Assembly (NCBI RefSeq): GCF_009498275.1
Contig: NZ_CP045643.1
Coordinates: forward strand, 62,001-126,000
DNA length: 64,000 nt
Direction: 5' to 3'
From: Streptomyces fagopyri
GTDB lineage: Bacteria > Actinomycetota > Actinomycetes > Streptomycetales > Streptomycetaceae
The position numbers and the translations under genes are program-made. Each line of letters opens with the position of its first letter. The first letter of the stretch is position 1. Shown here piece after piece: positions 1 to 64,000 of this stretch. The notes beneath the pieces were generated by a model. That model did not search any database. It worked only from the letters and a program-made list of their open reading frames with translations, and was not told where the DNA came from.

Positions 1-116
1 ACGTTCTCCCCGGAACACACGATCTGCGTCGACGCTGTGAGGGCACTCACGGGGTCGTTCAGTCCCCACAGCGCCGGCACCACGAAGAACGCCAGGAGAG
101 CGATCCTGTACTTCAC
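1..116 (-). CDS. N-terminus of a secreted protein (runs off the left edge)
   Basis: Only the first 38 codons are present. The start is a GTG (bases 114-116 read on the minus strand) preceded by GGGAG four bases away. The peptide opens MKYRIALLAFFVVPALWG, a short basic start followed by a hydrophobic stretch, which is a classical signal peptide, then continues with a Thr/Ser-containing mature start and one Cys. The product is probably exported; no family can be named from so little sequence. The next gene on this strand starts at 1737 and ends about 100 bases upstream. Confidence 0.55.
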   Translation of the reverse strand, partial: MKYRIALLAFFVVPALWGLNDPVSALTASTQIVCSGEN

Positions 117-216
117 ACAACTCCCATGATGCGACGTGCGATCGTGATGGCGTGCCGGGTGGTTCCCACCGCGATTTCGACGACAGTGAATGCGTGGCGT
201 AGGCGGTGTGTCGCCG

Positions 217-1737
217 TCAGTCGCCCACCGAGCCTCCGAACAGGGCCCCGGTGGCGGGCAGGCCCATGGTGGACGAGCCGAACGAGAAGGAACCGCTCGC
301 GGTGATCCCGCCGGAGGCGGCCGAGAAGACCCACGCGGCACCGTTGTTCGCGTTCTCCGACCAGTCGCCGACGACGAGACCGTCCTTCTTGTCGCCGTTG
401 GCGTCGACGAGGGCGGTCTCGCCGCCGAAACGGTCCAGCTTCTCCGCGGTGCCAGGTACCCCGGCGGTGTTCTGACTGAACGACTTGATATCGGTGGTGG
501 TCAGACCGTTCGCGCTGCCGCGCAGCACGAGCACGGTGCCGGCGTCGGTGAGGCCGTCGAAGTCCTCGCCGGGCAGGCCGGTTGCCACGTCGGGGTAGCC
601 GTCGCCGTTGGTGTCGCCGATCGACAGGCCCGCGCCCATGCCGTCACCCCACTCCCCCACTCCCGGTACGCCTGCGGTGTCCTGGTTGATCCACACCGGC
701 TTGCGGGTGGTGGACACGCCGTTCCGGCCGCCGTAGACGACGGCGATGGCACCGCCCTTGACCGGGAGGCCGATGTCGTAGTCGGTGCCGTCGACCGAGT
801 GGCCGGCGACGATGTCAGCGTGACCGTCTTTGTCGAGGTCACCGATCGCGACATCATCGCCGCGGATGAGCCGGCCCTGGGAGTCCTTGAGAAGGCCCTT
901 GTAGGTGAACCCGGAAGGACCGCCCGTCAGAAGGGCGACCCCACCGGTACCGGCCTCGGCGTCCTGCTGCCTGACGCTGACGGCCAGATCGGCAACGCCG
1001 TCGCCGGTCACGTCACCGGCGGCCATCGCGATGGCGTACCACTCCTCGCCGGGGAACAGGGTGAACCGGGTCGTCCTCGCGCTGCTGCCGTCGCGCTTGA
1101 ACGGGCCGTGCAGCACGGAGCCGTCGCCCGGCGCGTTCTCATCGCCGTAGTCGTCACCCCACGCCGCCACGTCAGGATTCCTGTCCCCGTCGACATCGGC
1201 GACCACGAAGACGCCGCGGGAGCTCGCCGGCACGTTCCCCAGCAGGGTCGGCGTGGCAGACAGCCCCTTGGAACCACCCCAGTTGACGGCCAGGAAACGT
1301 CCGTCGTAACCGCTGATCGGAGACATGTCCACAAGCGACAGCAGGTCAGCGTAGCCGTCCCGGTCGAGGTCGCCGCTCTGCAGGTTGCTGCCGTAGCCCG
1401 TCTGTTGCGGCGCCGTCGACCGGCTCGCCCAGGTCAGCGTCTGCTTGCGCGAGGTCGACAGCCCGCCGGACGAGCCGTACAGCACGCTGACGGCCCCCGC
1501 CTTCGCCTGCCCGTTCAACGGGGTGCCCGGCGCGCCGATCGCCAGATCGGGGTAGCCGTCGCCGTTGAAGTCGTCGTGCAGGCGCTTGGTGCTGGGCGTG
1601 GTGACGGTCGTCGCCGTGGTCGTCGCGGCCGGGGTGGCGGCGTTGACGACGGGCGCCAGCACGGCACCGCTGACCAGGGCGATTCCACTGGCGACGACAA
1701 GCCGCCTGCGACGCCGAGGAAGGGAACGGGAAGTCAT
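217..1737 (-). CDS. Secreted FG-GAP (integrin-alpha-like beta-propeller) repeat protein
   Basis: A 506-residue exported protein. I start it at the ATG at 1737, because the next residues are a basic cluster and hydrophobic signal peptide (MTSRSLPRRRRR then LVVASGIALVSG) with a likely cleavage after VNAA; the longer open frame upstream has no signal. The mature part is a series of FG-GAP/VCBS blades with calcium-binding loops of the type DFNGDGYPDLAIG, DLDRDGYADLLS, DVDGDRNPDVAAW, DVTGDGVADLAV, DLDKDGHADIVAG and DTNGDGYPDVATG, ending GALFGGSVGD. Such propellers bind Ca2+ and usually act in extracellular adhesion or ligand binding. No catalytic domain or membrane anchor is visible, so the protein should be released or loosely wall-bound. 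The exact ligand cannot be inferred. Confidence 0.9.
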   Translation of the reverse strand: MTSRSLPRRRRRLVVASGIALVSGAVLAPVVNAATPAATTTATTVTTPSTKRLHDDFNGDGYPDLAIGAPGTPLNGQAKAGAVSVLYGSSGGLSTSRKQTLTWASRSTAPQQTGYGSNLQSGDLDRDGYADLLSLVDMSPISGYDGRFLAVNWGGSKGLSATPTLLGNVPASSRGVFVVADVDGDRNPDVAAWGDDYGDENAPGDGSVLHGPFKRDGSSARTTRFTLFPGEEWYAIAMAAGDVTGDGVADLAVSVRQQDAEAGTGGVALLTGGPSGFTYKGLLKDSQGRLIRGDDVAIGDLDKDGHADIVAGHSVDGTDYDIGLPVKGGAIAVVYGGRNGVSTTRKPVWINQDTAGVPGVGEWGDGMGAGLSIGDTNGDGYPDVATGLPGEDFDGLTDAGTVLVLRGSANGLTTTDIKSFSQNTAGVPGTAEKLDRFGGETALVDANGDKKDGLVVGDWSENANNGAAWVFSAASGGITASGSFSFGSSTMGLPATGALFGGSVGD

Positions 1738-2147
1738 GGTTGTCCTGACGTAGGCGGAGAACAAGGTGCGGGAACGCGTCGCCGAGCCAGGCCACTCTCC
1801 CGACCGTGCTGAGAGCGCGGACGTCGAAGTGGGCGAAACCCTTGGCCACGAAACCGGCGAACTCAGAGCGGAACACTTTACGGCTCCGGCGTACCCGTTC
1901 TCACACCGCCCAGTACGACTCACTGGAGTGGCGGTTGGTTGCGCTGAGGTTTACCGCAACTTTCCCAGCCGTTAGGCGAGTTGGTGCATGACAGCGGTTC
2001 GGCAGGGGTGGCTGATCAGGTGTTCGGGCAGGCGCCGACATGTTCGGTGAGGTAGACGTACTGCCGGGGCTCTTGGTCGCCGAGGCTGCTGCGGTCAGGA
2101 CCGCGGGGTAAGTCAGGCGGGTTCCGGGGTGGACGAGCGTGCAGTGC
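1738..2147. other. Intergenic region with a possible reading-frame remnant
   Basis: No convincing gene. On the minus strand the frame of the 51-aa ORF at 2148-2303 stays open after its TGA, from 2147 to a second TGA at 2016-2018. It encodes a sensible-looking 43-residue tail ending QYVYLTEHVGACPNT. It has no start of its own, so it may be the severed C-terminal part of the upstream ORF. The rest (about 1738-2015) holds the promoter side of the FG-GAP gene. Confidence 0.3.
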
Positions 2148-2303
2148 TCACTCCTCGGAGGCGCCGTATCGACGGCACGGTCCGTTGGCGGTGTAATCGT
2201 GCTCGACGAAGGTCTCCCTCCCATCCGGGAGGCGGTGGTCGGTCAACTCGGGATGGTGGTGCTTCAGCCTGCCGACCGGCGGCGTGTAGTTCACGTACTC
2301 CAT
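2148..2303 (-). CDS. Small hypothetical protein, possibly truncated
   Basis: A 51-codon ORF with an ATG start, a GAGGG about eight bases upstream and a high-GC third-position pattern. It is rich in charged and aromatic residues (starts MEYVNYTPPVGRLKHHHPEL, ends RRYGASEE). No signal peptide or membrane segment is present and I do not recognise the family. After the stop the same frame remains open for 43 more codons with equally protein-like sequence, so the gene may once have been about 95 codons long and been cut by the TGA at 2148-2150. Confidence 0.4.
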   Translation of the reverse strand: MEYVNYTPPVGRLKHHHPELTDHRLPDGRETFVEHDYTANGPCRRYGASEE

Positions 2304-2678
2304 GGTGGGTACCCTCGCTTCCCGGTGGCGCTGGGGTCATGGTGGTAGGTCAGATCATGACCGGCTGTGAGCCGGAGCTGCCCGGCGTTCCAGGCAACCA
2401 CGTCCCAGTCCCACCAGGATCCTTCAGGAAGCTGAATGCCCGCACGCGAAGATCATGCTCGCCGCCGCCCGCGCGACCGCATCACCATTGCCAGAATCGC
2501 CCCGACGCCGCTGAGAACATCCTGTTCGCCGGTCCCCCGTCACGGTTCGGAGCCGACTCAAGGTTGTGTGGACCGAGTTGATGCACCACCTTCGAACCGC
2601 CAGGCTGCCAGCCGGAAACGGCCGTACCGAATGCGTACGAGATCCATCTCCAGCGGGCGCGCCTGGCGGAGCGAGCTA
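2304..2678. other. Intergenic region, nothing recognised
   Basis: About 375 bases between the small ORF and the end of the secreted Ig-like protein gene. Six-frame reading gives only short, compositionally biased frames. No clear hairpin with T-run, tRNA or repeat was found. Confidence 0.4.
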
Positions 2679-3446
2679 TCAGCGCACGTCGACGTAGTCA
2701 CCCGCGGCGTTGACTGCCGGTGTGGTGGACGTGCCCGCGAAGGACCAGCGCCAGTAGCCGTCGGCCGCTGCCGTGACCTTCGTCGACAGGTTGCCTGTCG
2801 AGTTGGTGTTGACCGTCTTGACGGTCTTGTAGGTCGTGGTACCCGCCTTGCGGAACTGCAGCTTCACGGGCTGGTTGGTGTAACCGGCGTAGACGCGCTT
2901 GTCCCAGTTGGCACGGGCCAGCTTGCCCGTGACGGTGATCGGCTTGCCCTTGGACACTGGCTCCGGCGCAGCGTTGACGCTGAGCGTGGAGCGCCGCAGG
3001 ACCGAGTGCTTGGTGGCGCCGCCGTTGTTGTAGAAGTCGCCGTCCTTGGACTGCAGTTGAACGGTCACGTCCCACTTGCCCGCGAGGGCGTTGCGGGGCA
3101 CACCCCAGCCGGAGTCGAGCTTGAAGGTGAGCGTGCAGGTGGAGGTGGTGGCGTTCACCGCGGTGCACTTCGGGGTCCCGTGGTACGACCAGTAGTCGTT
3201 GCCGACCTCCCGGTCGATCCCGAGGAATGCGAGATCCTTACTGATCCCCGAATCGTCCGAGGCAGTCACCGAGATGGTGAACGACTCGGTCTGGGACGTG
3301 CCAAGAACGATGGGCTTGCCACCGTTCACGGACAGCTTCTGGATGATGACGCCGGTCTCCGTCGCATGGGCGACCGGAGCGGAGACTGCGGAAGCGGAAA
3401 GCGCCAGGGCGCCGGTGAAGACGGCACCTACTGATCTTATGAGCAT
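2679..3446 (-). CDS. Secreted protein with C-terminal Ig-like module
   Basis: A 255-residue exported protein with a clean signal peptide (MLIRSVGAVFTGALALSASA, cleavage near AHA-TE). The middle has a Cys pair (C-T-A-V-N ... S-T-C-T) that could form a disulfide. The last ~90 residues form an Ig-like beta-sandwich module with a KGKPITVTGKL motif and the ending YWRWSFAGTS...GDYVDVR. The same module, without the N-terminus, recurs at 4989-5264 across the IS630 element. Function is unknown; the family is common in Streptomyces secretomes. The ribosome site GGGGA lies just before the ATG, but the IS630 target duplication begins only 12 bases upstream of the start. The native promoter has therefore been displaced, and expression now depends on the element or on readthrough. 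Confidence 0.8.
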   Translation of the reverse strand: MLIRSVGAVFTGALALSASAVSAPVAHATETGVIIQKLSVNGGKPIVLGTSQTESFTISVTASDDSGISKDLAFLGIDREVGNDYWSYHGTPKCTAVNATTSTCTLTFKLDSGWGVPRNALAGKWDVTVQLQSKDGDFYNNGGATKHSVLRRSTLSVNAAPEPVSKGKPITVTGKLARANWDKRVYAGYTNQPVKLQFRKAGTTTYKTVKTVNTNSTGNLSTKVTAAADGYWRWSFAGTSTTPAVNAAGDYVDVR

Positions 3447-3457
3447 GGATCCCCAAT

Positions 3458-3482
3458 TACTGATCTCTTCGGAGTGTTGTCG
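3458..3482 (+). repeat. Left terminal inverted repeat of IS630 element (with TA)
   Basis: The 25 bases starting TACTGATCTCTTCGGAG match the inverted complement of 4592-4616 at 23 of 25 positions. The outermost TA (3458-3459) is the expected IS630/Tc1 target dinucleotide, so the element proper starts at 3460. Confidence 0.85.
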
Positions 3483-4614
3483 TGGAGCGTGACGGCGGAT
3501 GATCCCTGCGGTACGCCGATGGAATGCGGTATGCGCAGGGTGGCGGGTTGACCGCCGAGGGGCAGCAGGCTCGGGAGCGGATCCGTTTCGAGGCTGGTGA
3601 GCGGTTCGCGCGGGGCGAGAAGAACGTGGTCATCGCGAAGGATTTGCGGGTCAGTGCGCGGTCGGTGGAGCGCTGGAGGCGTGTCTGGCGGGCGGGCGGT
3701 ATGGATGCGCTGGCGTCGTCGGGTCCTGCAAAGATGCCGACAGTGTCCGATGAGCGGTTCGCCGAGCTGGAGCGGGAGTTGGCACGGGGGCCGGCCGAGC
3801 ACGGCTGGGAGGACCAGCGCTGGACGCTGGCCAGGATCCGGGCGTTGATCTGGCGGAAGTTCGAGCTGGACTGCTCCTCGGCAGCGGTATGGCGGCTACT
3901 GCACCGGCACGGCTGGTCCTGGCAGTCGCCCGCTCGCCGGGCGCTGGAGCGGGACGAGGACGCGGTGGGGTTGTGGAAGAGGGAGGTCTGGCCGCACGTG
4001 GAATGACTGCGGCGGCGCTCGGGGCCTATGTGGTGTTCGAGGACGAGGCAGGGTTCTCGATGACACCGTCCGTCGCCCGCACCTGGAGCCGGCGGGGACA
4101 CACGCCGGTCGTGCGGGTGCGAGGACGCTCTTGGCGCCGTTTCTCGATCGCCGCCCTGTGCTGCTACAAGCCCGGCGAGACATCGCGGCTGATCTACCGT
4201 CCCTACCGTCACCGCAAGCATCCCGGCCAAGAACGGAAGAGCTTCGCCTGGACCGACTACCGCGACCTGATCGTGCGCGCCCACCTGCAGCTCGGCGCCC
4301 CGATCGTCCTGATCTGGGACAACCTCAACACCCACCGGACCGCCGGGATGCGCCAGTACGCTGTCGAACACGACTGGCTCACCATCGTGCAACTTCCCTC
4401 CTACGCACCAGATCTGAACCCGGTGGAAAGCGTGTGGTCACTGCTGCGGCGCGGCCCCCTGGCTAACGTCGCATTCACTGATCACGAACACCTCGAGCGC
4501 GTCTTACGCCGCGGACTCCGTCGCATCCAGCGTCACCCCGAGCTCATCGACGGCTGCCTCGCGAGCACCGGCTTCAGCCTCACCCACAGCCCGACAACAC
4601 CCCGAACAGATCAG
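3460..4614 (+). mobile_element. IS630-family insertion sequence, 1,155 bp, flanked by TA duplication
   Basis: Both ends are defined: 23-bp imperfect inverted repeats beginning CTGATCT, flanked by TA at 3458-3459 and 4615-4616, the TA target duplication typical of IS630. Inside are two overlapping reading frames for the transposase (3524-4006 and 3889-4617). The element sits between the start codon of the secreted protein (3446) and that gene's former upstream region. It has probably inserted into a tandem pair of related secreted-protein genes, because a truncated paralogue lies on the far side. The intact TIRs suggest a fairly recent insertion. Confidence 0.85.
3524..4006 (+). CDS. IS630 transposase, first frame (helix-turn-helix part)
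   Basis: A 160-residue frame corresponding to the N-terminal DNA-binding half of IS630 transposases: an HTH (around KNVVIAKDLRVSARSVERWR), a linker, and a second winged-helix-like part ending at KREVWPHVE before a TGA. The DDE catalytic half continues in the -1 frame (3889-4617) with a 118-base overlap. Many IS630 copies make a fused transposase through frameshifting, so this may be a natural two-frame arrangement. It could equally be a disabled copy with a one-base indel in the overlap. The continuous similarity would cross frames near 4000. Confidence 0.8.
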   Translation: MRYAQGGGLTAEGQQARERIRFEAGERFARGEKNVVIAKDLRVSARSVERWRRVWRAGGMDALASSGPAKMPTVSDERFAELERELARGPAEHGWEDQRWTLARIRALIWRKFELDCSSAAVWRLLHRHGWSWQSPARRALERDEDAVGLWKREVWPHVE

Positions 4615-4617
4615 TAG
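3889..4617 (+). CDS. IS630 transposase, second frame (DDE endonuclease part)
   Basis: The DDE superfamily catalytic half. The true domain starts around YVVFEDEAGFSMTP (first acidic motif), continues with the conserved GHTPVVRVRGR and RKSFAWTDYRDL blocks, the second Asp in VLIWDNLNTHR, and the DLNPVE motif carrying the final Glu. All three catalytic acids are present, so the fold should be functional if joined to the HTH half. The first ~40 residues of this frame are probably not translated independently. The stop codon TAG (4615-4617) is formed partly by the duplicated TA target, so the transposase end coincides with the element's end. Confidence 0.8.
   Translation: MAATAPARLVLAVARSPGAGAGRGRGGVVEEGGLAARGMTAAALGAYVVFEDEAGFSMTPSVARTWSRRGHTPVVRVRGRSWRRFSIAALCCYKPGETSRLIYRPYRHRKHPGQERKSFAWTDYRDLIVRAHLQLGAPIVLIWDNLNTHRTAGMRQYAVEHDWLTIVQLPSYAPDLNPVESVWSLLRRGPLANVAFTDHEHLERVLRRGLRRIQRHPELIDGCLASTGFSLTHSPTTPRTDQ
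4592..4616 (-). repeat. Right terminal inverted repeat of IS630 element (with TA)
   Basis: CGACAACACCCCGAACAGATCAGTA read left to right is the inverted partner of 3458-3482 with two mismatches. It ends in the TA dinucleotide at 4615-4616. Confidence 0.85.
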
Positions 4618-4988
4618 TTAGGGCCTGCCGCGGCCGTGAATCCCCCCGGCCGCAGGCATGGCAGGTCGGCTGAGGATATGACACCCGCAGCACCTCGTCA
4701 GGCATGGGTGAGCGATAACCCGGGCTACACCGTCGCTGCTGAACCATCCATCCTCTCAAGAAGGCCCAGATGTCCGCCGACCCGGCCTGCTGAACCTTCC
4801 TTCAACCGCCGCTCCCTCCACAGGCGCAGACGTGTGGGCTGCGAGTTCGATGGTGCGGTGACCGTCCCCCGCGGTCGGCGCGCTCCGCGCCCAGGCGCAA
4901 GCGGCCAGTTCACCTACCTGGCCAAGCAGCGCGCTGCCGCGCCGCGCACGCCGTCACGATGCGTGGGGAAGCAGGCCAGGCGCACCGT
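4618..4988. other. Flank of the IS element, no gene
   Basis: About 370 bases between the right IS end and the truncated paralogue. It contains a GC-rich imperfect inverted repeat (GCCTGCCGCGGCCG near 4622 and CGGCCGCAGGC near 4649) that could be an old terminator. The open frames here are compositional artefacts. By position, the displaced upstream region of the secreted-protein gene should lie here. Confidence 0.35.
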
Positions 4989-5264
4989 CTACTTCACGGC
5001 GACATAATCTCCGGACGAGGACTTCGCTCCGGAGGTGGAGTTCCCGAAGTACGTCCAGCGCCAGGTCCCCGACTTGGTGACCTTCACCGTGGTCTTGAGT
5101 GACCCGGTGCTGCTCGACGTCGTCTTCTTGACGGTCGTGTACGAGGAGACGCCCGACGCCTTGAACTGCAGGCTCGTCGTTCCCATCTGCAAGCCCGTCC
5201 TCTCCCCCACGGCCCGCACCGGACGTGTGGGCGCACCGGCCGGAGGATCATCCTCAGCGGCCAA
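4989..5264 (-). pseudogene. 5'-truncated paralogue of the Ig-like secreted protein
   Basis: The C-terminal ~90 codons of a gene related to 2679-3446. The two align through the TGKL/SGQL block, the SLQFKASG...YTTVKK segment, a Ser/Thr linker, the WRWTYFGNST motif and the ending GDYVAVK. The frame is open upstream to about 5312 but has no signal peptide, no start codon with a ribosome site, and none of the N-terminal domain. I therefore read it as a remnant left by deletion or rearrangement. A TTG at 5262-5264 is the only nominal start. Confidence 0.65.
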
Positions 5265-5484
5265 CTGTCCGGCAGGGGAGGGCTGCAGGCAGTTGTATGC
5301 GGTGCGGCAATGATCTGATCACCACAGGATCGCCCCGACCCGGCTGGTGGAGCGTGCTGACGGCAGAGATCGCTGCGCCGTCGCCGGCTCGGGCACGATC
5401 GAGGCCAAGACCGCCACGGTGCGGACGCCGTCCGCGCTCCTGGGCGCCTGGGGCGTGTGTCGGAAGTGCTCTAGGTTGACTGAC

Positions 5485-6006
5485 GTGAGTGGGCGGGAGC
5501 GGAGTTATCGATATGTCGGGCCGGTCGAGCTGAAGGCTGCGGTCCGGCATGGCGACGGCGGTCGTCGGATCGGTTCGGCGGCTGACTTCGGTGGCTGGAT
5601 CGTGGAGCAATCGGCGGTGGAGCTGGTCGAGCCGTTCACCTTCGTGGTCGGTATGGACGGTGTGCTTCGGCTGGCGCCGCGGCGAAGCGAGCACGTGGCC
5701 TGTGCCGGCGGAGACGTGGTTCTGAGTGCCGGCGAGATCAGCTTCGTACGCGAGGCGGACCGGTGGACCGTGAGCGAGGTCAGCAACCAGTCCACCGGCT
5801 ATTGCCCGGATGTGGCCTCCTGGGTGGAGGTGGCCCGCGCTCTGGACGCGGTAGGGATCCGGCGGCCCTCCGGCTTCACCCACGAGGTGGTGTTCCGGCG
5901 GTGCCCCGACTGCCAGGAGCACAACATCGTGCGCGAGGACGACTTCGTCTGCGTCTTCTGCGGCAGCGATCTTCCCGCGGTATGGAACGTGGATCCCACC
6001 GCGTGA
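5485..6006 (+). CDS. Conserved actinobacterial hypothetical protein with C-terminal zinc ribbon
   Basis: A 173-residue cytoplasmic protein. The GTG at 5485 is chosen because similarity-like sequence begins there (SGRERSYRYVGPVEL); the open frame upstream is low quality. The N-terminal two thirds is an unnamed alpha/beta domain containing FTFVVGMDGVLRLAPRRSEH and VSNQSTGYCPDVASW. The C-terminus has a four-Cys zinc ribbon, CPDC ... CVFCG. Similar proteins of this length are, from memory, widespread in Streptomyces and related genera without an assigned function. It converges on the truncated TetR gene at 6017, leaving ten bases between the stops. Confidence 0.75.
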   Translation: MSGRERSYRYVGPVELKAAVRHGDGGRRIGSAADFGGWIVEQSAVELVEPFTFVVGMDGVLRLAPRRSEHVACAGGDVVLSAGEISFVREADRWTVSEVSNQSTGYCPDVASWVEVARALDAVGIRRPSGFTHEVVFRRCPDCQEHNIVREDDFVCVFCGSDLPAVWNVDPTA

Positions 6007-6016
6007 CGGTCGAGGG

Positions 6017-6298
6017 TCATAGCCACTCGTTGATGGCAGCGACGAGGACGGTCGCCTCGTAGCGAACGGCGAGCCTTTCGAAGCGCGTGGCGACAGCGCG
6101 GTGTCCTTTGACGGCAACTGCCTCGGCGACCATGCGCTCCTTGCTTCCAAAGTAGTGGAGGAGCATGCGATCGCTGGTCCCAAGGCCCCGGGCGGGCAGG
6201 CGGAGGGACGGACCCGCCACACCGTTGCGGATCATGTATTCACGGACCCTGACCAGCAGGTCACGCCGTTTGGCCGAGTCAGTCGGGCGCGGCATCAC
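6017..6298 (-). CDS. Truncated TetR-family regulator (DNA-binding domain only)
   Basis: A 93-residue product made of the TetR N-terminal HTH (RLPARGLGTSDRMLLHYFGSKERMVAEA, recognition helix followed by the conserved YFGSKE turn) and about 30 further residues. TetR proteins are normally about 180-220 residues because a large ligand-binding, dimerising domain follows; that domain is missing. The start has GGGAG five bases upstream. The codon pattern is normal, so the truncation may be recent. Without its dimerisation domain it is unlikely to act as a normal repressor. It lies downstream of the O-methyltransferase on the opposite side from that gene's promoter. Confidence 0.7.
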   Translation of the reverse strand: MMPRPTDSAKRRDLLVRVREYMIRNGVAGPSLRLPARGLGTSDRMLLHYFGSKERMVAEAVAVKGHRAVATRFERLAVRYEATVLVAAINEWL

Positions 6299-6411
6299 AA
6301 CTCCCGGCTGTCATCGCATGAGTCAAAAAATGGACCTACCCACCGCATCGCGGGCGCCCGTCACCACGTTGGCGTCAGGGCGCTGCGCGAGTCCACGAAT
6401 TGTCAGGCCCG

Positions 6412-7479
6412 CTACGGCTTGCGGGCGATGATGGCGGCGTTCGCCCCGGCCGCGACGAGCGGCACGGTGGTGGTGTCGGTGAATCCCGCACCGGTCAGCC
6501 AGTCGGTGTATTCGCCGTGGGTGTAGTTGTGGCCGGATCGGGTCTCGATCAGCATGTTCAGGCCCATCAGCGCGGCAGGAGCCGGTCCGGTCTCGTCGTC
6601 GTCGAGGACGAGTTCGCAGATGATGACCGCACCGCCCGGCGGCAGGGCCGCGTGGCATTTGGCGAGGAGGGCGCGGCCGGTGGCCTCGTCCCAGTCGTGC
6701 AGGATCATGCTGAGCAGGATCACGTCGTGGCCTGTCGGGAGGGCCGGGTCGGTGAGGAAGTCGCCGTCGTGCGTGGCGACAGCGTGACTGAGGCCGCTGG
6801 TGGCGATCTTCTCGCGGGCCATCGCAGTGATGCGTGGGAGGTCCAGGACGGTTGCTTTGAGGTGCGAATGGCGGCGGCACAGGCCGATCGGGAAAGCGCC
6901 TGTGCCGCCGCCCACGTCGAGGAGACGCTGGTGCGGCGTGAAGTCGTGGGCGTCGGCGAGGGCGTCGGCGGTGAAGGAGGAGAGTGTGAACATCGCGCCC
7001 CAGAAGTCCTCGAGGATCGCGGGGTCTGCCGTGACGAAGGCGGACGCCTGGGTGTCGGGGTCCCAGGTGGTGGGGCGGTTGGTGCGCAGGGCTGCCTGAA
7101 GCTGGTGCCAGGCGGGATAGGCGTGCCGGTCGGAGTATCGGACGAATCCGCCGAACCAGTGCGGGCGGCCCTCGACGAGGAAGTGCTCCGCCGTGTCGCT
7201 GTTGCGGTAGCGGTCGTTCTCGCGCACCAGTAGGCCGAGAGAGGTGCAGCTCGCCAGGAGCATGCGGGCCGGCCGGGCGTCGAGATCCAGGGCCGCGGTC
7301 AGTTCGGGGCCGCTGGCGTCGCGAAGCCCGGACAGGGTGGTGAACAGGCCGAGGTCGACAGCGGCGGCCAGCGCTTTGAACCGCCAGAACCCGGTGGTGA
7401 GTTCCATCAGCGGGATGGGGGTGGGTACGGGTGTGGTGGCGGACGGGGCGGGGCCGGGCACCAGGGGCGTGGTCGACAT
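6412..7479 (-). CDS. SAM-dependent O-methyltransferase (plant-type/MmcR-like)
   Basis: A 355-residue class I methyltransferase of the acetylserotonin/hydroxyneurobactin type used in polyketide and phenolic tailoring. It has an N-terminal winged-helix dimerisation domain (TGFWRFKALAAAVDLGLF), then the SAM-binding glycine motif LLDVGGGTGAF at about residues 190-200, the acidic loop TVLDLPR, and the catalytic-region motif LSMILHDWDEATGRALLAKC followed by PPGGAVIICE. Family members methylate aromatic hydroxyls. It is transcribed away from the heme-oxygenase-like gene at 7582, with a 102-base shared intergenic region that probably holds both promoters. This suggests the two act on one pathway. Confidence 0.85.
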   Translation of the reverse strand: MSTTPLVPGPAPSATTPVPTPIPLMELTTGFWRFKALAAAVDLGLFTTLSGLRDASGPELTAALDLDARPARMLLASCTSLGLLVRENDRYRNSDTAEHFLVEGRPHWFGGFVRYSDRHAYPAWHQLQAALRTNRPTTWDPDTQASAFVTADPAILEDFWGAMFTLSSFTADALADAHDFTPHQRLLDVGGGTGAFPIGLCRRHSHLKATVLDLPRITAMAREKIATSGLSHAVATHDGDFLTDPALPTGHDVILLSMILHDWDEATGRALLAKCHAALPPGGAVIICELVLDDDETGPAPAALMGLNMLIETRSGHNYTHGEYTDWLTGAGFTDTTTVPLVAAGANAAIIARKP

Positions 7480-7581
7480 CGTGGTTTCCGATCAAGGAAG
7501 GGGGTGGATCAAAGCACTCCGTGCGACCACTTACAGTAGTGCCGTCAATGCGTAACGTAACACTCTGTTGTGGGAGATTCC

Positions 7582-8706
7582 GTGCCTCAAGGTACAAAAT
7601 TTGACGAGTCGACCACGCTCCGCCTCCCGCTCCCCGACGAACTTCCCGCCGGCACAGCCGCCGTCGGACGGTCCTTGACCGCCCTGCTGGAACGGGCGCC
7701 CATGACCTACGAAGCGGCCATGAGCGACGACACAAGTGCAGCGAAAGCCCGGCGAAGGCTGCTGGACTGGGCGACGGGACACAGCGTCGGCGGCCAGGTT
7801 GTCCTCGAGCCTCCGACCGGCAGCCGCATCCATGACCGGCACTTCGCGGTGGAGCGGGTTCAAGGGGACAGCGCCGCTCTCCTCGCCACGGCTGTCCTCG
7901 TCAGCGATCTGCTGGTACGGATGGACCTGGCGGCAGCCGGAACCACACTCGGCGGCGAACCCGAAGAGCTGCTGGGAGTCACCGCCTTCCTCACCGGGGG
8001 CTTGTCGTTGCCCGTCAAGAGCCGCGAGTGGGCACCCTCCGATGCCTCCGCGGCAGCACATCTGCGCTGGCTGATTGGACATCAGCGCTTCTTCGTCGTA
8101 CTGCAGTTGCTGAGCTCGGCCCTGTCGGGGGTGGACCAGGCGGCCGGCACCGCGCAGGAGGAAGAGGCGGTGCGGGAATTCACCTGGCTGTGCCGCAGCG
8201 CCTCGACCTGCATGCGCTACGCCGCCGACTTCCCTCCGCACCGGTACGGCGAGGTGCGGGACACGATGGTGCCGCCCGCCGTGAACGCCGGATTCAGCGG
8301 CCTGCAGACCCGCGACCACCAGCATCTCGTGTCCGTCATGCGCGCGCTGAAGAACGGTGGCGGACTGGACCGTCTAGCGCTGCGGTCGGCCGAAGCCGTT
8401 CACGCGGGCGTGAGCCAGCTCTACGACGCTCACGTATGGGTCTGCGACCGTTTCGGCGGCTCCACCGAACCCAGCCTCCTGATGGCCCAGTCCCGGCATG
8501 GCGTCGGACGGCCCGCCGTCGGCCAAGACCCCTCAGCACCGGATTCTCGCACGCGGACGGCCGTACCGCCCATGCAGGCCGAGGCCCCGATTCCGCATAC
8601 GCAGGCAGCAGACGTTGCGGGCCCCGAGAGCGGGGTCGTAGCGGCACGCAAACTCGCAGACCAGCGGCTGCGGCAACTCGTGCCCGACCAGGAGTGCGCG
8701 CGCTGA
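7582..8706 (+). CDS. Probable histidine-ligated heme aromatic oxygenase (SfmD/LmbB2-like)
   Basis: I choose the GTG at 7582 (GGGAG five bases upstream) over the in-frame GTG at 7570; the product is 374 residues. From memory of the family, it resembles the heme-dependent tyrosine hydroxylases of lincomycin, anthramycin and saframycin pathways. Shared-looking features are the early PMTYEAAM block, the DRHFAVERVQG segment, the helix with ASTCMRYAADFPPHRY, the MVPP...GFSGLQ..DHQ stretch, and the late YDAHVWVCDRFGG motif. Members hydroxylate tyrosine or a related phenol with peroxide or O2. The last ~65 residues are Pro/Ala-rich and probably disordered. The assignment rests on remembered motifs, so the family call is moderate. 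Adjacent O-methyltransferase and FAD oxidase genes fit aromatic chemistry. Confidence 0.5.
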   Translation: MPQGTKFDESTTLRLPLPDELPAGTAAVGRSLTALLERAPMTYEAAMSDDTSAAKARRRLLDWATGHSVGGQVVLEPPTGSRIHDRHFAVERVQGDSAALLATAVLVSDLLVRMDLAAAGTTLGGEPEELLGVTAFLTGGLSLPVKSREWAPSDASAAAHLRWLIGHQRFFVVLQLLSSALSGVDQAAGTAQEEEAVREFTWLCRSASTCMRYAADFPPHRYGEVRDTMVPPAVNAGFSGLQTRDHQHLVSVMRALKNGGGLDRLALRSAEAVHAGVSQLYDAHVWVCDRFGGSTEPSLLMAQSRHGVGRPAVGQDPSAPDSRTRTAVPPMQAEAPIPHTQAADVAGPESGVVAARKLADQRLRQLVPDQECAR

Positions 8707-8933
8707 CGCCTTCTGAGACGGGTGCGCCCCCGCAGGCTGAGGGCTGGCGCAGCGGTGCGCGCGAGGGGCCGGAGTGACCGGCTCGCTCGTGAACAGGCTT
8801 AGCTTCTGCCGCCACCTGCCCGTGTGTGCACAGTTCTCGCCAAGGTCCGGGCCCGGGCCCGGGCCAAGGGCTCAGCACCTGGCTCCGGCCTGCGGACGGC
8901 TGGGAGCAATTTCTCACGATCCAGGAGACCCCG

Positions 8934-10421
8934 GTGTCCTTCTCTGAGCCCGACCCCCGCGTCCGCGTCGCGGACGAGCCACGTCCCACCGACGTTCCCC
9001 AGATGCACCCGCCCGTGCCGGCACAGGCTGCAGCGTGCGCCGTCTGCCTCACCGGCTCCGAAGTCAGCCGCCAGGACCAGGGCGCGCTCTCTCCCCAGCC
9101 GAAGCCCGGTGTTGAGGCAGGACGGTTCAGGACCAGGACGATCGCGAAGGTGGTCCGGGCCACGACCGTCGCACAGGTGACGGCGGCGGTGCGGGCTGCC
9201 GGCACCGATGGCTCGGCACTGCACCCTGTCTCGACCGGCCTCAACTGGGGACTGGGCTCACGCAGCCCGGTTCTCGACGGCGCCACCGTGCTGGATCTTT
9301 CGGGTCTGGACCGGATCCGGGAGTCCGATATCCGCCGCGGGTACGCGATCGTGGAACCGGGCGTCACCCAGGGCCGGCTCGCCGCGCACCTCGCCGGAAC
9401 CTCCCGGATCGTCAACCTCACCGGTTCCTCCCAGCACACGTCGGTGATCGGTGGCCTGCTGGAGCGCGGCGTCGGCCTGCAGCGGGGACGGACGGATGAC
9501 CTGGCCGGCCTCGAACTCGTCCTCGCCGACGGCACCACCACACGCACGGGCTGGTGGCCCGGCACGGCAGGGACGGTGGTGCGTCCGCACGGGCGGGGCC
9601 CCTCCCTGAACCATCTGTTCACCCAGTCTTCCTGGGCGGTCGTCACCGCGGCCGTCGTTCGCCTCCTGCCCCGCCCAGCTGCCGTCCGGGTCCTGCCCAT
9701 GCTCCTGGACGAGCAGCGACCCGAGCGAGGTGTGGACACTTTGCGAGAGTGGACCGAAAAGGGACTTATCTGCCCGAACGCGAAGATCTACGACCCGGTG
9801 GCCGCACGGACATACGGGACGCCAGGCCGCTACCTCGCCCACGTCTGTCTCGCCGGGGACCAGGACCTGGTGCGGGCAGCGACAGAGATCATCACCGGCC
9901 GACTGGGCGATACGAAGGCTGGGCTGACCCTGGGCCCGGAAGCGGCCGCCGACCGATGGGTACAGCAGGCCTACGCGGGTGAGGCCGACCCTCACGACAC
10001 GCTCTTCCTGCGGAAAACCGGCCACTGTGCTCGCTGCATCGACCGGGCCCGCGGGCTGCTGCTCTTCCTGCCCATCGTTCCGTTCGAGGGCACCGCGGTA
10101 CGCAGGGCGGCCGCCCTGACCCGCGAGTGCCTCGTGGGAGCGACAACGCCGCCGGGGATCACGATGAACGTGCTCGACTCCGATGCCCTCGACCACGTCG
10201 TCACCCTCGGCTTCCCACCCGAGAACCCGACAGCGGTACGGGACGCCCATCGCACCCTCGACCGCCTGCACGACGCTTTCGCACGCGAAGGATTCACCGT
10301 CTACCGCACCGACATCGACCATCCATTGACGCCAGTCGGAACGGGGCCGGAGGCCGTACTCCGCGACCGACTCGAGCGCGCTCTGGACCCGCACGGCGTG
10401 CTTGCCCGAGGCCGCCACTGA
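8934..10421 (+). CDS. FAD-linked oxidoreductase, vanillyl-alcohol-oxidase type
   Basis: A 495-residue flavoprotein starting at the GTG at 8934 (AGGAG six bases before). The N-terminal FAD domain has the PCMH-fold signatures: VSTGLNWGLGSRSP, VLDLSGLDRI, the EPGVTQGRL block, a GLLERGVGLQ loop, LELVLADGTTTRTG, and SLNHLFTQSSWAVVTAAVVRLLPRP. The C-terminal half is the cresol-dehydrogenase-like substrate cap. VAO-family enzymes oxidise para-substituted phenols at the benzylic carbon. This matches the upstream aromatic hydroxylase candidate and the O-methyltransferase, so a phenolic or tyrosine-derived substrate is plausible. It lies about 230 bases downstream of the heme-oxygenase-like gene on the same strand. 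Confidence 0.8.
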   Translation: MSFSEPDPRVRVADEPRPTDVPQMHPPVPAQAAACAVCLTGSEVSRQDQGALSPQPKPGVEAGRFRTRTIAKVVRATTVAQVTAAVRAAGTDGSALHPVSTGLNWGLGSRSPVLDGATVLDLSGLDRIRESDIRRGYAIVEPGVTQGRLAAHLAGTSRIVNLTGSSQHTSVIGGLLERGVGLQRGRTDDLAGLELVLADGTTTRTGWWPGTAGTVVRPHGRGPSLNHLFTQSSWAVVTAAVVRLLPRPAAVRVLPMLLDEQRPERGVDTLREWTEKGLICPNAKIYDPVAARTYGTPGRYLAHVCLAGDQDLVRAATEIITGRLGDTKAGLTLGPEAAADRWVQQAYAGEADPHDTLFLRKTGHCARCIDRARGLLLFLPIVPFEGTAVRRAAALTRECLVGATTPPGITMNVLDSDALDHVVTLGFPPENPTAVRDAHRTLDRLHDAFAREGFTVYRTDIDHPLTPVGTGPEAVLRDRLERALDPHGVLARGRH

Positions 10422-10550
10422 GCCCCTGAACCATCCGGCCGGCCGCACTCACCACACCACTCAGCACACAAGCGCCGTCACAGCGGACACCGGCCCTGGC
10501 AGCCGATCGGTCCACTTAGATCACCGAGTACGACCAAGAGACCGCAGTCC

Positions 10551-11002
10551 ATGGAGCGCTCCCTTCGCCTCTGCCGCAGCGACCGGACACACCCCGAGTG
10601 GCACACCGTCCGCACGTTCCTCAGATGCGCGTGCTCCGACGGCGATCCGACCGAATGCACCGGCCCGGCCGCATGCAGCTCAGCCGTCAGGCCATGCGGG
10701 AGGGCCCAGCAGATCCTTGCTGCCCTTGCCACCGCCTCCGCACCGAGGCCGAGTACCGCGAGATCCGCGCCGCCGTCACCGCCCGCGAACTCAACTCCTC
10801 ACAGGTACTGCACGACTTCAGTACCGCCGTCGACCGGTCGCCGCACCCCGACAGCCGCCTGTGGGCGCAGGCACTCGCCTGGGCGTCCGCGCGAATCCAG
10901 GACGGACACAACAGCTTGCGCGCCGACCAGGACTTCGCCGACCACTTCGGCACCCACCCCTACCGCGCAGGCTGGGCACAACCCGACCCACCACCGCCCT
11001 GA
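10551..11002 (+). pseudogene. Small hypothetical gene with an apparent frame change
   Basis: Two frames each look coding in turn. From the ATG at 10551 the product MERSLRLCRSDRTHPEWH... with a Cys-rich stretch (CACSDGDPTEC) has high third-position GC until about 10690. From there the -1 frame (stop at 11000-11002) takes over with CCPCHRLRTEAEYREIRAAV and LWAQALAWASARIQDGHN. Read as one protein it would be about 150 residues with a Cys-rich, perhaps zinc-binding, first half. Either a one-base indel has split a single gene, or a shorter second gene starts near 10674-10694. I do not recognise the family. Confidence 0.4.
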
Positions 11003-11070
11003 CCCGCCTGTTTATTCTCCAACTAGGCTTTGGGACATGGCTGACGTGGTGGTCGGCGCCAGTGGGTTCG

Positions 11071-11666
11071 TCAGATCTCGAGCTGGACCGTGGTGCGATA
11101 CGTCCGAACTCTCACCCGTTCACCTCGGATCCAGACGGGTTGGCGGTGGTCTGTGTCCGCCATTTCCGTCAGAAGGTGCCGGCGAGGTAGGGGAATTGCC
11201 TGGCGCCCGGACAGTGGCCGTGGCGTCGGACCTTCTGCTGGGTACGCGGATCCAGTTGTGAACCACACGTCGGCCGCCCACGTCACGTCCGGCTCCTCCA
11301 GCTCCACCGCGTAGGGGGGGCGCCATCGGTTCCGGGAAGAGACCGAGTTCCCGTGTACGGGCCACGGCGTCCGCGCAGAACCGGTCGCCGCCCACGTACA
11401 CGTACTGGTCCCACCCGACATGCACGGTGAACACATCCCCCGCTTCCAGACGGCACCATGCACCTTGGTCGCGGAGCATGACCCGGACCAGTCCCAACGC
11501 GACCGGAAGGGAGACCTCGGCCCCGTCGTGGTAGCCGGCGAGACCGGGCGGGAGGAGTCCGCCGAGACCATGTCTCCCAGTCGAAGTGCCCGACCCAGAT
11601 CTGGCCGGCCTCGTCCACGAGCAGGTGCTCGATGACGCCTCCGACGGAGAAGGACGAGGTCGCCAC
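11071..11666 (-). pseudogene. Twice-frameshifted hypothetical gene
   Basis: Protein-like sequence runs through all three minus-strand frames in order. First comes FSVGGVIEHLLVDEAGQIWV...FDWET. After a shift near 11565-11575 follows LAGYHDGAEVSLPVALGLVR, then CRLEAGDVFTVHVGWDQYVYV. After a second shift at the seven-G run 11314-11320 follows YAVELEEPDVTWAADVWFTTG, ending RVRTYRTTVQLEI. Removing one base from the G-run joins MAPP directly to YAVELE, so that break is a homopolymer indel. The intact product would be about 195 residues of a Streptomyces hypothetical family. It is either a genuine pseudogene or a pair of assembly errors. Confidence 0.6.
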
Positions 11667-11815
11667 AGGGAGCAGGGCAGCATGATCCCTACACGACCTG
11701 CCGCCCTTCCGCCTCGGTCCCCGGATTCGATCGCGTCGAATGTCGGGGCGAGGGCGCCCGGGCAAAAGGAGCTCAAGTCCCAGCGGGCTCCACTGAGCCT
11801 GGGACCGGGAACCTG

Positions 11816-12025
11816 CTAGGCGGGGCGTACCTCCACGGCCCGTACGGCGGCATCCGCACGCTCGATCGCGTAGATGACCATCTGCCCCTCCGCGACCACG
11901 TCCACGAACCTCACCGCCTCCGTCTGGAACGGAACGTGTTCTTCACCGCCACAGGGCACGATGACCCCCAGCCCCTGCGCGGGGTCGAACGAAATCACCT
12001 TGCCGGCCCGCAGAACGCTCCGCAC
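11816..12025 (-). CDS. Cold-shock-domain-like small protein
   Basis: A 69-residue protein with the outline of a cold-shock/OB-fold: GKVISFDPAQGLGVIVP near the start (the usual GTVKWFN..KGFGFI position), EEHVPFQTEAVRFV in the middle, and EGQMVIYAIER before the end. The aromatic RNP residues of true Csp proteins are mostly replaced, so nucleic-acid binding may be weak or altered. Start GTG at 12025; a GGAGGAG purine tract lies upstream. It stands alone between the frameshifted gene and the P450, divergent from the latter. Confidence 0.75.
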   Translation of the reverse strand: MRSVLRAGKVISFDPAQGLGVIVPCGGEEHVPFQTEAVRFVDVVAEGQMVIYAIERADAAVRAVEVRPA

Positions 12026-12520
12026 ACCGCCACCTCTCCTCCGATGCCACTGGCCTCAGCACCTCGCATACCGGAAAGTAGAGCAACCCGGTGTCCTCCG
12101 AACAGAGCACACAACACGCGCCCCCGCGCACAGCACGGCAGCCGGGCCGGCCAGGCTCACCGCAGGCAAGCGTTCAACCCCCTCGAAACGCCTCCCGGTC
12201 ACGCACCGCCTCCCCGTATCCGTGAGCAGGTTCGTCGCAAACAGCGAACATGAGGACCCCGCCGGCGCGCGACCACAGACCAGACCGCGCCTGTCCTTCG
12301 ATACACCGGCGCGGCGAAGCGAGGCGTCGCGTGAGACCCCCTCACACTCCTCCGGGACGGAGGGCCAACGGGTTGGTGGGGCGGGGGTCCGTGTGACGGG
12401 CCGGGCAAGACACCCGTCAACACCTTGTCTCCGCCTCTCGTTCCATCGGAGCGCTCGCGTTTTCCGGTCCATCGGAATGACGAGTTCCGCATCCTCCGGG
12501 CGCCACTGATCGTTGGTGCG
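12026..12520. other. Divergent intergenic region before the P450 gene
   Basis: About 495 bases between the cold-shock-like gene and the chosen P450 start. The P450 frame itself is open back to a GTG-type start at 12425, but those 32 extra codons are not P450-like. No clear repeat, riboswitch or RNA gene was recognised. Confidence 0.35.
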
Positions 12521-13762
12521 ATGTCCCCATCGGTTTTCGAGCCCGGAGCTATCGTGCCCGCTCCCGTAGTGCCGTCCCCACCACCCGAGCTGCTGTCCGT
12601 TCGGGTACGAGACCCCTATCCCTACTTCGCGTGGCTGCGTCGACATGCGCCCGCCCACGCCGACCGCAGACCCGGGCGGACCACCGTGTGGCAGATCTCC
12701 CGCTACGACGATGTCCGCGCCCTGCTGAGCGACGGGCGGCTGAGCAAGGACCCCGGCCGGGCGCCCGGCTATGTTGCGGGGCCGGCCGGGCTGAACCGAC
12801 ACCTGGTCCACGCCGATCCCCCGGACCACTCCCGACTGCGGACGCTGGTGAACGCCGCGTTCGTGCCCCGGCGCATCGCGCAACTGGAACCCTTCATTGC
12901 GGACACCGCGAACCGGCTGCTCGACCGGATCGAGCAGCATACGCACGTGGACGTGATCGCGGATTTCGCGGCACCTGTGACCTTCCGGATGATCTGCGCG
13001 ATCCTCGGAGTCCCCGACGAACTCGATAACGCAGCGACCCGGAAGACCCTGATGGCCACCATCGCCCCCACTCCGGGCCTGGACTCAGCGCGGATGGCGG
13101 CCGATCTGCATGCCCTGCTGGACACCCTGATCGCCGGCAAACGTGCAGGCGCCGAGCACAGCGGAGTGGACCTGCTGGGCGCTCTCGTACGGGCCAGTGA
13201 CGACAGCAGGGCAATGAGCGAGGAGGAACTACGCTCCACGGCCTACCTCCTGCTGCTGGTGGGCCACGACACCACCATGAACCTCATCGGCAACGGCATG
13301 CTCGCCCTGCTGCGCCATCCCGGCCAGGCCGCCCGGCTCACCGGACCCGAGGCCGAAACCGGCCTGATCGCCACTGCCGTCGAAGAACTGTTGCGCTACG
13401 ACTCCCCCGTGCGTGACGCCACGTTCCGGTGTGCGGCGGAGCCGGTCAGTCTCCACGGCCAGTCGATCGGCACGGGGGACATCGTCAGTCTCCTGATCGG
13501 CTCCGCGAACCGCGACGAGACCCACTTCACGGACGCGGACCAGCTCGATCTGAGCCGAGGGCCCAACGACCACCTCGCCTTCGGCTTCGGGCCCCATTAC
13601 TGCATCGGCGCCGCCCTGGCCCGCCTCGAAGGCACCGTCGCCTTCCCCCTGCTGCTCCAACGCCTGGGTCCCGTGACACTGGCCAAACCGGCCGACGAGC
13701 TGCCCTGGAGGCCGGCCCGGGTGATGCGCGGACTGGCCGCGCTGCCCGTCGTACGGAACTGA
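12521..13762 (+). CDS. Cytochrome P450 (bacterial class I, CYP107-like)
   Basis: A 413-residue heme monooxygenase from the ATG at 12521. It has the I-helix LLLVGHDTTMNLIG with the oxygen-activating acid/Thr pair, the K-helix ExxR (EELLRYDSPV), and the heme loop FGFGPHYCIGAALAR with the axial Cys at about residue 361. HADPPDHSRLRTLVNAAF is the usual C-helix motif. Such soluble enzymes hydroxylate or epoxidise small molecules and need a ferredoxin and reductase supplied in trans; none is next to it. The crotonase gene follows 51 bases downstream on the same strand and is probably co-transcribed. There is no strong ribosome site before the ATG, so the start is slightly uncertain. Confidence 0.9.
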   Translation: MSPSVFEPGAIVPAPVVPSPPPELLSVRVRDPYPYFAWLRRHAPAHADRRPGRTTVWQISRYDDVRALLSDGRLSKDPGRAPGYVAGPAGLNRHLVHADPPDHSRLRTLVNAAFVPRRIAQLEPFIADTANRLLDRIEQHTHVDVIADFAAPVTFRMICAILGVPDELDNAATRKTLMATIAPTPGLDSARMAADLHALLDTLIAGKRAGAEHSGVDLLGALVRASDDSRAMSEEELRSTAYLLLLVGHDTTMNLIGNGMLALLRHPGQAARLTGPEAETGLIATAVEELLRYDSPVRDATFRCAAEPVSLHGQSIGTGDIVSLLIGSANRDETHFTDADQLDLSRGPNDHLAFGFGPHYCIGAALARLEGTVAFPLLLQRLGPVTLAKPADELPWRPARVMRGLAALPVVRN

Positions 13763-13813
13763 AGCTTCCGCAGGCCACCCCTCCACGACAGCCCTCACCC
13801 AGGAGCACCCCCG

Positions 13814-14584
13814 ATGGACACTCAAAACCCCGTGGCCGTAACCGAACCACACCCCGGCGTCCTGCTCATCACCCTCAACAGACCCCGCGTCCGCAACGCC
13901 ATCGACCAATCACTGGCCAAGGCCATGGACACCGCCCTCACCCGGTTGGAAACCGACCCGGCGCTGACCGTCGGCATCCTGACCGGCGCAGGCGACCACT
14001 TCTGCTCGGGCATGGACCTCAAAGCCTTCCCCACCGAAGGCGTCCCGGTCGTCGCCGACCGAGGGCTCGCGGGGCTGACGCGCGCACGACTCCACAAGCC
14101 CCTCATCGCCGCTGTCGAGGGCGCGGCGGTCGCCGGCGGCTTCGAACTCGCCCTCGCCTGCGACCTCATCACCGCCTCCGACACCGCGTTCTTCGCCCTG
14201 CCCGAAGTCGCCCGCGGCCTCATCGCCGCCGAGGGCGGAGCCATCCGTCTCCCCGCCCGCCTCCCCTACCACGTGGCCATGGAGATGCTCCTGACCGCGG
14301 CTCCCCTGCCGGCCCCCGACGCTGCCCGCTACGGACTCGTCAACCGGCTCACCCACAAAGGCGAAGCACTCCACGCGGCCCTCACCCTGGCCGAACTCCT
14401 CCAGACCCACTCCCACAACGCTGTCCGCACCACAAAACAGATCGTCCGCGAAACCCGCGGCCTCGACGACCACACCGCCTACACCGTCCAAGACCCCCTC
14501 AGCACACCCGTCTTCACCACCACCACCGCCACCGAAGGCGCCCACGCATTCACCGAAAAGCGCCCTCCCGCCTGGCACCAATGA
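13814..14584 (+). CDS. Enoyl-CoA hydratase/isomerase family protein (crotonase fold)
   Basis: A 256-residue crotonase. Visible blocks are the N-terminal ITLNRPRVRNAID, the oxyanion-hole segment HFCSGMDLKAF, and the AAVEGAAVAGGFELALACDLITAS stretch with the second backbone amide hole, followed by ALPEVARGLIA. The family binds CoA thioesters and carries out hydration, isomerisation or hydrolysis. The Glu in ALPEVARGL is present at the second catalytic position; the first Glu equivalent is not obvious, so isomerase or hydrolase chemistry is as likely as hydration. AGGAG precedes the ATG. Its stop overlaps the next start (ATGA), indicating coupling to a 72-codon ORF. Confidence 0.88.
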   Translation: MDTQNPVAVTEPHPGVLLITLNRPRVRNAIDQSLAKAMDTALTRLETDPALTVGILTGAGDHFCSGMDLKAFPTEGVPVVADRGLAGLTRARLHKPLIAAVEGAAVAGGFELALACDLITASDTAFFALPEVARGLIAAEGGAIRLPARLPYHVAMEMLLTAAPLPAPDAARYGLVNRLTHKGEALHAALTLAELLQTHSHNAVRTTKQIVRETRGLDDHTAYTVQDPLSTPVFTTTTATEGAHAFTEKRPPAWHQ

Positions 14585-14799
14585 CATCCGGCGGCCACCT
14601 CCCTGCATTCAGCGACCGGCTCGCGCAGCCGGCACTCTGGTCAGAGTTCGACCGCCGTGTCGATGCATACCTTGCTGGCGCCGGTGGGCCCGCCGGTCCG
14701 GACTGCCCGAACGATGCGGCGGACAAGAAGGCGCAGCGGGCCCGCGAGAAGCGGCAGTGGAAGGACGAAGCGCAGAAGGCCATGAGGGAACGCGCATAA
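14581..14799 (+). CDS. Small hypothetical protein coupled to the crotonase gene
   Basis: A 72-residue ORF whose ATG overlaps the crotonase stop (ATGA), with good GC-rich third positions. The N-terminal half is mixed (FSDRLAQPALWSEFDRRVDAYL); the last 25 residues are strongly charged and probably helical (DKKAQRAREKRQWKDEAQKA). No family is recognised. The overlap suggests translational coupling, so it may belong to the P450-crotonase operon. Confidence 0.5.
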   Translation: MTSGGHLPAFSDRLAQPALWSEFDRRVDAYLAGAGGPAGPDCPNDAADKKAQRAREKRQWKDEAQKAMRERA

Positions 14800-14991
14800 C
14801 TTGTGGCAGGTACACCAAAACCGTAGACAACGGGCCGACAGTTTATCGGATGAGACCTTATATAGGGCGGTGGTCCTCGCCGGCTCAAGTCCGGGGATCT
14901 CTCAAGGGACCTTTGTCCGTTTCCGGCATACGCGCCCGAGGCACCGCGCTTCCCGGAAGCTCACTCGACTCCACCAAGTGCGCGCGGAGGA

Positions 14992-15143
14992 ATCTTCCCC
15001 ACACAGGCGAGGGTGCTCCGATGCTGGAGTCGAAGGACACCGCTGTGCGGGCGTCCTCCCCGCCCGCCGGCAGGGGTGTGCTGCGACCAATGGCGCCCCT
15101 TCCACCCCACGACGCGTCGCCCCCGCGCATCGGAGCTCGTCCG
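14992..15143 (+). repeat. Degenerate CRISPR-like repeats with about 61-bp spacing (tentative)
   Basis: Three segments resemble actinobacterial type I-E repeats (G-T-x-x-T-CCCC-GCGC-xx-GCGGGG-x-TGCTCCG). They are 14992-15020 (TCTTCCCCACACAGGCGAGG then GTGCTCCG), 15053-15085 (GTCCTCCCCGCCCGCCGGCA then GGGGTG) and 15116-15143 (GTCGCCCCCGCGCATCGGAG). The first two begin exactly 61 bases apart with a 32-base spacer between them, the I-E period; the third is offset by two bases. The repeats are not identical and no cas gene is in the window. If real, this is a decayed array; it may also be chance in GC-rich DNA. Confidence 0.3.
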
Positions 15144-15273
15144 GGCGGGTCGCATCACCGGCGCCACCCGACAGCACCGTCACCCGAATGGCTCAACATG
15201 GCGTGCCACCCACATGGGCGAAGATCAAACTGGCAAGTGCCCCAATCGAGGTAATCCGCGAAAGGGAAACCAC

Positions 15274-15474
15274 ATGCGCATTCGACGAACACTCGCCGCC
15301 GTCATCGCCACAGCAGCCTTCGCTGGACTCGGCCTCACAAGCGCCGCCACTGCCACCGCGCAGGGCGCCCGATCCTATGTAACCCCTTCTGAATGCAAGC
15401 AGGGCGGAGGAATGCCCGATCTCGTCAGCAACACCTGCAATGGCGGTACGCGCAATGGGGAGGCGATCGACTAG
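15274..15474 (+). CDS. Small secreted protein
   Basis: A 66-residue exported peptide. It opens MRIRRTLAAVIATAAFAGLG with a cleavage site near ATA-QG and a mature part of about 35 residues containing two Cys (SECKQGG and NTCNGG), which could form one disulfide. AAAGGGA precedes the ATG. It is followed 12 bases after the stop by a strong terminator hairpin, so it is a monocistronic unit. Function is unknown. Confidence 0.75.
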   Translation: MRIRRTLAAVIATAAFAGLGLTSAATATAQGARSYVTPSECKQGGGMPDLVSNTCNGGTRNGEAID

Positions 15475-15485
15475 AGCTCCACAAG

Positions 15486-15514
15486 GCGCCCCGCGGCAAC
15501 TCGCCGCGGGGCGC
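15486..15514 (+). terminator. Intrinsic terminator hairpin of the small secreted protein gene
   Basis: Perfect 12-bp stem GCGCCCCGCGGC / GCCGCGGGGCGC with a five-base loop (AACTC), beginning 12 bases after the stop codon at 15474. There is only a short T-rich tail (TCTT), as is usual for Streptomyces hairpin terminators. Confidence 0.85.
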
Positions 15515-16471
15515 TCTTGCGCAAGCGCAGTCAGGAGTGCCACGGGGACTGTGCTGTCCGCGCACCCGGTCTGCCGACCTCGTGGTGGTCTTCGGCCCGT
15601 CGGTCGTTCCGACCTTCCGTGCCTGCTCCATGGCCGGTCCCAGCCTGCCTCACCCTCTCGGGCCCAGAGACCAGCGGTGCCGTACGGCAGTGCCGATGTC
15701 CGCGTAACGGAACGGCTGGTCAACAGGAGCATGCGCAACAGCAGCGCCCTCGGAATCCACCTCGGCGGATCCGCTTACGGCTACACACTGTTCAGCGCGA
15801 CAAACGACAGCAAGAAGTGCAAGAAATCACCTTTCGACCGAGGCTTGGAACTGGTGCAGGCTGCAGAGCGAGCCCGACAGCGCACGCGGCAACCTACGGG
15901 TCTTCTCGGTCAGGGAACTCACCCACCGTTCCAGCCCGGACGTCACCTGCCCGACGGTGATACCCAGCCCACCAGGAGTCTGCGCGGGCCCATCCCCCAG
16001 CACCCCCGGAACCCCTTCACCAGGTCGTCCAGGCGGTCGTTCGTCTCGCTGGAGCCGCTCAGTTCATGACCTCGCACTGTAACGAAGACGGCTACGTAGT
16101 CACGGGGTTCATAGGCTTCGACGGACGGGACGGGCGCTTCCGGGTGATCGCCAATGGCCTGGCCGAAAGGCGGCACGTGCTCCGCGATCCGGCGTCTTTC
16201 CTGACCTGGATACTTGAGGGGTCGGGATCTCAGCCGAAGTCTTCCGAGCCCTCCCTCCAACTCCCGGCAGGCACCGGTAGCTTGCCGGTGCACAGAACGG
16301 TGCGGAGGCGGGGAGACCCCGGGGCGAGCGTGGCTGACGCAGCACTAGATGTATCAACGGGTGGTGTGCTGTGATGCCTCTGCGCTTTTTGCATCGTTGT
16401 AACCAGAGGGGACGCACCCGCACGGGTGCTGTGGGGGCCCTTCACCGGTCACTCTGAGAACGGAGTCGCTC
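15515..16471. other. About 950 bp without a convincing gene
   Basis: Short open frames exist on both strands (for example + 16066-16374 and the overlapping minus frame 15943-16293), but neither has a ribosome site, recognised motif or consistent codon pattern. Around 15850-16020 the minus strand contains a modest protein-like stretch that may be a relic. The last 130 bases should hold the promoter of the GH31 gene; I could not fix a -35/-10 pair. Confidence 0.3.
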
Positions 16472-19400
16472 ATGAGGTCCCTTCAGAGGAGACGGCGGCC
16501 GAGATCCCTACGTCGGTGGACAGGGATCACCGCTGCTCTGGGCACGGCCGCCGTCGTCACCCTCTCCGGTACGTCGGCCGCGTCGGCCCAGGGCGCAACG
16601 GGCACGGCCGGCAGCCCCCGGCTGCGGATCCCGTCCGTCACCGCCGGGGACGCGCGCTTCGAGATACTCTCGCCGACGCTGATCCGCACCGAGTACGCGG
16701 GCGACGGCAAGTTCACCGACGCCCCGACCTTCAACGCCATCGGACGCGCCGGATTCACCCCTGCCTCCTACACGACGGACAGGTCCGACGGCTGGCTGAC
16801 CGTCCGGACCAGCGCAATGACCCTGCGCTATCGGCTCGGCTCGGGACAGTTCGACACCGGTAACCTCTCCGTCGCGACGACAGCGGGCAGCCTCCCGGTG
16901 ACCGCTAGTCCCTGGCAGCATCTCACCTGCAGGACCGGCGAGTTGTGCGAGGCGGAGAACCTCCGGCTCGACGGGGTCTCCGTCGCGACCGACCACACCG
17001 GCTACACCGGTACGGGCTTCGCCGCGGGATTCCAGAGCACCGGCGGCTCCATCACTTCTGACATCGATGTCAGCACCGCGGGGGACTACCAGTTCGGCCT
17101 GCGTTACGCCAACTCCCGCGGCGGCGACGGGCAGACGCAGACCCGCACGCTGTCCGTCACCGTTGACGGCGGTAGCCCGCAGCCGGTCAGCCTGCCGGCC
17201 ACCGCGGACTGGGACACCTGGAAGCTCACGACCGCCTCCCTGCGCCTCGAAGCCGGACATCACACGCTCGCCCTCACCCGGACCGCCACGGACTCCGGGA
17301 ACGTCAACGTCGACAGCGTCGCCGTCGTACGCCCCGGCGACCCGTACCCGCCCGTATCCAGCACGGCCGTGGCCGACTGCCGGTTCGCAGTGAGCTGTGA
17401 GGCGGAGGCCGCTCGTACCGGCGGCACCGCCGTCAGCGCCACCGACCACAAGGGGTACGCCGGCGGCGGTTTCGTCGCCGAGCTGAACCAGGGATCGACC
17501 CTGACCACCCACGTGGTGGGCGTCCCCGCAGACGGCAACTACACCCTGCACGTGCGCTATGCCAACGGCACCGGCGGCGACGGCGAGCACCGGACACGTA
17601 CCGCCACGGTCTCCGCGGGCGGCGCGAGCCGCACGCTGTCGCTTCCCGCCACCGCGGACTGGGACACGTGGGACAGCGCCTCCGTCCCCGTCACCCTGAA
17701 GGCCGGAGCCGGCGACATCACGCTCAGCTGCCCCGAGGCCACGAGCTGCCACGTGAACGCGGACACCCTCGCGGTCACCACGCCCACCGGCGCCGCCCCG
17801 CCCCCGCACATCGCCCTCGGCGGCTACCGCCGCGGGCTCGACGGCGTGACCGGTAACGGAGGACCCCTCGTCACCACACCGGGTCTGCTCAACCGCGACG
17901 GCTGGTACCTGCTCGACGACACGTCCTCGGCGCTCTACGACACCGGCACGCAGAAGGTGACCCCGCGTCCCGGACACAGCGGGGCCCCGTACCAGGACGG
18001 TTACCTCTTCGCGTACGGGCACGACTACAAGCAGGGCCTCGCCGACCTGTCCACGCTCACCGGGCCCCCCGCGCTCCTTCCCCAATGGGCCTACGGCGTC
18101 TGGTACTCGGAGTACATCGACCGCACCGCGACCGACTACCGGAACGCGATCTTGCCGGCGTTCCGCTCCGAGGGAGTCCCACTCGACGTACTGGTCACCG
18201 ACACGGACTTCAAGGCGGTCAATAGCTGGAGCGGCTGGGAGATGGATCCGGCGAAGTTCCCGGACCCCAAGGGCTTCTTCGACTGGTCCGCCACCGAGGG
18301 CCTGCACAACACACTCAACGTGCACCCCAGCATCCTCGCGTCCGACCCGCAGTTCGCCAAGGCGCAGGCCACGGCCAAGGGCAAGCTGACGAAGGGCGGT
18401 TGCGCCTCGGGCGCCGGCGACGACTGCTACACCTTCGACTTCGGCGACCCCGACCAGCTCAAGGCGTACATGGACCTGCATCGCACGATGGACGATCAGG
18501 GCAATGACTTCTGGTGGCTCGACTGGTGCTGCGACGCGGCCCGTTCGTCCCTGCCCGGTGTCACCCCGGACGCGTGGATCAACCAGCAGTACGCCACCGC
18601 CACCGCGCAGCGGATCGGGCGTGGGTTCGTCCTCTCCCGGGCCTACGGATCGCTCCAGGCAGGCGGCTACAGCGGTCAGCAGGGGCTGCCCACCGGACCG
18701 TGGGCGGACAAGCGCACGACGGTCCACTTCACCGGCGACACGTCGTCCACCTGGGGCACGCTGAAGCTCGAAGTCGGCTACACACCGGGGGAGTCGGCGG
18801 CGACCGGCATGGCGGCCATCACCCACGACATCGGCGGCCACAACGACACCACCGGCCTGACTGGCTCGGAGACCTACACGTCGGACGGCAGGACCTACAC
18901 CACGCACAAGCTCCCCGACGACCTCTACGCCCGCTGGGTCCAGCTGGGCACCTTCCAGCCGATCGACCGCCTGCACAGCAACCACAGCGACCGGCTGCCC
19001 TGGCAGTACGGCACGGCGGCCCGGAAGTCGGCGGACAAGTTCCTCAACCTGCGTGAGGCGCTGGTCCCGTACACGTACACACTGGCCGAGGAGGCGAACA
19101 GCACGGGCCTGCCGATCGTCCGCCCCATGTACCTGGAGTACCCGGACGAGGCGAAGGCGTACACGACCGCCGACAGCGAGTACCTCTACGGCTCCGACGT
19201 CCTGGTCGCTCCCGTCACCACCGGCGGTACTTCGGCCACCACCTCGGTGTGGTTCCCGCCGGGCCAGTGGACGGACTACTTCACCGGCAAGACCTACACC
19301 GGCGGTACGACCCAGGACGTCACGACCGGTCTCGACTCGATGCCCGTCTTCGTCAAGGCCGGCGGCATCCTGCCCACACGGACGCACGACGTGGCCGCGG

Positions 19401-19768
19401 ACGATCTCAGCCCTCTGACCGACGTCACCCTCACCGTCGCTGCCGGGGCCTCCGGCTCCACCAGCCTCTACGAGGACGACGGCAAGGCCGTCGGCAGAGC
19501 CCGCAGTGCCACCACCGCCATCCGTTACAAGGAGTCCGGCGGCGTCCGCACCCTGTCCATCGGCGGGGCCAAGGGAACGTTCCACGGCCAGCCCCGACAG
19601 CGCACCTGGACCGTGTCGGTCCGCGGGACGAAGGCACCGACCCGCGTCACAGCCGCCGGCACCACCCTGTCCGCCCACGCCTACACCTGGGATGCCGCCA
19701 CGGACACACTGACGATCACCCTTCCCCACCACTCCGTCCACACCCCACTGACAGTCACCTTCCGCTAA
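16472..19768 (+). CDS. Secreted glycoside hydrolase family 31 enzyme with two CBM modules
   Basis: A 1,098-residue exported alpha-glucosidase/alpha-xylosidase-type enzyme. A long basic signal peptide (RRWTG within the n-region, possibly Tat-dependent, cleavage near ASA-QG) is followed by a GH31 N-terminal beta-sandwich. Two CBM6/35-like modules follow at about residues 155-289 and 303-437; both contain the sequence SLPATADWDTW, so they arose by duplication. The (beta/alpha)8 domain begins near PQWAYGVWYSEYIDR. The nucleophile is Asp684 in FWWLDWCC and the acid/base Asp756 in FTGDTSSTW. Beta-sandwich domains close the protein. It should release glucose or xylose from alpha-linked oligosaccharides outside the cell. 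GGAG precedes the ATG. No transporter or regulator is adjacent, so it appears monocistronic. Confidence 0.92.
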   Translation: MRSLQRRRRPRSLRRWTGITAALGTAAVVTLSGTSAASAQGATGTAGSPRLRIPSVTAGDARFEILSPTLIRTEYAGDGKFTDAPTFNAIGRAGFTPASYTTDRSDGWLTVRTSAMTLRYRLGSGQFDTGNLSVATTAGSLPVTASPWQHLTCRTGELCEAENLRLDGVSVATDHTGYTGTGFAAGFQSTGGSITSDIDVSTAGDYQFGLRYANSRGGDGQTQTRTLSVTVDGGSPQPVSLPATADWDTWKLTTASLRLEAGHHTLALTRTATDSGNVNVDSVAVVRPGDPYPPVSSTAVADCRFAVSCEAEAARTGGTAVSATDHKGYAGGGFVAELNQGSTLTTHVVGVPADGNYTLHVRYANGTGGDGEHRTRTATVSAGGASRTLSLPATADWDTWDSASVPVTLKAGAGDITLSCPEATSCHVNADTLAVTTPTGAAPPPHIALGGYRRGLDGVTGNGGPLVTTPGLLNRDGWYLLDDTSSALYDTGTQKVTPRPGHSGAPYQDGYLFAYGHDYKQGLADLSTLTGPPALLPQWAYGVWYSEYIDRTATDYRNAILPAFRSEGVPLDVLVTDTDFKAVNSWSGWEMDPAKFPDPKGFFDWSATEGLHNTLNVHPSILASDPQFAKAQATAKGKLTKGGCASGAGDDCYTFDFGDPDQLKAYMDLHRTMDDQGNDFWWLDWCCDAARSSLPGVTPDAWINQQYATATAQRIGRGFVLSRAYGSLQAGGYSGQQGLPTGPWADKRTTVHFTGDTSSTWGTLKLEVGYTPGESAATGMAAITHDIGGHNDTTGLTGSETYTSDGRTYTTHKLPDDLYARWVQLGTFQPIDRLHSNHSDRLPWQYGTAARKSADKFLNLREALVPYTYTLAEEANSTGLPIVRPMYLEYPDEAKAYTTADSEYLYGSDVLVAPVTTGGTSATTSVWFPPGQWTDYFTGKTYTGGTTQDVTTGLDSMPVFVKAGGILPTRTHDVAADDLSPLTDVTLTVAAGASGSTSLYEDDGKAVGRARSATTAIRYKESGGVRTLSIGGAKGTFHGQPRQRTWTVSVRGTKAPTRVTAAGTTLSAHAYTWDAATDTLTITLPHHSVHTPLTVTFR

Positions 19769-20145
19769 GCCTGTTCCTTACGGTCTGACCTCGAACGAGG
19801 TGCCGAACGTGCTCGCTCGTACGAGGATTCCGGGGACGTGAACACGGCCTTCGTTCTGATCCTGTGCTCCGACGAAAGAGGCACTTGACCAGTACGAAGG
19901 CCGTGCGGGAATGAATCTGCCGCATCACGACGTCCGGCGGTCCATCGCATGATCGTCCGCCGGGTACAGGCCGCGCTCATCCGGATCGTTGAACCACCGG
20001 TGATAAACACTGTGCGGTCGTCGCGCATGGGAGTACGTCCACCCGCCCGCGCCATCGTCGAGGCGGTCCACCGAGGCCCTTCCGTTTCGGCGGTGGAATC
20101 GTTTTGACGTCGCGGAGGATTCAGGTGCCCGCCGGGCGCGTGAGG
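19769..20145. other. Convergent intergenic region after the GH31 gene
   Basis: About 375 bases between two converging genes. It holds the inverted repeat at 19843-19905. A minus-strand open frame through about 20100-19900 (ending WFNDPDERGLYPADDHAMDRRTS) looks somewhat protein-like but lacks a start and overlaps the end of the lipoprotein gene. It is at best a relic. Confidence 0.3.
19843..19905. repeat. 12-bp perfect inverted repeat with a 39-bp centre
   Basis: CACGGCCTTCGT at 19843-19854 and its exact complement ACGAAGGCCGTG at 19894-19905 lie between the convergent GH31 and lipoprotein genes. This could be a bidirectional terminator stem or ends of a decayed element; the 39-base centre is long for a simple terminator. 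Confidence 0.5.
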
Positions 20146-21081
20146 TCAGTGCTGTGCAGCAAAGACGTTTTCGATCTCCTTGAGTACGAGGTCGGGACGG
20201 TCTGTCGGCACCTCGTGGGAAGTCCCCTTGGCGGTGACAAGTGATCGGTTGGACGCTGCGTGGGCAAACGAAGCAGCGGCCTCACGCCATCGCCGAGCGT
20301 CCTCGGGTGATCCTTCGAACGGAGTCTTCTCCGAGATCATGACCCTTGCCGGCACCGAGTCCGGCCACACCACCTTGTGAAACGCCCTGTGCGCCGCGGC
20401 GAAGCCCTCTGACGTGGAGATGAGCTGCCGGTTCGCCGGCTTCTCGGGGTTCTGCCTGGCCGCGTCAACCTCCGGCTGGACCGCGGCCACGAGGCGGGGG
20501 ATCTCCTCGTCCGTGAAGAACGGTGGGAGATTGGCGTCGACCAGGAGCGCGCCGGAGAGCATCTCTGGGTTGTCCTGTGCCATGTAGTTTGCAATCTCTC
20601 CGGCCTGGGAGTGGGACACCAGGGTCACGCCCCTGGTGACGCCCAGTTGCTCAAGCCCCGCCTTGAGGTCGCTGACAGCACTCTCGACTTTCCATGGGCC
20701 GGGCACTACGTCACTCTTGCCGAGACCGGCTCGGTCGTAGGTGATGACGGTAGCGCCAGTGGCGGCATGCAGCTTGGGGACGATCTCATTCCATTGCGAC
20801 GAATACTCGCCGCCGCCCGAGTCCAGGACGATGGTTGAGCTGCTGCCCTCAGTAACGTAAAAGGCCAGACGATGGCCTCCATTCTCGATCATGTGCAGCT
20901 TCGATTTGGCAGCGTGGCCGGTCTCCGGCAACACGGAGGCGGTGGCATTCTGTGGGGTCGGCTGCTGGGCGGCTGAGTCATCGTCGTTGCAGGCCGCGAC
21001 GGTGCCGATACCCACGACCACTAGCGCGAGGGCAGACAGTGCCCGGTCAACAGACCGTCGGTTGGGCGAGGTGGGGGACAT
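20146..21081 (-). CDS. Lipoprotein alpha/beta hydrolase
   Basis: A 311-residue predicted lipoprotein. The signal ends in a lipobox-like GTVAAC with Cys at about residue 31, followed by an acidic linker (NDDDSAAQQP). The rest is an alpha/beta-hydrolase fold: the oxyanion strand IVLDSGGGEYSSQW, the segment VITYDRAGLGKSD, a nucleophile elbow HSQAGE in which the usual GxSxG is S-H-S-Q-A, a strand ending LLVDANLPPFF, and a late His in KGTSHEVPTDRPDL. It is probably an esterase or epoxide-hydrolase-like enzyme tethered to the outer face of the membrane. Altered elbow residues make the exact reaction uncertain. Start ATG at 21081. Confidence 0.82.
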   Translation of the reverse strand: MSPTSPNRRSVDRALSALALVVVGIGTVAACNDDDSAAQQPTPQNATASVLPETGHAAKSKLHMIENGGHRLAFYVTEGSSSTIVLDSGGGEYSSQWNEIVPKLHAATGATVITYDRAGLGKSDVVPGPWKVESAVSDLKAGLEQLGVTRGVTLVSHSQAGEIANYMAQDNPEMLSGALLVDANLPPFFTDEEIPRLVAAVQPEVDAARQNPEKPANRQLISTSEGFAAAHRAFHKVVWPDSVPARVMISEKTPFEGSPEDARRWREAAASFAHAASNRSLVTAKGTSHEVPTDRPDLVLKEIENVFAAQH

Positions 21082-21171
21082 TACTGATCCTTTGAACTAG
21101 GGCTGCTGTGGAATCTGTGATGCCCATCCTTTGCTGAATCGGGTCATCGCAGAATCCGGCTAGCGCGCATG

Positions 21172-21495
21172 TCAGTGGTCCAGCTGAATCGCATGAGCAT
21201 GGTGGAGACAACCCCCGCAAGCGATCACCGGTCGCTGCACTCGTGAGCGCCTCTTGGTCATCGGTGAGGTCTCCAACACGTCGCCACAACTCACGGTCTG
21301 TACCCCGCCTGGGCCGGGCAAGCAGGTGCTCAACACCATCAGGACTGGTCCCTCGACACGCTCCGCGATCGTCCGACAGCTTTCGCGTGTCAGATCCGAC
21401 AGCGACCCCAGCACCAAGTCCCCCACACGATGGCGGAGTTCGACCCGCGCAGAGCGGCCGCGTGCTATCCGCGCCATCAACGACTCGAATGCCAC
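21172..21495 (-). CDS. Hypothetical protein, downstream of the MMPL-linked gene
   Basis: A 107-codon ORF beginning MAFESLMARIARGRSARVEL with reasonable amino-acid composition. It has weaker GC3 bias than its neighbours and a C-terminus rich in His/Cys (CGGCLHHAHAIQLDH). It follows the frameshifted gene at 21584 by about 90 bases on the same strand and could be the last gene of that transcript. No domain is recognised; another frame overlaps it, so it may be spurious. Confidence 0.35.
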   Translation of the reverse strand: MAFESLMARIARGRSARVELRHRVGDLVLGSLSDLTRESCRTIAERVEGPVLMVLSTCLPGPGGVQTVSCGDVLETSPMTKRRSRVQRPVIACGGCLHHAHAIQLDH

Positions 21496-21583
21496 GAGCC
21501 AGCGGCCAAAATCTGCGCTGCGGGCCGCAGCCGTCCTTCATTTGTCGAAGCAACTGGCGAGGGAACGGCGTCCGTCCCCGCTT

Positions 21584-22020
21584 TCACGCCGTCCAGCAGT
21601 ACAGGCGGCGATCCCGCTCCCGGAGGCCCTGAGCAAGCCGGGACAGGCCGCTCAGGAGCTGAGTCGCGATCTCCTGGTCAAACACTTCGCCCTCCGCCAT
21701 CCGCTCCAGAGCCCACAGCCGACCGACTTCTACCAGCCGGGGCTGGCCGGCAGCGGCAAGCGCATCCTGAAGAGCTTCAGAGACGGCGAGGACCATGGGG
21801 CCCTCGCCATCATCTGGATCCGCGGCAACTCCGGGCTCATCAGCAGCAACGACCTCGTCAAAACTCCGACCGGTGAAGATGCACTCCCACTCGATCAGCG
21901 CCTCTTCACCATCGAAGTTGCGGTACGACAAAGACTCGAAAGACCCGTTTGGTCCGCCAACCACGACCGCGGCGGCACCTAGTGAGTCGGCGCCACGAAG
22001 AACTTGACGATGATGCTCAC
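21584..22020 (-). pseudogene. Frameshifted small protein gene coupled to the MMPL gene
   Basis: The GTG at 22018-22020 overlaps the MMPL stop (GTGA) and starts a 13-codon peptide, MSIIVKFFVAPTH, that ends at TAG (21979-21981). The neighbouring frame then carries convincing protein to 21584: AAAVVVGGPNGSFESLSYRN, ALIEWECIFTGRSFDEVV, GEGPMVLAVSEALQDALAAA, RLWALERMAEGEVFDQE. From memory, Streptomyces homologues begin like the 13-residue peptide and continue directly into this body. I therefore read one gene of about 145 codons broken by a small indel near 21975-21985. The function of the family is unknown. Confidence 0.6.
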
Positions 22021-24659
22021 CGGGGCATGGTGCCTGCCCGGCCGGCCCTGGTCCACTCGGCTGAGGTTTCAGCTTCACACAGAGCGAGCCGGGCATTCGC
22101 GCTCCGGACCTGGCAGGGCAGGGTCACGCCATCGACCAGCCAGCCCAGCCCGCAGATACCGAGGGTGAACAGATACAAGAGCCCCCAATTCTTCCTGCCG
22201 AGATAAAGGTGGTGGATGCCGAAGACGCCGAGGAAGAACCACCAGACGTACGCCGCGAGGACCGACTTCGGTGTGCGCAGTGTGCTGGTCTGCGGTGGCT
22301 GCGGGCCCGACAGAGCGGCCCGATGCTGCATCGCCGGCTCGGGCTGCGCAGACGCCACCGCGGGCCGAACCGCGGTCGTCGCCAGGTCGCGATGGCGGGC
22401 CGCCGTCCACTCTGCCGCAGCAGGTCCACCAGGGACGGGTGAGGTGGACATCGAGCCAGCCCGGACGGGCCGGCGAGAGGGCGAGCCCTCGATGGATACC
22501 CTGGGCAGGATCCGCTCGAGCCAGGCGGGGAGCCACCAGTTCGCTCGTCCCAGAAGGTGCATGAGCGCCGGAACGAGCACGGTGCGCAAGATGAACGCGT
22601 CGATGGTCACAGCTGCGGCCAGTCCGACGCCGTATTCAGCGATGACACGCTGGCCGCCGAAAACGAAGGCGGTGAAGACACAGATCATGATCAGGGCGGC
22701 TGCGTTGATCAGGCGCCCGGTCTCAGCCTGGCCGATGCGAATGGCACGGTGGCTGTCCCGAGTGTGCTCCCACTCCTCGTGGATGCGGCTGACGAGGAAG
22801 ACCTGGTAATCCATAGACAGACCGAACAGGATAGCGAGCATGATCACCGGAAGCTCGGCCGCCACCGGCCCGGCCTTCCCGAGGCCCAGCAGTTCGCAAC
22901 CCCATCCCCACTGGAATACGGCGACCACCACTCCGAACGATCCGGCCGAGGCAAGCAGATTCATCACAGCGGCGGTCAGCGGCACGACGATACTGCGGAA
23001 GGCGACCATCAGCAGCAGGCAGCCGAGTGCGACGATCACTCCGAGGAACAGTGGCAGCTTGCTTGCCAGCACGTCGGCGAGGTCGGCGGAAGCCGCTGTC
23101 CTGCCACCGACATGGACCGTCAGGCTGCTCCCCTGTTCCGCAGCAGGGACGACATCCTTGCGCAGGTGACTGATCAGGGTGCTGGTGGCTTTGTCCTGTG
23201 GTGCGCTGGTCGGCACCACGTCGATGATGGACAGTCCTTTCGCAGCGGTGACCGGTCGCGCCGTGGCCGAGGCAACTCCGCGGGTGCTGCGGACGGTCGC
23301 GACCAGCTTCTCCAGGGCCGACGCGTCGCTGGGCGCGGCCTGCTGCGCGACCAGCACCAGGGGGCCGTTCGAGCCTGCCCCGAATCCCTGCGCGAGCAGG
23401 TCGTAGGCGGCTCTGGTGGTGGTGCCCTTCGGGTCGTTTCCGGCGTCCAGCGTCCCCAGGCGCATCGACAGTGTGGGCAGCGAGAGGACCGTGACGGCGA
23501 GAAGCGCTACTACGGTGAATAGTGTTTTGTGGCGCTCGACCCGCACGGCCCAGCGGCCCTTGGACATACGTTTTCCCTGTCCGTGGTTGTTCAGGGTCGG
23601 GTGCGCGGTGCCCGGTTCCCGGTTGGCCATGGCTCGCCGCTGCCGCCGGCTGAGGAGCTTGTTCCCGAAGATGCCAAGCAGTGCCGGCAGCAGGGTCACT
23701 GCCGCGATCACGGTGAACAGGACGGCCGTCGCAGCGCTGATTCCCATCGAGGAAGCGGGACCGATTCGCAGGACAAGCAGGCCGAGGAGAGCGGTGACGA
23801 CGGTAAGGCCGGCGAAGAGAACTGCCCGGCCTGAGGTGTCCAGTGCGCGTACCGCAGCCGGCTCTGGCGCCAGACCACTCTGCAGGCCAGTCCGGTAGCG
23901 GGTGACGATGAACAGGGCGTAGTCGATTCCGACTCCGAGCCCGATGAGGGCAGCGACCGTCGGATCGTCGCTCCCTACCGTGATCACGTGCGAGGCGAGG
24001 CCGACGGTGATCAGTCCTGCACCGAGCGCAGCGACTGCGACGAGGAGGGGCAAGGCCATGCCGAGCAGGGAACCGAAGGCGACGAAGAGGATGATGCCCG
24101 CTGCGACCAGCCCGATCGCCTCGGTGCTCTTCGCCTTCCCCTGGGCCACAATGCCGATCGCCTCGCCACCGAGCTCCACCTGAAGGGTTTTGTCACGGGC
24201 GGCCTGAGCGGTATCGATGACCCGGGTGACAGCGGCAACCGGTATCCGGTCGGCCCGCGAGTCGAACGTCACCGTCGCATAGGAAGTTTTTCCGTCTTCG
24301 CTTACCTGAGCCTCTCCTGCAGGACCGTACATGCTGGTCACCGACGCGACCGCAGGCAGTTTCGCCACTCGATGCAGCATCGGGATCACCCTGCTCCGCA
24401 CGGCGGCGTCGCGGATCGACCCGTCGCCACGCACGTGCACCACGATCTGGTCGCTGTCTCCGGACTGCTTGGGCTCAGTCGCCTCGAGTCGTGCCTGCGC
24501 CTTCGACGACTCGGCCCCCGGCAAGCTGAGCGCGTCAGAGTAGGCAGCGCTGTGCGACGCGTACGGCACCGCGAGCGCGACCAGTACGGCGGCCCACATC
24601 CCGATGACGAGGAAGCGGTGCCGGAAGCACCATGTGGCTAGTGCGGACATGCTGAACAA
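22017..24659 (-). CDS. MMPL/RND-family membrane transporter with C-terminal TM2 domain
   Basis: An 880-residue inner-membrane protein. It has two repeats of the MMPL/SSD-like six-helix bundle: helix 1 LATWCFRHRFLVIGMWAAVL, periplasmic loop, then the GSLLGMALPLLVAVAALG block with ALIGLGVGIDYALFIVTRYR, and in the second half the matching ILFGLSMDYQVFLVSRIHEE. These Asp-Tyr pairs in GIDYALF and SMDYQVF are the usual proton-relay positions. After a linker of about 70 residues rich in Ala/Pro, a TM2 domain follows (YVWWFFLGVFGIHHLYLGR, then GICGLGWLVDGVTLP). Family members export lipids or hydrophobic metabolites. The divergent sensor kinase and response regulator at 25045-27011 are the likely regulators. 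Confidence 0.9.
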   Translation of the reverse strand: MFSMSALATWCFRHRFLVIGMWAAVLVALAVPYASHSAAYSDALSLPGAESSKAQARLEATEPKQSGDSDQIVVHVRGDGSIRDAAVRSRVIPMLHRVAKLPAVASVTSMYGPAGEAQVSEDGKTSYATVTFDSRADRIPVAAVTRVIDTAQAARDKTLQVELGGEAIGIVAQGKAKSTEAIGLVAAGIILFVAFGSLLGMALPLLVAVAALGAGLITVGLASHVITVGSDDPTVAALIGLGVGIDYALFIVTRYRTGLQSGLAPEPAAVRALDTSGRAVLFAGLTVVTALLGLLVLRIGPASSMGISAATAVLFTVIAAVTLLPALLGIFGNKLLSRRQRRAMANREPGTAHPTLNNHGQGKRMSKGRWAVRVERHKTLFTVVALLAVTVLSLPTLSMRLGTLDAGNDPKGTTTRAAYDLLAQGFGAGSNGPLVLVAQQAAPSDASALEKLVATVRSTRGVASATARPVTAAKGLSIIDVVPTSAPQDKATSTLISHLRKDVVPAAEQGSSLTVHVGGRTAASADLADVLASKLPLFLGVIVALGCLLLMVAFRSIVVPLTAAVMNLLASAGSFGVVVAVFQWGWGCELLGLGKAGPVAAELPVIMLAILFGLSMDYQVFLVSRIHEEWEHTRDSHRAIRIGQAETGRLINAAALIMICVFTAFVFGGQRVIAEYGVGLAAAVTIDAFILRTVLVPALMHLLGRANWWLPAWLERILPRVSIEGSPSRRPVRAGSMSTSPVPGGPAAAEWTAARHRDLATTAVRPAVASAQPEPAMQHRAALSGPQPPQTSTLRTPKSVLAAYVWWFFLGVFGIHHLYLGRKNWGLLYLFTLGICGLGWLVDGVTLPCQVRSANARLALCEAETSAEWTRAGRAGTMPR

Positions 24660-25044
24660 CTTTCTTTTCAGGGCGGAGAGTCAAAAAAGAGGGCGGACGG
24701 CACACTTGCCGGCGTGCCAGAGTCCATCCGCCAGGCCTCCCTGCCTTGCGCACCGCGAGTAAAGAGTGTTCCGGGCCATGACGGTGGACTCCTGCACGTA
24801 GATCCTGGAGCTGCGGCGGATCCCGAGGCGGCACTCACGTGGGGCTGCCGCACCAGGCGTTTCCAACCGGTCCAGCCTCCCGGAGCCGCGAGCGAAGGAC
24901 ACGGGGGCTGGAGCCATGTGATGGTGGAGGAATCCCCACTGCGTCAACACGGGCGAGCCGGTCATCATCGACCTCTGACGGGAGATCGCGCCTGGCGTCG
25001 GTCAGCCCGCTGATCGACGCGGCGATGCATGATGATGGAGCGTG
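24660..25044. other. Divergent promoter region between MMPL and sensor kinase genes
   Basis: About 385 bases. It must hold the promoters for both directions. Minus-strand ORFs through 24681-24968 lack ribosome sites and recognised motifs. I see no clear direct or inverted repeat that could be named as the response-regulator site. Confidence 0.35.
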
Positions 25045-26382
25045 ATGACTTACTCGCGCGGGCGGCACTCCTCCAGTGGCCGCCCACGGTCGGAGAAGCA
25101 CTCCGCAGGCGGAGCAGGTCTACGAGCTGGGCTCACTCTGCGGATAGGCCTGCTGGGCTGGTCGCTTCTGCTACTTCTCGGGGGACTACTGGGCTTCGGC
25201 CTGCTCACGCTTTGGACGACCTCGCTGACAGTCGTCGCGCTTGGGGTCGGTGTACCGCTAGTGCTGGTCTCGACCGCAATGGTGCGCTGGTTCGCCGACC
25301 TGCATCGGCAGTGGGCTGCCGACCAGCTGAGCGAACCGGTGGCACGGCCTTACCTGCCTGCACCCGACGCCGGCTGGCTCAAGGGGCTGTGGACGATCCT
25401 GCGCGACCCAGCGACCTGGCGAGACTGGGCCTGGCTGGTGGCCAATTCGATCACTGGGTGGTTTACCTATGGACTGTCGTTCCTGCTCTTTCTGTGCGGC
25501 GTCTTTTACCTGAGCTATCCGCTCGTATACGCGCTGACGCCGTCGCAGGTGTTCCGCACGCCGCTGGGCAACGCGTTCCGCCTGCACAGCGTCCAGGAAT
25601 CGTTCGCTCTGGTTCCGCTCGGACCGTTGTTCCTCCTGCTCTGGTACACCACCGCCTCTCGATTGGCGAAACTCAACGCCCTGATCATCCGTTCCCTGCT
25701 GGCGCCCACCGCGCAGGCACAACTTCGCAACCGCATCGCCCAGCTCGCTGCCTCACGGGCTGACACGGTCGATACCCAAGCGGGCGAACTACGCCGCATC
25801 GAACGAGACCTCCACGACGGCGCACAGGCCAGGCTCGTCTCGTTGGGCATGAGCCTGGGCCTGGCCGAACAGCTTCTGCCTGACGACCCCCATGCCGTAC
25901 AGCAGCTGTTGGCGGAAGCCCGCGCAACAACCTCCAGCGCTCTGGCCGAACTACGTGACCTCGTCCACGGCATTCATCCGCCGGTACTCGCGGATCGCGG
26001 CCTGGACGGGGCTCTGAGGGCTCTGGCCCTGGCCAACCCGATCCCCACGTCGGTGGTCACCCGCCTGCCCGGGCGTTTGCCCGCGCCGGTCGAGTCCGCG
26101 GCCTACTTTGCCGTAGCCGAGGTTCTGGCAAACGCCATCAAGCACGCCCATGCCCAGCACATCGAGATCACCGTGGAGTTCACCGCCCATCCCAGTACCA
26201 CGGCGGGAGTGCTGGCGATGAGGGTGTCCGACGACGGCCGCGGAGGCGCCAGCCTCGACGGCGGCAGCGGCCTGCGGGGCGTCGTACGCCGCCTGGGAGC
26301 CTTCGACGGCACCCTGCTTGTCGACAGTCCGCCAGGCGGGCCCACCGAGATAAGGATGTCGCTGCCGTGCGCATCGTCATAG
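25045..26382 (+). CDS. Sensor histidine kinase (NarL-partner, HisKA_3 type)
   Basis: A 445-residue membrane kinase (start ATG at 25045; a GTG at 25042 is also possible). Four hydrophobic segments are visible: two around residues 30-75 (LLLLLGGLLGFGLL, VVALGVGVPLVLVS), one near 140-165, and one around LGPLFLLLWYTT. This is the actinobacterial arrangement with a poorly conserved sensor part. The dimerisation helix carries the phospho-His in RRIERDLHDGAQARL. The HATPase domain has an N-box AEVLANAIKHAHA and a G-box DDGRGGASLDGGSGLRG. It phosphorylates the response regulator encoded by the overlapping gene (16-base overlap). The input signal is unknown; divergence from the MMPL gene suggests membrane or envelope stress. 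Confidence 0.9.
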   Translation: MTYSRGRHSSSGRPRSEKHSAGGAGLRAGLTLRIGLLGWSLLLLLGGLLGFGLLTLWTTSLTVVALGVGVPLVLVSTAMVRWFADLHRQWAADQLSEPVARPYLPAPDAGWLKGLWTILRDPATWRDWAWLVANSITGWFTYGLSFLLFLCGVFYLSYPLVYALTPSQVFRTPLGNAFRLHSVQESFALVPLGPLFLLLWYTTASRLAKLNALIIRSLLAPTAQAQLRNRIAQLAASRADTVDTQAGELRRIERDLHDGAQARLVSLGMSLGLAEQLLPDDPHAVQQLLAEARATTSSALAELRDLVHGIHPPVLADRGLDGALRALALANPIPTSVVTRLPGRLPAPVESAAYFAVAEVLANAIKHAHAQHIEITVEFTAHPSTTAGVLAMRVSDDGRGGASLDGGSGLRGVVRRLGAFDGTLLVDSPPGGPTEIRMSLPCASS

Positions 26383-27011
26383 CCGAAGACCTCGCCCTAC
26401 TGCGGGAAGGTCTGATCAGGATCTTCCAGGCCAACGACTTCGAGGTCGTCGACGCAGTCGACAATGGACCCTCGCTGATCCGGGCGCTGACAACCCTTCG
26501 ACCAGACGTCGCAATCGTCGATGTGCGGCTGCCCCCGACCTTCACCGACGAAGGCCTGCGGGCCGTGATCGACGTACGCAAGCAGATTCCCGGACTGCCC
26601 ATCGTTGTGCTCTCGCAATACGTCGAGCAGCTGTACGCCAGGGAACTCATGTCGGACCGTGCCGGCGCAGTGGGCTACCTGCTGAAGGACCGAGTGCTGG
26701 ACGTCGGCCAGTTCGTCGCCAACGTCCGGCAGGTCGCTGCCGGCAGTACGGTCATGGACCCCAACGTGGTCAGCGCCCTCCTCAACCACCGCTCGGCAGA
26801 TCCTCATCTGCAGGAGTTGACACCGCGTGAGCACGAAGTGCTCTCCTTGATGGCGCAAGGCCGCTCCAATGCGGCCATCGCCGGCCGGATGTTCGTCAGC
26901 GAGAAGACCGTCAGTAAGCACACATACAACATCTTCATCAAACTCGGACTCGAGCAATCCGAGGACGACAATCGTCGGATCCTGGCAGTACTTGCCTACT
27001 TGGAAGGCTGA
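26367..27011 (+). CDS. NarL/FixJ-type response regulator
   Basis: A 214-residue two-component regulator starting at the GTG 26367 inside the kinase gene. The receiver domain has the acidic pocket IAEDLALLREG, the phospho-acceptor Asp in VAIVDVRLPP, and the conserved Lys of LLKDRV. The C-terminal LuxR HTH has LTPREHEVLSLMAQGRSNAA and FVSEKTVSKHTYNIFIKLGL. It should activate transcription when phosphorylated by the kinase; the divergent MMPL operon is the obvious target. Confidence 0.93.
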   Translation: MRIVIAEDLALLREGLIRIFQANDFEVVDAVDNGPSLIRALTTLRPDVAIVDVRLPPTFTDEGLRAVIDVRKQIPGLPIVVLSQYVEQLYARELMSDRAGAVGYLLKDRVLDVGQFVANVRQVAAGSTVMDPNVVSALLNHRSADPHLQELTPREHEVLSLMAQGRSNAAIAGRMFVSEKTVSKHTYNIFIKLGLEQSEDDNRRILAVLAYLEG

Positions 27012-27174
27012 GTCGACTTCCGGACGGAGTGTGAATCCAACGGCTCTGTCTCGCTTTGGGTGGTGACGGAGAATTGTGAGGGTCGTCGGCATTCACCCGA
27101 AGGATGTCAACGAGCCTGTGCAGAAGCCATTTTCGGGTCTTTCCCCGCCGGGCATCGAGGATGTGGTCCACGAA

Positions 27175-27533
27175 GATGTCGGCGCCGGTGCCGACCGCGG
27201 ACAGTACGGGGGCCTTCGTGAACACTTCCGGGTCCGGCCCGATCGCCGCTTCCAGGTACTGCGACCACAGTCAAGCAGGGTCTCAAGGCTCCAGACGTGG
27301 CCTCCGTCGGCCTCGCGGACGACTGCCACTGCGTCGTCGCGTTCCAGCAGATCGGAGACGGTGGGTGCGATGCCTGTCAGGTCGACGACCTGCTCGCCGC
27401 GGACCGCGGCCACACACGGCCCCTCCCATCGCGGGTTGTAGACGCGCGTGACGAGAGCGGCACGGTCGGCTTCCTCCGGCAGGACGGAACTGGCGGTGAG
27501 GACCAGGCCAAGGCACGCTGCTGCCGATTCCAC
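27175..27533 (-). pseudogene. Internally deleted AraD1/GguC-type fumarylacetoacetate-hydrolase-family gene
   Basis: The first ~85 codons (from the GTG at 27533) match the N-terminal domain of the FAH-related AraD1/GguC proteins: AALVTRVYNPRWEGPCVAAV, VVDLTGIAPTVSDLLERDD, HVWSLETLLD. The sequence then jumps, in another frame, to the later conserved block (L)WSQYLEAAIGPDPEVF then TKAPVLSAVGTGADI, so about 85-100 residues are missing. After GTGADI the expected catalytic region is absent. The intact enzyme acts on 2-keto-3-deoxy sugar acids, the step after the dehydratase encoded upstream. The gene is dead and the pathway is probably incomplete here. Confidence 0.7.
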
Positions 27534-27579
27534 GATCGATGCTCTCCCGACGTCGACGGGTGTGGTCGCCTAGGCGGAC

Positions 27580-29316
27580 TCAGTGGGAGTCGCGGGGCAC
27601 CTCGTGGCCACGGCTGCCACGCAGGAACCCGAAGTCGGCACCCAGATCGGCCTGCTCCACGTTCTGGGTGTAGAGCCAAGCGTATCCGCTTGTATGCCGC
27701 TCAACGGGTGCCCTCCATTCCTGCCCGCGTCGCGCAAGTTCGGCGTCATCCACATCCATGCGCAAAATACGGTTCGGGACGTCCAGGACAACGGGGTCCC
27801 CGTCCCGCACCAAGGCGAGAGGTCCGCCGACAGCGGCCTCGGGCGTCACGTGCAAGACCACCGTCCCGTACCCGGTACCACTCATCCGCCCGTCGCAGAC
27901 GCGCACCATATCCGTGACGCCGGCCTTCAAGAGCTTGGCGGGCAGTGGAACGTTGGAGACCTCGGGCATGCCGGGATACCCTCTGGGGCCAGCGTTGCGG
28001 ATGACGATAACGGTGGTGGCGTCGATATCGAGTTCCGGGTCGTCGGCCACCTCGTGGTAGGCCTCCGGGGAGTCGAAGACGCGCGCGGGACCGCGGTGGG
28101 TGAGCAGATGCGGTGACGCGGCAGACTGCTTGAGCACGGCACCGTCGGGGCACAGGTTTCCCCGGAGGACGGCGATACCGGTGCCGGCCGGCTGAAAGGG
28201 GGCGTCGAGGCCGGTGATGACGTCGGAGCCGAAACGTTCAGCGTTCTCCGTGTTCTCGGCAATGGTGCGTCCGTTGACCGTGATCTGGTCCCCGTGCAAC
28301 AGTTTGCCGTTGAGCAGCTCGCTCATGACGGCGGGCAGGCCGCCCGCGTAGCAGAAGTCCTCCATGAGGTACGTGCCGCTGGGCATCAGATTGACCAGGG
28401 TCGGCACCGCACGGACCAGGTCGTCGAAGTCCTGCAGGTTCAGATCGACTCCGACGCGTCCGGCGATGGCGGTGAGATGGATGACGGCGTTCGTGGAGCC
28501 GCCGATGGCCGCATTTACCCGGATGGCGTTCTCGAACGCCTCCCGGGTCAGTATGTGGGAGGGACGCAGCTCCTCTTCCACCATCCGTACGATGCGCTGG
28601 CCCGCCGCCTGCGCGGTTTCCATCCGCCGTGAGTCGACCGCGGGCCAAGCCGCCGAACCCGGCAGCTGCATGCCGAGCGCTTCAGCCATGCAAGCCATGG
28701 TCGAGGCGGTACCCATCGTCATGCAGTGCCCGTTGGAACGGGCCATGCACCCTTCTGCGAAGAAGCACTCCTCCTGAGTCATCCGGCCCGTCTTCAGGTC
28801 CTCCTCGAACTTCCACACGTGGGTGCCGGACCCCACGTCCTGGCCCCGGTACTTGCCGTTGAGCATCGGCCCGCCGGTGACCATGACGGCGGGCAGGTCG
28901 ACGCTGGCGGCGCCCATCAACATGGCGGGGGTCGTCTTGTCGCAGCCGGACAGCAGCACGACACCATCGAGCGGATTGGCACGGATCAGCTCCTCCACCT
29001 CCATGGCCATGAGGTTGCGGTACAACATGGCGGTCGGGCGCATCAAAGTCTCGCCGGTGGCCATGGTGGGGAACTGAAGCGGCAGGCCGCCCGCCTGCCA
29101 CACGCCACGCTTGACGGCTTCCGCGACGCGTGTCAGATGAGCGTTGCACGGTGCGAGCTCGGAGGCGCTCGTTGCGATGCCGATGACCGGACGCCCATCG
29201 AACACCTCGTGCCCGAATCCCTGGTTGCGCATCCAGGAGCGGTACACCATCCCGCTGCGGCCCTGCGCCCCAAACCATGCCTGGCTGCGGCCGCTCGTCT
29301 TGTGACCGTCGGTCAT
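27580..29316 (-). CDS. IlvD/Edd-family sugar-acid dehydratase (L-arabonate/D-xylonate type)
   Basis: A 578-residue [Fe-S] dehydratase. It has the conserved Cys residues of the cluster-binding site: ELAPCNAHL, LLSGCDKTTPAM, and AEGCMARSNGHCMTMGTAST. The C-terminal swivelling domain includes CDGRMSGTGYGTVVLHVTPE with the catalytic-site Ser region. Length and the opening TSGRSQAWFGAQGRSGM fit the pentonate dehydratase subgroup rather than IlvD of branched-chain synthesis, where a different N-terminus is expected. It would remove water from an aldonic acid to give a 2-keto-3-deoxy acid. The neighbouring ChvE-like binding protein and AraD1-like pseudogene support a sugar catabolic role. Start ATG at 29316. 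Confidence 0.87.
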   Translation of the reverse strand: MTDGHKTSGRSQAWFGAQGRSGMVYRSWMRNQGFGHEVFDGRPVIGIATSASELAPCNAHLTRVAEAVKRGVWQAGGLPLQFPTMATGETLMRPTAMLYRNLMAMEVEELIRANPLDGVVLLSGCDKTTPAMLMGAASVDLPAVMVTGGPMLNGKYRGQDVGSGTHVWKFEEDLKTGRMTQEECFFAEGCMARSNGHCMTMGTASTMACMAEALGMQLPGSAAWPAVDSRRMETAQAAGQRIVRMVEEELRPSHILTREAFENAIRVNAAIGGSTNAVIHLTAIAGRVGVDLNLQDFDDLVRAVPTLVNLMPSGTYLMEDFCYAGGLPAVMSELLNGKLLHGDQITVNGRTIAENTENAERFGSDVITGLDAPFQPAGTGIAVLRGNLCPDGAVLKQSAASPHLLTHRGPARVFDSPEAYHEVADDPELDIDATTVIVIRNAGPRGYPGMPEVSNVPLPAKLLKAGVTDMVRVCDGRMSGTGYGTVVLHVTPEAAVGGPLALVRDGDPVVLDVPNRILRMDVDDAELARRGQEWRAPVERHTSGYAWLYTQNVEQADLGADFGFLRGSRGHEVPRDSH

Positions 29317-29457
29317 GTGGCACTCCCGTGGCTTTGGCGTCGTCCGCTTCGAGATGAGGCGTTGTCAGGTGAGCACCCTCAGGGCGTACCCTGCAACGCA
29401 GTCATTCGAGAATTGCCACATTCCGCGCCCACAGTGGCGGCGACTGCTCCCGGCACC

Positions 29458-30555
29458 TCATCGGAGCTGGTCCTGCGTGTACCAACCACCGCCGACGAGG
29501 ACGCTTTCATAATTCGACTTGTCGACACTGACCGGCGGGAGGAGGTAGGCAGGAACGACCCTCACGCCGTTATCATAGCTTTTCGTGTCGTTTATTTGAG
29601 GCTTCCGGCCTTTGAGTGACGAGTCGACCATACCCGCGGCAACTTTCGCCAGTTTTCGCAAATCCTTGAATACTGTTTGAGTCTGCTCCCCGGCTATGAT
29701 CGATTTTACGGAGGCAAGTTCAGCATCTTGGCCTGTGATGATCGGCCACGGCTTGCCATTCGAGCCATATCCATCGGATCTCAGAGCCGATATTATGCCG
29801 ATAGAGATGCCGTCGTACGGCGATAGAACTGTATCTACCTTCTCACTCTTGTAGGAAGATGTAAGTATGTCTTCCATGCGCTTCTGTGCGGTTGCACCAT
29901 CCCACCGAAGGGTGGTGATGCGGTTCAGTTGGGTCTGCCCCGACCGGACAATGAGCTGCTTCTTGTCGATGTAGGGTTGTAGGACCTTCATCGCTCCACT
30001 GAAGAAATATCGCGTATTATTGTCGTCGTTCGACCCTGCAAACAGTTCGATATTGAATGGCCCCTTCTTCGACCCGTCTTTCAGGCCGAGCTTTTCAGCG
30101 ATGTACCCTCCCTGCAGTTCGCCGACTTTCTCATTGTCGAATGAGGCATAGTAATCGACGTTCTTTGTCCCTAAAATGAGCCGGTCATACGCGATCACGG
30201 GTATGTCTGCGTCGGCGGCTTGCTGAACGACATTGTTCAGTGACTTATTGTCAATTGCGGCGATTACCAGAGCCTTGACTCCCTGGGTGATCAGGTTTTC
30301 GAGCTGAGATACTTGCTGATCAGGGTCATCTTCGCCGAATACCAATTTGGTCTTGTACCCCTTCGCCTCCAGTTCCTTCTTGACATTTGCCCCATCAGCT
30401 ATCCAGCGCTCCGACGACTTCGTAGGCATCGCGATGCCGATGGTTGCACCTTTGGCATTATTTTTGTCCTGGTCGTCTCCGCCGCCCCCCTGCCCGCAAG
30501 CCGCCAGAGTAAGCGCGAGAAAGGCAGCCGCAGGAACACTCTTGCGATTGTTCAT
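29458..30555 (-). CDS. chvE: ChvE-like multiple-monosaccharide binding lipoprotein
   Basis: A 365-residue lipoprotein (ATG at 30555, GGGAAG upstream; signal with lipobox LTLAACGQ). The mature part is a periplasmic-binding-protein type I fold very close to ChvE: IGIAMPTKSSERWIADGANV, ALVIAAIDNKSLNNV, IPVIAYDRLILGTKNVDYY, NIELFAGSNDDNN, VDTVLSPYDGISIGIISAL, and VKSIIAGEQTQTVFKD. It captures arabinose, xylose, galactose or glucose for an ABC importer. The gguA/gguB-type ATPase and permease genes that normally follow are absent. Codon use is clearly less GC-rich than in all neighbours (many A/T-ending codons), which suggests acquisition from elsewhere. About 140 bases separate it from the dehydratase gene. 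Confidence 0.88.
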   Translation of the reverse strand: MNNRKSVPAAAFLALTLAACGQGGGGDDQDKNNAKGATIGIAMPTKSSERWIADGANVKKELEAKGYKTKLVFGEDDPDQQVSQLENLITQGVKALVIAAIDNKSLNNVVQQAADADIPVIAYDRLILGTKNVDYYASFDNEKVGELQGGYIAEKLGLKDGSKKGPFNIELFAGSNDDNNTRYFFSGAMKVLQPYIDKKQLIVRSGQTQLNRITTLRWDGATAQKRMEDILTSSYKSEKVDTVLSPYDGISIGIISALRSDGYGSNGKPWPIITGQDAELASVKSIIAGEQTQTVFKDLRKLAKVAAGMVDSSLKGRKPQINDTKSYDNGVRVVPAYLLPPVSVDKSNYESVLVGGGWYTQDQLR

Positions 30556-30949
30556 ATGTGCACTTCCCTCTGTGTCGTTGCCGGGTGATGTCGCCGCCGC
30601 TACAGGCGGTTTCGCATTCCGCAGAGCCGAAACCATGAACAACGCCTGGCGCAGAGTCGTCAGGTTGGATCAAGGTGCGCTCAGGCGAAAGGATCTTGCC
30701 GATACTTCACGTTCGATATATCGACATTCGTTCGACGGGTGGTGCGAACAGTAGAAGAGGGCTTTTAGGGTGTCAACCGACTGCGCAGCACAAATTTTTC
30801 AAGGAATCTCAGTCTCTGTCCTACCTCTTCCTGCAGAGGCGCGGCCACGAACTCGCCCCGGCCGCCCTCCCCTTCACCGCCGCTGAGCCTTCGTCCGATG
30901 AGACCACCCCCTGCTCGCCACCCTGTACTCCACAGCGGATCCCAGAGAT
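30556..30949. other. Upstream region of the sugar-binding protein gene
   Basis: About 390 bases, partly AT-richer than average (for example the segment 30690-30790), matching the atypical composition of the chvE-like gene. It presumably holds that gene's promoter. No repeat or RNA gene was recognised. Confidence 0.35.
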
Positions 30950-31335
30950 TTGGCGGTCGGGGACACGGCGAGGTCCTTCCGGGACAAGTGGTCAATGTGG
31001 ACTGTCGCCTGGCCGCATCCGACGCTCGCCCACTCAGATGCCCTGAACTGGGCTCGCATTTCACGCGCCACGGCTCCATGGCCCGAGGCTCGTGACGAAG
31101 AACTTGATCCAGAAGGCTCAACAGCCCTGTGGCGCCGGAAGTACACGGACACCCAGCTGATGGGCGGACGCGCCAGCTGCGAACCTCACACCACCGTCGT
31201 GCCACCACCCTCGAAGGTCTGATCGCCAACAATCATGCCCAGCGCAACAAGCAGAGATCGTCCGTCTTGCACACCGCCATCACCGCTGAGGAACCTGCCG
31301 CAGCCAAGCCGCAGCCAGAGCCCGAACCTGACTGA
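30950..31335 (+). pseudogene. Hypothetical gene with one apparent frameshift
   Basis: From about 30950 the frame encodes a convincing helical-looking protein: MAVGDTARSFRDKWSMWTVA, HSDALNWARISRATAPWPEA, LDPEGSTALWRRKYTDTQLM, GGRASCE. Around 31175-31200 the coherent reading moves to the -1 frame, continuing RRATTLEGLIANNHAQRNKQ and ending PQPEPEPD at 31335. Joined, it gives a protein of about 125 residues with a Pro/Glu tail. I do not recognise the family. It may be a pseudogene or hold a sequencing indel in the CACCACC repeat of the junction. Confidence 0.45.
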
Positions 31336-31512
31336 CTGCCCACACGGGTCCACGACTTCGTCGTCTGCTGCGCAGCAGGCATCGGCGGCTGACGAGACAT
31401 GCCGCGGACGGTTTCCTGGGCAGGCGCACCGCGCGGCGGCGCCGGTCTGTAAGCCTCAAGAACCCTTCGCACCGCCAGCAGGGTGGCGTCGGTTTCCGCT
31501 GCGCGGTCGTTC

Positions 31513-32763
31513 TCAGACGGTGCCGGTCGGTACGGGATCCTCAGGGAGCTGCCAGTTGCCGCCGCGGTCCTCCTTCGAGAGCCGTGCGGCCAGGTCGGGG
31601 ACGCGCAGGAAGCAGGCGAGTGCGGTGGTGGCCTGGAAGACGTCGATTGCTCGCTGGGTCATCGGCAGGCCCAGACGCAGAAGACGCGGGGTGACCTGGC
31701 CCTGGATCTCGTTGATGAAGGGCCGCAGCACATGGTCGTAATTCGCCAGTGCTGTCGGCAGGTCGGTCGGGTGCCGGTTGATCTCACCGGCCAGGACATG
31801 GGCGCCCACCAGGCCACCCGAAATCCCCATACCGCTGTACGGGGAGGCGCAGTGAGCGGCGTCTCCGGCCAGGACCACACGGCCTTTGGACCAGGTGTCC
31901 GTGCGGACCTGGGCGATTTCCTGTGAGTAGAAGAACGGGCTTGTTCTCATGCCCTCGGTGAACCGCTCGGTCTGCCACCCTGCGTCGGCGAACCTGTTTG
32001 CCCAGAACTCCTGTTGACGCTCGACGGGCGCCCGGTGGATCGCCGAGGCTTCCTCGGATTCCTCCCGCAGTACGAAATACGCCTGTGTCTCGGTGGGGTT
32101 GTGGCTGCGGCGCATGATCTGACGCCCACCCGGGACCATATAGGTGTCCCGGATGTTGCTGTCCGACGCGATGCGTGGGACGAACCAGTAGGCCATGTGG
32201 ATGCCCACCCGCCAGTACGGGTCGGGAGCGTCCGGGAGGACCGCCCGCCGGATGCGTGATCCCTGTCCGTCCGCACCGACCAGGAGGTCGAATTCGCCGC
32301 AGGAGCCGTCGGAGAAGTGCGCGACGACCCTGTGGTCGTCTTGCTCGAAGCCCGCGACGCTCTTGCCGAAAACGAACTCGGCATCGTCCTTCGTGGCGTC
32401 GTTGAGTATGCGTATCAGGTCGCCTCGCATGATCTCGTACTCCGACGTGAGGGTCTGTCGGCCCTGCCCGGAGGTGTTGGCCATGATCGTCGCCCTGGCC
32501 TTGCCGCGCGCATCGACGAAGGCGACGCCCGCCTCGTCCACGAGCTTGCCGCGGACTGCGTCGAGAAGCCCCATCCGCTGGACGGCCTGGATTCCCTGCC
32601 CGCGCAGGTCGACTTGGGCCCCGGCAGCCCGGAGCGCGGGGAAGCGTTCCGCCACAGTCACCCGGTGGCCGCCTCGCGTGAGCCAGAAAGCCAGGGCGTG
32701 GCCTGCGACTCCCCCGCCGGCCATGAGGACCCTCAAGGACGGTGCTCCCGAAAATTTGGTCAT
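31513..32763 (-). CDS. FAD-dependent monooxygenase, candidate tetracycline-modifying enzyme
   Basis: A 416-residue class A flavin monooxygenase (ATG at 32763, GGGGTG upstream). It has the N-terminal dinucleotide fold LMAGGGVAGHALAFWLTRGG, the RAAGAQVDLRGQG segment, the DG motif LLVGADGQGSRIRR, and the second FAD site VVLAGDAAHCASPYSGMGIS. This is the fold of p-hydroxybenzoate hydroxylase and of Tet(X)-type tetracycline destructases. The divergently transcribed repressor is tetracycline-repressor-like and two tetO-like sites lie between the genes. Oxidative inactivation of tetracycline-like compounds is therefore a good hypothesis; modification of another aromatic polyketide is the alternative. 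Confidence 0.85.
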   Translation of the reverse strand: MTKFSGAPSLRVLMAGGGVAGHALAFWLTRGGHRVTVAERFPALRAAGAQVDLRGQGIQAVQRMGLLDAVRGKLVDEAGVAFVDARGKARATIMANTSGQGRQTLTSEYEIMRGDLIRILNDATKDDAEFVFGKSVAGFEQDDHRVVAHFSDGSCGEFDLLVGADGQGSRIRRAVLPDAPDPYWRVGIHMAYWFVPRIASDSNIRDTYMVPGGRQIMRRSHNPTETQAYFVLREESEEASAIHRAPVERQQEFWANRFADAGWQTERFTEGMRTSPFFYSQEIAQVRTDTWSKGRVVLAGDAAHCASPYSGMGISGGLVGAHVLAGEINRHPTDLPTALANYDHVLRPFINEIQGQVTPRLLRLGLPMTQRAIDVFQATTALACFLRVPDLAARLSKEDRGGNWQLPEDPVPTGTV

Positions 32764-32779
32764 ACCCATCACCCCAAAA

Positions 32780-32795
32780 TCTATCAGTGAAAGAT
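32780..32795. promoter_or_regulatory. tetO-like operator 1 (monooxygenase-proximal)
   Basis: TCTATCAGTGAAAGAT, a near-palindrome matching the classical tetO core CTATCA-x-TGATAG with one changed half-site. It is centred at 32787, 24 bases upstream of the monooxygenase ATG and exactly 30 bp from the centre of operator 2. Confidence 0.75.
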
Positions 32796-32809
32796 TCCCC
32801 TCAAGGTCG

Positions 32810-32825
32810 CCTATCAGCGATAGAT
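32810..32825. promoter_or_regulatory. tetO-like operator 2 (regulator-proximal)
   Basis: CCTATCAGCGATAGAT, with the core CTATCAGCGATAG forming a palindrome around the central base (32817). It lies ten bases before the GTG of the repressor gene. A minus-strand TTGACA (32826-32831) abuts it and could be the -35 of the monooxygenase promoter, so repressor binding here would block both directions. Confidence 0.8.
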
Positions 32826-32832
32826 TGTCAAT

Positions 32833-33402
32833 GTGACCAAGATGAACCGTGAGGCCGTCGTCGCCGAGGCGCTCGGCCTGCTCGACGAGGTCGGACTCGA
32901 CGCCGTCAGCACCAGACGGCTGGCAAAGCGACTGAACGTGGAACAGCCATCGCTCTACTGGTACTTCCGCACCAAAAAGGACCTCCTCGCCGCTATGGCA
33001 CAGGCCGCGATGACACCGCACGCGACCGCACCCCTGCCCGCGCCCGAGGACGACTGGCGCGAGTGGTTCCTGGACAACACCCGCAGCTTCAGACGCACCC
33101 TGCTGATGTGCCGGGACGGCGCCCGGCTCCACGCCGGCACCACCCCCACCAGCGACCTCGACCGGATCCGGCACAAGATCCACTTTCTCGTCGCCTCCGG
33201 CGTCCCCGAACGGGACGCGCAAATGGCCATGCTCGCTGCCGGCCGCTTCACAGTCGGCAGCGTGCTGGAAGAGCAAGCGGAAACCAACCCCAGCGGCCGC
33301 ATCGATCTCCCGGCCGACATGCCCGGGATCGATCACACATCGGCGTTCGAGGCAGGTCTCGCCCTCATCCTGAACGGGCTAGTGCACCGCACCGAGGTAT
33401 AG
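32833..33402 (+). CDS. tetR: TetR-class tetracycline-type repressor
   Basis: A 189-residue repressor with strong resemblance to the classical tetracycline repressors, not just the wider family. The HTH reads STRRLAKRLNVEQPSLYWYF followed by RTKKDLL. The ligand domain keeps FLDNTRSFRRTLLMCRDGAR, then LHAGTTPT, and LAAGRFTVGSVLEEQ, matching the TetR positions that hold tetracycline and Mg (Asn82, Phe86, His100, Thr103 equivalents; a His is also present near the His64 position, TPHAT). It should bind the two tetO-like sites just upstream, repress itself and the divergent monooxygenase, and be released by a tetracycline-like ligand. GTG start at 32833 with almost no leader room, perhaps a leaderless mRNA. 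Confidence 0.88.
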   Translation: MTKMNREAVVAEALGLLDEVGLDAVSTRRLAKRLNVEQPSLYWYFRTKKDLLAAMAQAAMTPHATAPLPAPEDDWREWFLDNTRSFRRTLLMCRDGARLHAGTTPTSDLDRIRHKIHFLVASGVPERDAQMAMLAAGRFTVGSVLEEQAETNPSGRIDLPADMPGIDHTSAFEAGLALILNGLVHRTEV

Positions 33403-33782
33403 GCCGCATTCGGCTGCCCCGTCAGCGTGGACACAGCACAGAGTGCGCCGGCTGCGCCGGAGATGTCACGGCCGGCGGAGCAGCACCAGGTTCCACGCTC
33501 GTACCGGCTCGCACGTGGTCCACTACGCCACGTCAACACTGTCTGGCCCGAGGTGCGCCGGCCGGTTAAGGGTGGAAGCGGAGGCCGGCCCATCCTGGGC
33601 ACACCCCGCTCCCCCAGCCTCCCTGAGCCGCTATCCGAGGGCGTCGGCCTGCCACGGGAAGCTCAGAGACGGGGGTGAGAGGGGGACTGGCACGGGGTGT
33701 CGGTCGGTACGGGTCGCTTCGGCAGGTACCGGCGCCTACAAACCCGCCCCATTCAGCGAAAGCCTCGATCCGCAGCATGTCA
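33403..33782. other. Convergent intergenic region, nothing recognised
   Basis: About 380 bases between the repressor gene and the converging membrane-protein gene. The open frames are shadows without starts or motifs. No clear terminator stem was found. Confidence 0.35.
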
Positions 33783-34388
33783 TCAGTCGACGTCCTCCTC
33801 GGCCACGGTCGTATACCGCTGTCGTGCCCACAGCGGCAGCACCACCCAGCACGCGAGGTACCAGGCCACCACCCCGCCCACAAGCCACGGTACGAAGGCG
33901 TCATGCGTGGCCACCCGCAAGATCAGAAACAGGGCCGAGGTGAGCGTGGCAATCAGGAGCGCCAGACCGAGGAAGGTAAGCCGAGCGGCCCAGCGGACTG
34001 CCTGCGCCTTGATACTGCGGCCAGACACCCACCGGTGAAACGGAACCGGCGCGATGAGGGCACCGGTCGCAGTCGCGCCGAGCACCACTGTGGTGATGTA
34101 AATGATCCGGTCTGTGTCGGACAGCTGCCCGAAGGCCGGCGTGAAGGCCACACTCAGCAGGAAACCGAAGAGGATCTGGACGCCAGTCTGCGCGACTCGA
34201 ACCTCCTGCATCAGTTCGTTCCACTGCCGGTCGGCGCGCTCAGCCTCGGACTCCTGGCGACGCGCCTGCTCGGCTCCTTCTGACGCCCCACCCACTGGTA
34301 TCGCTTCCGCAACCCTGCCGTCCGCCACAGACCCTCCCGGTGTAGTCGCCCGTGTCGGCACATACCCCCGATCGCCGCGATCGTGCAC
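33783..34388 (-). CDS. DUF6328 family membrane protein
   Basis: Up to 201 residues; an internal GTG at about 34328 would give a length nearer the family norm. The signature ERADRQWNELMQEVRVAQTG runs into VQILFGFLLSVAFTPAF, which I recognise as the DUF6328 pattern. Four transmembrane segments follow (VQILFGFLLSVAF; ITTVVLGATATGALIAPV; LTFLGLALLIATLTSALFLI; WLVGGVVAWYLACWVVLPLW), with a short acidic C-tail. The function of the family is unknown. It stands alone, convergent with the TetR gene. Confidence 0.8.
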   Translation of the reverse strand: MHDRGDRGYVPTRATTPGGSVADGRVAEAIPVGGASEGAEQARRQESEAERADRQWNELMQEVRVAQTGVQILFGFLLSVAFTPAFGQLSDTDRIIYITTVVLGATATGALIAPVPFHRWVSGRSIKAQAVRWAARLTFLGLALLIATLTSALFLILRVATHDAFVPWLVGGVVAWYLACWVVLPLWARQRYTTVAEEDVD

Positions 34389-34445
34389 CTCGAGTTGGCC
34401 ATCTGTTGACCTCTCGTTGGGGCGTGCCCTGCAAAAGCGTGTGCG

Positions 34446-34649
34446 TCAACGGGCACCCACTGCTTGCGCGAGGGTGGCAAGGTCGACCGCGGGCACGGTC
34501 AGGACGGGGAAGCCCGAGCCCGGTGCGGTACGCCCGGACGGTCCGCGCGCACCGTCCAGCTCCACCGTCAGATCTCCCCGCCCGTACCGGTCGGCGTCCG
34601 AGGACCCTCGACACGCAGGACGTGGTGAGTCAGGGGGCGATCCCCACAC
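34446..34649 (-). CDS. Small hypothetical ORF overlapping the end of the secreted hydrolase gene
   Basis: A 67-codon frame whose GTG lies inside the last codons of the hydrolase gene, so it could be translationally coupled. The second half (YGRGDLTVELDGARGPSGRT, then VPAVDLATLAQAVGAR) has protein-like composition and good GC3, resembling the end of a beta-rich domain. The first 15 residues are proline-rich. It may be a genuine small protein or the relic of a larger one. No family recognised. Confidence 0.35.
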   Translation of the reverse strand: MWGSPPDSPRPACRGSSDADRYGRGDLTVELDGARGPSGRTAPGSGFPVLTVPAVDLATLAQAVGAR

Positions 34650-36084
34650 CGTCGATGCGACTCCACGCGCGTTCCTGAGCTGCGGTCATGACAGGCCAGT
34701 GCCGTCCGCCGGGCCGCGGGCGTACCTGGGTTGCATACGGAGCGGGGCGGTACGTCGGATCGTAGAAGCATCCCGTGCCGTATGTGTTGTCGAAGTCTCC
34801 GCAGGAGCGTGCGATCGAGCTGGGCGTCGGCTTACGGCCTGAGCGCACCCATGTGTCCAGCGCGGACAGCGAGTTGGCGTATTCGGAGTCACTCAGCTCA
34901 CTGTGCGTGTTCTCCGTGGTGAAGGTCTGTACGAGGTGTCCGTCCTGACCCGAGCTGCGCAGGACGGCTCGGTAGGCCGCCTCGTGTTCTACGTAGACCT
35001 GCGGGTCGTCGATCGCGTGGAGGGTGAGAACGGGGAGGGTGACGCGGCCTGTCAGATCACTGTCGTAGGAGTAGTCACGCTGTGCGCTGGGGTCGGCGGA
35101 GAAGCGGGCCACCCCTGCGTTGAGTGCCTTGTCGTCGTGGGAGCCGTCGTAGCGGACGCCGCGGTTGCTGAACGGGTTGCGGCCGTCGAGCCGTTTGGTC
35201 ACGATGTCCTGGAAGAGGAACGTTGCGTACTGCAGATTCGTTGCGAGCGAGGCTTCCGGGATACGGGTGGCAGCCACTATGTCGTCGAGGTTGCGCTGCT
35301 GAGCGGTGGTGCGGGCGGCTGGTTCGGTTTCGATGCCGGTGCACTCCTGCAGGCGCTCCTGGACGTCGGCGGGGGTCAGGGCGGAGTCGGCGGGCAGCCC
35401 CTGCCACAGCGGGTACTGCGCTTCGGTGGGACGGGGAAGGTTCTTGCAGTAGTACTGGTAGAGCGCCCGCAGGTCGACCCGGTGGTCGTAGCCGCGCGAT
35501 CCGCCGGCCAGGAGGCCGTTGGTCAGCAGTACCCCGTCGTAGGCTCCGTGTTTCCTGCCGTAGGTCTCGGCGACCTTGGCGGCGACGTTGCCGCCGTAGG
35601 ACTGACCGTGCAGATAGGTCCGGTCGGGGCGGCCGAAGCGGTCGGTGAACAGGCGGCGTACGTTCTCGGTGTCGGCGGCGGCCATCCTGACGCCGTAACC
35701 GCCTCGGCGGTATGAGGACCCGGCCCAGGCGTATCCCTCGTCCACCATCACCTCCCAGCGCTCCAAGTCCTCGGTGGGACTCGACGAGTCGTAGGAGAAG
35801 TCGGGGCCGCCGTGGGCGTGAACGACCAGGGAACCGTTCCAGTGCGTGGGGACGGCCATCGTGTAGTAGGCGCCGGCCGGATCCCGGCCGGCGTAGCAAG
35901 TGGCTTTCGCCGCGAGCCCAGGCGGGCAGGCGATAGGCCCGGGCTGCGGCCAACCCGCAGACTGAGCGGTCGGATTGGCGAGCGTTCCGAGGATCGTTGT
36001 GGCCAGAACCGCTGTCAGAGCGGCGGTCCGCCGGCGGGGCGCGAGTCGTCGGAGGCTGCGTATTGCCGCATCGGCTCGGGGCAA
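34630..36084 (-). CDS. Secreted alpha/beta hydrolase (esterase/peptidase-like)
   Basis: About 484 residues from the TTG at 36084 (AGGAG eight bases upstream; another TTG at 36108 is in frame). The signal peptide is RRRTAALTAVLATTILGTLA with cleavage near AQSA-GW. The catalytic fold shows the oxyanion strand LVVHAHGGPDFSY, the nucleophile elbow YLHGQSYGGNVAA (GxSxG), an Asp in TLHAIDDPQVY, and a His in TTENTHSEL. Several Cys pairs (IACPPG...ATCYAG; SCGDFDN...GCFYD) suggest disulfides. It probably cleaves an ester or peptide outside the cell. A GntR-type operator palindrome (36110-36121) lies 26 bases upstream of the start, placing the gene in the regulon of the adjacent GntR and linking it to the uptake operon at 38504. 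Confidence 0.85.
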   Translation of the reverse strand: MPRADAAIRSLRRLAPRRRTAALTAVLATTILGTLANPTAQSAGWPQPGPIACPPGLAAKATCYAGRDPAGAYYTMAVPTHWNGSLVVHAHGGPDFSYDSSSPTEDLERWEVMVDEGYAWAGSSYRRGGYGVRMAAADTENVRRLFTDRFGRPDRTYLHGQSYGGNVAAKVAETYGRKHGAYDGVLLTNGLLAGGSRGYDHRVDLRALYQYYCKNLPRPTEAQYPLWQGLPADSALTPADVQERLQECTGIETEPAARTTAQQRNLDDIVAATRIPEASLATNLQYATFLFQDIVTKRLDGRNPFSNRGVRYDGSHDDKALNAGVARFSADPSAQRDYSYDSDLTGRVTLPVLTLHAIDDPQVYVEHEAAYRAVLRSSGQDGHLVQTFTTENTHSELSDSEYANSLSALDTWVRSGRKPTPSSIARSCGDFDNTYGTGCFYDPTYRPAPYATQVRPRPGGRHWPVMTAAQERAWSRIDGVGIAP

Positions 36085-36109
36085 GGTGTACGCTCCTGAC
36101 TTTTGCAAT

Positions 36110-36121
36110 ATGCTATAGCAT
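36110..36121. promoter_or_regulatory. GntR operator copy 1
   Basis: Perfect 12-bp palindrome ATGCTATAGCAT between the secreted hydrolase gene and the end of gntR. It shares the core TGCTRTAGCA with three other sites (36890, 38230, 38479). Confidence 0.75.
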
Positions 36122-36155
36122 GCATGTCGAGTGGATTTCCCGAATCGCCGGCCCG

Positions 36156-36875
36156 TCAGTTCGAGAAGCGCGTCGCGATCCGGGAGGTGTTGGAGGTGTG
36201 ACTGTGAGCCCGCATCAGTTCCTCGGCCAGCTCACCATTGCCGGCCGCGACAGCTTCAAAAATGACACGGTGCTGCCTGTATCTCTCGTCGACGACCTTC
36301 GCGCGCTCGCTGCGCACCTCGGACAGGACGCCGGCTCGCCGCTCCTCCGTCCCGAACGCGTCGACGGTGCGCAGCATCTGGACAAGAGTCGCGTTGCCGC
36401 TGGCCTGGTCCACGAGCTGATGGAAATGCCGCATGAGTTCCTGGATCTCGAGCACAAGGTCCCGCTCGGCGTCGCTCCCCGCGTCCGTCTCATGCAGCCG
36501 GCCCCGTAGTGCGTCGGCCCCGTCCAGGCAGTCAGACATCTCCCGGCGTTGGGCTGCCGTCGACTTCTCGGCGGCCAGACGGGCCGCGAGCGCTCGCAGC
36601 ACATCCTCCATCATGGTGAACTCGCGAAGCTCGTCCATCCCGAACTGCGCGATACGGACCGATCGAGGCCCGGTGCGCTCCACCAGACGGTCCTGCTCCA
36701 AGCGCCGCAGTGCCTCGCGGACGGGTGTCGCACTGATGCTGAGAGACTCGGCCAGGCCCCGCTCTGTCACTTTCTCCCCGCGCTTGAGAGCTCCGGTCAC
36801 AATAGCCTCGCGAATGGCGGCGTACGCCTGATCGCCGAGGGTGACCGGTGACGGGAGCTGGGGGAGCAAGGCCAT
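36156..36875 (-). CDS. GntR-family regulator (FadR/FCD subfamily)
   Basis: A 239-residue regulator. The winged-helix domain has QAYAAIREAIVTGALKRGEK, then the recognition region LAESLSISATPVREALRRLE and the wing LVERTGPRSVRIA. The C-terminal FCD helical bundle includes MMEDVLRALAARLAAE and the metal-binding His pattern MRHFHQLV ... YRQHRVIFEAV ... MRAHSHTSN. FCD regulators usually bind small organic acids. Its own promoter (minus strand, TTGACA at 36904-36909, TAACAT at 36882-36887) contains an operator copy, so autoregulation is expected. It most likely controls the flanking hydrolases and the ABC/AtuA operon that carry the same palindrome. Confidence 0.9.
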   Translation of the reverse strand: MALLPQLPSPVTLGDQAYAAIREAIVTGALKRGEKVTERGLAESLSISATPVREALRRLEQDRLVERTGPRSVRIAQFGMDELREFTMMEDVLRALAARLAAEKSTAAQRREMSDCLDGADALRGRLHETDAGSDAERDLVLEIQELMRHFHQLVDQASGNATLVQMLRTVDAFGTEERRAGVLSEVRSERAKVVDERYRQHRVIFEAVAAGNGELAEELMRAHSHTSNTSRIATRFSN

Positions 36876-36881
36876 GGTGGC

Positions 36882-36909
36882 ATGTTATTTGCTACAGCAT
36901 GATTGTCAA
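36882..36909 (-). promoter_or_regulatory. gntR promoter with operator copy 2 in the spacer
   Basis: On the minus strand: -35 TTGACA (36904-36909), 16-base spacer containing TGCTGTAGCA (36890-36899), -10 TAACAT (36882-36887). Binding would block RNA polymerase directly. The same arrangement occurs in the opposite orientation at 38220-38247. Confidence 0.75.
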
Positions 36910-37209
36910 CTCGGACCGGCCGGGGAAGTGCCTGGCTTCAGGTGAACCGCCGCACCGGACGGGCGAATAGCCCAGATCCCTGCCTGAGCTCTCGAGTCCA
37001 CCGGGGGTGGGATCTCAAGGCTCTCGATGGGGCATGCCTCGCGCCAGAGATCGGGCACCCCTTCGCGAGGGCCGAAATCCCGATGGGGGAAGGAACCGGG
37101 CTGGCCGAGTCCTCTGGCGGCCCGCCGTGAATCCGACGTCCCTCAGACAATCAAGACTCCCAGGCTCCCCTGCGTGCAACCTCGATGCGCAGCGCGGCAA
37201 GAGCGCGCC

Positions 37210-38214
37210 GTGTCTGAAGCTGGAGGGCCCCGGGTGCGGGGCCGTCTTGAGCAGTACCTCGACATCGTGGGTTCTCAGAGGCTGAGCGACATCGAGGACA
37301 TCTCGCAACGGCGCCGGAACCAGGCTGAGTTGGCCGCGCCCCGACCGGGGCGCACCGCACCACCGGACATCGAAGTCATTGCCTACTCGGCCTGGCCCGG
37401 GACGGACCCCAAGGTGCGGGTACGGGTGTATCGACCCGCGGGCAGCGGCGCGCCGTCCCCGTGCCTCTATTACATCCACGGCGACGGATTGGTACCGGGC
37501 AGCGCCGGGAGCGACGATGCGAAAGCGTCCTGGCTCGCCCAGGCGGTCGGCTGTGTCGTCGTCTCGGCTGAGTACCGGCTCGCCCCCGAGAACCCGTACC
37601 CCGCCGCTGTCGACGACCGTTTCGCCGGTCTTCGGTGGCTGGCGGGCAGCCCCCATGAGCTGGGCATCGATCCTGACCGCATCGCCCTTCACGGGTCCAG
37701 CGCGGGCGGTTGCCTGGCAGCGGCCACCGCGCTCCTCGCCCGCGACCGCGGTGGTCCCGCAATCGCCCACCTGATGCTCATCTCACCCATGCTGGACGAC
37801 CGTTGCCCGACGGCGTCGCACGGGACCAACACCGGATTCAGGGCATGGAGCCGCGGGGCGAACATACAGGCCTGGCAGGCCTACCTGGGCAAGGTCTTCG
37901 GGACGGACAGGGTGCCGGCTTACGCGGCTCCGGCACGCGCCGACGACCTCGCGGGACTCCCGCCGACCTACGTGGACGTCGGTGACCTCGACCTGTTCCG
38001 CGACGAGGCCGTGGACTTCGCACATCGGATGATGCGCGCCGGTGTCCCGGTGGAACTGCACGTCCATCCCGGCGGTATTCACGGCGGGGAAACCCTCGCG
38101 CCCGAGGCCGATCTTAGTGCGAGAGTGCGTTCGTACCGGCTCGGCGCCCTGCGACGGGCGCTGTTCGCGCAGCCCTCCGGCCGGCCCTCCCCGTCGGCGC
38201 AGTGGTCCGGTTGA
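37210..38214 (+). CDS. Alpha/beta hydrolase, hormone-sensitive-lipase family esterase
   Basis: A 334-residue cytoplasmic esterase from the GTG at 37210; the open frame upstream is not protein-like. It has the HSL-family oxyanion motif in variant form (YYIHGDGLVPGSAG instead of HGGG), the conserved VVSAEYRLAPENPYPAAVDD, the nucleophile elbow HGSSAGGCLAAATALLARDR (GxSxG), an Asp in DVGDLDLFRDEAVDFA, and the His in HPGGIHGGE. It hydrolyses short acyl or aryl esters. It is divergent from gntR, whose operator-bearing promoter region it shares. Directly downstream (38220) is an operator-controlled promoter for the transport operon, so the enzyme may act on the imported compound. Confidence 0.85.
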   Translation: MSEAGGPRVRGRLEQYLDIVGSQRLSDIEDISQRRRNQAELAAPRPGRTAPPDIEVIAYSAWPGTDPKVRVRVYRPAGSGAPSPCLYYIHGDGLVPGSAGSDDAKASWLAQAVGCVVVSAEYRLAPENPYPAAVDDRFAGLRWLAGSPHELGIDPDRIALHGSSAGGCLAAATALLARDRGGPAIAHLMLISPMLDDRCPTASHGTNTGFRAWSRGANIQAWQAYLGKVFGTDRVPAYAAPARADDLAGLPPTYVDVGDLDLFRDEAVDFAHRMMRAGVPVELHVHPGGIHGGETLAPEADLSARVRSYRLGALRRALFAQPSGRPSPSAQWSG

Positions 38215-38219
38215 GCTGG

Positions 38220-38247
38220 TTGACAATCCTGCTGTAGCAAATACCAT
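38220..38247 (+). promoter_or_regulatory. Promoter of the transport operon with operator copy 3
   Basis: TTGACA (38220-38225), 16-base spacer with TGCTGTAGCA (38230-38239), TACCAT (38242-38247). This is almost a copy of the gntR promoter at 36882-36909, pointing toward the binding-protein gene. The TTGACAATC and TGCTGTAGCAAATA blocks are identical in both. Confidence 0.8.
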
Positions 38248-38478
38248 CCTCGCTATGGAGCGGTCGGGACGCACGCTCGTTCGCCTACGGCGCGAGGCAC
38301 CTCGCACGAGCCACACTCTCGCCTCACTCCACAGCGGGCACAGACACAGTTCCAGGCCGACACCGCCACCGATCCCATAGGCCTACGACACCACCCGAGG
38401 CAGGACCCAGCTGCCGCCTGGCATGCCCCGCCGCCCTCACCACTCCCCGAGAAGCGCTGCGTCACTCCACAATATTCA

Positions 38479-38488
38479 TGCTATAGCA
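38479..38488. promoter_or_regulatory. GntR operator copy 4, next to the ribosome site of the binding-protein gene
   Basis: TGCTATAGCA followed by AAATAG, six bases before GGAGG of the substrate-binding-protein gene (ATG 38504). Together with copy 3 at 38230 it brackets the leader, suggesting a roadblock or looping arrangement. Confidence 0.75.
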
Positions 38489-38503
38489 AATAGCGGAGGA
38501 TCA

Positions 38504-39625
38504 ATGGTGATCACACTCCCCCGGGCTTGCGCCTTGGCGGCCGCTTGCACGGTCGTTCTGACCGCATGCGGAGGCTCCACGGACACAAACGGCTCGGCGA
38601 AGCCGACGTCCGCGGTCGACGTGGGCAAGGCGGCACCCGCCACGCCCCTCGACCCGAAGACGATCGCCAGGGCCAAAGATCAGGGGTCCCTCCTCCTCTA
38701 CACCAACGCGGACGCCGACCAGATGGCGCCGCTCACCAAGGCCTTTGAAGCGAAGTACGCCGGCATCAAGGTGCGCGTGCTGAACATGAACGACACGCAG
38801 ACCTTCCAGCGCTACGCCACAGAGACCGCAACAGGCGTGCGCACCGCGGACGTCGTCATGGCCACCGACGCCGTCGACATGCTGAACTTCGTCGACAAGG
38901 GCAGCGTCGTCGACTACGACGACCCCAACCTCGCGCACCTGCCGAGTTACGCGAAACTCGCCCCCGGCGTGTTCGCCATGTCCGAGGACCCCCTCGTCGC
39001 TGTGTACAACACCGCACTCATCTCCAAGGACGAACAGCCCAAGGACCTCAAATCCCTGGCCGAGCTGTCGAAATCCATCAAGGGCAAAGTCGGCACCACA
39101 GACATCAGCAATCCCCAGTCCTTCGGCGCGGTCAGCAACTACACCGCCAAGCACGGCGAAGCGGGATGGAAGAACATCGAAGCCCTGGGACCGAACTCGG
39201 GTGTCGAGTCGGGCAACGGCAATCTGATACAGAAACTGGCCCAGGGCCAGTACCGGGCCACATACTTCGTCGCCGGCTCGGTCCGGGCCCTGATCGAGGG
39301 CGAGAAGGCAGCGAAAATCCTCAACTACACCTATCTGACCGATGGCACACCGCTGCTTCCCAGAGCCGTCGCCGTCACCAAGAAGGCAAAGTCACCCGAC
39401 GCCGGCAAGCTCTTCGTGAACTTCCTTCTCTCGGTCGAGGGACAGCAGGCCGCGTGCAAGGGCGGCTTCACGCCGTACCGCGACGGTGTGAAGTGCCCTT
39501 ATGGACTGCCGGCGATCGAGGCGGTCGTCGGCAAGGACAACATGATGCTCGGCGGCTACCCGAAGGACATCGTCAAGAACAAACCGTCGATCGTGGAACG
39601 CTGGAAAAAGGCCTACGGCCGATGA
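38504..39625 (+). CDS. ABC transporter substrate-binding lipoprotein (iron/organic-anion type)
   Basis: A 373-residue lipoprotein starting at the ATG after GGAGG. The signal ends with the lipobox LTACGG, then a Thr/Ser/Pro linker. The mature part is an AfuA/FbpA-like type II binding protein: LLLYTNADADQMAPLTKAFE, RTADVVMATDAVDMLNFVDK, PLVAVYNTALISKDEQPKDL, YFVAGSVRALIEGEKAAKIL, PLLPRAVAVTKKAKSPDAGK. Proteins of this class bind ferric iron, thiamine, polyamines or small organic anions. The catabolic genes downstream argue for an organic acid here. It overlaps the permease gene by four bases (ATGA) and is the first gene of an operon running to at least 44199. Confidence 0.9.
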   Translation: MVITLPRACALAAACTVVLTACGGSTDTNGSAKPTSAVDVGKAAPATPLDPKTIARAKDQGSLLLYTNADADQMAPLTKAFEAKYAGIKVRVLNMNDTQTFQRYATETATGVRTADVVMATDAVDMLNFVDKGSVVDYDDPNLAHLPSYAKLAPGVFAMSEDPLVAVYNTALISKDEQPKDLKSLAELSKSIKGKVGTTDISNPQSFGAVSNYTAKHGEAGWKNIEALGPNSGVESGNGNLIQKLAQGQYRATYFVAGSVRALIEGEKAAKILNYTYLTDGTPLLPRAVAVTKKAKSPDAGKLFVNFLLSVEGQQAACKGGFTPYRDGVKCPYGLPAIEAVVGKDNMMLGGYPKDIVKNKPSIVERWKKAYGR

Positions 39626-41361
39626 GCGTCACCCGGCTGCAGCCCGCACTGCCACGCACTCCCCCGCCGCAGCAACGTCGACGGCGACGGCCCACGACCA
39701 ACGCGAGCCACTACATCCTGTGGGCACTCTCGCTCATCGTCATCGTCGGGTCGGTCGTCCCTGTCGCAGCCGCCTCACTGTGGTCGACCCCGCTGTACGA
39801 AACAGGCGGACACCTCACCTGGGACAATTTCCGGACACTGCTCACAGACCGCGGCTGGTGGACCGCGGTCAGCAACTCGATCCTGTTCGCCGCACTCAAC
39901 ACCATCGGCTCGATCGTGGTCGGCGTGGCCTGCGCGGTGTTCCTGACCCGCACCGACATCCCCGGCCGCCGTGTCCTGACGACGTTGCTGCTCGTCCCGA
40001 TCGCCCTGCCCGGACTCGTCCTCATCATCGGCTGGGCCGCAATGTGGACCCCGGCAGGATTCGCCTCCTCATGGCTGCAGACCAACACCCCCCTGAACAT
40101 GCCGGTCAACCTCTACAGCATTCCCGGTATGGCCATGGTTGCAATGAGCGTGGCATCCCCCACCGTCTTCCTGCTGTGCCGCGGCACCCTGCTGTCGATC
40201 GACCCGTCCCTGGAGGACGCCGCCCGCACCGCCGGCGCGAGCCCCCTGCGCAGCCTGCTCACCGTCAGCCTGCCGCTGATGCGCCCCGCCATCACCAACG
40301 CCGCGCTGCTGGTCTTCGCCCTCTCCATTGAGGTCCTCGGCCTGCCACTCATCCTCGGATTCTCAAGCAAGATCAGCCTGATCTCCACATACCTCTACGA
40401 CCACTGGGTGAACGACTCACAGCAGGGCCTGGTCTCCGCCGGCGCGGTGTTCCTCCTCGTCGCCGTCTCCGGACTCCTCGTCCTGCGCAACCGACTGGTG
40501 GGCGACACCGCCAGGTTCACCACCACCACGGGAAAGCCCACCAGTGTCCGCACCCTCAGGCTCGGCGCCTGGCGCTGGGCCGCCACGGCAGCGATCACGC
40601 TCTTCCTGCTGGTCTTCGTGGCCGTACCGCTGGCCGGAGTCGTCATGACGGCCTTCACCTCCATCCTGTCGCCCTTCATCTCGCCGTGGAGCGTGCTGAC
40701 CCTCGACAACTTCTCCGCCGTCCTCGACAACTCCCTCTACACCAACTCGATCACCAACAGCCTGCTCATCGCCGGCATCGGCGGCGCAGTGACAACCATC
40801 GTCATCGCGGTCCTCTCGGTCGTCGCCCACCGCTCGGCCTTCCGCTTCCGCGGATCCCTCCAACAAGGCATGCTGTGGCCGCGCATGATGCCGGCGCTCG
40901 TCACCGGCATGGCGTTCTTCTGGAGCTTCGCCCTCCTCGACAGATCCGGTGCCCTACGCACCAGCCTGTGGGGCATCGGCATCGCCTTCGCCGTACGAAG
41001 CCTCGCACTCGGCTACAGCGCCTTCTACCCGGCGCTCGCCGGCATCGGCGCCGACCTTGACAACGCCGCCCGCACCTCCGGCGCCACCTGGTGGAAAACG
41101 ATGCGCACCATCGTCTTCCGCCTCGTCACACCCGCCATGGGCGCCTCGTTCGTACTGCTCTTCGTCGCCATGCTCAACGACGCCGAACCGGCGGTGTTCC
41201 TCGTCACCGACAAGACCCCCGTGCTCGGCCTCACCATGCTGCAGCTCGCAGCGACAAGCATCGGCGGGACCGTCGCCGCGTTGGGAGTCATCCAGATGGT
41301 CATCACCTCACTCGTCCTCGGCGCGGGCCGCGCCCTGCTGGGGGTGCGTCCACGTGCCTGA
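39622..41361 (+). CDS. ABC transporter permease, fused double-domain (FbpB type)
   Basis: A 579-residue inner-membrane protein with two permease modules of about six helices each. The two EAA-type cytoplasmic loops are visible as DPSLEDAARTAGASPLRSLL and GADLDNAARTSGATWWKTMR, each followed by further helices. This fused arrangement is typical of FbpB-type transporters that work with AfuA/FbpA-like binding proteins. The N-terminus is a short basic, proline-rich cytoplasmic tail. The start overlaps the binding-protein stop, and its own stop overlaps the ATPase start by eight bases. Confidence 0.92.
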   Translation: MSVTRLQPALPRTPPPQQRRRRRPTTNASHYILWALSLIVIVGSVVPVAAASLWSTPLYETGGHLTWDNFRTLLTDRGWWTAVSNSILFAALNTIGSIVVGVACAVFLTRTDIPGRRVLTTLLLVPIALPGLVLIIGWAAMWTPAGFASSWLQTNTPLNMPVNLYSIPGMAMVAMSVASPTVFLLCRGTLLSIDPSLEDAARTAGASPLRSLLTVSLPLMRPAITNAALLVFALSIEVLGLPLILGFSSKISLISTYLYDHWVNDSQQGLVSAGAVFLLVAVSGLLVLRNRLVGDTARFTTTTGKPTSVRTLRLGAWRWAATAAITLFLLVFVAVPLAGVVMTAFTSILSPFISPWSVLTLDNFSAVLDNSLYTNSITNSLLIAGIGGAVTTIVIAVLSVVAHRSAFRFRGSLQQGMLWPRMMPALVTGMAFFWSFALLDRSGALRTSLWGIGIAFAVRSLALGYSAFYPALAGIGADLDNAARTSGATWWKTMRTIVFRLVTPAMGASFVLLFVAMLNDAEPAVFLVTDKTPVLGLTMLQLAATSIGGTVAALGVIQMVITSLVLGAGRALLGVRPRA

Positions 41362-42466
41362 CCTGCACCTGAACAAGATCACCAAGCAGTTCACCCAGCA
41401 CACCGCTCTGCACGACGTGTCACTGACCGTCGAGGACGGCGAGATCTTTACCCTGCTCGGCCCCAGCGGCTGCGGAAAATCCACCACCTTGTGGTCGATC
41501 GCCGGCCTGCACCGGCCCGACTCGGGAAGCATCGCTATCGGCGACCGCACCGTCTTCGACCACGGACGCGTCAACGTCGAACCCGAACACCGCAATTGCG
41601 GCGTCGTGTTCCAGTCGTACGCGATCTGGCCGCACCTGTCGGTCGCACAGAACGTTGGCTATCCGCTCAAGCTCCGCAAGACACCCAAGGCGGAACGCGA
41701 CCGGCGCGTACAGGAAGTCCTCGAACTCGTCGAACTGAGCCACCACGCCCGCCGATACCCACACGAACTGTCCGGCGGTCAGCAGCAACGGGTCGCACTG
41801 GCACGCGCCCTGGCCCACCCGCCCGACATACTGCTCCTGGACGAACCCTTCTCGAACCTGGACGCCAAACTCCGCGACCGGTCAAGGCAGTGGCTCAAGA
41901 CACTGCAGTCACAGGTCGGAGTCACCACGGTCTTCGTGACGCACGACCAGGACGAAGCCCTGTCCGTCAGCGACCGTGTCGCCGTCATGGACCGCGGCAG
42001 GATACGGCAGGTCGGCACACCCGCCGAGATCTACGAACACCCGGCCGACCTGTTCGTCGCCGACTTCGTGGGCACCGCCAACATCATGCCCGCCGAGGTC
42101 CTGCGGGCCGACGGAACCCACGCCCTCGTGAGCATCGAGGGCCTCGGCAAGCCGCTGATCGTGCCGCACACCGACAGACGCCCTGGCCCAGTGCGCATCA
42201 GCATCCGGCCCGAGAACCTAACCATCCACCGCGACGGCCACACGACTCCGCCGCCCGGTGCCATCACCACCAAGATCGACAACCAGGCCTACCTCGGTGA
42301 CCACTACCGCTACACCCTCCGCATCGGCCCCACCCCCGTGGTCGTGACCACCACACAGCCGGCCGCCGCGAGCGAGCTCACCATCAGCCTCCCCCCGGAA
42401 GACATCCGCATCTTCCACGACGAAGCCAACTCCAACCAGGAGACCCACCATGCCTCCGTCCACTGA
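41354..42466 (+). CDS. ABC transporter ATP-binding protein (FbpC/PotA type)
   Basis: A 370-residue ATPase from the GTG at 41354. It has Walker A LLGPSGCGKSTTLW, the Q-loop VVFQSYAIWPHLSV, the signature LSGGQQQRVALARALAH, Walker B DILLLDEPFSNLD and the H-switch VFVTHDQDEAL. The C-terminal ~120 residues are a TOBE-type beta domain (RISIRPENLTIHRDG), as in FbpC and PotA. It powers uptake through the fused permease; two copies should bind the two EAA loops. It overlaps the next gene by 17 bases. Confidence 0.94.
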   Translation: MPDLHLNKITKQFTQHTALHDVSLTVEDGEIFTLLGPSGCGKSTTLWSIAGLHRPDSGSIAIGDRTVFDHGRVNVEPEHRNCGVVFQSYAIWPHLSVAQNVGYPLKLRKTPKAERDRRVQEVLELVELSHHARRYPHELSGGQQQRVALARALAHPPDILLLDEPFSNLDAKLRDRSRQWLKTLQSQVGVTTVFVTHDQDEALSVSDRVAVMDRGRIRQVGTPAEIYEHPADLFVADFVGTANIMPAEVLRADGTHALVSIEGLGKPLIVPHTDRRPGPVRISIRPENLTIHRDGHTTPPPGAITTKIDNQAYLGDHYRYTLRIGPTPVVVTTTQPAAASELTISLPPEDIRIFHDEANSNQETHHASVH

Positions 42467-43841
42467 AGCCGCCGCACGGGTCGGAATCCTCACCCCGTCC
42501 GGCATGCTCGGCGCCGGCTTCGCCCCGGAGACCATCGACTACGGCCTCGCCCTCGGGCCCGACGTCATCGCAATCGACGGCGGATCCACCGACTCCGGAC
42601 CCCACTACCTCGGCGCCGGTGTCGCCAAGACCACCGCCTCCGCCGTGAGCCGCGACCTGCGACTCCTCCTCAGAGCAGCAGCCACCGCCGACATCCCCCT
42701 GATCGTCGGCTCCTGCGGCACCAGCGGCACCGACTCCGGCGTCGACTGGGTCGCCGGGATCGCAGACCAGATCATGGCCGAGGAAGGCCTCGACCTGAAG
42801 ATCGCCCGCATCTACAGCGAACAGGACGCCGGCTTCCTCAAGAAAGAACTTGACGCGGGACGGGTGCATCCCCTGGCACCGCACGGACCTCTCGCCCCGG
42901 AAACCCTCGACAGCTGCACCCACATCGTGGGCATGATGGGCCACGAGCCCTTCGTCGAAGCCATCCAGGCCGGCGCGCAGGTCATACTGGCGGGGCGGGC
43001 CACCGACACCGCTCTCGCCGCCGCAGTACCCCTGATGCTCGGCATGCCGGCCGGACCCACCTGGCACGCCGCCAAGATCGTCGAATGCGGCGGACAGTGC
43101 ACCACGGACCCACGCGCCGGCGGTGTCTTCGCCACCATCGACCACAACGGCTTCGTCATCGAGCCCCTCGACCCGGCCAACGCCTGCACCCCCATCTCGG
43201 TAGCGGCACACATGCTGTACGAGACGGCCAACCCCTACCGCATGCGCGAACCCGCGGGCACCCTCGACGTCTCCGACGCCACCTACGCCCCACTCGATGA
43301 ACGCCGCGTACGCGTCGAAGGATCCCGCTTCGAGCCCGCGGAGCAACACACCATCAAACTCGAGGGCGCCCGCGTCACCGGCTACGAAACACTCTCCTTC
43401 AGCGGCATCCGCGACCCATACATCGTCGCCAACATCGACCGCTGGGCCGCTCTGCTGCGCAACATCGTCACCGAGCGCATCAACCAGACCCTCAAACTGA
43501 CCGACGACGACTACGGCCTGGACATCCGCCTCTACGGCCACAACGCCATCCTGCAGGACATCGACCCCGACCCCTCCACCGCGCGCGAGGTCGGCGTCAT
43601 GCTCCTGGTCAACGCACCGTCCCAGGCCACCGCCACGGCGATCGCCAAGGTCGCCAACCCCCTGATGCTGCACCTCCCGCTGCCCGAAATGCACTACCTG
43701 CCGAGCTTCGCGTTCGCCACCTCCCCCGCGGAGACCGAACGCGGCCCGGCCTACGAATTCGTACTCAACCACGTCGTCGACGTCGAATCGGCCACCGGCA
43801 TGTTCCGTACCCACTACTCCCGCGAGGTCTCCCGTGCCTGA
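42450..43841 (+). CDS. AtuA-family protein (DUF1446)
   Basis: A 463-residue cytoplasmic protein (ATG at 42450, AGGAG upstream, inside the ATPase gene). It shows the DUF1446/AtuA pattern: the opening VGILTPSGMLGAGFAPETID, then DVIAIDGGSTDSGPHYLGAG, LIVGSCGTSGTDSGVDW, ILAGRATDTALAAAVPLMLG, and HAAKIVECGGQCTTDPRAGG. AtuA itself belongs to acyclic terpene (citronellol/geraniol) degradation, but most family members have no known reaction. The pairing with DUF4387 and an organic-anion-type transporter is a known genomic association in hydroxy- and amino-acid degradation loci. It is probably the central catabolic enzyme or enzyme subunit of this operon. Confidence 0.88.
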   Translation: MPPSTEAAARVGILTPSGMLGAGFAPETIDYGLALGPDVIAIDGGSTDSGPHYLGAGVAKTTASAVSRDLRLLLRAAATADIPLIVGSCGTSGTDSGVDWVAGIADQIMAEEGLDLKIARIYSEQDAGFLKKELDAGRVHPLAPHGPLAPETLDSCTHIVGMMGHEPFVEAIQAGAQVILAGRATDTALAAAVPLMLGMPAGPTWHAAKIVECGGQCTTDPRAGGVFATIDHNGFVIEPLDPANACTPISVAAHMLYETANPYRMREPAGTLDVSDATYAPLDERRVRVEGSRFEPAEQHTIKLEGARVTGYETLSFSGIRDPYIVANIDRWAALLRNIVTERINQTLKLTDDDYGLDIRLYGHNAILQDIDPDPSTAREVGVMLLVNAPSQATATAIAKVANPLMLHLPLPEMHYLPSFAFATSPAETERGPAYEFVLNHVVDVESATGMFRTHYSREVSRA

Positions 43842-44199
43842 GCACCCCACCCCTGCGCCCCAGCTCAGCGACTACGCGATCGAGATCCGGTCCAAGAACG
43901 CGGGCCCCTTCTGGGTCACCATGGAAACGTTCATGAAGGACAGCGCCGGATACGCCATCGCAGCCGACGACTCGTTCCTCAACGAGCAGGTGATCGCCGA
44001 TCTCTACCGAGTGGACGCAACGCAGGTGCAGATATTCCGCATCCCCGCGCTCAACGCCGTAAAGATCTCCTTCCCTCGGCCCGTCACACAGGCCAGCCTC
44101 CGCGACCGCGACATACACGCCGGACAGCACCACGTACCACTGGCCTGCCTGCGAGTCCCCCACCACCCACTCACCGACGAAGCGCAGCCGGTGTCATAG
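43834..44199 (+). CDS. DUF4387 family protein, partner of the AtuA-like protein
   Basis: A 121-residue protein starting at GTG 43834, overlapping the AtuA-family stop by eight bases. It matches the DUF4387 pattern: an opening IEIRSKNAGPFWVTMETFMK, the middle IADLYRVDATQVQIFRIPAL, then AVKISFPRPV and a final HAGQHHVPLACL. DUF1446 and DUF4387 occur side by side so often that they are likely two parts of one enzyme. No catalytic residues can be assigned from sequence alone. Confidence 0.87.
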   Translation: MPEHPTPAPQLSDYAIEIRSKNAGPFWVTMETFMKDSAGYAIAADDSFLNEQVIADLYRVDATQVQIFRIPALNAVKISFPRPVTQASLRDRDIHAGQHHVPLACLRVPHHPLTDEAQPVS

Positions 44200-44295
44200 A
44201 CCTGAGTCCCTGACACCCTCATCTCCGGAATGGGTCGACACACCCCGGCCCGGAGGCCAAGCCCCGTCAACCCGGCCAGAGCTGCCGGCGATTCC

Positions 44296-44442
44296 ATGTC
44301 GCCTTCGTCGACCGGGCGCATCCGCCACCGAGCGCTCGATGCGATGGCGGCACCGATCGCGGAGGAAGCGGCCGCGACACGAGAAGACCTGGGCAGTGAA
44401 CCCCTGGTGCCGGAGGTGGACATCAGGGACACCACGACGTGA
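44296..44442 (+). CDS. Possible small ORF before the aldolase gene
   Basis: A 48-codon frame (MSPSSTGRIRHRALDAMAAP, ending VPEVDIRDTTT) in the 250-base gap between the DUF4387 and aldolase genes. It has GC-rich third positions and an acidic C-terminus, and ends 11 bases before the aldolase start. No convincing ribosome site; it may be a leader peptide or noise. Confidence 0.25.
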   Translation: MSPSSTGRIRHRALDAMAAPIAEEAAATREDLGSEPLVPEVDIRDTTT

Positions 44443-44453
44443 AGGAGAAGGCA

Positions 44454-45290
44454 GTGACACAAGAAGTGGCCCCGATCGAGAATCCCACCACCGATCCTCT
44501 GAGCCGAGAGGATCTGGTGCCCATCCCGGAAGAGGAACTGATCTTCCGGCTCCCTGTCCCGTTCACCGACCCTGCCATCGAGCGACGGCACCGAAAGGAG
44601 CGGCTCGCGGCCGCGCTGCGTCTGTTCGGCCGCTTCGGGTTCGAAGAAGGCGTCGCCGGACACATCACCGCCCGCGATCCTGAGTTCCCTGACCACTTCT
44701 GGGTGAACCCGTTCGGAATGTCCTTCAAGCACGTCAAGGTCAGCGACCTTCTGCTCGTCAACCACAACGGGCATGTCGTCCAAGGACGTCACCGGGTCAA
44801 CCGGGCTGCTTTCGCCATCCACTCGGCTGTGCACGCGGCACGCCCTGACGCCGTCGGCGCAGCCCACAGCCATTCGGTGTACGGGAAGGCCCTGTCGGCG
44901 ACAGGCCAACGGCTCGAACCCCTCACCCAGGACGCCTGCGCGTTCTACGAGGATCACGGCTGCTATGAGAACTACTCGGGCGTGGCGAATGATCCAGAGG
45001 AAGGCCGGCGGATCGCTGAGGCGCTCGGCGGCCACAAGGCGGTCATCCTGCGCAACCACGGGCTGCTCACAGCGGCTGGGTCTGTCGACGCCGCGGCCTA
45101 CTGGTTCATCACGATGGAACGATCCGCGCAGGCCCAGTTGGCCGCCAAGGCGGCGGGGCCGACCATCCAGATCCCGCACGAGGAGGCAAAGGTCACCTAC
45201 GCGCAAGTGGGCTTCGACCTGGCGGGCTGGTTCCAGTTTCAGCCTCTCTTCGACCAGATCTCCCGCACTGACCCCGACCTCTTCGACTAG
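44454..45290 (+). CDS. Class II aldolase/adducin family protein
   Basis: A 278-residue member of the L-fuculose-phosphate aldolase/L-ribulose-5-phosphate epimerase family. The GTG at 44454 has AAGGAG six bases upstream. The core shows FGFEEGVAGHITARDPEFPD, the phosphate-loop-like WVNPFGMSFKHVKVSDLLLV, the zinc ligands in AAHSHSVYGKALSA, and the third zinc His in LRNHGLLTAAGSVDAA. It probably catalyses retro-aldol cleavage or decarboxylation of a hydroxy-acid. Many soluble members act on non-phosphorylated acids, for example 4-hydroxy- or tartronate-type compounds. Its position after the AtuA/DUF4387 pair supports a role in the same catabolism. Confidence 0.88.
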   Translation: MTQEVAPIENPTTDPLSREDLVPIPEEELIFRLPVPFTDPAIERRHRKERLAAALRLFGRFGFEEGVAGHITARDPEFPDHFWVNPFGMSFKHVKVSDLLLVNHNGHVVQGRHRVNRAAFAIHSAVHAARPDAVGAAHSHSVYGKALSATGQRLEPLTQDACAFYEDHGCYENYSGVANDPEEGRRIAEALGGHKAVILRNHGLLTAAGSVDAAAYWFITMERSAQAQLAAKAAGPTIQIPHEEAKVTYAQVGFDLAGWFQFQPLFDQISRTDPDLFD

Positions 45291-45358
45291 CCGCGCGGAG
45301 TCGGTGATGTGCCCTTGGAATTCCGAGGCCCATCACCGCCTCCGCCCGTGACTAGCAG

Positions 45359-46327
45359 TCAGTGCTCCGTCGGCACGCCGTTGACGGCGAAGCGGGCCCG
45401 CCCCTCAAGTGCCGCGACCAGTTCTTCAGCGCCCGCGAAGCCTGCCGCCCGCCGGGCCTGCGCGGTCTGGCCTGCGAGATGGGAGTAGACGGTGATTCCG
45501 TCGACGCCCCTCAGCGGGCTGTCCGGCGGAAGCGGTTCTTGAGCCACCACGTCGAGTTCCGCACCCCGAATGACACCGGTGTGGACCGCGTTCGCGAGCG
45601 CCCGTTCGTCAACAAGGGCACCTCGCGCGGTGTTGACCAGCACCGCGGTCGATTTCATCCGCGCGAAGGCGGACGCGTCGAACAACCCACGCGTCCGGTC
45701 GGTGAGGGCCGTATGGATCGACACATAGTCGGACGCAGCCAGCAACTCGACGAAGGGAACGAACCGTACCGAACCGTCGGCAGCGTCGCGTCGTTCACCG
45801 GCAACGCCGGTGGTACACAGCACGTCCATCCCGAACGCCTGGGCAAGGGGGACCACAGCACGAGCGGCCGCACCGTGGCCGACCAGGCCGAGCGTCGCCC
45901 CGCGCAGTTCGTAACCGTCCTCACGCGGCCATCCGCCCGCACGCACCCCCATGGCACTGTGTCCGAGGCGCCGCGCCCCGGACAGGAGCAGGCCGAGCGT
46001 GTATTCGGCAACGGCGTTTGCGTTGATTCCAGGCAGGTTGCTCACGCTGATCCCGAGCCGGCTCGCAGCCTCGACGTCCACCGAGTCGTAGCCGACTCCT
46101 GTACGCACCACCACGCGCAACTGCGGTGCACGCGCGAGCAGCTCGGCACTCAAAGGCTCATTCGCGATGAGCGCCGCGTCGACCCCGGCAAGCGCGGACA
46201 CAAGTTCTTCAGGATCGCGGCGCCCGACCATGGGCAAGTGACGCGTCTCCAAACCGGCCGCACTCAGGTAGTTGTCCACCTCGTCGCCGGGGCGCAGATA
46301 GTCAGTGGTGATCAGGACGCGTGGCAC
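45359..46327 (-). CDS. D-2-hydroxyacid dehydrogenase (NAD-dependent)
   Basis: A 322-residue oxidoreductase from the GTG at 46327 (GGAGGAAGAG upstream, inside the previous gene's end). The NAD-binding core contains LGLVGHGAAARAVVPLAQAF, where the third Gly of GxGxxG is Ala. The catalytic triad is present: Arg in VLVNTARGALVDERAL, Glu in ELDVVAQEPLPPDSPL, and His in YSHLAG. It interconverts a D-2-hydroxy acid and its 2-keto acid. It is the second gene of an operon with the tartrate-dehydrogenase-like gene (26-base overlap), converging on the aldolase gene. Confidence 0.9.
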   Translation of the reverse strand: MPRVLITTDYLRPGDEVDNYLSAAGLETRHLPMVGRRDPEELVSALAGVDAALIANEPLSAELLARAPQLRVVVRTGVGYDSVDVEAASRLGISVSNLPGINANAVAEYTLGLLLSGARRLGHSAMGVRAGGWPREDGYELRGATLGLVGHGAAARAVVPLAQAFGMDVLCTTGVAGERRDAADGSVRFVPFVELLAASDYVSIHTALTDRTRGLFDASAFARMKSTAVLVNTARGALVDERALANAVHTGVIRGAELDVVAQEPLPPDSPLRGVDGITVYSHLAGQTAQARRAAGFAGAEELVAALEGRARFAVNGVPTEH

Positions 46328-47426
46328 GCTCTTCCTCCTCCGCCGCAACACCGTGCCCGATCCGCCCTGCGATTGCCGCTCCCAGAGCCGCCGTCGTCCC
46401 CGTCCCGCCCAGGTCCGGCGTCAGCACCTCCGGCTGCCGCTCCAGGACCGACTCGATGGCGGCGACAGTGCCCGCCGCGGCCACCGCCTCGCCCAGGTGC
46501 TCCAGCATCATTGCCCCGCTCCAGATCTGTCCGACCGGGTTGGCGATGCCCCGCCCCGCAATGTCGGGAGCGGATCCGTGCACGGGCTCGAAAAGGCTCG
46601 GGTAGTCCCGTTCCGGATTGATGTTCGCACTCGGTGCTATCCCGATCGTGCCCGTGCAAGCCGGCCCCAGATCGGACAGGATGTCGCCGAACAAATTGCT
46701 CGCCACCACTACGTCGTACCGGTCAGGCTGCAGGACGAACTTGGCCGCCAGGATGTCGATATGGTCCTTGTCGGCACGCACCCCGGGGTACCGCAACGCC
46801 ATCTCGCCAGCCCGCTCGTCCCAGTAGGGCATGGAGATCGAGATGCCGTTGCTCTTCGTGGCCCAGGTCAGGTGTCTACTTGGTCGTGACGCGGCGAGCT
46901 CGAAGGCGTACCGCAGCACCCGGTCGACACCAGTGCGGGTCATCACCGTCTCTTGCAGTACCGTCTCTCGCTCGGTGCCCTCGAAAATGCGGCCGCCGAT
47001 ACTGGAATACTCGCCCTCGGTGTTCTCGCGCACCACCCAGAAGTCGATGTCTCCCGGACCGTAGTCGCACAGCGGAGCGCGCACGCCCCGCAACAGTCGG
47101 ACCGGCCGCAGATTGACGTACTGGTCAAAGCCACGACGCATCTGCAGGAGGCTTCCCCACAGAGACACGTGGTCGGGCACAACCTCGGGCCACCCGACCG
47201 CACCGAAGAAGATGGCGTCGAAACCGCCCAACACGCCGCGCCAGTCCTTCGGCATCATCTCGCCATGGCGCACCCAGTAGTCGGCGCTGGCGAAGTCGAA
47301 CTCCACCACGTCAAGGACGAAGCCATACGCCTCAGCCGCGGCACGCAGACACCGAAGCCCTTCGGGAACAACTTCCCGGCCTATTCCGTCTCCTGGAACC
47401 GCCGCAATGCGATAGCGCTGTGGCAC
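46302..47426 (-). CDS. Tartrate dehydrogenase/decarboxylase-like enzyme (TtuC type)
   Basis: A 374-residue member of the isocitrate/isopropylmalate dehydrogenase superfamily, close to the tartrate/D-malate dehydrogenase branch. The start is the GTG at 47426 (GGAG eight bases upstream). It shows IAAVPGDGIGREVVPEGL, FGAVGWPEVVPDHVSLWGSL, the substrate Arg region RRGFDQYVNLRPVRLLRGV, FWVVRENTEGEYSSIGGR, and DVVVASNLFGDILSDLGP followed by FEPVHGSAPDIAGRG. It oxidises tartrate, D-malate or a similar 2-hydroxy diacid with NAD+ and divalent metal. Divergent to a LysR gene, it is probably induced by the acid brought in by the transporter. Confidence 0.9.
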   Translation of the reverse strand: MPQRYRIAAVPGDGIGREVVPEGLRCLRAAAEAYGFVLDVVEFDFASADYWVRHGEMMPKDWRGVLGGFDAIFFGAVGWPEVVPDHVSLWGSLLQMRRGFDQYVNLRPVRLLRGVRAPLCDYGPGDIDFWVVRENTEGEYSSIGGRIFEGTERETVLQETVMTRTGVDRVLRYAFELAASRPSRHLTWATKSNGISISMPYWDERAGEMALRYPGVRADKDHIDILAAKFVLQPDRYDVVVASNLFGDILSDLGPACTGTIGIAPSANINPERDYPSLFEPVHGSAPDIAGRGIANPVGQIWSGAMMLEHLGEAVAAAGTVAAIESVLERQPEVLTPDLGGTGTTAALGAAIAGRIGHGVAAEEEERATRPDHH

Positions 47427-47582
47427 AACTATTACTCCTTGCTCGGCCTCTCGTACGGCACCCCACTCACTCTGGGCCGCGACGAGAGCGGCCACAACAG
47501 CTCTCACGGCAACCTATGCTTTCTCCTGCAGAAAGCCGTGACAGTCCACAGCAGCGCTCCCAGACGGACGGGCCTCGTGAAA

Positions 47583-48485
47583 ATGTCCATCGACGACCTG
47601 AGGTTCTTCCAGGTCGTCGCGGCCAGCGAGACGCTGACCGCAGCCTCGCGCCAGCTCGGCTGGTCGCTGCCCGCCGTCAGCAAACGACTGAGCACACTGG
47701 AGAGCCGCCTCCACGTCCGCCTCGTCCAGCGGAGCACGCGCCAACTCGTACTGACCTCGGAAGGCGCCCTCTATGCAGGCGGCCTCGACTCGATCCTCGA
47801 CCAGCTCCACGCGCTGGAAGACCAGGTCACTGACCACTCCGCGGCGCTGCGCGGCGCCTTGGTCGTCCAGGCAACCCCTGGCCTCGGGCGCGCACATGTG
47901 GCCCCGCTGCTGGCGGAGTTCGCTGCCTCTCATCCCCAACTGCATCTGCAGTTGCAGACCTCGGCCCTGCCACTCCGTCCCCACCGGACGAATTTCGACG
48001 TCGCCGTCCATGTGGGAAATCCGCCGGACTCTTCCCTCAGGATGCGCCGGCTCGCGCGGAACCGCCGAGTCCCCTGCGCGGCACCCTCCTACCTGGACCG
48101 GTGCGGCGCCCCGACCGACCTGGAGGATCTCGCGCAGCACGACTGCATCGTGCTACGCGAGAACGAGGGTGACTACGCGCTCTGGCGATTCGGCGATGCG
48201 GGCGACCCGCGGCACGTGCGGGTTCGCGGTCTGCTGTCCAGCAACGACGGCGACATCGTGACCGGCTGGGCACTGGAGGGCCACGGAGTCATCATGCGCT
48301 CCGAATGGCATGTCCGCCCTCTCATCGAACGCGGGGAGCTAGTCCGCGTACTCCCTCACATCACGACACCCGCGGCCGACATCTACGCCCTGTTCGAGGA
48401 CGACGGACATGTCCCTCGCCGCGTGGCCAAACTGATCGACCACCTCGCCGTCCGTCTGCCGGGACGGCTGGAAGGCTCGGCTTGA
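47583..48485 (+). CDS. LysR-family regulator
   Basis: A 300-residue regulator. The N-terminal HTH is DDLRFFQVVAASETLTAASR followed by WSLPAVSKRLSTLESRLHVR, and the periplasmic-binding-like effector domain starts near GALVVQATPGLGRAHVAP. Length and order are normal. It is divergent from the tartrate-dehydrogenase-like/hydroxyacid-dehydrogenase operon, with 156 bases between starts, and should activate it in response to its substrate. A GTG two codons upstream is an alternative start. Confidence 0.9.
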   Translation: MSIDDLRFFQVVAASETLTAASRQLGWSLPAVSKRLSTLESRLHVRLVQRSTRQLVLTSEGALYAGGLDSILDQLHALEDQVTDHSAALRGALVVQATPGLGRAHVAPLLAEFAASHPQLHLQLQTSALPLRPHRTNFDVAVHVGNPPDSSLRMRRLARNRRVPCAAPSYLDRCGAPTDLEDLAQHDCIVLRENEGDYALWRFGDAGDPRHVRVRGLLSSNDGDIVTGWALEGHGVIMRSEWHVRPLIERGELVRVLPHITTPAADIYALFEDDGHVPRRVAKLIDHLAVRLPGRLEGSA

Positions 48486-48805
48486 CGCAAGCTGTTGTCG
48501 AGTGGGAGTAGCGAGCTTGGCCGAGGCAGAGAGAACGATCGTCACCGAGAATCCGGCGGACAACCAGGGCTGTCCCTGGCGGGAGCTCAGTCGGACCCCC
48601 TCACGGCGTCGCCGAGGGGACTGCAGTGCACGTACCCAAACTCAACGCGAAGGTCCTCGATGCGATCGCGAGGAATCGGCGACGGCGCTCATGACGGTTC
48701 GCCAGCAATATGATCGGCAACCCAGATGCTGAGGCGGCTGATGCGGGCTTCCGTCCCGCCGACGCACATACAGCAACCACCCACTCGATGACACCAGGAT
48801 ATTCG

Positions 48806-49411
48806 ATGTCCAACCGTCCGAAACTTCCCCCCGTTCGTCCGGCAACGCCTGCCGACATCCCCCAGGCCGTAGAAACGCTGACCCAAGCCTTTGCTCACTA
48901 CACCTGGACACAACACACAGTCAGCGCAACGAACTTCCTGGATCGACTGCGAGCAACGAACGACCTGTTCGTGAGACGCATCGGCCTGGAGCAGGGCCGT
49001 GTCTGGGTCACTGACGACGCGTCGGCCGTCGCGGTATGGACCACACCGCACGCCCCAGAGCGAACCCGAGCCCTCTTCACGGAACTTGCACCGCTATTCG
49101 CCGACCTGGCCGGCGACCGCGCACCCCAAGCAGCTCGGGCCCGCCAGGCCATGGCACAACACAGACCCACACAGCCTGTCTGGTTCCTGGGGGTCGTCGG
49201 AGTACATCCTGATGCCCAACGCGGCGGCTTGGGCAGAGCCGTCCTCGCCCCCGGCATCACAGCCGCGGAGCAGGACGGGTACGCCGCTTTCGCCGAGACC
49301 TCGGCCGCCGGCAACGTGCCCTTTTACGAATCCCTCGGTTTTGCGACAAGGGCTACCGTCGACATCCCCGACAACGGACCCCGCTCCTGGTCCCTGCTGA
49401 AGAAGCCCTGA
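48806..49411 (+). CDS. GNAT acetyltransferase closely resembling puromycin N-acetyltransferase
   Basis: A 201-residue GNAT enzyme from the ATG at 48806. It follows Pac of Streptomyces alboniger along its whole length: VRPATPADIPQAVETLTQAF, the segment HTVSATNFLDRL, FVRRIGLEQGRVWVTDDASA, then VAVWTTP, HRPTQPVWFLGVVGVHPDAQ, RGGLGRAVLAPG (acetyl-CoA loop), and NVPFYESLGFATRA. Pac acetylates the tyrosinyl amino group of puromycin. Here no puromycin biosynthesis genes are visible, so it may give resistance to puromycin-like aminonucleosides or acetylate another amine. It appears monocistronic. Confidence 0.85.
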   Translation: MSNRPKLPPVRPATPADIPQAVETLTQAFAHYTWTQHTVSATNFLDRLRATNDLFVRRIGLEQGRVWVTDDASAVAVWTTPHAPERTRALFTELAPLFADLAGDRAPQAARARQAMAQHRPTQPVWFLGVVGVHPDAQRGGLGRAVLAPGITAAEQDGYAAFAETSAAGNVPFYESLGFATRATVDIPDNGPRSWSLLKKP

Positions 49412-49871
49412 CGGAACATCCCGGCAAGCGATATCAGCCGCCGGCCCCGTCGTCGCGTTGTGTCCTCACCCGGACCGCGCCCCGGCTCGGCGTGCAACCG
49501 GTGGGGCGTCCGGAGAGTCTCCTGTGGGGTGAGCCCACGGTCGGGCCCTGACCACCGAGGTGTTCCACGACGTACTCACGCTCAACGTCCAGGACTTCAT
49601 CGGCGTCCCACTCGATCCGGTTCAGCAACCGATGGATACGGTCCGGAGCCGCATGACTTGCCTCTTCGCCAAGTGTCCAGCCGCTCTTCGGATCAAGGCC
49701 CGATGGCTGGTGTTGTACTTTTCCATCATGCCGCGGCCACACCCGGCTCCCGCAGGCGACGGCCAACCGAAGGTCACAGATGCCGGAGACGGGCATCGCC
49801 CGCGTCCTCGCCCGATGGACAGTCCCACACGTCCGCGCATTGCGGAACATCTTCTACTGTAAGGATGCTTG
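49412..49871. other. About 460 bp without a recognised gene
   Basis: Overlapping short frames on both strands have no starts with ribosome sites and no motifs. The last part should hold the mannosyltransferase promoter. Composition is slightly less GC-rich than the surrounding coding regions. Confidence 0.35.
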
Positions 49872-51590
49872 GTGACAGGAAGTGACGTGACTCGTACCGA
49901 TGTCCTCGACGGCGTCCCTCCAAGCGCGGAGCCCAGTATCTGGCCGGAGCGACTTCGCCGATTCGGGTACGTGGCACCCCCCGGGGTCGACGTGCGTGAA
50001 CGCCTTGTGCCTGATTTCCGCAGAGATCTACTTTTCCTCGGAAAGTTCGCACGCTTCAACGCCTCACGGGTGAACGTCGTCGCGTCGAGCTGGCTTGGGC
50101 CGATATTCGTCGGCGCTGTAGCGGGAGCAATCCGCTTCTGGCGCCTTGGCCAGCCTCGGGCAGTCATCTTCGACGAGACCTACTACGCCAAGGATGCGTG
50201 GTCTCTTCTGCGGCTCGGCTACGAGGGTACTTGGCCGGAGCGCAGGGTCGCGGACATGCACATGCTTGCCGATCCTCAGGTGATTTCGCTTTCCGACTCG
50301 GGTTCCTTCGTCGCGCACCCACCAACGGGTAAGTGGGTGATCGCCCTTGGCGAGTGGATGTTCGGTCTAGATCCATTTGGTTGGCGCTTCATGTCAGCGG
50401 TCCTGGGCACGCTGTCGGTGCTCATGCTGTGCCGAATAGGCCGTCGCCTCTTCCGTTCGACACTGCTCGGCTGCCTGGCCGGCACGTTGATGGCGGTCGA
50501 TGGTCTGCATGTGGTGATGAGCCGCTCCGCTCTCCTCGACCTTGTCGTCATGTTCTTCGTTCTCTGCGCGTTTGGATGTCTTCTGATCGACCGGGATCGC
50601 GCACGGGCGCGGCTTGCCGCAGCCCTGCCGATTGGCTCAGACGGTCGCGCACGGCCGGATGCGTGCATTGGTGACCGTGCTGGAATGGCGGTGCGCTTCT
50701 GGCGGCTTGCGGCCGGGCTTTCGCTGGGGCTGGCAGCCTCTACGAAATGGAACGGTCTGTATTTCCTTGTCTTTTTCGTGATCTTGACGGCGCTGTGGGA
50801 CGTTGGGGCTCGTCGCGCAGCAGGGGCTCAACGCCCGTACCGGGCCGTGCTTCGCAAGGACCTCGGTTGGTCGGTCCTTTCGTTGATCCCGGTCGCCTGC
50901 GTGACCTATCTGGCGACGTGGACAGGCTGGTTCCTGTCCGACAACGGCTACGGACGCCACTGGGCCGACGGCCGAGGCGGCACCTGGTCGTGGATTCCTG
51001 CACCACTGCGGAGCCTGTGGCACTACGAGTACGGGGTCTACCAGTTCAATGTGGGGCTTCACGCCCCACATAAATATCAGTCAAATCCATGGAGTTGGCT
51101 GGTACTGGGTCGCCCTGTGCTGTTCCAGTACGAGTCACCAAAACTCGGGCAGGGCGGATGCCATGAGGCGACAGGTTGCGCACAGACGATCCTAGCGCTC
51201 GGTACCCCTCTATTGTGGTGGTCCGCATGCTGCGCCCTGGTCTATTTGCTCTACCGGTGGGCGCTGCGCCGTGATTGGCGTGCTGGTGCCGTCCTTTGTG
51301 CGGTGAGTGCCGGCTATCTCCCCTGGTTTCTCTACCAGGACCGCACGATCTTTCAGTTCTACGCGGTCGTTTTTGTACCGTACCTGTGTCTGGCCGTGAC
51401 GATGATGGTGGGTGCAATCCTGGGGCCGCCGGGTGCAACGAGCAATCGACGTGCGGTGGGGGCTGTGGCCGCGGGTGTCCTTACGCTCCTAATCCTCTGG
51501 AATTTCATCTATTTCTTCCCGATTTACACGGCGCAGGTGATTCCGTACTCAGGCTGGCAAGCCAGGATGTGGTTCACCACGTGGGTTTGA
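49872..51590 (+). CDS. pmt: Polyprenyl-phosphate-mannose protein mannosyltransferase (PMT family)
   Basis: A 572-residue membrane glycosyltransferase (GTG 49872; a GTG at 49887 is another possible start). After a cytoplasmic N-terminus, the first helix precedes the catalytic acidic motif RAVIFDETYYAKDAWSL (Asp-Glu of the first lumenal loop). Later blocks include FVAHPPTGKWVIALGEWMFG, GWRFMSAVLGTLSVLMLCRI, a glycine/serine helix AGLSLGLAASTKWNGLYFLV, and FLYQDRTIFQFYAVVFVPYL. About 11 membrane segments are present. PMT transfers mannose from polyprenyl phosphate to Ser/Thr of exported proteins. Streptomyces normally carry one conserved pmt gene in the core; the mosaic surroundings suggest this may be a second copy. 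Confidence 0.88.
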   Translation: MTGSDVTRTDVLDGVPPSAEPSIWPERLRRFGYVAPPGVDVRERLVPDFRRDLLFLGKFARFNASRVNVVASSWLGPIFVGAVAGAIRFWRLGQPRAVIFDETYYAKDAWSLLRLGYEGTWPERRVADMHMLADPQVISLSDSGSFVAHPPTGKWVIALGEWMFGLDPFGWRFMSAVLGTLSVLMLCRIGRRLFRSTLLGCLAGTLMAVDGLHVVMSRSALLDLVVMFFVLCAFGCLLIDRDRARARLAAALPIGSDGRARPDACIGDRAGMAVRFWRLAAGLSLGLAASTKWNGLYFLVFFVILTALWDVGARRAAGAQRPYRAVLRKDLGWSVLSLIPVACVTYLATWTGWFLSDNGYGRHWADGRGGTWSWIPAPLRSLWHYEYGVYQFNVGLHAPHKYQSNPWSWLVLGRPVLFQYESPKLGQGGCHEATGCAQTILALGTPLLWWSACCALVYLLYRWALRRDWRAGAVLCAVSAGYLPWFLYQDRTIFQFYAVVFVPYLCLAVTMMVGAILGPPGATSNRRAVGAVAAGVLTLLILWNFIYFFPIYTAQVIPYSGWQARMWFTTWV

Positions 51591-52020
51591 GGCCTCGCGC
51601 ACCTGCACGGTGGAGGTCAAGGTCATTCCAACGTGCAAGCCAGAGTGTGTCCGGGCTCGGATGCGACTCGATGGCGTCCCACCAGGTGCAACACCATTGC
51701 TTTTGGAGGTGGCGTTGCTGTCAAGGGGCCCACGCGTCGTGGATCACTTCGGTGTGGATGGCGTATTTCTGGGCTGAGCACGGGGGGGCGGTTCCGGTTG
51801 AAGGGGTACTTGCTGTACCTCTTCAGCATCCGTGATTTCACCCGTCACCGGCGTTGCTGCGGGATCACGTTCGCCAGGGCGGCGCGGCCGATCGCGCCGA
51901 CCAGTGAGCCTCTTCGAGCTGGCCATCGATCAGGCAACTGTCCACGAAGCGCGACAAGCGAGGCTCCCGGGCTGTTGATCGAGATGTCTGACGTCTCAAC
52001 CACACTGCTCGGGGGCCTCG
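51591..52020. other. Region before the transposase scars, no intact gene
   Basis: About 430 bases with short frames in all directions, none convincing. Given the transposase remnants that begin at 52021, it is probably also debris of inserted elements. Confidence 0.35.
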
Positions 52021-52117
52021 TTGGTCATCCATCCTGCCGCACTCGACCTGCCCCATGCGCTCGTGGAGTGGGTCACCATGCTTGTCCTCACCCGTGAGGG
52101 TGACCGGGGCCTCCCCC
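52021..52117 (+). pseudogene. N-terminal remnant of an IS5-like transposase
   Basis: The frame opening VIHPAALDLPHALVEWVTML, then VLTREGDR, resembles the start of a common actinobacterial IS5-group transposase (the HTH that precedes a DDE_4 domain). After GDRGLPL the similarity stops and the frame continues as nonsense into the next scar, so only about 30 codons remain. Confidence 0.5.
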
Positions 52118-52120
52118 TGA

Positions 52121-52408
52121 GTGGTGGACCTGTTCCAGCCGGACTTCACCGCCACCGAGCCTGGGCGGAAATTCGTGGGCGACATCACGTATCTCCCGTT
52201 CGCAGGCGAGGAGTTCCTCCATCTCGTGACCGTGCTGGACTGCTTCAGCCGCAAGGTCGTCGGCTGGTTCATCGCCGACCACATGCGCACCGGCCTGGGC
52301 GCCGACGCACTGCGGACGGCCGCCGCGACCCGCGGCGGCCTGGACGGCGCCGCGTTCCACACCTACCACGGAGCTCAATACGGATCGAGCGCCTTCGCCG
52401 GCCTCTGA
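52121..52408 (+). pseudogene. Fragment of an IS3-family transposase catalytic domain (orfB)
   Basis: About 95 codons of the rve integrase core: DFTATEPGRKFVGDITYLPF (first catalytic Asp in GDITY), HLVTVLDCFSRKVVGWFIAD, HMRTGLGADALRTAAATRGG, then FHTYHGAQYGSSAFAGL. In active IS3 elements the last block reads HSDHGSQY; here the second Asp is replaced by Tyr (HTYHG) and the domain ends before the Glu, so the fragment is inactive. Confidence 0.8.
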
Positions 52409-52453
52409 ACCGTCCTGGCCTTTCTGCCGCCTCGTGGTGAGGTAGCACAGAGG

Positions 52454-52618
52454 ATGAGACACGTGCCCAAGGAGATTGATCCCGCGCTTCAGAGCCAGGC
52501 TGTGCGTCTGGTGACCCAGCATGAACCGCCGGGCGGCGGGCCGGGTGGGAGCGCTGACGCCCGCCCAACAGTGGCTCCTGGACACGGTCGGCATCCCTCT
52601 GGCGCCATGGCAGAGTAA
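52454..52618 (+). pseudogene. Start of an IS3-family orfA transposase, truncated
   Basis: ATG at 52454 begins MRHVPKEIDPALQSQAVRLV then TQHEP, the usual opening of IS3 orfA HTH proteins. The frame then becomes low-complexity and stops at 52618. In another frame the following segment LTPAQQWLLDTVGIPLAPW resembles a helicase-associated repeat, so this seems to be a junction between two unrelated fragments. Confidence 0.5.
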
Positions 52619-52623
52619 CCGTC

Positions 52624-54198
52624 GTGCACACGTCGAAGCGCGTCACCACCAAGTCTCAGCGAATACCGGGCGGAGGCTCCTCTCACCCGATCCGGTCCCT
52701 CAGGGCGGCGGTCGCGCTGGTGGTCCTCGCCCTCAGCGTGCCGGCGGGGCTCCTCGGCTGCTCGGCCTCGTGGGAAACCTTCCCTGCCGAGCTCGACGCG
52801 CCCTCCGTCTTGTACGTCCCGCGCCATGCCGAGAACAGCTCGATGTTGAGGATCGGCATCGACCAGAAATTCGCGGAGCGAGAATCGGGCCATTACACGG
52901 TCGCCTTCGACGCGACGGACCTCAAGGGTGTCGCCGTCCTGAAATCGGATCAGGACGACTGCCCTGTCAGGCTGACCACTTTCCGCTGCGGCGGCGACCT
53001 CCTCGATCACCAGTACGGCGGGAGTGGACACTCCTTCCGCGTGAATCCCGCGGACGGTGCCCAGGCGGGCGACTCGGCAGTGCTGCGTTACCGATTGACC
53101 TCGCCGGGCCTACCGAGCATCACGGCCAGCACCCGCATCGTCGTCGGCAGACCGGCGCTGGCCGTCGAGGCACGGGCGGACCGGGAGGGCGTGACGCCGG
53201 GCGGACGGGTCGCCGTCTCGCTGACCCTGCGCAACACCGGGGACGTCCCCGCTCACGGAGTCTCGCTCTTCATCAATGCCGGTGACGGTCTGCGGATGGC
53301 AGTCAAGCACTGCAACTGCCGCTATAGCGGCGCCACATCGGCCTGGTGCCGACTGCTCGACGACGATGTCGTCATCCCGCCCGGAGCGTCCTACCACCTC
53401 GCCGCTCCCGAGGCTTTCACGCTCACCGACGACGCCACCTACCCGGTCGTCGTCTTCGAGGCCGCCGGCCTCGGGACGGACTACATCCCGCCGAAGGCGT
53501 GGGCCTCGCAGTACGAGTCCGGACAGGGACCCGCACTCCGCTACGTCCCCGGGGCCGCCCGGAACGAGGGCAAGGACACGGGAGCGCCGCACGCCAGGAA
53601 CGACAGCGCAGCACAGCTCGAGTTCGCCGTGCGCAGCACCAGCGACCTGGTCGCGCTCGCCGGCACCGCGAGGGGGCCCGTCGGTAGTCGGGCGGACGTG
53701 CGCATCGGTGTGCGCAACGACGGCCCGGGCGCGCTTCCGGCCAAGGTCAGGGTCGAGTTCGCGGTGCCGGCCGGCACCACCGTCGTGTCGTCGCCATACA
53801 AGTTCGAGCGGGACGAGGAACTGCTCGACCAGGCCTGCCGAGCCCTCGCCGCCGACGGCTCGCCCCTTGCCGAAGCGTCCGTGAGTCAGCCGAGCGCCCG
53901 CCGGTACGTGTGTACGGCACAGGCGGGGAAGGCGGGAGCCACCACGACCTTCCCCTTCACCCTCCGTATCGACAAGGACATGGCGCATCGTGGCGGGCGG
54001 GTCACCGTCGCCGACGGCGACAGCCACCACCCGAGCAACGACCCGAAGACCGCCAACGACAGCGCCGATGTCGCGGTGTCCGTGTGGCCGGGCCCGGCCT
54101 GGGCCACCCCTGGCCTCTATGCGACTGCCGGGATCGCCCTCGGCGTGCTCGCCCTCGTCACGGCTCTGGCCAGTTGGAGGCGCCGACGCTCACGCTGA
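52624..54198 (+). CDS. Exported envelope protein with Ig/DUF11-like domains and C-terminal membrane anchor
   Basis: A 524-residue protein. A long basic N-terminus leads into a hydrophobic signal (LRAAVALVVLALSVPAGLLG followed by Cys; only partly lipobox-like). The extracellular part has Cys pairs (DDCPVRLTTFRCGG; KHCNCRYSG...AWCRL) and at least two CARDB/DUF11-type beta domains: RVAVSLTLRNTGDVPAHGVS and RADVRIGVRNDGPGALPAKV. A C-terminal helix GLYATAGIALGVLALVTALA is followed by WRRRRSR, a stop-transfer anchor without an LAXTG motif. It probably spans the wall as a structural or adhesive stalk. It converges on the LAXTG protein at 54301, which has the same domain types. Confidence 0.75.
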   Translation: MHTSKRVTTKSQRIPGGGSSHPIRSLRAAVALVVLALSVPAGLLGCSASWETFPAELDAPSVLYVPRHAENSSMLRIGIDQKFAERESGHYTVAFDATDLKGVAVLKSDQDDCPVRLTTFRCGGDLLDHQYGGSGHSFRVNPADGAQAGDSAVLRYRLTSPGLPSITASTRIVVGRPALAVEARADREGVTPGGRVAVSLTLRNTGDVPAHGVSLFINAGDGLRMAVKHCNCRYSGATSAWCRLLDDDVVIPPGASYHLAAPEAFTLTDDATYPVVVFEAAGLGTDYIPPKAWASQYESGQGPALRYVPGAARNEGKDTGAPHARNDSAAQLEFAVRSTSDLVALAGTARGPVGSRADVRIGVRNDGPGALPAKVRVEFAVPAGTTVVSSPYKFERDEELLDQACRALAADGSPLAEASVSQPSARRYVCTAQAGKAGATTTFPFTLRIDKDMAHRGGRVTVADGDSHHPSNDPKTANDSADVAVSVWPGPAWATPGLYATAGIALGVLALVTALASWRRRRSR

Positions 54199-54300
54199 GC
54201 ACGACGAACGCGACGGCTCGGCCGTGTGGGTCGTCGACATACGAAGGCCAGCCGGGGCCCCAACTCCTGGCCGGCCCGCGCCGTTCGGTGGGGCGGCTGA

Positions 54301-55518
54301 CTATCGGCGGGTGGCGCGGCGGCGGGCCACCAGGACGGCACCCGTGCCCGCGGCGACGGCCGCGGCCGCGGCACCGGCGATGGAGAGCGTCGCACCGGAG
54401 CCGGTGCTCGCCAGATCGCCGTCCGCGGTGGGGGAGTTCGAGCGGTCGGTGGTGTCGTGAGCGGTCGAAGTGGGGGTGGCCGAGCCGCTCGTCGAGCCGG
54501 GGCCGGCCGTCGTCGAGCCACCGCTGCCGGTCAGGCTGAGCGTGATGGAGGCCGTGTCGTTCGCCGTGTTCTTGTCGAACGGCCGGGACTCACCGGCCAG
54601 CGCCACCGAACCCTTCGCCCCCGGCACCGCCTTGTCGATCCTCAGATTGAAGGTGTAGGTCTCGCCCTTGCCCTCGTCAACCCAGGACTCGCTGGTGCCG
54701 CACTCGTAGGTGCCGGTGGCCACCTTGTCGCAGAAGCCGTGGGCCTTGGTCACCGTCGTACCGGCAGGCATCTTGATCCTGACCTTGGTCACCGAGACGT
54801 CGCCGTCCCGCAGCACCCAACCCGGGCCCGCGTCCGTGAACTTCACGGACAGGGGGACCGTGTCGCCGACGGCGCCCTTGGCCCGGGCGCCCGCCACCTC
54901 GAAGTCGGCGGTGTTGTCCGCGGTCACCTTCATGTCGGCGGCGTCCCAGTCCGGGTGAGGGTCGTCGCGGGGACCGGCCGGGGTGGCGCCGGGCTGCTCG
55001 ACAAGCTTGACCGCGGGGCCCGTTCCGCGCACCGGCTCGCTCGCGTTGTCGCCGGGGGAGGGCTCGCTGGTCTCCACCGTCACACGCAGCCGGTCGTAGA
55101 GCGCGTGGCCGAGGGCCTTCAGGGTCAGCGCTTTCTCGGCGGCGTAGACCGTGCCCGGCTTCACGGTCTGGTCGAACTTGCAGACCGCCACGGACTTGCT
55201 CGGTGCCTCGTCGAACGACGGGATCTCGTAGCCAATGCAGTTGGAGGGCAGTTCGGTATGGCTCAGGCCGCGGGTGACGGTGTACGAGAGCCAGACCTTG
55301 TTCGCGGCCGCGGTACCGGTGTTCGTGAAGGTGACCGGCGCGTCGAAGGTGCTGCCCGGCTTGACGCCGTCGATGGGCGCGATCTTGCCCAGTGTCATCG
55401 CGGCCGAGGAGCCGTCGTCGGCGACAGCCGGCGCGGCACCCAGTGCGATCAGGGCGACGGCCCCGACTGCGCTGGCGGTCTGGCGGCGTGGGCGGAGGCG
55501 GGGAGAGCTCTGGAGCAT
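54301..55518 (-). CDS. Sortase-anchored surface protein (LAXTG type)
   Basis: A 405-residue wall protein with a signal peptide (SAVGAVALIALGAAPAVADD) and two or three DUF11/CARDB-like beta domains: STFDAPVTFTNTGTAAANKV, DTVPLSVKFTDAGPGWVLRD, TYTFNLRIDKAVPGAKGSVA. A Ser/Thr/Gly/Pro-rich wall-spanning linker follows, then the sorting signal: LASTG, hydrophobic helix LSIAGAAAAAVAAGTGAVLV, and the basic tail ARRRATRR. LASTG fits the LAXTG motif used by class E sortases of Streptomyces. Cys pairs (SNCIGYE...VAVCKF; GFCDKV...YECGTS) suggest disulfides. It is convergent with the TM-anchored protein at 52624, probably a functional pair on the cell surface. Confidence 0.87.
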   Translation of the reverse strand: MLQSSPRLRPRRQTASAVGAVALIALGAAPAVADDGSSAAMTLGKIAPIDGVKPGSTFDAPVTFTNTGTAAANKVWLSYTVTRGLSHTELPSNCIGYEIPSFDEAPSKSVAVCKFDQTVKPGTVYAAEKALTLKALGHALYDRLRVTVETSEPSPGDNASEPVRGTGPAVKLVEQPGATPAGPRDDPHPDWDAADMKVTADNTADFEVAGARAKGAVGDTVPLSVKFTDAGPGWVLRDGDVSVTKVRIKMPAGTTVTKAHGFCDKVATGTYECGTSESWVDEGKGETYTFNLRIDKAVPGAKGSVALAGESRPFDKNTANDTASITLSLTGSGGSTTAGPGSTSGSATPTSTAHDTTDRSNSPTADGDLASTGSGATLSIAGAAAAAVAAGTGAVLVARRRATRR

Positions 55519-55957
55519 GTGGGGGTCCTCTGGTGAACCATCGGTGACAGGCGAACGAACGGTGCGGGAACGCGAGTTCTGTCACGTGAGACCTGTCTGT
55601 GCGTCGGATGGTTGCACTGGGCATCGGGATGCGTCGGAGACGGGAGCGACGGGCGTGTTCCGCGGAGGTGTCCGCGATGCGGGACAGCGGTCTCTGATTC
55701 CAAGGGACGTCGCAAGATCGGGAACCCGCGCAGGAACCGACATGCGGCGTCGAACTGCCGCTAGACCAGGGGGAGCCGCCTGGCGCCCTCACACCGTCCG
55801 GGCGCTGATGGTCCTCAACCTGCACGAGATCACCCGGTGACAAGCGGTCTGCCCACCAGACAGGCCTCGACGACCGGTACGAGCACGGCGTCACCTGCCC
55901 ACTTCACCCCCATGACCTGCACGTTCAGGATGAATGGAACTCATTGATCGTGGGCTG
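55519..55957. other. Upstream region of the surface-protein gene, no other gene
   Basis: About 440 bases between the LAXTG protein start and the end of the TetR gene. It holds the promoter of the surface-protein gene. No repeat or structured RNA was recognised. Confidence 0.35.
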
Positions 55958-56533
55958 CTACGGGCAACGCACAAGGGGCAGGAAGATCGTGTCGACGATC
56001 TCCTCGATGACGTGATCGGGCACCGGAGCGAAGGTCGAAAGGATCTCGTGGCGCAGCAGTACGAAGGGGAGGGTCTTGATGCGCTCGGTAAGGTGCTCCG
56101 GTTTGATCTCGCCGCGGTCGGCGGCGCGGTCGAAGATCGTATCGAGCTCTTCCTTGCGGCCCGTCGCGACGGGATCGAACAGGTCGCTGGGGCTTCTTCC
56201 GGTTTCCCGGTGGTAGCTGGCCAGGTGCGCGTACATCACGGTGACCTGCTGCACATGCGATGTGCCGATCTCCCGCATGAGGGTGAGGACGTCCTCCCGC
56301 AGACTTCCCGTGTCGGGAAGATCGGGGCGGGTCTTCTTGAGGATGTGGACGATGGTGGCCCGGATGAGTTCGTCGCGGTCGGACCAGCGGCGGTAGAGCA
56401 CGGGAGGGCTGGTGCCCGCGCGCTTGACGACGGCATCCATGGTGAATCTGGCGTATCCGCTGTCGGTGAGTTCCTCCCAGGCCGCATCGAGGAGTGCCTT
56501 CTCCAGTGCTGCTCCATGGCGTCGCTGAGTCAT
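55958..56533 (-). CDS. TetR-family regulator of the divergent efflux gene
   Basis: A 191-residue TetR protein. The HTH is ARFTMDAVVKRAGTSPPVLY followed by RRWSDRDELI. The C-terminal domain (TetR_C_11-like, with VQQVTVMYAHLASYHRETGR and RGEIKPEHLTERIKTLPFVL) should bind the efflux substrate. It is divergent from the DHA2 transporter gene; an inverted-repeat operator region (56551-56615) lies between them. Derepression by a toxic compound would turn on export. Confidence 0.88.
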   Translation of the reverse strand: MTQRRHGAALEKALLDAAWEELTDSGYARFTMDAVVKRAGTSPPVLYRRWSDRDELIRATIVHILKKTRPDLPDTGSLREDVLTLMREIGTSHVQQVTVMYAHLASYHRETGRSPSDLFDPVATGRKEELDTIFDRAADRGEIKPEHLTERIKTLPFVLLRHEILSTFAPVPDHVIEEIVDTIFLPLVRCP

Positions 56534-56550
56534 CGCTCGTTCTCCAGCGT

Positions 56551-56615
56551 AGATAGACTTGCCTTTCTTAGGGCGTCAGCCTACCTTGCTTGGGACAAGA
56601 AAGAGTCGTCTATCT
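56551..56615. promoter_or_regulatory. Inverted operator pair between tetR and the DHA2 transporter gene
   Basis: AGATAGAC (56551-56558) and its exact complement GTCTATCT (56608-56615) flank a second inverted pair (CTTTCTT / AAGAAAG). Taken as 21-base arms (56551-56571 and 56595-56615) the two are complementary at 15 of 21 positions. The spacing places one arm by each promoter. Confidence 0.6.
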
Positions 56616-56628
56616 TAAGGTCCTGATC

Positions 56629-58122
56629 ATGCGCACTTCCCGTCGTCAGGCCAGGCCCGTCCCCTCAGACCCCGGCCGCGTGGACCCCGCCGTATTACGC
56701 ATGGCGATCACCCTCATCGTCGGCGCCCTCGGTGTCGTTTTCGACACCACCATCATCAGCGTCGCCCTCAACGGCCTGACCGAAGACCTCGATGCCCCAC
56801 TGTCGACCATTCAATGGGTCAGCACCGGGTACATGCTGGCCGTCTTCATCACCATCCCGCTCGCCGGACGGGCCCAGTCACGCCTCGGCGGCCGGCACCT
56901 GTGGATCTCCGCCCTGGGCGGCTTCCTGGCTGGCTCGATCCTGAGCGCCCTGGCATGGAACGCGACCAGTCTGATCGTCTTCCGCATAGTGCAGGGCCTG
57001 GCGGGCGGCATAATGATGCCGCTGATGTACACCCTGCTCATGCAGGCCGCGAAGGGCCGCAACATCGGCAAGGTCATGGCCATCATCACCGTGCCCACGG
57101 CACTCGGCCCGATCCTCGGCCCCGTCCTGGGCGGTCTCATCCTCCATCTGGCCGACTGGCGCTGTCTGTTCTTCATCAACATCCCCTTCTGCCTCGTCGG
57201 CATGTGGCTCGCCCGGCGCAACCTGCCCGACGACCGACCCGCACCCGACAGCCCCCGCACCCGCCTGGACACCGTCGGCCTGCTCCTGCTGTGCCCGGGT
57301 TGCGCGGCCCTCCTCTACGGCCTCTCCCAAGTCGACGGCACCGCGGACTTCGCCGACGCCCAGGTCCTCATCCCGCTGCTCGCCGGGCTCGCTCTCGTCG
57401 GGGGCTTCATCCCCTGGGCGCTCGCCCGCGACAGCGGCTCACTGATCGACGTGCGCATGTTCCGACACCGCTCGGTGTCCTCGTCCTCCACCCTGCTCTT
57501 CCTCGGCGGCATCTCCCTGTTCGGGTCGATGATGCTGCTGCCCCTGTACTTTCAGCAGGTCCGCGGCGCGACCCCTCTCGGTGCCGGACTGCTGCTCATC
57601 CCCCAGGGGCTCGGCGCCCTCGTCGCCCGCGGTCTGGTCGGCACTTACATGGACCGCGTCGGCCCCCGCGCGGTGGCCCTCGTAGCCTTCGTCCTCGTCG
57701 CCGCGTCCACCGTGCCATTCGCCTTCGTCACCGCCAACACCAGCGAAATCCTGCTCATGGCCGCGCTGTTCATCCGCGGCATCGCCCTGGGCGCTGCCAT
57801 GATCGCGCCCATGGGCGCCGCCTACGTAGGACTGGAGCACGAGGAGATCCCCGACGCCAGCATCATCACCCGCGTCGCCCAGCAGATCGGCGGCGCGGTG
57901 GGCATCGCCGTCCTCATCGTCATCCTTCAGCAGCACATCGGCGACGCCGATACCTCCGGTGCCCTGGCAGGCGGCTTCAGCCACGCGTTCCGGTGGTCCG
58001 TCGCCCTCACCATCGCTGCCGTCCCGCTCTGCCTGCTCCTGCCCAGCCGGACCGAGCCTGCGGCCCCCGCCGACGACAAGGCAGAGCAGATCAGCGAGAA
58101 GACGGGCCCGGCCACGAAGTGA
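56629..58122 (+). CDS. DHA2-family MFS drug efflux transporter (14 TM)
   Basis: A 497-residue permease from the ATG at 56629. It shows MFS motifs in DHA2 order: helix 1 with LGVVFDTTIISVALNGL (motif D1), WVSTGYMLAVFITIPLAGRA, motif A-like RLGGRHLWISALGGFLAGSI, motif C in helix 5 TVPTALGPILGPVLGGLILH followed by WRCLFFINIPF, and two extra central helices. It should export cationic or amphipathic drugs with proton antiport. It is controlled by the divergent TetR. Its acidic/lysine C-tail is cytoplasmic. The SGNH esterase gene follows on the same strand after about 165 bases. Confidence 0.92.
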   Translation: MRTSRRQARPVPSDPGRVDPAVLRMAITLIVGALGVVFDTTIISVALNGLTEDLDAPLSTIQWVSTGYMLAVFITIPLAGRAQSRLGGRHLWISALGGFLAGSILSALAWNATSLIVFRIVQGLAGGIMMPLMYTLLMQAAKGRNIGKVMAIITVPTALGPILGPVLGGLILHLADWRCLFFINIPFCLVGMWLARRNLPDDRPAPDSPRTRLDTVGLLLLCPGCAALLYGLSQVDGTADFADAQVLIPLLAGLALVGGFIPWALARDSGSLIDVRMFRHRSVSSSSTLLFLGGISLFGSMMLLPLYFQQVRGATPLGAGLLLIPQGLGALVARGLVGTYMDRVGPRAVALVAFVLVAASTVPFAFVTANTSEILLMAALFIRGIALGAAMIAPMGAAYVGLEHEEIPDASIITRVAQQIGGAVGIAVLIVILQQHIGDADTSGALAGGFSHAFRWSVALTIAAVPLCLLLPSRTEPAAPADDKAEQISEKTGPATK

Positions 58123-58287
58123 GCACGCGTCCGACGCACTGGCGAGGACGGCTCACTGGACCACACCGCACGCCCGAACCGCTCGTGGACCTCCCGTAGC
58201 GGCTCACCCTCGGCGAGCTCGTGCAGCCAACCTCCCCGGGCATCCCGTCGACGATCACCTCCGACCACGACAAGGAGCACACCCCGC

Positions 58288-59400
58288 ATGACCCACCACA
58301 TCTCCCTGCCCGACGACCGAGTCGCGATCCTCGGCGCGCTCGATCTGGAGCGCACCCCGGACGGGGTCCGCCCGCGACGGCTCCCGGCCTGGACCCGGCC
58401 GCGCCTGCACGACGGCTGGATGAACCTGGTCGTCTCGCACGCGGCCGCGGTCCGCCTGCGCTTGCGCACGGCGGCACGGACGCTGACCCTCGGCGTACAC
58501 GTCACCGTGTCGGAAATGAATGCGAGCCCGCTGCCGGCATCGTTCGACCTCGCCGTCGACGGCACCGTACTCACCCGCGTACCGGCCACAGCGGGAGACG
58601 TGCTGAGCCTCGCCGTCGACCTCGCCGACGTCCGGCTGAGCCCGGGGCCCGCCGAAACCGTGCGCTTCGACGATCTGCCCGCCGGAGTGAAGGACGTCGA
58701 GATCTGGCTGCCGCACAGCGCGACGGTCGAGCTGCGCACGCTCGGCTCCGATGCGCCCCTGCTCGCACCGACCCCGCCACCCGGCTTGGCATGGGTGCAC
58801 TACGGCTCGTCGATCAGCCACGGCCTGGAGGCCCCCGCCCCGACTCTGACCTGGCCCGCCGTCGCGGCTCTGACAACCGGTGCCTCGCTGACCAACCTCG
58901 GGTTCGCAGGCAACGCGATGCTCGACCCAGAGGTCGCCCGCGCCATCCGGGACACCCCTGCCGACCTGATCACACTCAAGGTCGGCATCAACATCGTCGG
59001 GCCGGCGTCGATGCGAGAGCGTACCTTCGTCCCTGCCGTGCACGGGTTCCTGGACACCATCCGCGAAGGCCACCCGGACACTCCGGTCGTGCTCATCTCA
59101 CCGACCCCTTTCGCCGAACTGGAGACCACGGCCGGGCCCATCACCTCCGACCCGGAAACCGGACGCCGACACACCCCGCAGTCCCCGGACGCCGGTGCGC
59201 TGACCCTGACGGGCGTCCGCACACTGCTCGCCAAGGTCGTTGACGTCCGCGCGGACCCGGCACTGCACTACTTCGACGGGCGCCAGCTCCTCGGACCGGA
59301 CGAGGCCAAGTCGCTGCCCGACGGCCTGCACCCCGACCCCGCCGCACACCTCCGCATGGGCGAACGCGCCGCCCGGCTGCTCCTGCACCCCCAGCTGTGA
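58288..59400 (+). CDS. SGNH/GDSL-type esterase
   Basis: A 370-residue hydrolase with no signal peptide (CAAGGAG before the ATG). The N-terminal ~170 residues are a beta-sandwich-like domain. The SGNH blocks then follow: block I HYGSSISHGLEA (nucleophile Ser), block II with LTNLGFAGNAML (Gly), block III TLKVGINIVG (Asn), and block V LPDGLHPDPAAH with the Asp-x-x-His pair. It hydrolyses ester bonds of carbohydrates or lipids; the two-domain layout resembles bacterial acetylesterases. Lying downstream of the efflux gene, it may be part of a detoxification unit, but no operator or overlap proves that. Confidence 0.85.
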   Translation: MTHHISLPDDRVAILGALDLERTPDGVRPRRLPAWTRPRLHDGWMNLVVSHAAAVRLRLRTAARTLTLGVHVTVSEMNASPLPASFDLAVDGTVLTRVPATAGDVLSLAVDLADVRLSPGPAETVRFDDLPAGVKDVEIWLPHSATVELRTLGSDAPLLAPTPPPGLAWVHYGSSISHGLEAPAPTLTWPAVAALTTGASLTNLGFAGNAMLDPEVARAIRDTPADLITLKVGINIVGPASMRERTFVPAVHGFLDTIREGHPDTPVVLISPTPFAELETTAGPITSDPETGRRHTPQSPDAGALTLTGVRTLLAKVVDVRADPALHYFDGRQLLGPDEAKSLPDGLHPDPAAHLRMGERAARLLLHPQL

Positions 59401-59792
59401 CCGACACCGAACCCGCCCACACGGTCGATGAGTCCAGATCCCGCGCGGCGACGATCCGGTCGGCAGCCCGTTGCCCTGTCCACTGCGGCGCTGTCCTCCA
59501 CACAATCGTCCAGGGACGTTGTCGACGCACGATGCCTGACGAGGTCCCGTATGCGCGACTGCAGGAGCGGACGTTCCTCGGCGCCGGCACCGGCCATCTC
59601 TGCGCACAAGGCGGCGCGTTCTTGCTGGAGTTGTCCCACCTCGGAGAGGTCTCCGCCTGTACCGGGGTTCATGAGATTTCGGGCAACTGCTTCATCGTGC
59701 TCGATGCCAGGGATGGAGGTGTACGCGTCCGGATCAGGGCCGATCCAGTGCCAGCCTTGCTCGTTCCTCGGACTCGCCGTCTGCCTGATCAC
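59268..59792 (-). CDS. Uncertain ORF antisense to the end of the SGNH gene
   Basis: A 174-codon frame from a GTG at 59792. The first 110 codons outside the SGNH gene have a sensible composition and GC3 pattern (GWHWIGPDPDAYTSIPGIEH, VGQLQQERAALCAEMAGAGA, RPLLQSRIRDLVRHRAST). The last 45 codons overlap the SGNH gene on the other strand and are probably not real protein. It may be the 5' part of a truncated gene. No family recognised. Confidence 0.3.
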   Translation of the reverse strand: MIRQTASPRNEQGWHWIGPDPDAYTSIPGIEHDEAVARNLMNPGTGGDLSEVGQLQQERAALCAEMAGAGAEERPLLQSRIRDLVRHRASTTSLDDCVEDSAAVDRATGCRPDRRRAGSGLIDRVGGFGVGHSWGCRSSRAARSPMRRCAAGSGCRPSGSDLASSGPRSWRPSK

Positions 59793-60019
59793 CCATCGCC
59801 ACGTCCAACGGCTTTGTCAGGAACAGTTGGCCGCCGCTACAAGCGCCATCCCCGCGACTACCGCGCCTTTCTCGGGCCGGCAGCCCCTCTCCACTGCTGC
59901 GAACGGTTCCTCAAAATGACCATGCAGGACACGCCGCATGAGGAATGCAACCTTCCAATGCTTTGACCCGTCTTAGTGATGTGGTCACGACAAAGGGCCA
60001 TGGGGAAAAGGGAGGGAAT

Positions 60020-60489
60020 GTGCAATTGCGGACTAAAAAATCAAGGTTGTCGCAGGCGTGGTCGGTGCACTCACCGTCGCCACCACCCTCGGCCTGGGCG
60101 CCACGTCAGCTTCCGCTGCCGAGGTCCACTGCGCCTCCTTCACCTGGGTGCAGGCGGGCGGGTCGGTGTCTGACGGGTCTTATTACCTCCACAAGCCGTC
60201 GACGACCGCGAACTCAGGAAACTACAACTGCGTCGTGACCCGGGGGGACCACAACTACGCCGTACTGGCCTTGCAGGAGACCCTGATCACCTGCTACTCG
60301 CAGAACATCCAGCCGGATATGGACTTCGGCCCCGCCACCGAGCAGGCGGTAAAGAACGCCCAGACAATAATCAACGGGAGGTGGAACGCGGGGCTGAGCG
60401 TGGACGGCCGTTTCGGCCCCGTCACCAGCTCCTGGTTCTCTTTCAAGCAATACAAGCAGGACGGCACCCACACAAACGGCTGCTTCTGA
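60020..60489 (+). CDS. Secreted peptidoglycan-binding-domain protein, signal peptide broken in an A-run
   Basis: The mature protein (from about AAEVHCASFTWVQAGG) is a small exported protein whose second half is a PGBD-1-like fold: YAVLALQETLITCYSQNIQP, MDFGPATEQAVKNAQTII, LSVDGRFGPVTSSWFSFK, with four Cys. The visible frame starts only at a GTG at 60058 inside the hydrophobic stretch. Upstream, GTG at 60020 with GGGAGGG gives MQLRTKK. Adding one A to the six-A run at 60035-60040 would join it to IKVVAGVVGALTVATT, a perfect signal peptide. So either one base is missing (mutation or assembly error) or expression uses slippage. About 156 residues if intact. Confidence 0.7.
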
Positions 60490-60546
60490 GAGCGCGACTG
60501 GAACGTTCAAAACCTGTTTGCAAGCCCCCGGACTGGCGGGCTCGGC

Positions 60547-60583
60547 CGTTGGCCGAACGGTCACTGCGACCGTTCGGCCAACG
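60547..60583 (+). terminator. Terminator hairpin after the peptidoglycan-binding protein gene
   Basis: Perfect 16-bp stem CGTTGGCCGAACGGTC / GACCGTTCGGCCAACG with a five-base loop (ACTGC), 57 bases after the stop codon. It also lies just before the end of the converging ORF at 60610 and could stop both. Confidence 0.85.
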
Positions 60584-60609
60584 ATTCGACGAACTTCGCG
60601 TTTCGGACA

Positions 60610-60849
60610 CTATCCGCCGAGCCATTCGACGTCGATGAGTGTGACGGCCTGCGCGCGGCTGTCGTCGCCGTCTGTCTCCTTGTACTCCCAGCCATAGCTG
60701 TCGGCGCTGCCGTTACCGGCAGCGAGGGGCGCCGGTTTGTTGTCCGCGGACAACAAACCGGCGCCCCATTCGCCGTTGTCAGCCTCAGCGCCCTTCGAGA
60801 TGCCAGAGTGGCTCACGCAGATCCCAAGTGGGGTCCGGTCGTCCGTCAC
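60610..60849 (-). CDS. Small hypothetical protein containing a 42-bp palindrome
   Basis: A 79-codon ORF from the GTG at 60849; an upstream extension to 60978 is also open. The product is polar and acidic near the end: HSGISKGAEADNGEWGAGLL, SADNKPAPLAAGNGSADSYG, WEYKETDGDDSRAQAVTLID, VEWLGG. No signal peptide or known motif. Codons corresponding to about GAGLLSADNKPAP form a perfect DNA palindrome (60726-60767), which is very unusual inside a gene. The frame may be fortuitous and the palindrome the true functional element. Confidence 0.4.
   Translation of the reverse strand: MTDDRTPLGICVSHSGISKGAEADNGEWGAGLLSADNKPAPLAAGNGSADSYGWEYKETDGDDSRAQAVTLIDVEWLGG
60726..60767. repeat. 42-bp perfect palindrome
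   Basis: GGGGCGCCGGTTTGTTGTCC plus G at the left is followed without any loop by its exact complement, centred between 60746 and 60747. Every one of 21 base pairs matches. This is far longer than a repressor half-site pair and lacks the loop of an intrinsic terminator, but a single-stranded transcript would form a long stem. Confidence 0.85.
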
Positions 60850-60898
60850 CCCGCCGTGCCGTGACGCTTTCGTTGTCGCATGCCGGTGAATTCGATCA

Positions 60899-61477
60899 AT
60901 GGAACAGATGTCTGATGTGATGGTCATGCGGTGCTCGGGGTGGACCTTCGCAGTCGACGGCCGGTCGTTGGCCATCACCCGACGTGGGACGCCCTGGCGC
61001 CGCAGACGGGTCGAGCACCTGCCGCTCGGCCGGCTCCGTGCCTGCTACCCCCGCAAGTCGGAGAGCCACGACATCGATAGCCTCGGTTTCTGTCTGGTGT
61101 ACGACACCGACGCGGTCCTGATCGGCATCGACCGGCAGTACTACGAAGGCGACGCCCACTGGTTCGCCAATTACCTCAGCGAGGCCATCTGCGAGAGGCT
61201 GCGCCGGGTCTTCAACCACACCATTGGGCTCGGTCCGCATCCTGAGGCGGAACTCCTCCGGGTTGTTCGGCCGGCGCTGCAACTCCAGCCGCCAGATTGC
61301 CCGGTCCGACCCGGCCCTTCGACCTGCAGACCAACCACGACAGCACGTTGGACCCCGCCCCACCGAACTTCGAGAACTGGTGGACCTTCGCCGAACACAT
61401 CCGCGCCGGCTACGAGCCCATGGACGACCCGGGCTGGGAGGAAGTCGTCCAGGATCTACGGCGAGGCTGGCAGATGA
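60899..61477 (+). CDS. Hypothetical protein, reliable over its first ~110 codons
   Basis: The ORF starts MEQMSDVMVMRCSGWTFAVD and its first part (LAITRRGTPWRRRRVEHLPL, IDSLGFCLVYDTDAVLIGID, RQYYEGDAHWFANYLSEAIC) has the feel of a small beta-rich, PH-like domain with a C-terminal helix. After about residue 112 (HTIGLG) the composition changes to Pro/Thr/Arg and a different frame (61297-61584) becomes the better coding frame. The real gene therefore either ends near 61240 after an indel or is fused by a frame change to the next ORF. Family unknown. Confidence 0.45.
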   Translation: MEQMSDVMVMRCSGWTFAVDGRSLAITRRGTPWRRRRVEHLPLGRLRACYPRKSESHDIDSLGFCLVYDTDAVLIGIDRQYYEGDAHWFANYLSEAICERLRRVFNHTIGLGPHPEAELLRVVRPALQLQPPDCPVRPGPSTCRPTTTARWTPPHRTSRTGGPSPNTSAPATSPWTTRAGRKSSRIYGEAGR

Positions 61478-61584
61478 TGACCCAGAGCAACATGAAGCAG
61501 TACAACCGATCAGGAAACCGGAAGCCGGGCGCCCAGCCAGGCGCCCCGCCGGTCACCCGGCTGCAGCCCGCCGCGCGCCCGTAG
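61297..61584 (+). CDS. Hypothetical protein, possibly the continuation of the upstream ORF
   Basis: A 95-codon frame with strong GC3 bias: FDLQTNHDSTLDPAPPNFEN, WWTFAEHIRAGYEPMDDPGW, EEVVQDLRRGWQMMTQSNMK. The nominal start is TTG at 61297 with no clear ribosome site, while the frame is open back to about 61246. The preceding ORF loses its coding character in the same interval, so a one-base frame change joining the two is plausible. No family recognised. Confidence 0.45.
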   Translation: MPGPTRPFDLQTNHDSTLDPAPPNFENWWTFAEHIRAGYEPMDDPGWEEVVQDLRRGWQMMTQSNMKQYNRSGNRKPGAQPGAPPVTRLQPAARP

Positions 61585-61922
61585 GTCAGCTCGTGTCAGG
61601 ACAGTGCCCTCCACGACGACTTGAAAGCCGTTTTCCAAGGCATAGCCGCCCAGATCACCGACCAGATGCTCGATGAGCGCGTCGACGAGCGGGCCGGTGC
61701 GCATCGTCCACCGGATCCAGTCGAGCCGTATCCGCCACCCCGCTTCTCACAGTCAGCACCCGACGGGCTTCCCGACGCCTTGTCTGCTCTTCACATCAAC
61801 CCCCGGTCCCAGCTGGCTGATACCGCTCCTCCCCCGGCCGCGTGAGCCAGCTGACGGCACCGAGAACGAGGCACGATTCCTGAACCGCTCGCGGACGCGG
61901 TCGTGGACGGTCGAAGTACGTG
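61585..61922. other. Intergenic region with a weak minus-strand relic
   Basis: About 340 bases. A minus-strand frame (61704 down to 61510) encodes RTGPLVDALIEHLVGDLGGY followed by ALENGFQVVVEGTVLTR, which resembles a segment of a P-loop nucleotide kinase but lacks the P-loop and start. At best it is a relic. Otherwise nothing was recognised. Confidence 0.3.
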
Positions 61923-63062
61923 TCAGCCGGCCCGAAGACCGACCGCCAGCATCAGTTCAAGGACCCGGTGTGGCGATGCGAGATCCGGAAACAGCTCCCG
62001 CAACTGCGACATCCGGTACCGGACCGTCTGGGGATGGACGAACAACGCCGCCGCCACCTCGTCCCGTCTGCCCTGGTGCAGCAGCCACGCTCGCAGCGTC
62101 TCCTCCAGCCGCCGTGCGGTCGTGACAGGCAAGGTCCGCAGTGGTGCGAGGGCTCGGGCGCGCAGGTCCGCGAACGCGTCCACGTCGGCGCTCAGCACCA
62201 GATCGGGCAGGTGCTCCTCGGTGTCGCGGATATCGGAGGAGAGGGAGCGCGCGCGTACGGCTCGTGCGTACGAGGCGGACGCACGGGTCCATGGCCGGGC
62301 CGGGCCGACCACGGCGGTGCGGTCGGTCAGCTGCCGCAGGAGATGTGACCGGTCGGCATCGGGGACGAGCAGCACACCGGTGGCGTCCGGAAGATCGTCG
62401 AGGACGAGGGTGTTCGGGTCGAGCACGCGGTAGGCGGGCCGGGCCTGGGCGGCGGGCAGCAGGACCGCGGTCAGCGAAACCGGAGGCTGCCACCCGGCCC
62501 GTTGAACAGAGGCCAGCAGTATGTCCGGGCTCGCGCCGGCGAGAAGGTCGCGGGCCAGGTGTTCCAGGTGGCGCTCCTGGGCCCGGCCCCGGGCGGCCAG
62601 TTCGTCGGCGTGGCCCGCGGCGCTCGCGGCGGACAGTTCGTCGATGTAGGCGAAGGTCAGCTCGGCGAACTTGGCGACCTCGGCGGCGGGCAGACCCGCG
62701 GGTACGGCACCCGCCGCCAGGCATCGCCAGGCCACGCGGGCGCCGACGCGGTAGGCGCCGAGCAGGGCGTCCATCGAACGGCCGTCGCGCACCTCGCCGC
62801 GGCCCAGCTCGTAGGCGGCGTCACCGGCGTCGGGGCCCGTGGCGTTCCCGCTCGCGAGGTCCAGGTAGTGCCCGAGGGCGGTGCGGACGGCTCGGCGGAT
62901 GGTGCCGCCCATGCGGCCCGAAAGGGCGTTGGCGTAGGGAGGGACCTCGTCGATGATCGCCTGGACGACCTCGTCGGCGGTGGTCTTCAGTTCGGCCCGA
63001 ACTGCGGTGACCGTCGTCTCGTCCAGGGCCAGTTCGCTGGCGTTGCGGATTGCATGGCTCAC
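61923..63062 (-). CDS. PucR-family regulator (C-terminal HTH)
   Basis: A 379-residue regulator. I use the GTG at 63062 with AGGGA seven bases upstream. The N-terminal ~160 residues are a helical domain (AVRAELKTTADEVVQAIIDE, YELGRGEVRDGRSMDALLGA, YRVGARVAWRCLAAGAV). A central GGDEF-like/CdaR-type part follows, and the C-terminus has the PucR HTH: LEETLRAWLLHQGRRDEVAA, ALFVHPQTVRYRMSQLRELF. Actinobacterial members of this type often sit beside a ferredoxin-reductase-like gene and an acyl desaturase. It is divergent from the reductase at 63149, with a small inverted repeat between them, so it probably controls that operon. Confidence 0.9.
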   Translation of the reverse strand: MSHAIRNASELALDETTVTAVRAELKTTADEVVQAIIDEVPPYANALSGRMGGTIRRAVRTALGHYLDLASGNATGPDAGDAAYELGRGEVRDGRSMDALLGAYRVGARVAWRCLAAGAVPAGLPAAEVAKFAELTFAYIDELSAASAAGHADELAARGRAQERHLEHLARDLLAGASPDILLASVQRAGWQPPVSLTAVLLPAAQARPAYRVLDPNTLVLDDLPDATGVLLVPDADRSHLLRQLTDRTAVVGPARPWTRASASYARAVRARSLSSDIRDTEEHLPDLVLSADVDAFADLRARALAPLRTLPVTTARRLEETLRAWLLHQGRRDEVAAALFVHPQTVRYRMSQLRELFPDLASPHRVLELMLAVGLRAG

Positions 63063-63101
63063 GTTTTGTTCCCTGCGCACAATTCTGCCGACCAGATTTA
63101 C

Positions 63102-63117
63102 GTCCTGCGGTCAGGAC
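63102..63117. promoter_or_regulatory. Inverted repeat between pucR-like and reductase genes
   Basis: GTCCTG-CGGT-CAGGAC, a 6-bp perfect inverted repeat with four-base centre in the 86-bp divergent interval, 31 bases before the reductase ATG. It is a candidate binding site for the PucR-type regulator. Confidence 0.45.
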
Positions 63118-63148
63118 TTTACGCCCTGAGGCACAGCAAGCTGGGGCC

Positions 63149-64000
63149 ATGACGAGTGCAGCCCTCCGCAGCAGGGCGTGGAAACTGCTGGAGATGGTCA
63201 CGACGCCGCTGCTGCCGTCGGACTACCTCGACCTGGTCAGCCCGCTGCGCGCGGGCGCCGACCTGCGGGGGCGCATCGAGGCCGTGCACCCCGAGACGGG
63301 TGACGCCGCGACCATCGTGATCAGGCCGGGACGGGGCTGGCGCGGCCACACGGCCGGTCAGTACGTGCGGATCGGGGTCGACGTCGACGGGGTGCGCCTG
63401 TGGCGTGCCTACTCCATCACCTCACCGACGAACCGTCAGGACGGCCGCGTCACGATCACCGTGAAGGCGATCCCGGACGGCAAGGTCAGCAACCACCTGG
63501 TCCGCAGGGCCAAACCGGGCACGCTGATCCAGCTCGACCAGCCGACCGGTGACTTCGTGCTGCCGCAGGCCAAGCCGGCCAAGGTGCTCTACCTGACGGC
63601 CGGCAGCGGCATCACGCCCGTCATGGGCATGCTGCGCGACATCGAGTTCGACGACGTTGTCATGATCCACTGCGCACCACAGCCGCACGACGTCATCTTC
63701 CGCGACGAACTGCACGAACTGGTCGCGGACGAGAGGCTGCGACTCACCGAGGTGCACACCGACATCGACGGCATGCTCGACATCACCCGTCTCGACGAAC
63801 TCGTGCCCGACTGGGCCGAGCGCGAGACCTGGGCCTGCGGGCCCGCGGGCCTGCTCGACGCCGCCGAGAAGCACTGGAGCGGGCACGGCCTACCGGAGCG
63901 CCTGCACACCGAACGCTTCCGCCCCAGCATCGTCGTCGCCGGCGACGGCGGCGAGGTCACGTTCAGCGCCACCGGCAAGAGCGTCGACGCGGACGGCGCC
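63149..64000 (+). CDS. Ferredoxin-NADP(H) reductase-like flavoprotein (partial, runs off the right edge)
   Basis: The first 284 residues of an electron-transfer flavoprotein. It shows the FAD-binding motif LWRAYSITSPTN, the preceding GQYVRIGVDVDGV strand, a phosphate/FAD loop GKVSNHLVRRAKPGT, the NAD(P)-binding LTAGSGITPVMGMLRD, and the CGPAGLLDAAEKHW motif. The frame continues past the last base at FSATGKSVDADGA, where the C-terminal [2Fe-2S] plant-type ferredoxin domain of this family would begin. It probably delivers electrons from NADPH to a fatty-acid desaturase or hydroxylase encoded beyond the window. Divergent from the PucR-type regulator. Confidence 0.88.
   Translation, partial: MTSAALRSRAWKLLEMVTTPLLPSDYLDLVSPLRAGADLRGRIEAVHPETGDAATIVIRPGRGWRGHTAGQYVRIGVDVDGVRLWRAYSITSPTNRQDGRVTITVKAIPDGKVSNHLVRRAKPGTLIQLDQPTGDFVLPQAKPAKVLYLTAGSGITPVMGMLRDIEFDDVVMIHCAPQPHDVIFRDELHELVADERLRLTEVHTDIDGMLDITRLDELVPDWAERETWACGPAGLLDAAEKHWSGHGLPERLHTERFRPSIVVAGDGGEVTFSATGKSVDADGA

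Follow-up and report, generated by a model that had tools for sequence, protein, structure and literature searches.

The solved relative of the AtuA-DUF4387 protein pair considered here was deposited as the citramalate lyase CmlAB (PDB 9ERQ and 9EVF), the latter entry under a title that names an ADP-pyruvate complex. Its large subunit, 9ERQ_A, shares 91.5% identity with a protein whose gene, in an E. coli record, lies between those for methylaspartate ammonia-lyase and a class I fumarase, a position that fits citramalate cleavage. A second precedent is ThnQS, AtuA-like proteins of anaerobic naphthalene degradation reported, in the excerpted text of PMC12016498, as a C-C lyase of a tertiary β-hydroxy acid thioester. 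The likeness to ThnQS, taken from the description in that excerpt, would be a C-C bond broken at a tertiary carbon bearing a hydroxyl; the ThnQS substrate differs in being the CoA thioester of a ring compound. Canonical AtuA, which serves acyclic terpene utilisation, has Pfam PF07287 in common with the protein described below, and the Pseudomonas tartrate dehydrogenase/decarboxylase (3FLK; TIGR02089) is the described relative of another enzyme of the locus.

The window, the whole stretch of 64,000 nucleotides that was analyzed, corresponds to bases 62001-126000 of the 8.88-Mb, one-contig genome of Streptomyces fagopyri, and the nearest named relatives in a scan for close relatives are Streptomyces; coordinates below count from its first base. 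Pfam and NCBIfam scans of the predicted products bear out the gene set that a first-pass annotation had placed in one locus. On the reverse strand lie a secreted-type α/β hydrolase of the tannase-like DUF6351 family (34630-36108; Pfam, 30.8 bits against a cut-off of 22.4), whose N-terminus looks signal-like by eye, and a GntR/FCD regulator (36156-36875; Pfam). The forward strand then encodes an HSL-family hydrolase (37210-38214; Abhydrolase_3, 190.7 bits), a putative solute-binding lipoprotein (38504-39625; SBP_bac_8, 88 bits), a fused ABC permease with two BPD_transp_1 stretches in Pfam (39622-41361), an ABC ATPase with a TOBE domain (41354-42466; Pfam), the AtuA/DUF1446 protein, a CmlA-like large subunit of a putative C-C lyase (42450-43841), the DUF4387 protein, its CmlB-like small subunit (43834-44199; Pfam, 99.6 bits; 47.5 bits to 9ERQ_B), and a class II aldolase-fold protein (44454-45290, with an alternative start at 44439). 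Downstream, as the earlier reading had it, come two reverse-strand genes, for a D-2-hydroxyacid dehydrogenase (45359-46351; Pfam) and a tartrate dehydrogenase-type β-decarboxylating dehydrogenase (46302-47507), and a forward LysR regulator nearest TtdR but under the TtdR cut-off (47583-48485, the start picked among 47538, 47577 and 47583). The HSL hydrolase, its start chosen from the N-termini of relatives, and the binding protein, which shows a lipobox-like LTAC by eye, probably begin at 37210 and 38504, later than their longest ORFs (from 37027 and 38423). From the binding protein to DUF4387, successive genes overlap by 4, 8, 17 and 8 bases (39622/39625, 41354/41361, 42450/42466 and 43834/43841), exactly the values first noted. 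The gap of 239 to 254 bases between the DUF4387 stop (44199) and the candidate starts of the aldolase-fold gene, together with the dehydrogenases on the opposite strand, argues against tight coupling of the whole locus. Farther upstream, at 22017-33336, the window carries an MMPL transporter, a two-component pair, an IlvD/Edd dehydratase, a sugar-type binding protein and an FAD_binding_3 monooxygenase.

As in CmlAB, an AtuA-family gene and a DUF4387 gene lie side by side at this locus, and their products match CmlAB in sequence and in predicted fold, the AtuA protein falling within the CmlA fold at 35% identity to CmlA. In a 41-row AtuA alignment that includes E. coli CmlA, 27 columns are invariant, and DUF4387 residues K21, G24 and K77 are the same in all 89 rows, CmlB included. 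Yet the window protein belongs to a separate clade: in an 88-row tree, a quick build with SH-aLRT support only and long-branch warnings, it lies within 51 actinobacterial rows (SH-aLRT 99) and within a 60-row clade (99) that also holds Proteobacteria, apart from an 8-row CmlA clade (99) that takes in 9ERQ_A and glutamate-pathway proteins of E. coli and Prevotella. Both this tree and a 68-row alignment leave out L034, L035, L036 and L063, removed by de-duplication, and L072, a fragment. At fifty-two positions, many of them beside invariant residues, the 36 window-clade rows compared are fixed for one residue and the 8 CmlA-clade rows for another; from CmlA to the window, Y16 to A22, H91 to G97, Y179 to T185 and F184 to A190 are changes to small residues, whereas L199 to W205 and I326 to W332 go the opposite way. 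Three genomes of the same order (G037, G044 and G199; two of the window's genus, one of its family) have CmlA orthologs, at 52-56% to CmlA and all in the CmlA clade, so the window AtuA is a different paralog. Judged by sequence and predicted fold, the pair is probably a C-C lyase of a hydroxy acid. The step had been called undescribed, with dehydration, isomerisation and lyase chemistry as options; the kind of reaction is in fact already known from the CmlAB deposit and the excerpted account of ThnQS (PMC12016498). Both are lyases, which favors the third option, and on this basis we reject dehydration and isomerisation.

The name of canonical terpene AtuA does not suit the window protein either: it scores 82-84 bits where the other copy in the genome reaches 495, and acyl-CoA carboxylase genes are absent among the products scanned at 34630-49411. 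That second, canonical AtuA lies far from the window, at 5215138-5216385 of the genome (about 5.2 Mb). Elsewhere, pairs of the CmlA clade keep company of their own. In a Klebsiella plasmid record (L104), a fumarase, two aldehyde dehydrogenases and two dehydrogenases of the alcohol/glucose type accompany AtuA-DUF4387 in such a context, a set that may lead from a branched C5 compound to citramalate; on a Neorhizobium plasmid (L111) the pair adjoins a P450, a 2Fe-2S protein, an agmatinase, an aminotransferase and a fumarase.

Among 293 genomes of the order, window-clade AtuA, counted at 69% or above and at full length, occurs in 17, a number that leaves out G015 (67%) and G078 (fragments). The D-2-hydroxyacid dehydrogenase (E ≤ 1e-80) is found in 16 of the 293, every one of them with window-clade AtuA (16 of 18 AtuA genomes once G015 is added), and the tartrate-type dehydrogenase (E ≤ 1e-140) also in 16, of which 15 have the AtuA and one, G059, is an exception. 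One genome with window-clade AtuA (G117) has neither dehydrogenase at the thresholds used, and another (G232) lacks the tartrate-type enzyme. Start to start, AtuA lies 1.0-3.5 kb from the D-2-hydroxyacid dehydrogenase in 15 of 16 genomes and 2.5-7.4 kb from the tartrate-type enzyme in 14 of 15; in G008 the dehydrogenases are 13-15 kb away. A set of 40 named loci from the scan for close relatives overlaps with the 293 genomes and is thus not an independent sample. With about seven of these loci cut by contig ends and the thresholds for gene presence set after the hits were seen, the counts are DUF4387 39, GntR 32 (at least 35%), hydroxyacid dehydrogenase 26, MFS carrier 24, tartrate-type dehydrogenase 16, ABC permease plus binding protein 14, LysR 13 (at least 65%), HSL hydrolase 9 (at least 60%), c11 hydrolase 9, aldolase-fold protein 8 (at least 60%), hydantoinase A/B-like 7, RraA-like 6, MmgE/PrpD 5 and DUF6351 hydrolase 3; 12 loci have at least one of the three hydrolases. 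When those thresholds are applied to 16 loci from other AtuA clades, GntR, in two of them, is the only gene of the window to pass. These data support the view that the genes form one conserved system, co-inherited more than chance would give, by Fisher values that ignore relatedness. The first-pass annotation had likewise read the locus as one coherent system, an idea that would fail if orthologous loci rarely kept these genes together; across the genomes they are kept together, and the reading stands. The locus is spread over Streptomyces, Nonomuraea, Amycolatopsis, Nocardioides, Kribbella and others.

Some loci depart from the common layout. Five genomes of the genus (G263, G197, G115, G161 and G141; L073-L080) have a second AtuA-DUF4387 pair, at 46-48%, with its own MFS carrier and GntR regulator. 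It lies 8-10 kb from the first pair in G263, G197 and G115 and at a greater distance in G161 and G141, and LysR and the tartrate-type dehydrogenase stand between the two pairs. Two pairs would fit two related substrates or stereoisomers. In Streptomyces sp. P3 (L045, 10001-11400), permease, ATPase, AtuA and DUF4387 match in several pieces; these genes may be broken, or the sequence faulty.

The ester hydrolases, which had been counted as part of the system, recur in those 12 of 40 loci, while linkage of the secreted one holds in some genomes only. Relatives of the DUF6351 hydrolase (72-78%) stand beside AtuA-DUF4387 in L046, L048, L053, L078 and L080, and it adjoins AtuA in 6 of the 17 window-clade AtuA genomes, the window's own included; relatives occur in 75 of the 293 genomes, mostly away from AtuA. 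Leaving the window's genome aside, its five nearest relatives (76-80%) share a contig with AtuA, at distances of 0.5-0.7 kb in four cases and 16 kb in the fifth. The tartrate-type dehydrogenase, at 543.1 bits against a TIGR02089 cut-off of 470.4 and 503 bits to 3FLK, would be a counterpart of the Pseudomonas enzyme, with a LysR neighbor nearest TtdR; it differs in being fixed, within its order, to AtuA-DUF4387 and the D-2-hydroxyacid dehydrogenase. The class II aldolase (FucA type) proposed earlier has its family score (PRK06208, 414.7 bits against a cut-off of 255), but its activity and its core role are both unsure: NovR (9RYG, 232.3 bits) is about as close as the solved relative 4XXF (236.8 bits), and the gene is in 8 of the 40 loci, where the RraA-like gene is in 6 and none has both, small numbers in either case. 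The protein is possibly an oxidative decarboxylase rather than an aldolase.

Other bacteria offer partial parallels. Sister-clade clusters of Variovorax and Cupriavidus, arranged HydB-HydA-dehydrogenase-AtuA-DUF4387, have AtuA, DUF4387 and a dehydrogenase as the window does, but with tripartite tricarboxylate binding proteins or an MFS transporter instead of the ABC importer and with no esterases named. Martelella combines GntR, a fused "iron" permease, ATPase, AtuA, DUF4387 and an α/β hydrolase, with a binding protein nearby, but its AtuA is at 45% identity and no dehydrogenases are annotated in 19 kb. As the annotations read, the theme common to the Variovorax, Cupriavidus, Martelella and Klebsiella neighborhoods is carboxylate catabolism.

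From what was obtained directly, namely the gene set, its co-inheritance and the likeness to CmlAB in a separate clade, we infer every reaction of the following pathway. We lean, at somewhat better than even confidence, toward a locus that imports and degrades a hydroxy di- or tricarboxylic acid with a tertiary hydroxyl, one that occurs naturally in ester form. Secreted and cytoplasmic esterases would free the acid, which the ABC importer would bring in, as the MFS carrier would in sister loci. AtuA-DUF4387 could then break R1R2C(OH)-CHR3-COO- at the bond adjoining the tertiary hydroxyl, into a keto acid and a short carboxylate; a nucleotide may take part, given the ADP-pyruvate title of 9EVF. 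The D-2-hydroxyacid and tartrate-type dehydrogenases would process the keto or hydroxy acid product, joined in some loci by the NovR/aldolase-like protein or, in its place, an RraA-like aldolase, and the GntR and LysR proteins would induce the two halves of the locus. The lyase pathway draws support from the CmlA/CmlB match, residue conservation, dehydrogenase co-inheritance, the exchange of ABC for MFS transporters, the recurrent hydrolases and the TIGR02089 score; it is weakened by the iron-named relatives of the binding protein, the patchy linkage of DUF6351 and the aldolase-fold gene, the exceptional genomes G117, G232 and G059, and dehydrogenases that run on the other strand and have a LysR of their own. 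Tentatively, at a little short of even confidence, we further posit that the window clade represents a novel subfamily of lyases that cleave a tertiary hydroxy acid other than citramalate, within an undescribed esterase-importer-lyase-dehydrogenase pathway.

The importer invites a different reading, in which the ABC genes encode an iron (or thiamine/phosphonate) transporter that merely adjoins the acid genes. The best solved relatives of the binding protein (7F6U/7F6E, 106 bits) are named iron-binding, which counts against organic-acid import, and there are weak PhnS/thiamine-type NCBIfam matches. Among the matches listed for binding protein, permease and ATPase, however, none reaches the NCBIfam equivalog cut-off of a named transporter, for iron or otherwise; the four-gene run of translational overlaps leads straight into AtuA; the order ABC-AtuA-DUF4387 recurs in Martelella; and, as the best evidence, MFS replaces ABC beside the same lyase (14 loci with ABC, 24 with MFS, none with both and 2 with neither). 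A separate iron importer is very improbable, and the organic-anion importer of the first-pass annotation probably holds, with the iron-named relatives against it.

As to the acid itself, the candidates we constructed are citramalate, a hydroxycitrate-like acid and a benzyl-malate/tartrate-like acid. Were the pair simply a citramalate lyase, turning citramalate or its esters into pyruvate and acetate, the clade split would reflect divergence only; the two-subunit make-up, the fold and the 27 invariant columns common to E. coli CmlA would all follow. We nevertheless hold this unlikely, given the separate clade at 35% identity, the 52 differently fixed positions and the CmlA orthologs that already sit in related genomes. 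Neighborhoods differ as well: in place of glutamate mutase, methylaspartate ammonia-lyase and FumD (class I fumarase), found in 0 of the 40 window-clade loci, the pair has esterases, an ABC or MFS transporter and two dehydrogenases that would be without a role in citramalate breakdown. Citramalate-forming neighbor genes do occur at L105 and L113, and a search of the window's genome, run without a positive control, gave no match to methylaspartate ammonia-lyase. Hydroxycitrate occurs in nature, and oxaloglycolate is convertible to tartrate or glycerate. The boldest form of the new-subfamily reading takes the acid to be hydroxycitrate-like: the lyase would yield acetate and oxaloglycolate, hence the tartrate-type dehydrogenase alongside, the two dehydrogenases would lead on to tartrate or glycerate, and the HSL and DUF6351 hydrolases would open lactones or esters. 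It accounts for the co-inheritance of tartrate-dehydrogenase-type and hydroxypyruvate/glyoxylate-reductase-type enzymes with the lyase, but leaves the NovR-like protein and HydA/B unexplained, and a literature search on hydroxycitrate with Streptomyces, tartrate dehydrogenase and citramalate returned nothing; we rate it quite unlikely. Eucomic, piscidic and fukiic acids are plant acids of the benzyl-malate/benzyl-tartrate type, present as esters, and from such substrates the lyase would release an arylpyruvate for the D-2-hydroxyacid dehydrogenase and the NovR-like protein. The tannase-like and feruloyl/PHA-esterase-like hydrolases, the nearness of NovR to the aldolase-fold protein and the four CmlA residues replaced by small ones speak for this chemistry; the two changes to tryptophan run the other way, and with the NovR-like gene in so few loci this is a most improbable choice.

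The reading we prefer, a lyase of a tertiary hydroxy acid, bears on many genomes, since AtuA-DUF4387 pairs are widely found and most take their name from terpene utilisation, a misleading label. Window-type pairs can instead be annotated as probable hydroxy-acid C-C lyases, which gives a catabolic cluster widespread in actinobacteria a testable reaction class, an ABC/MFS transporter hypothesis and a short list of acids.
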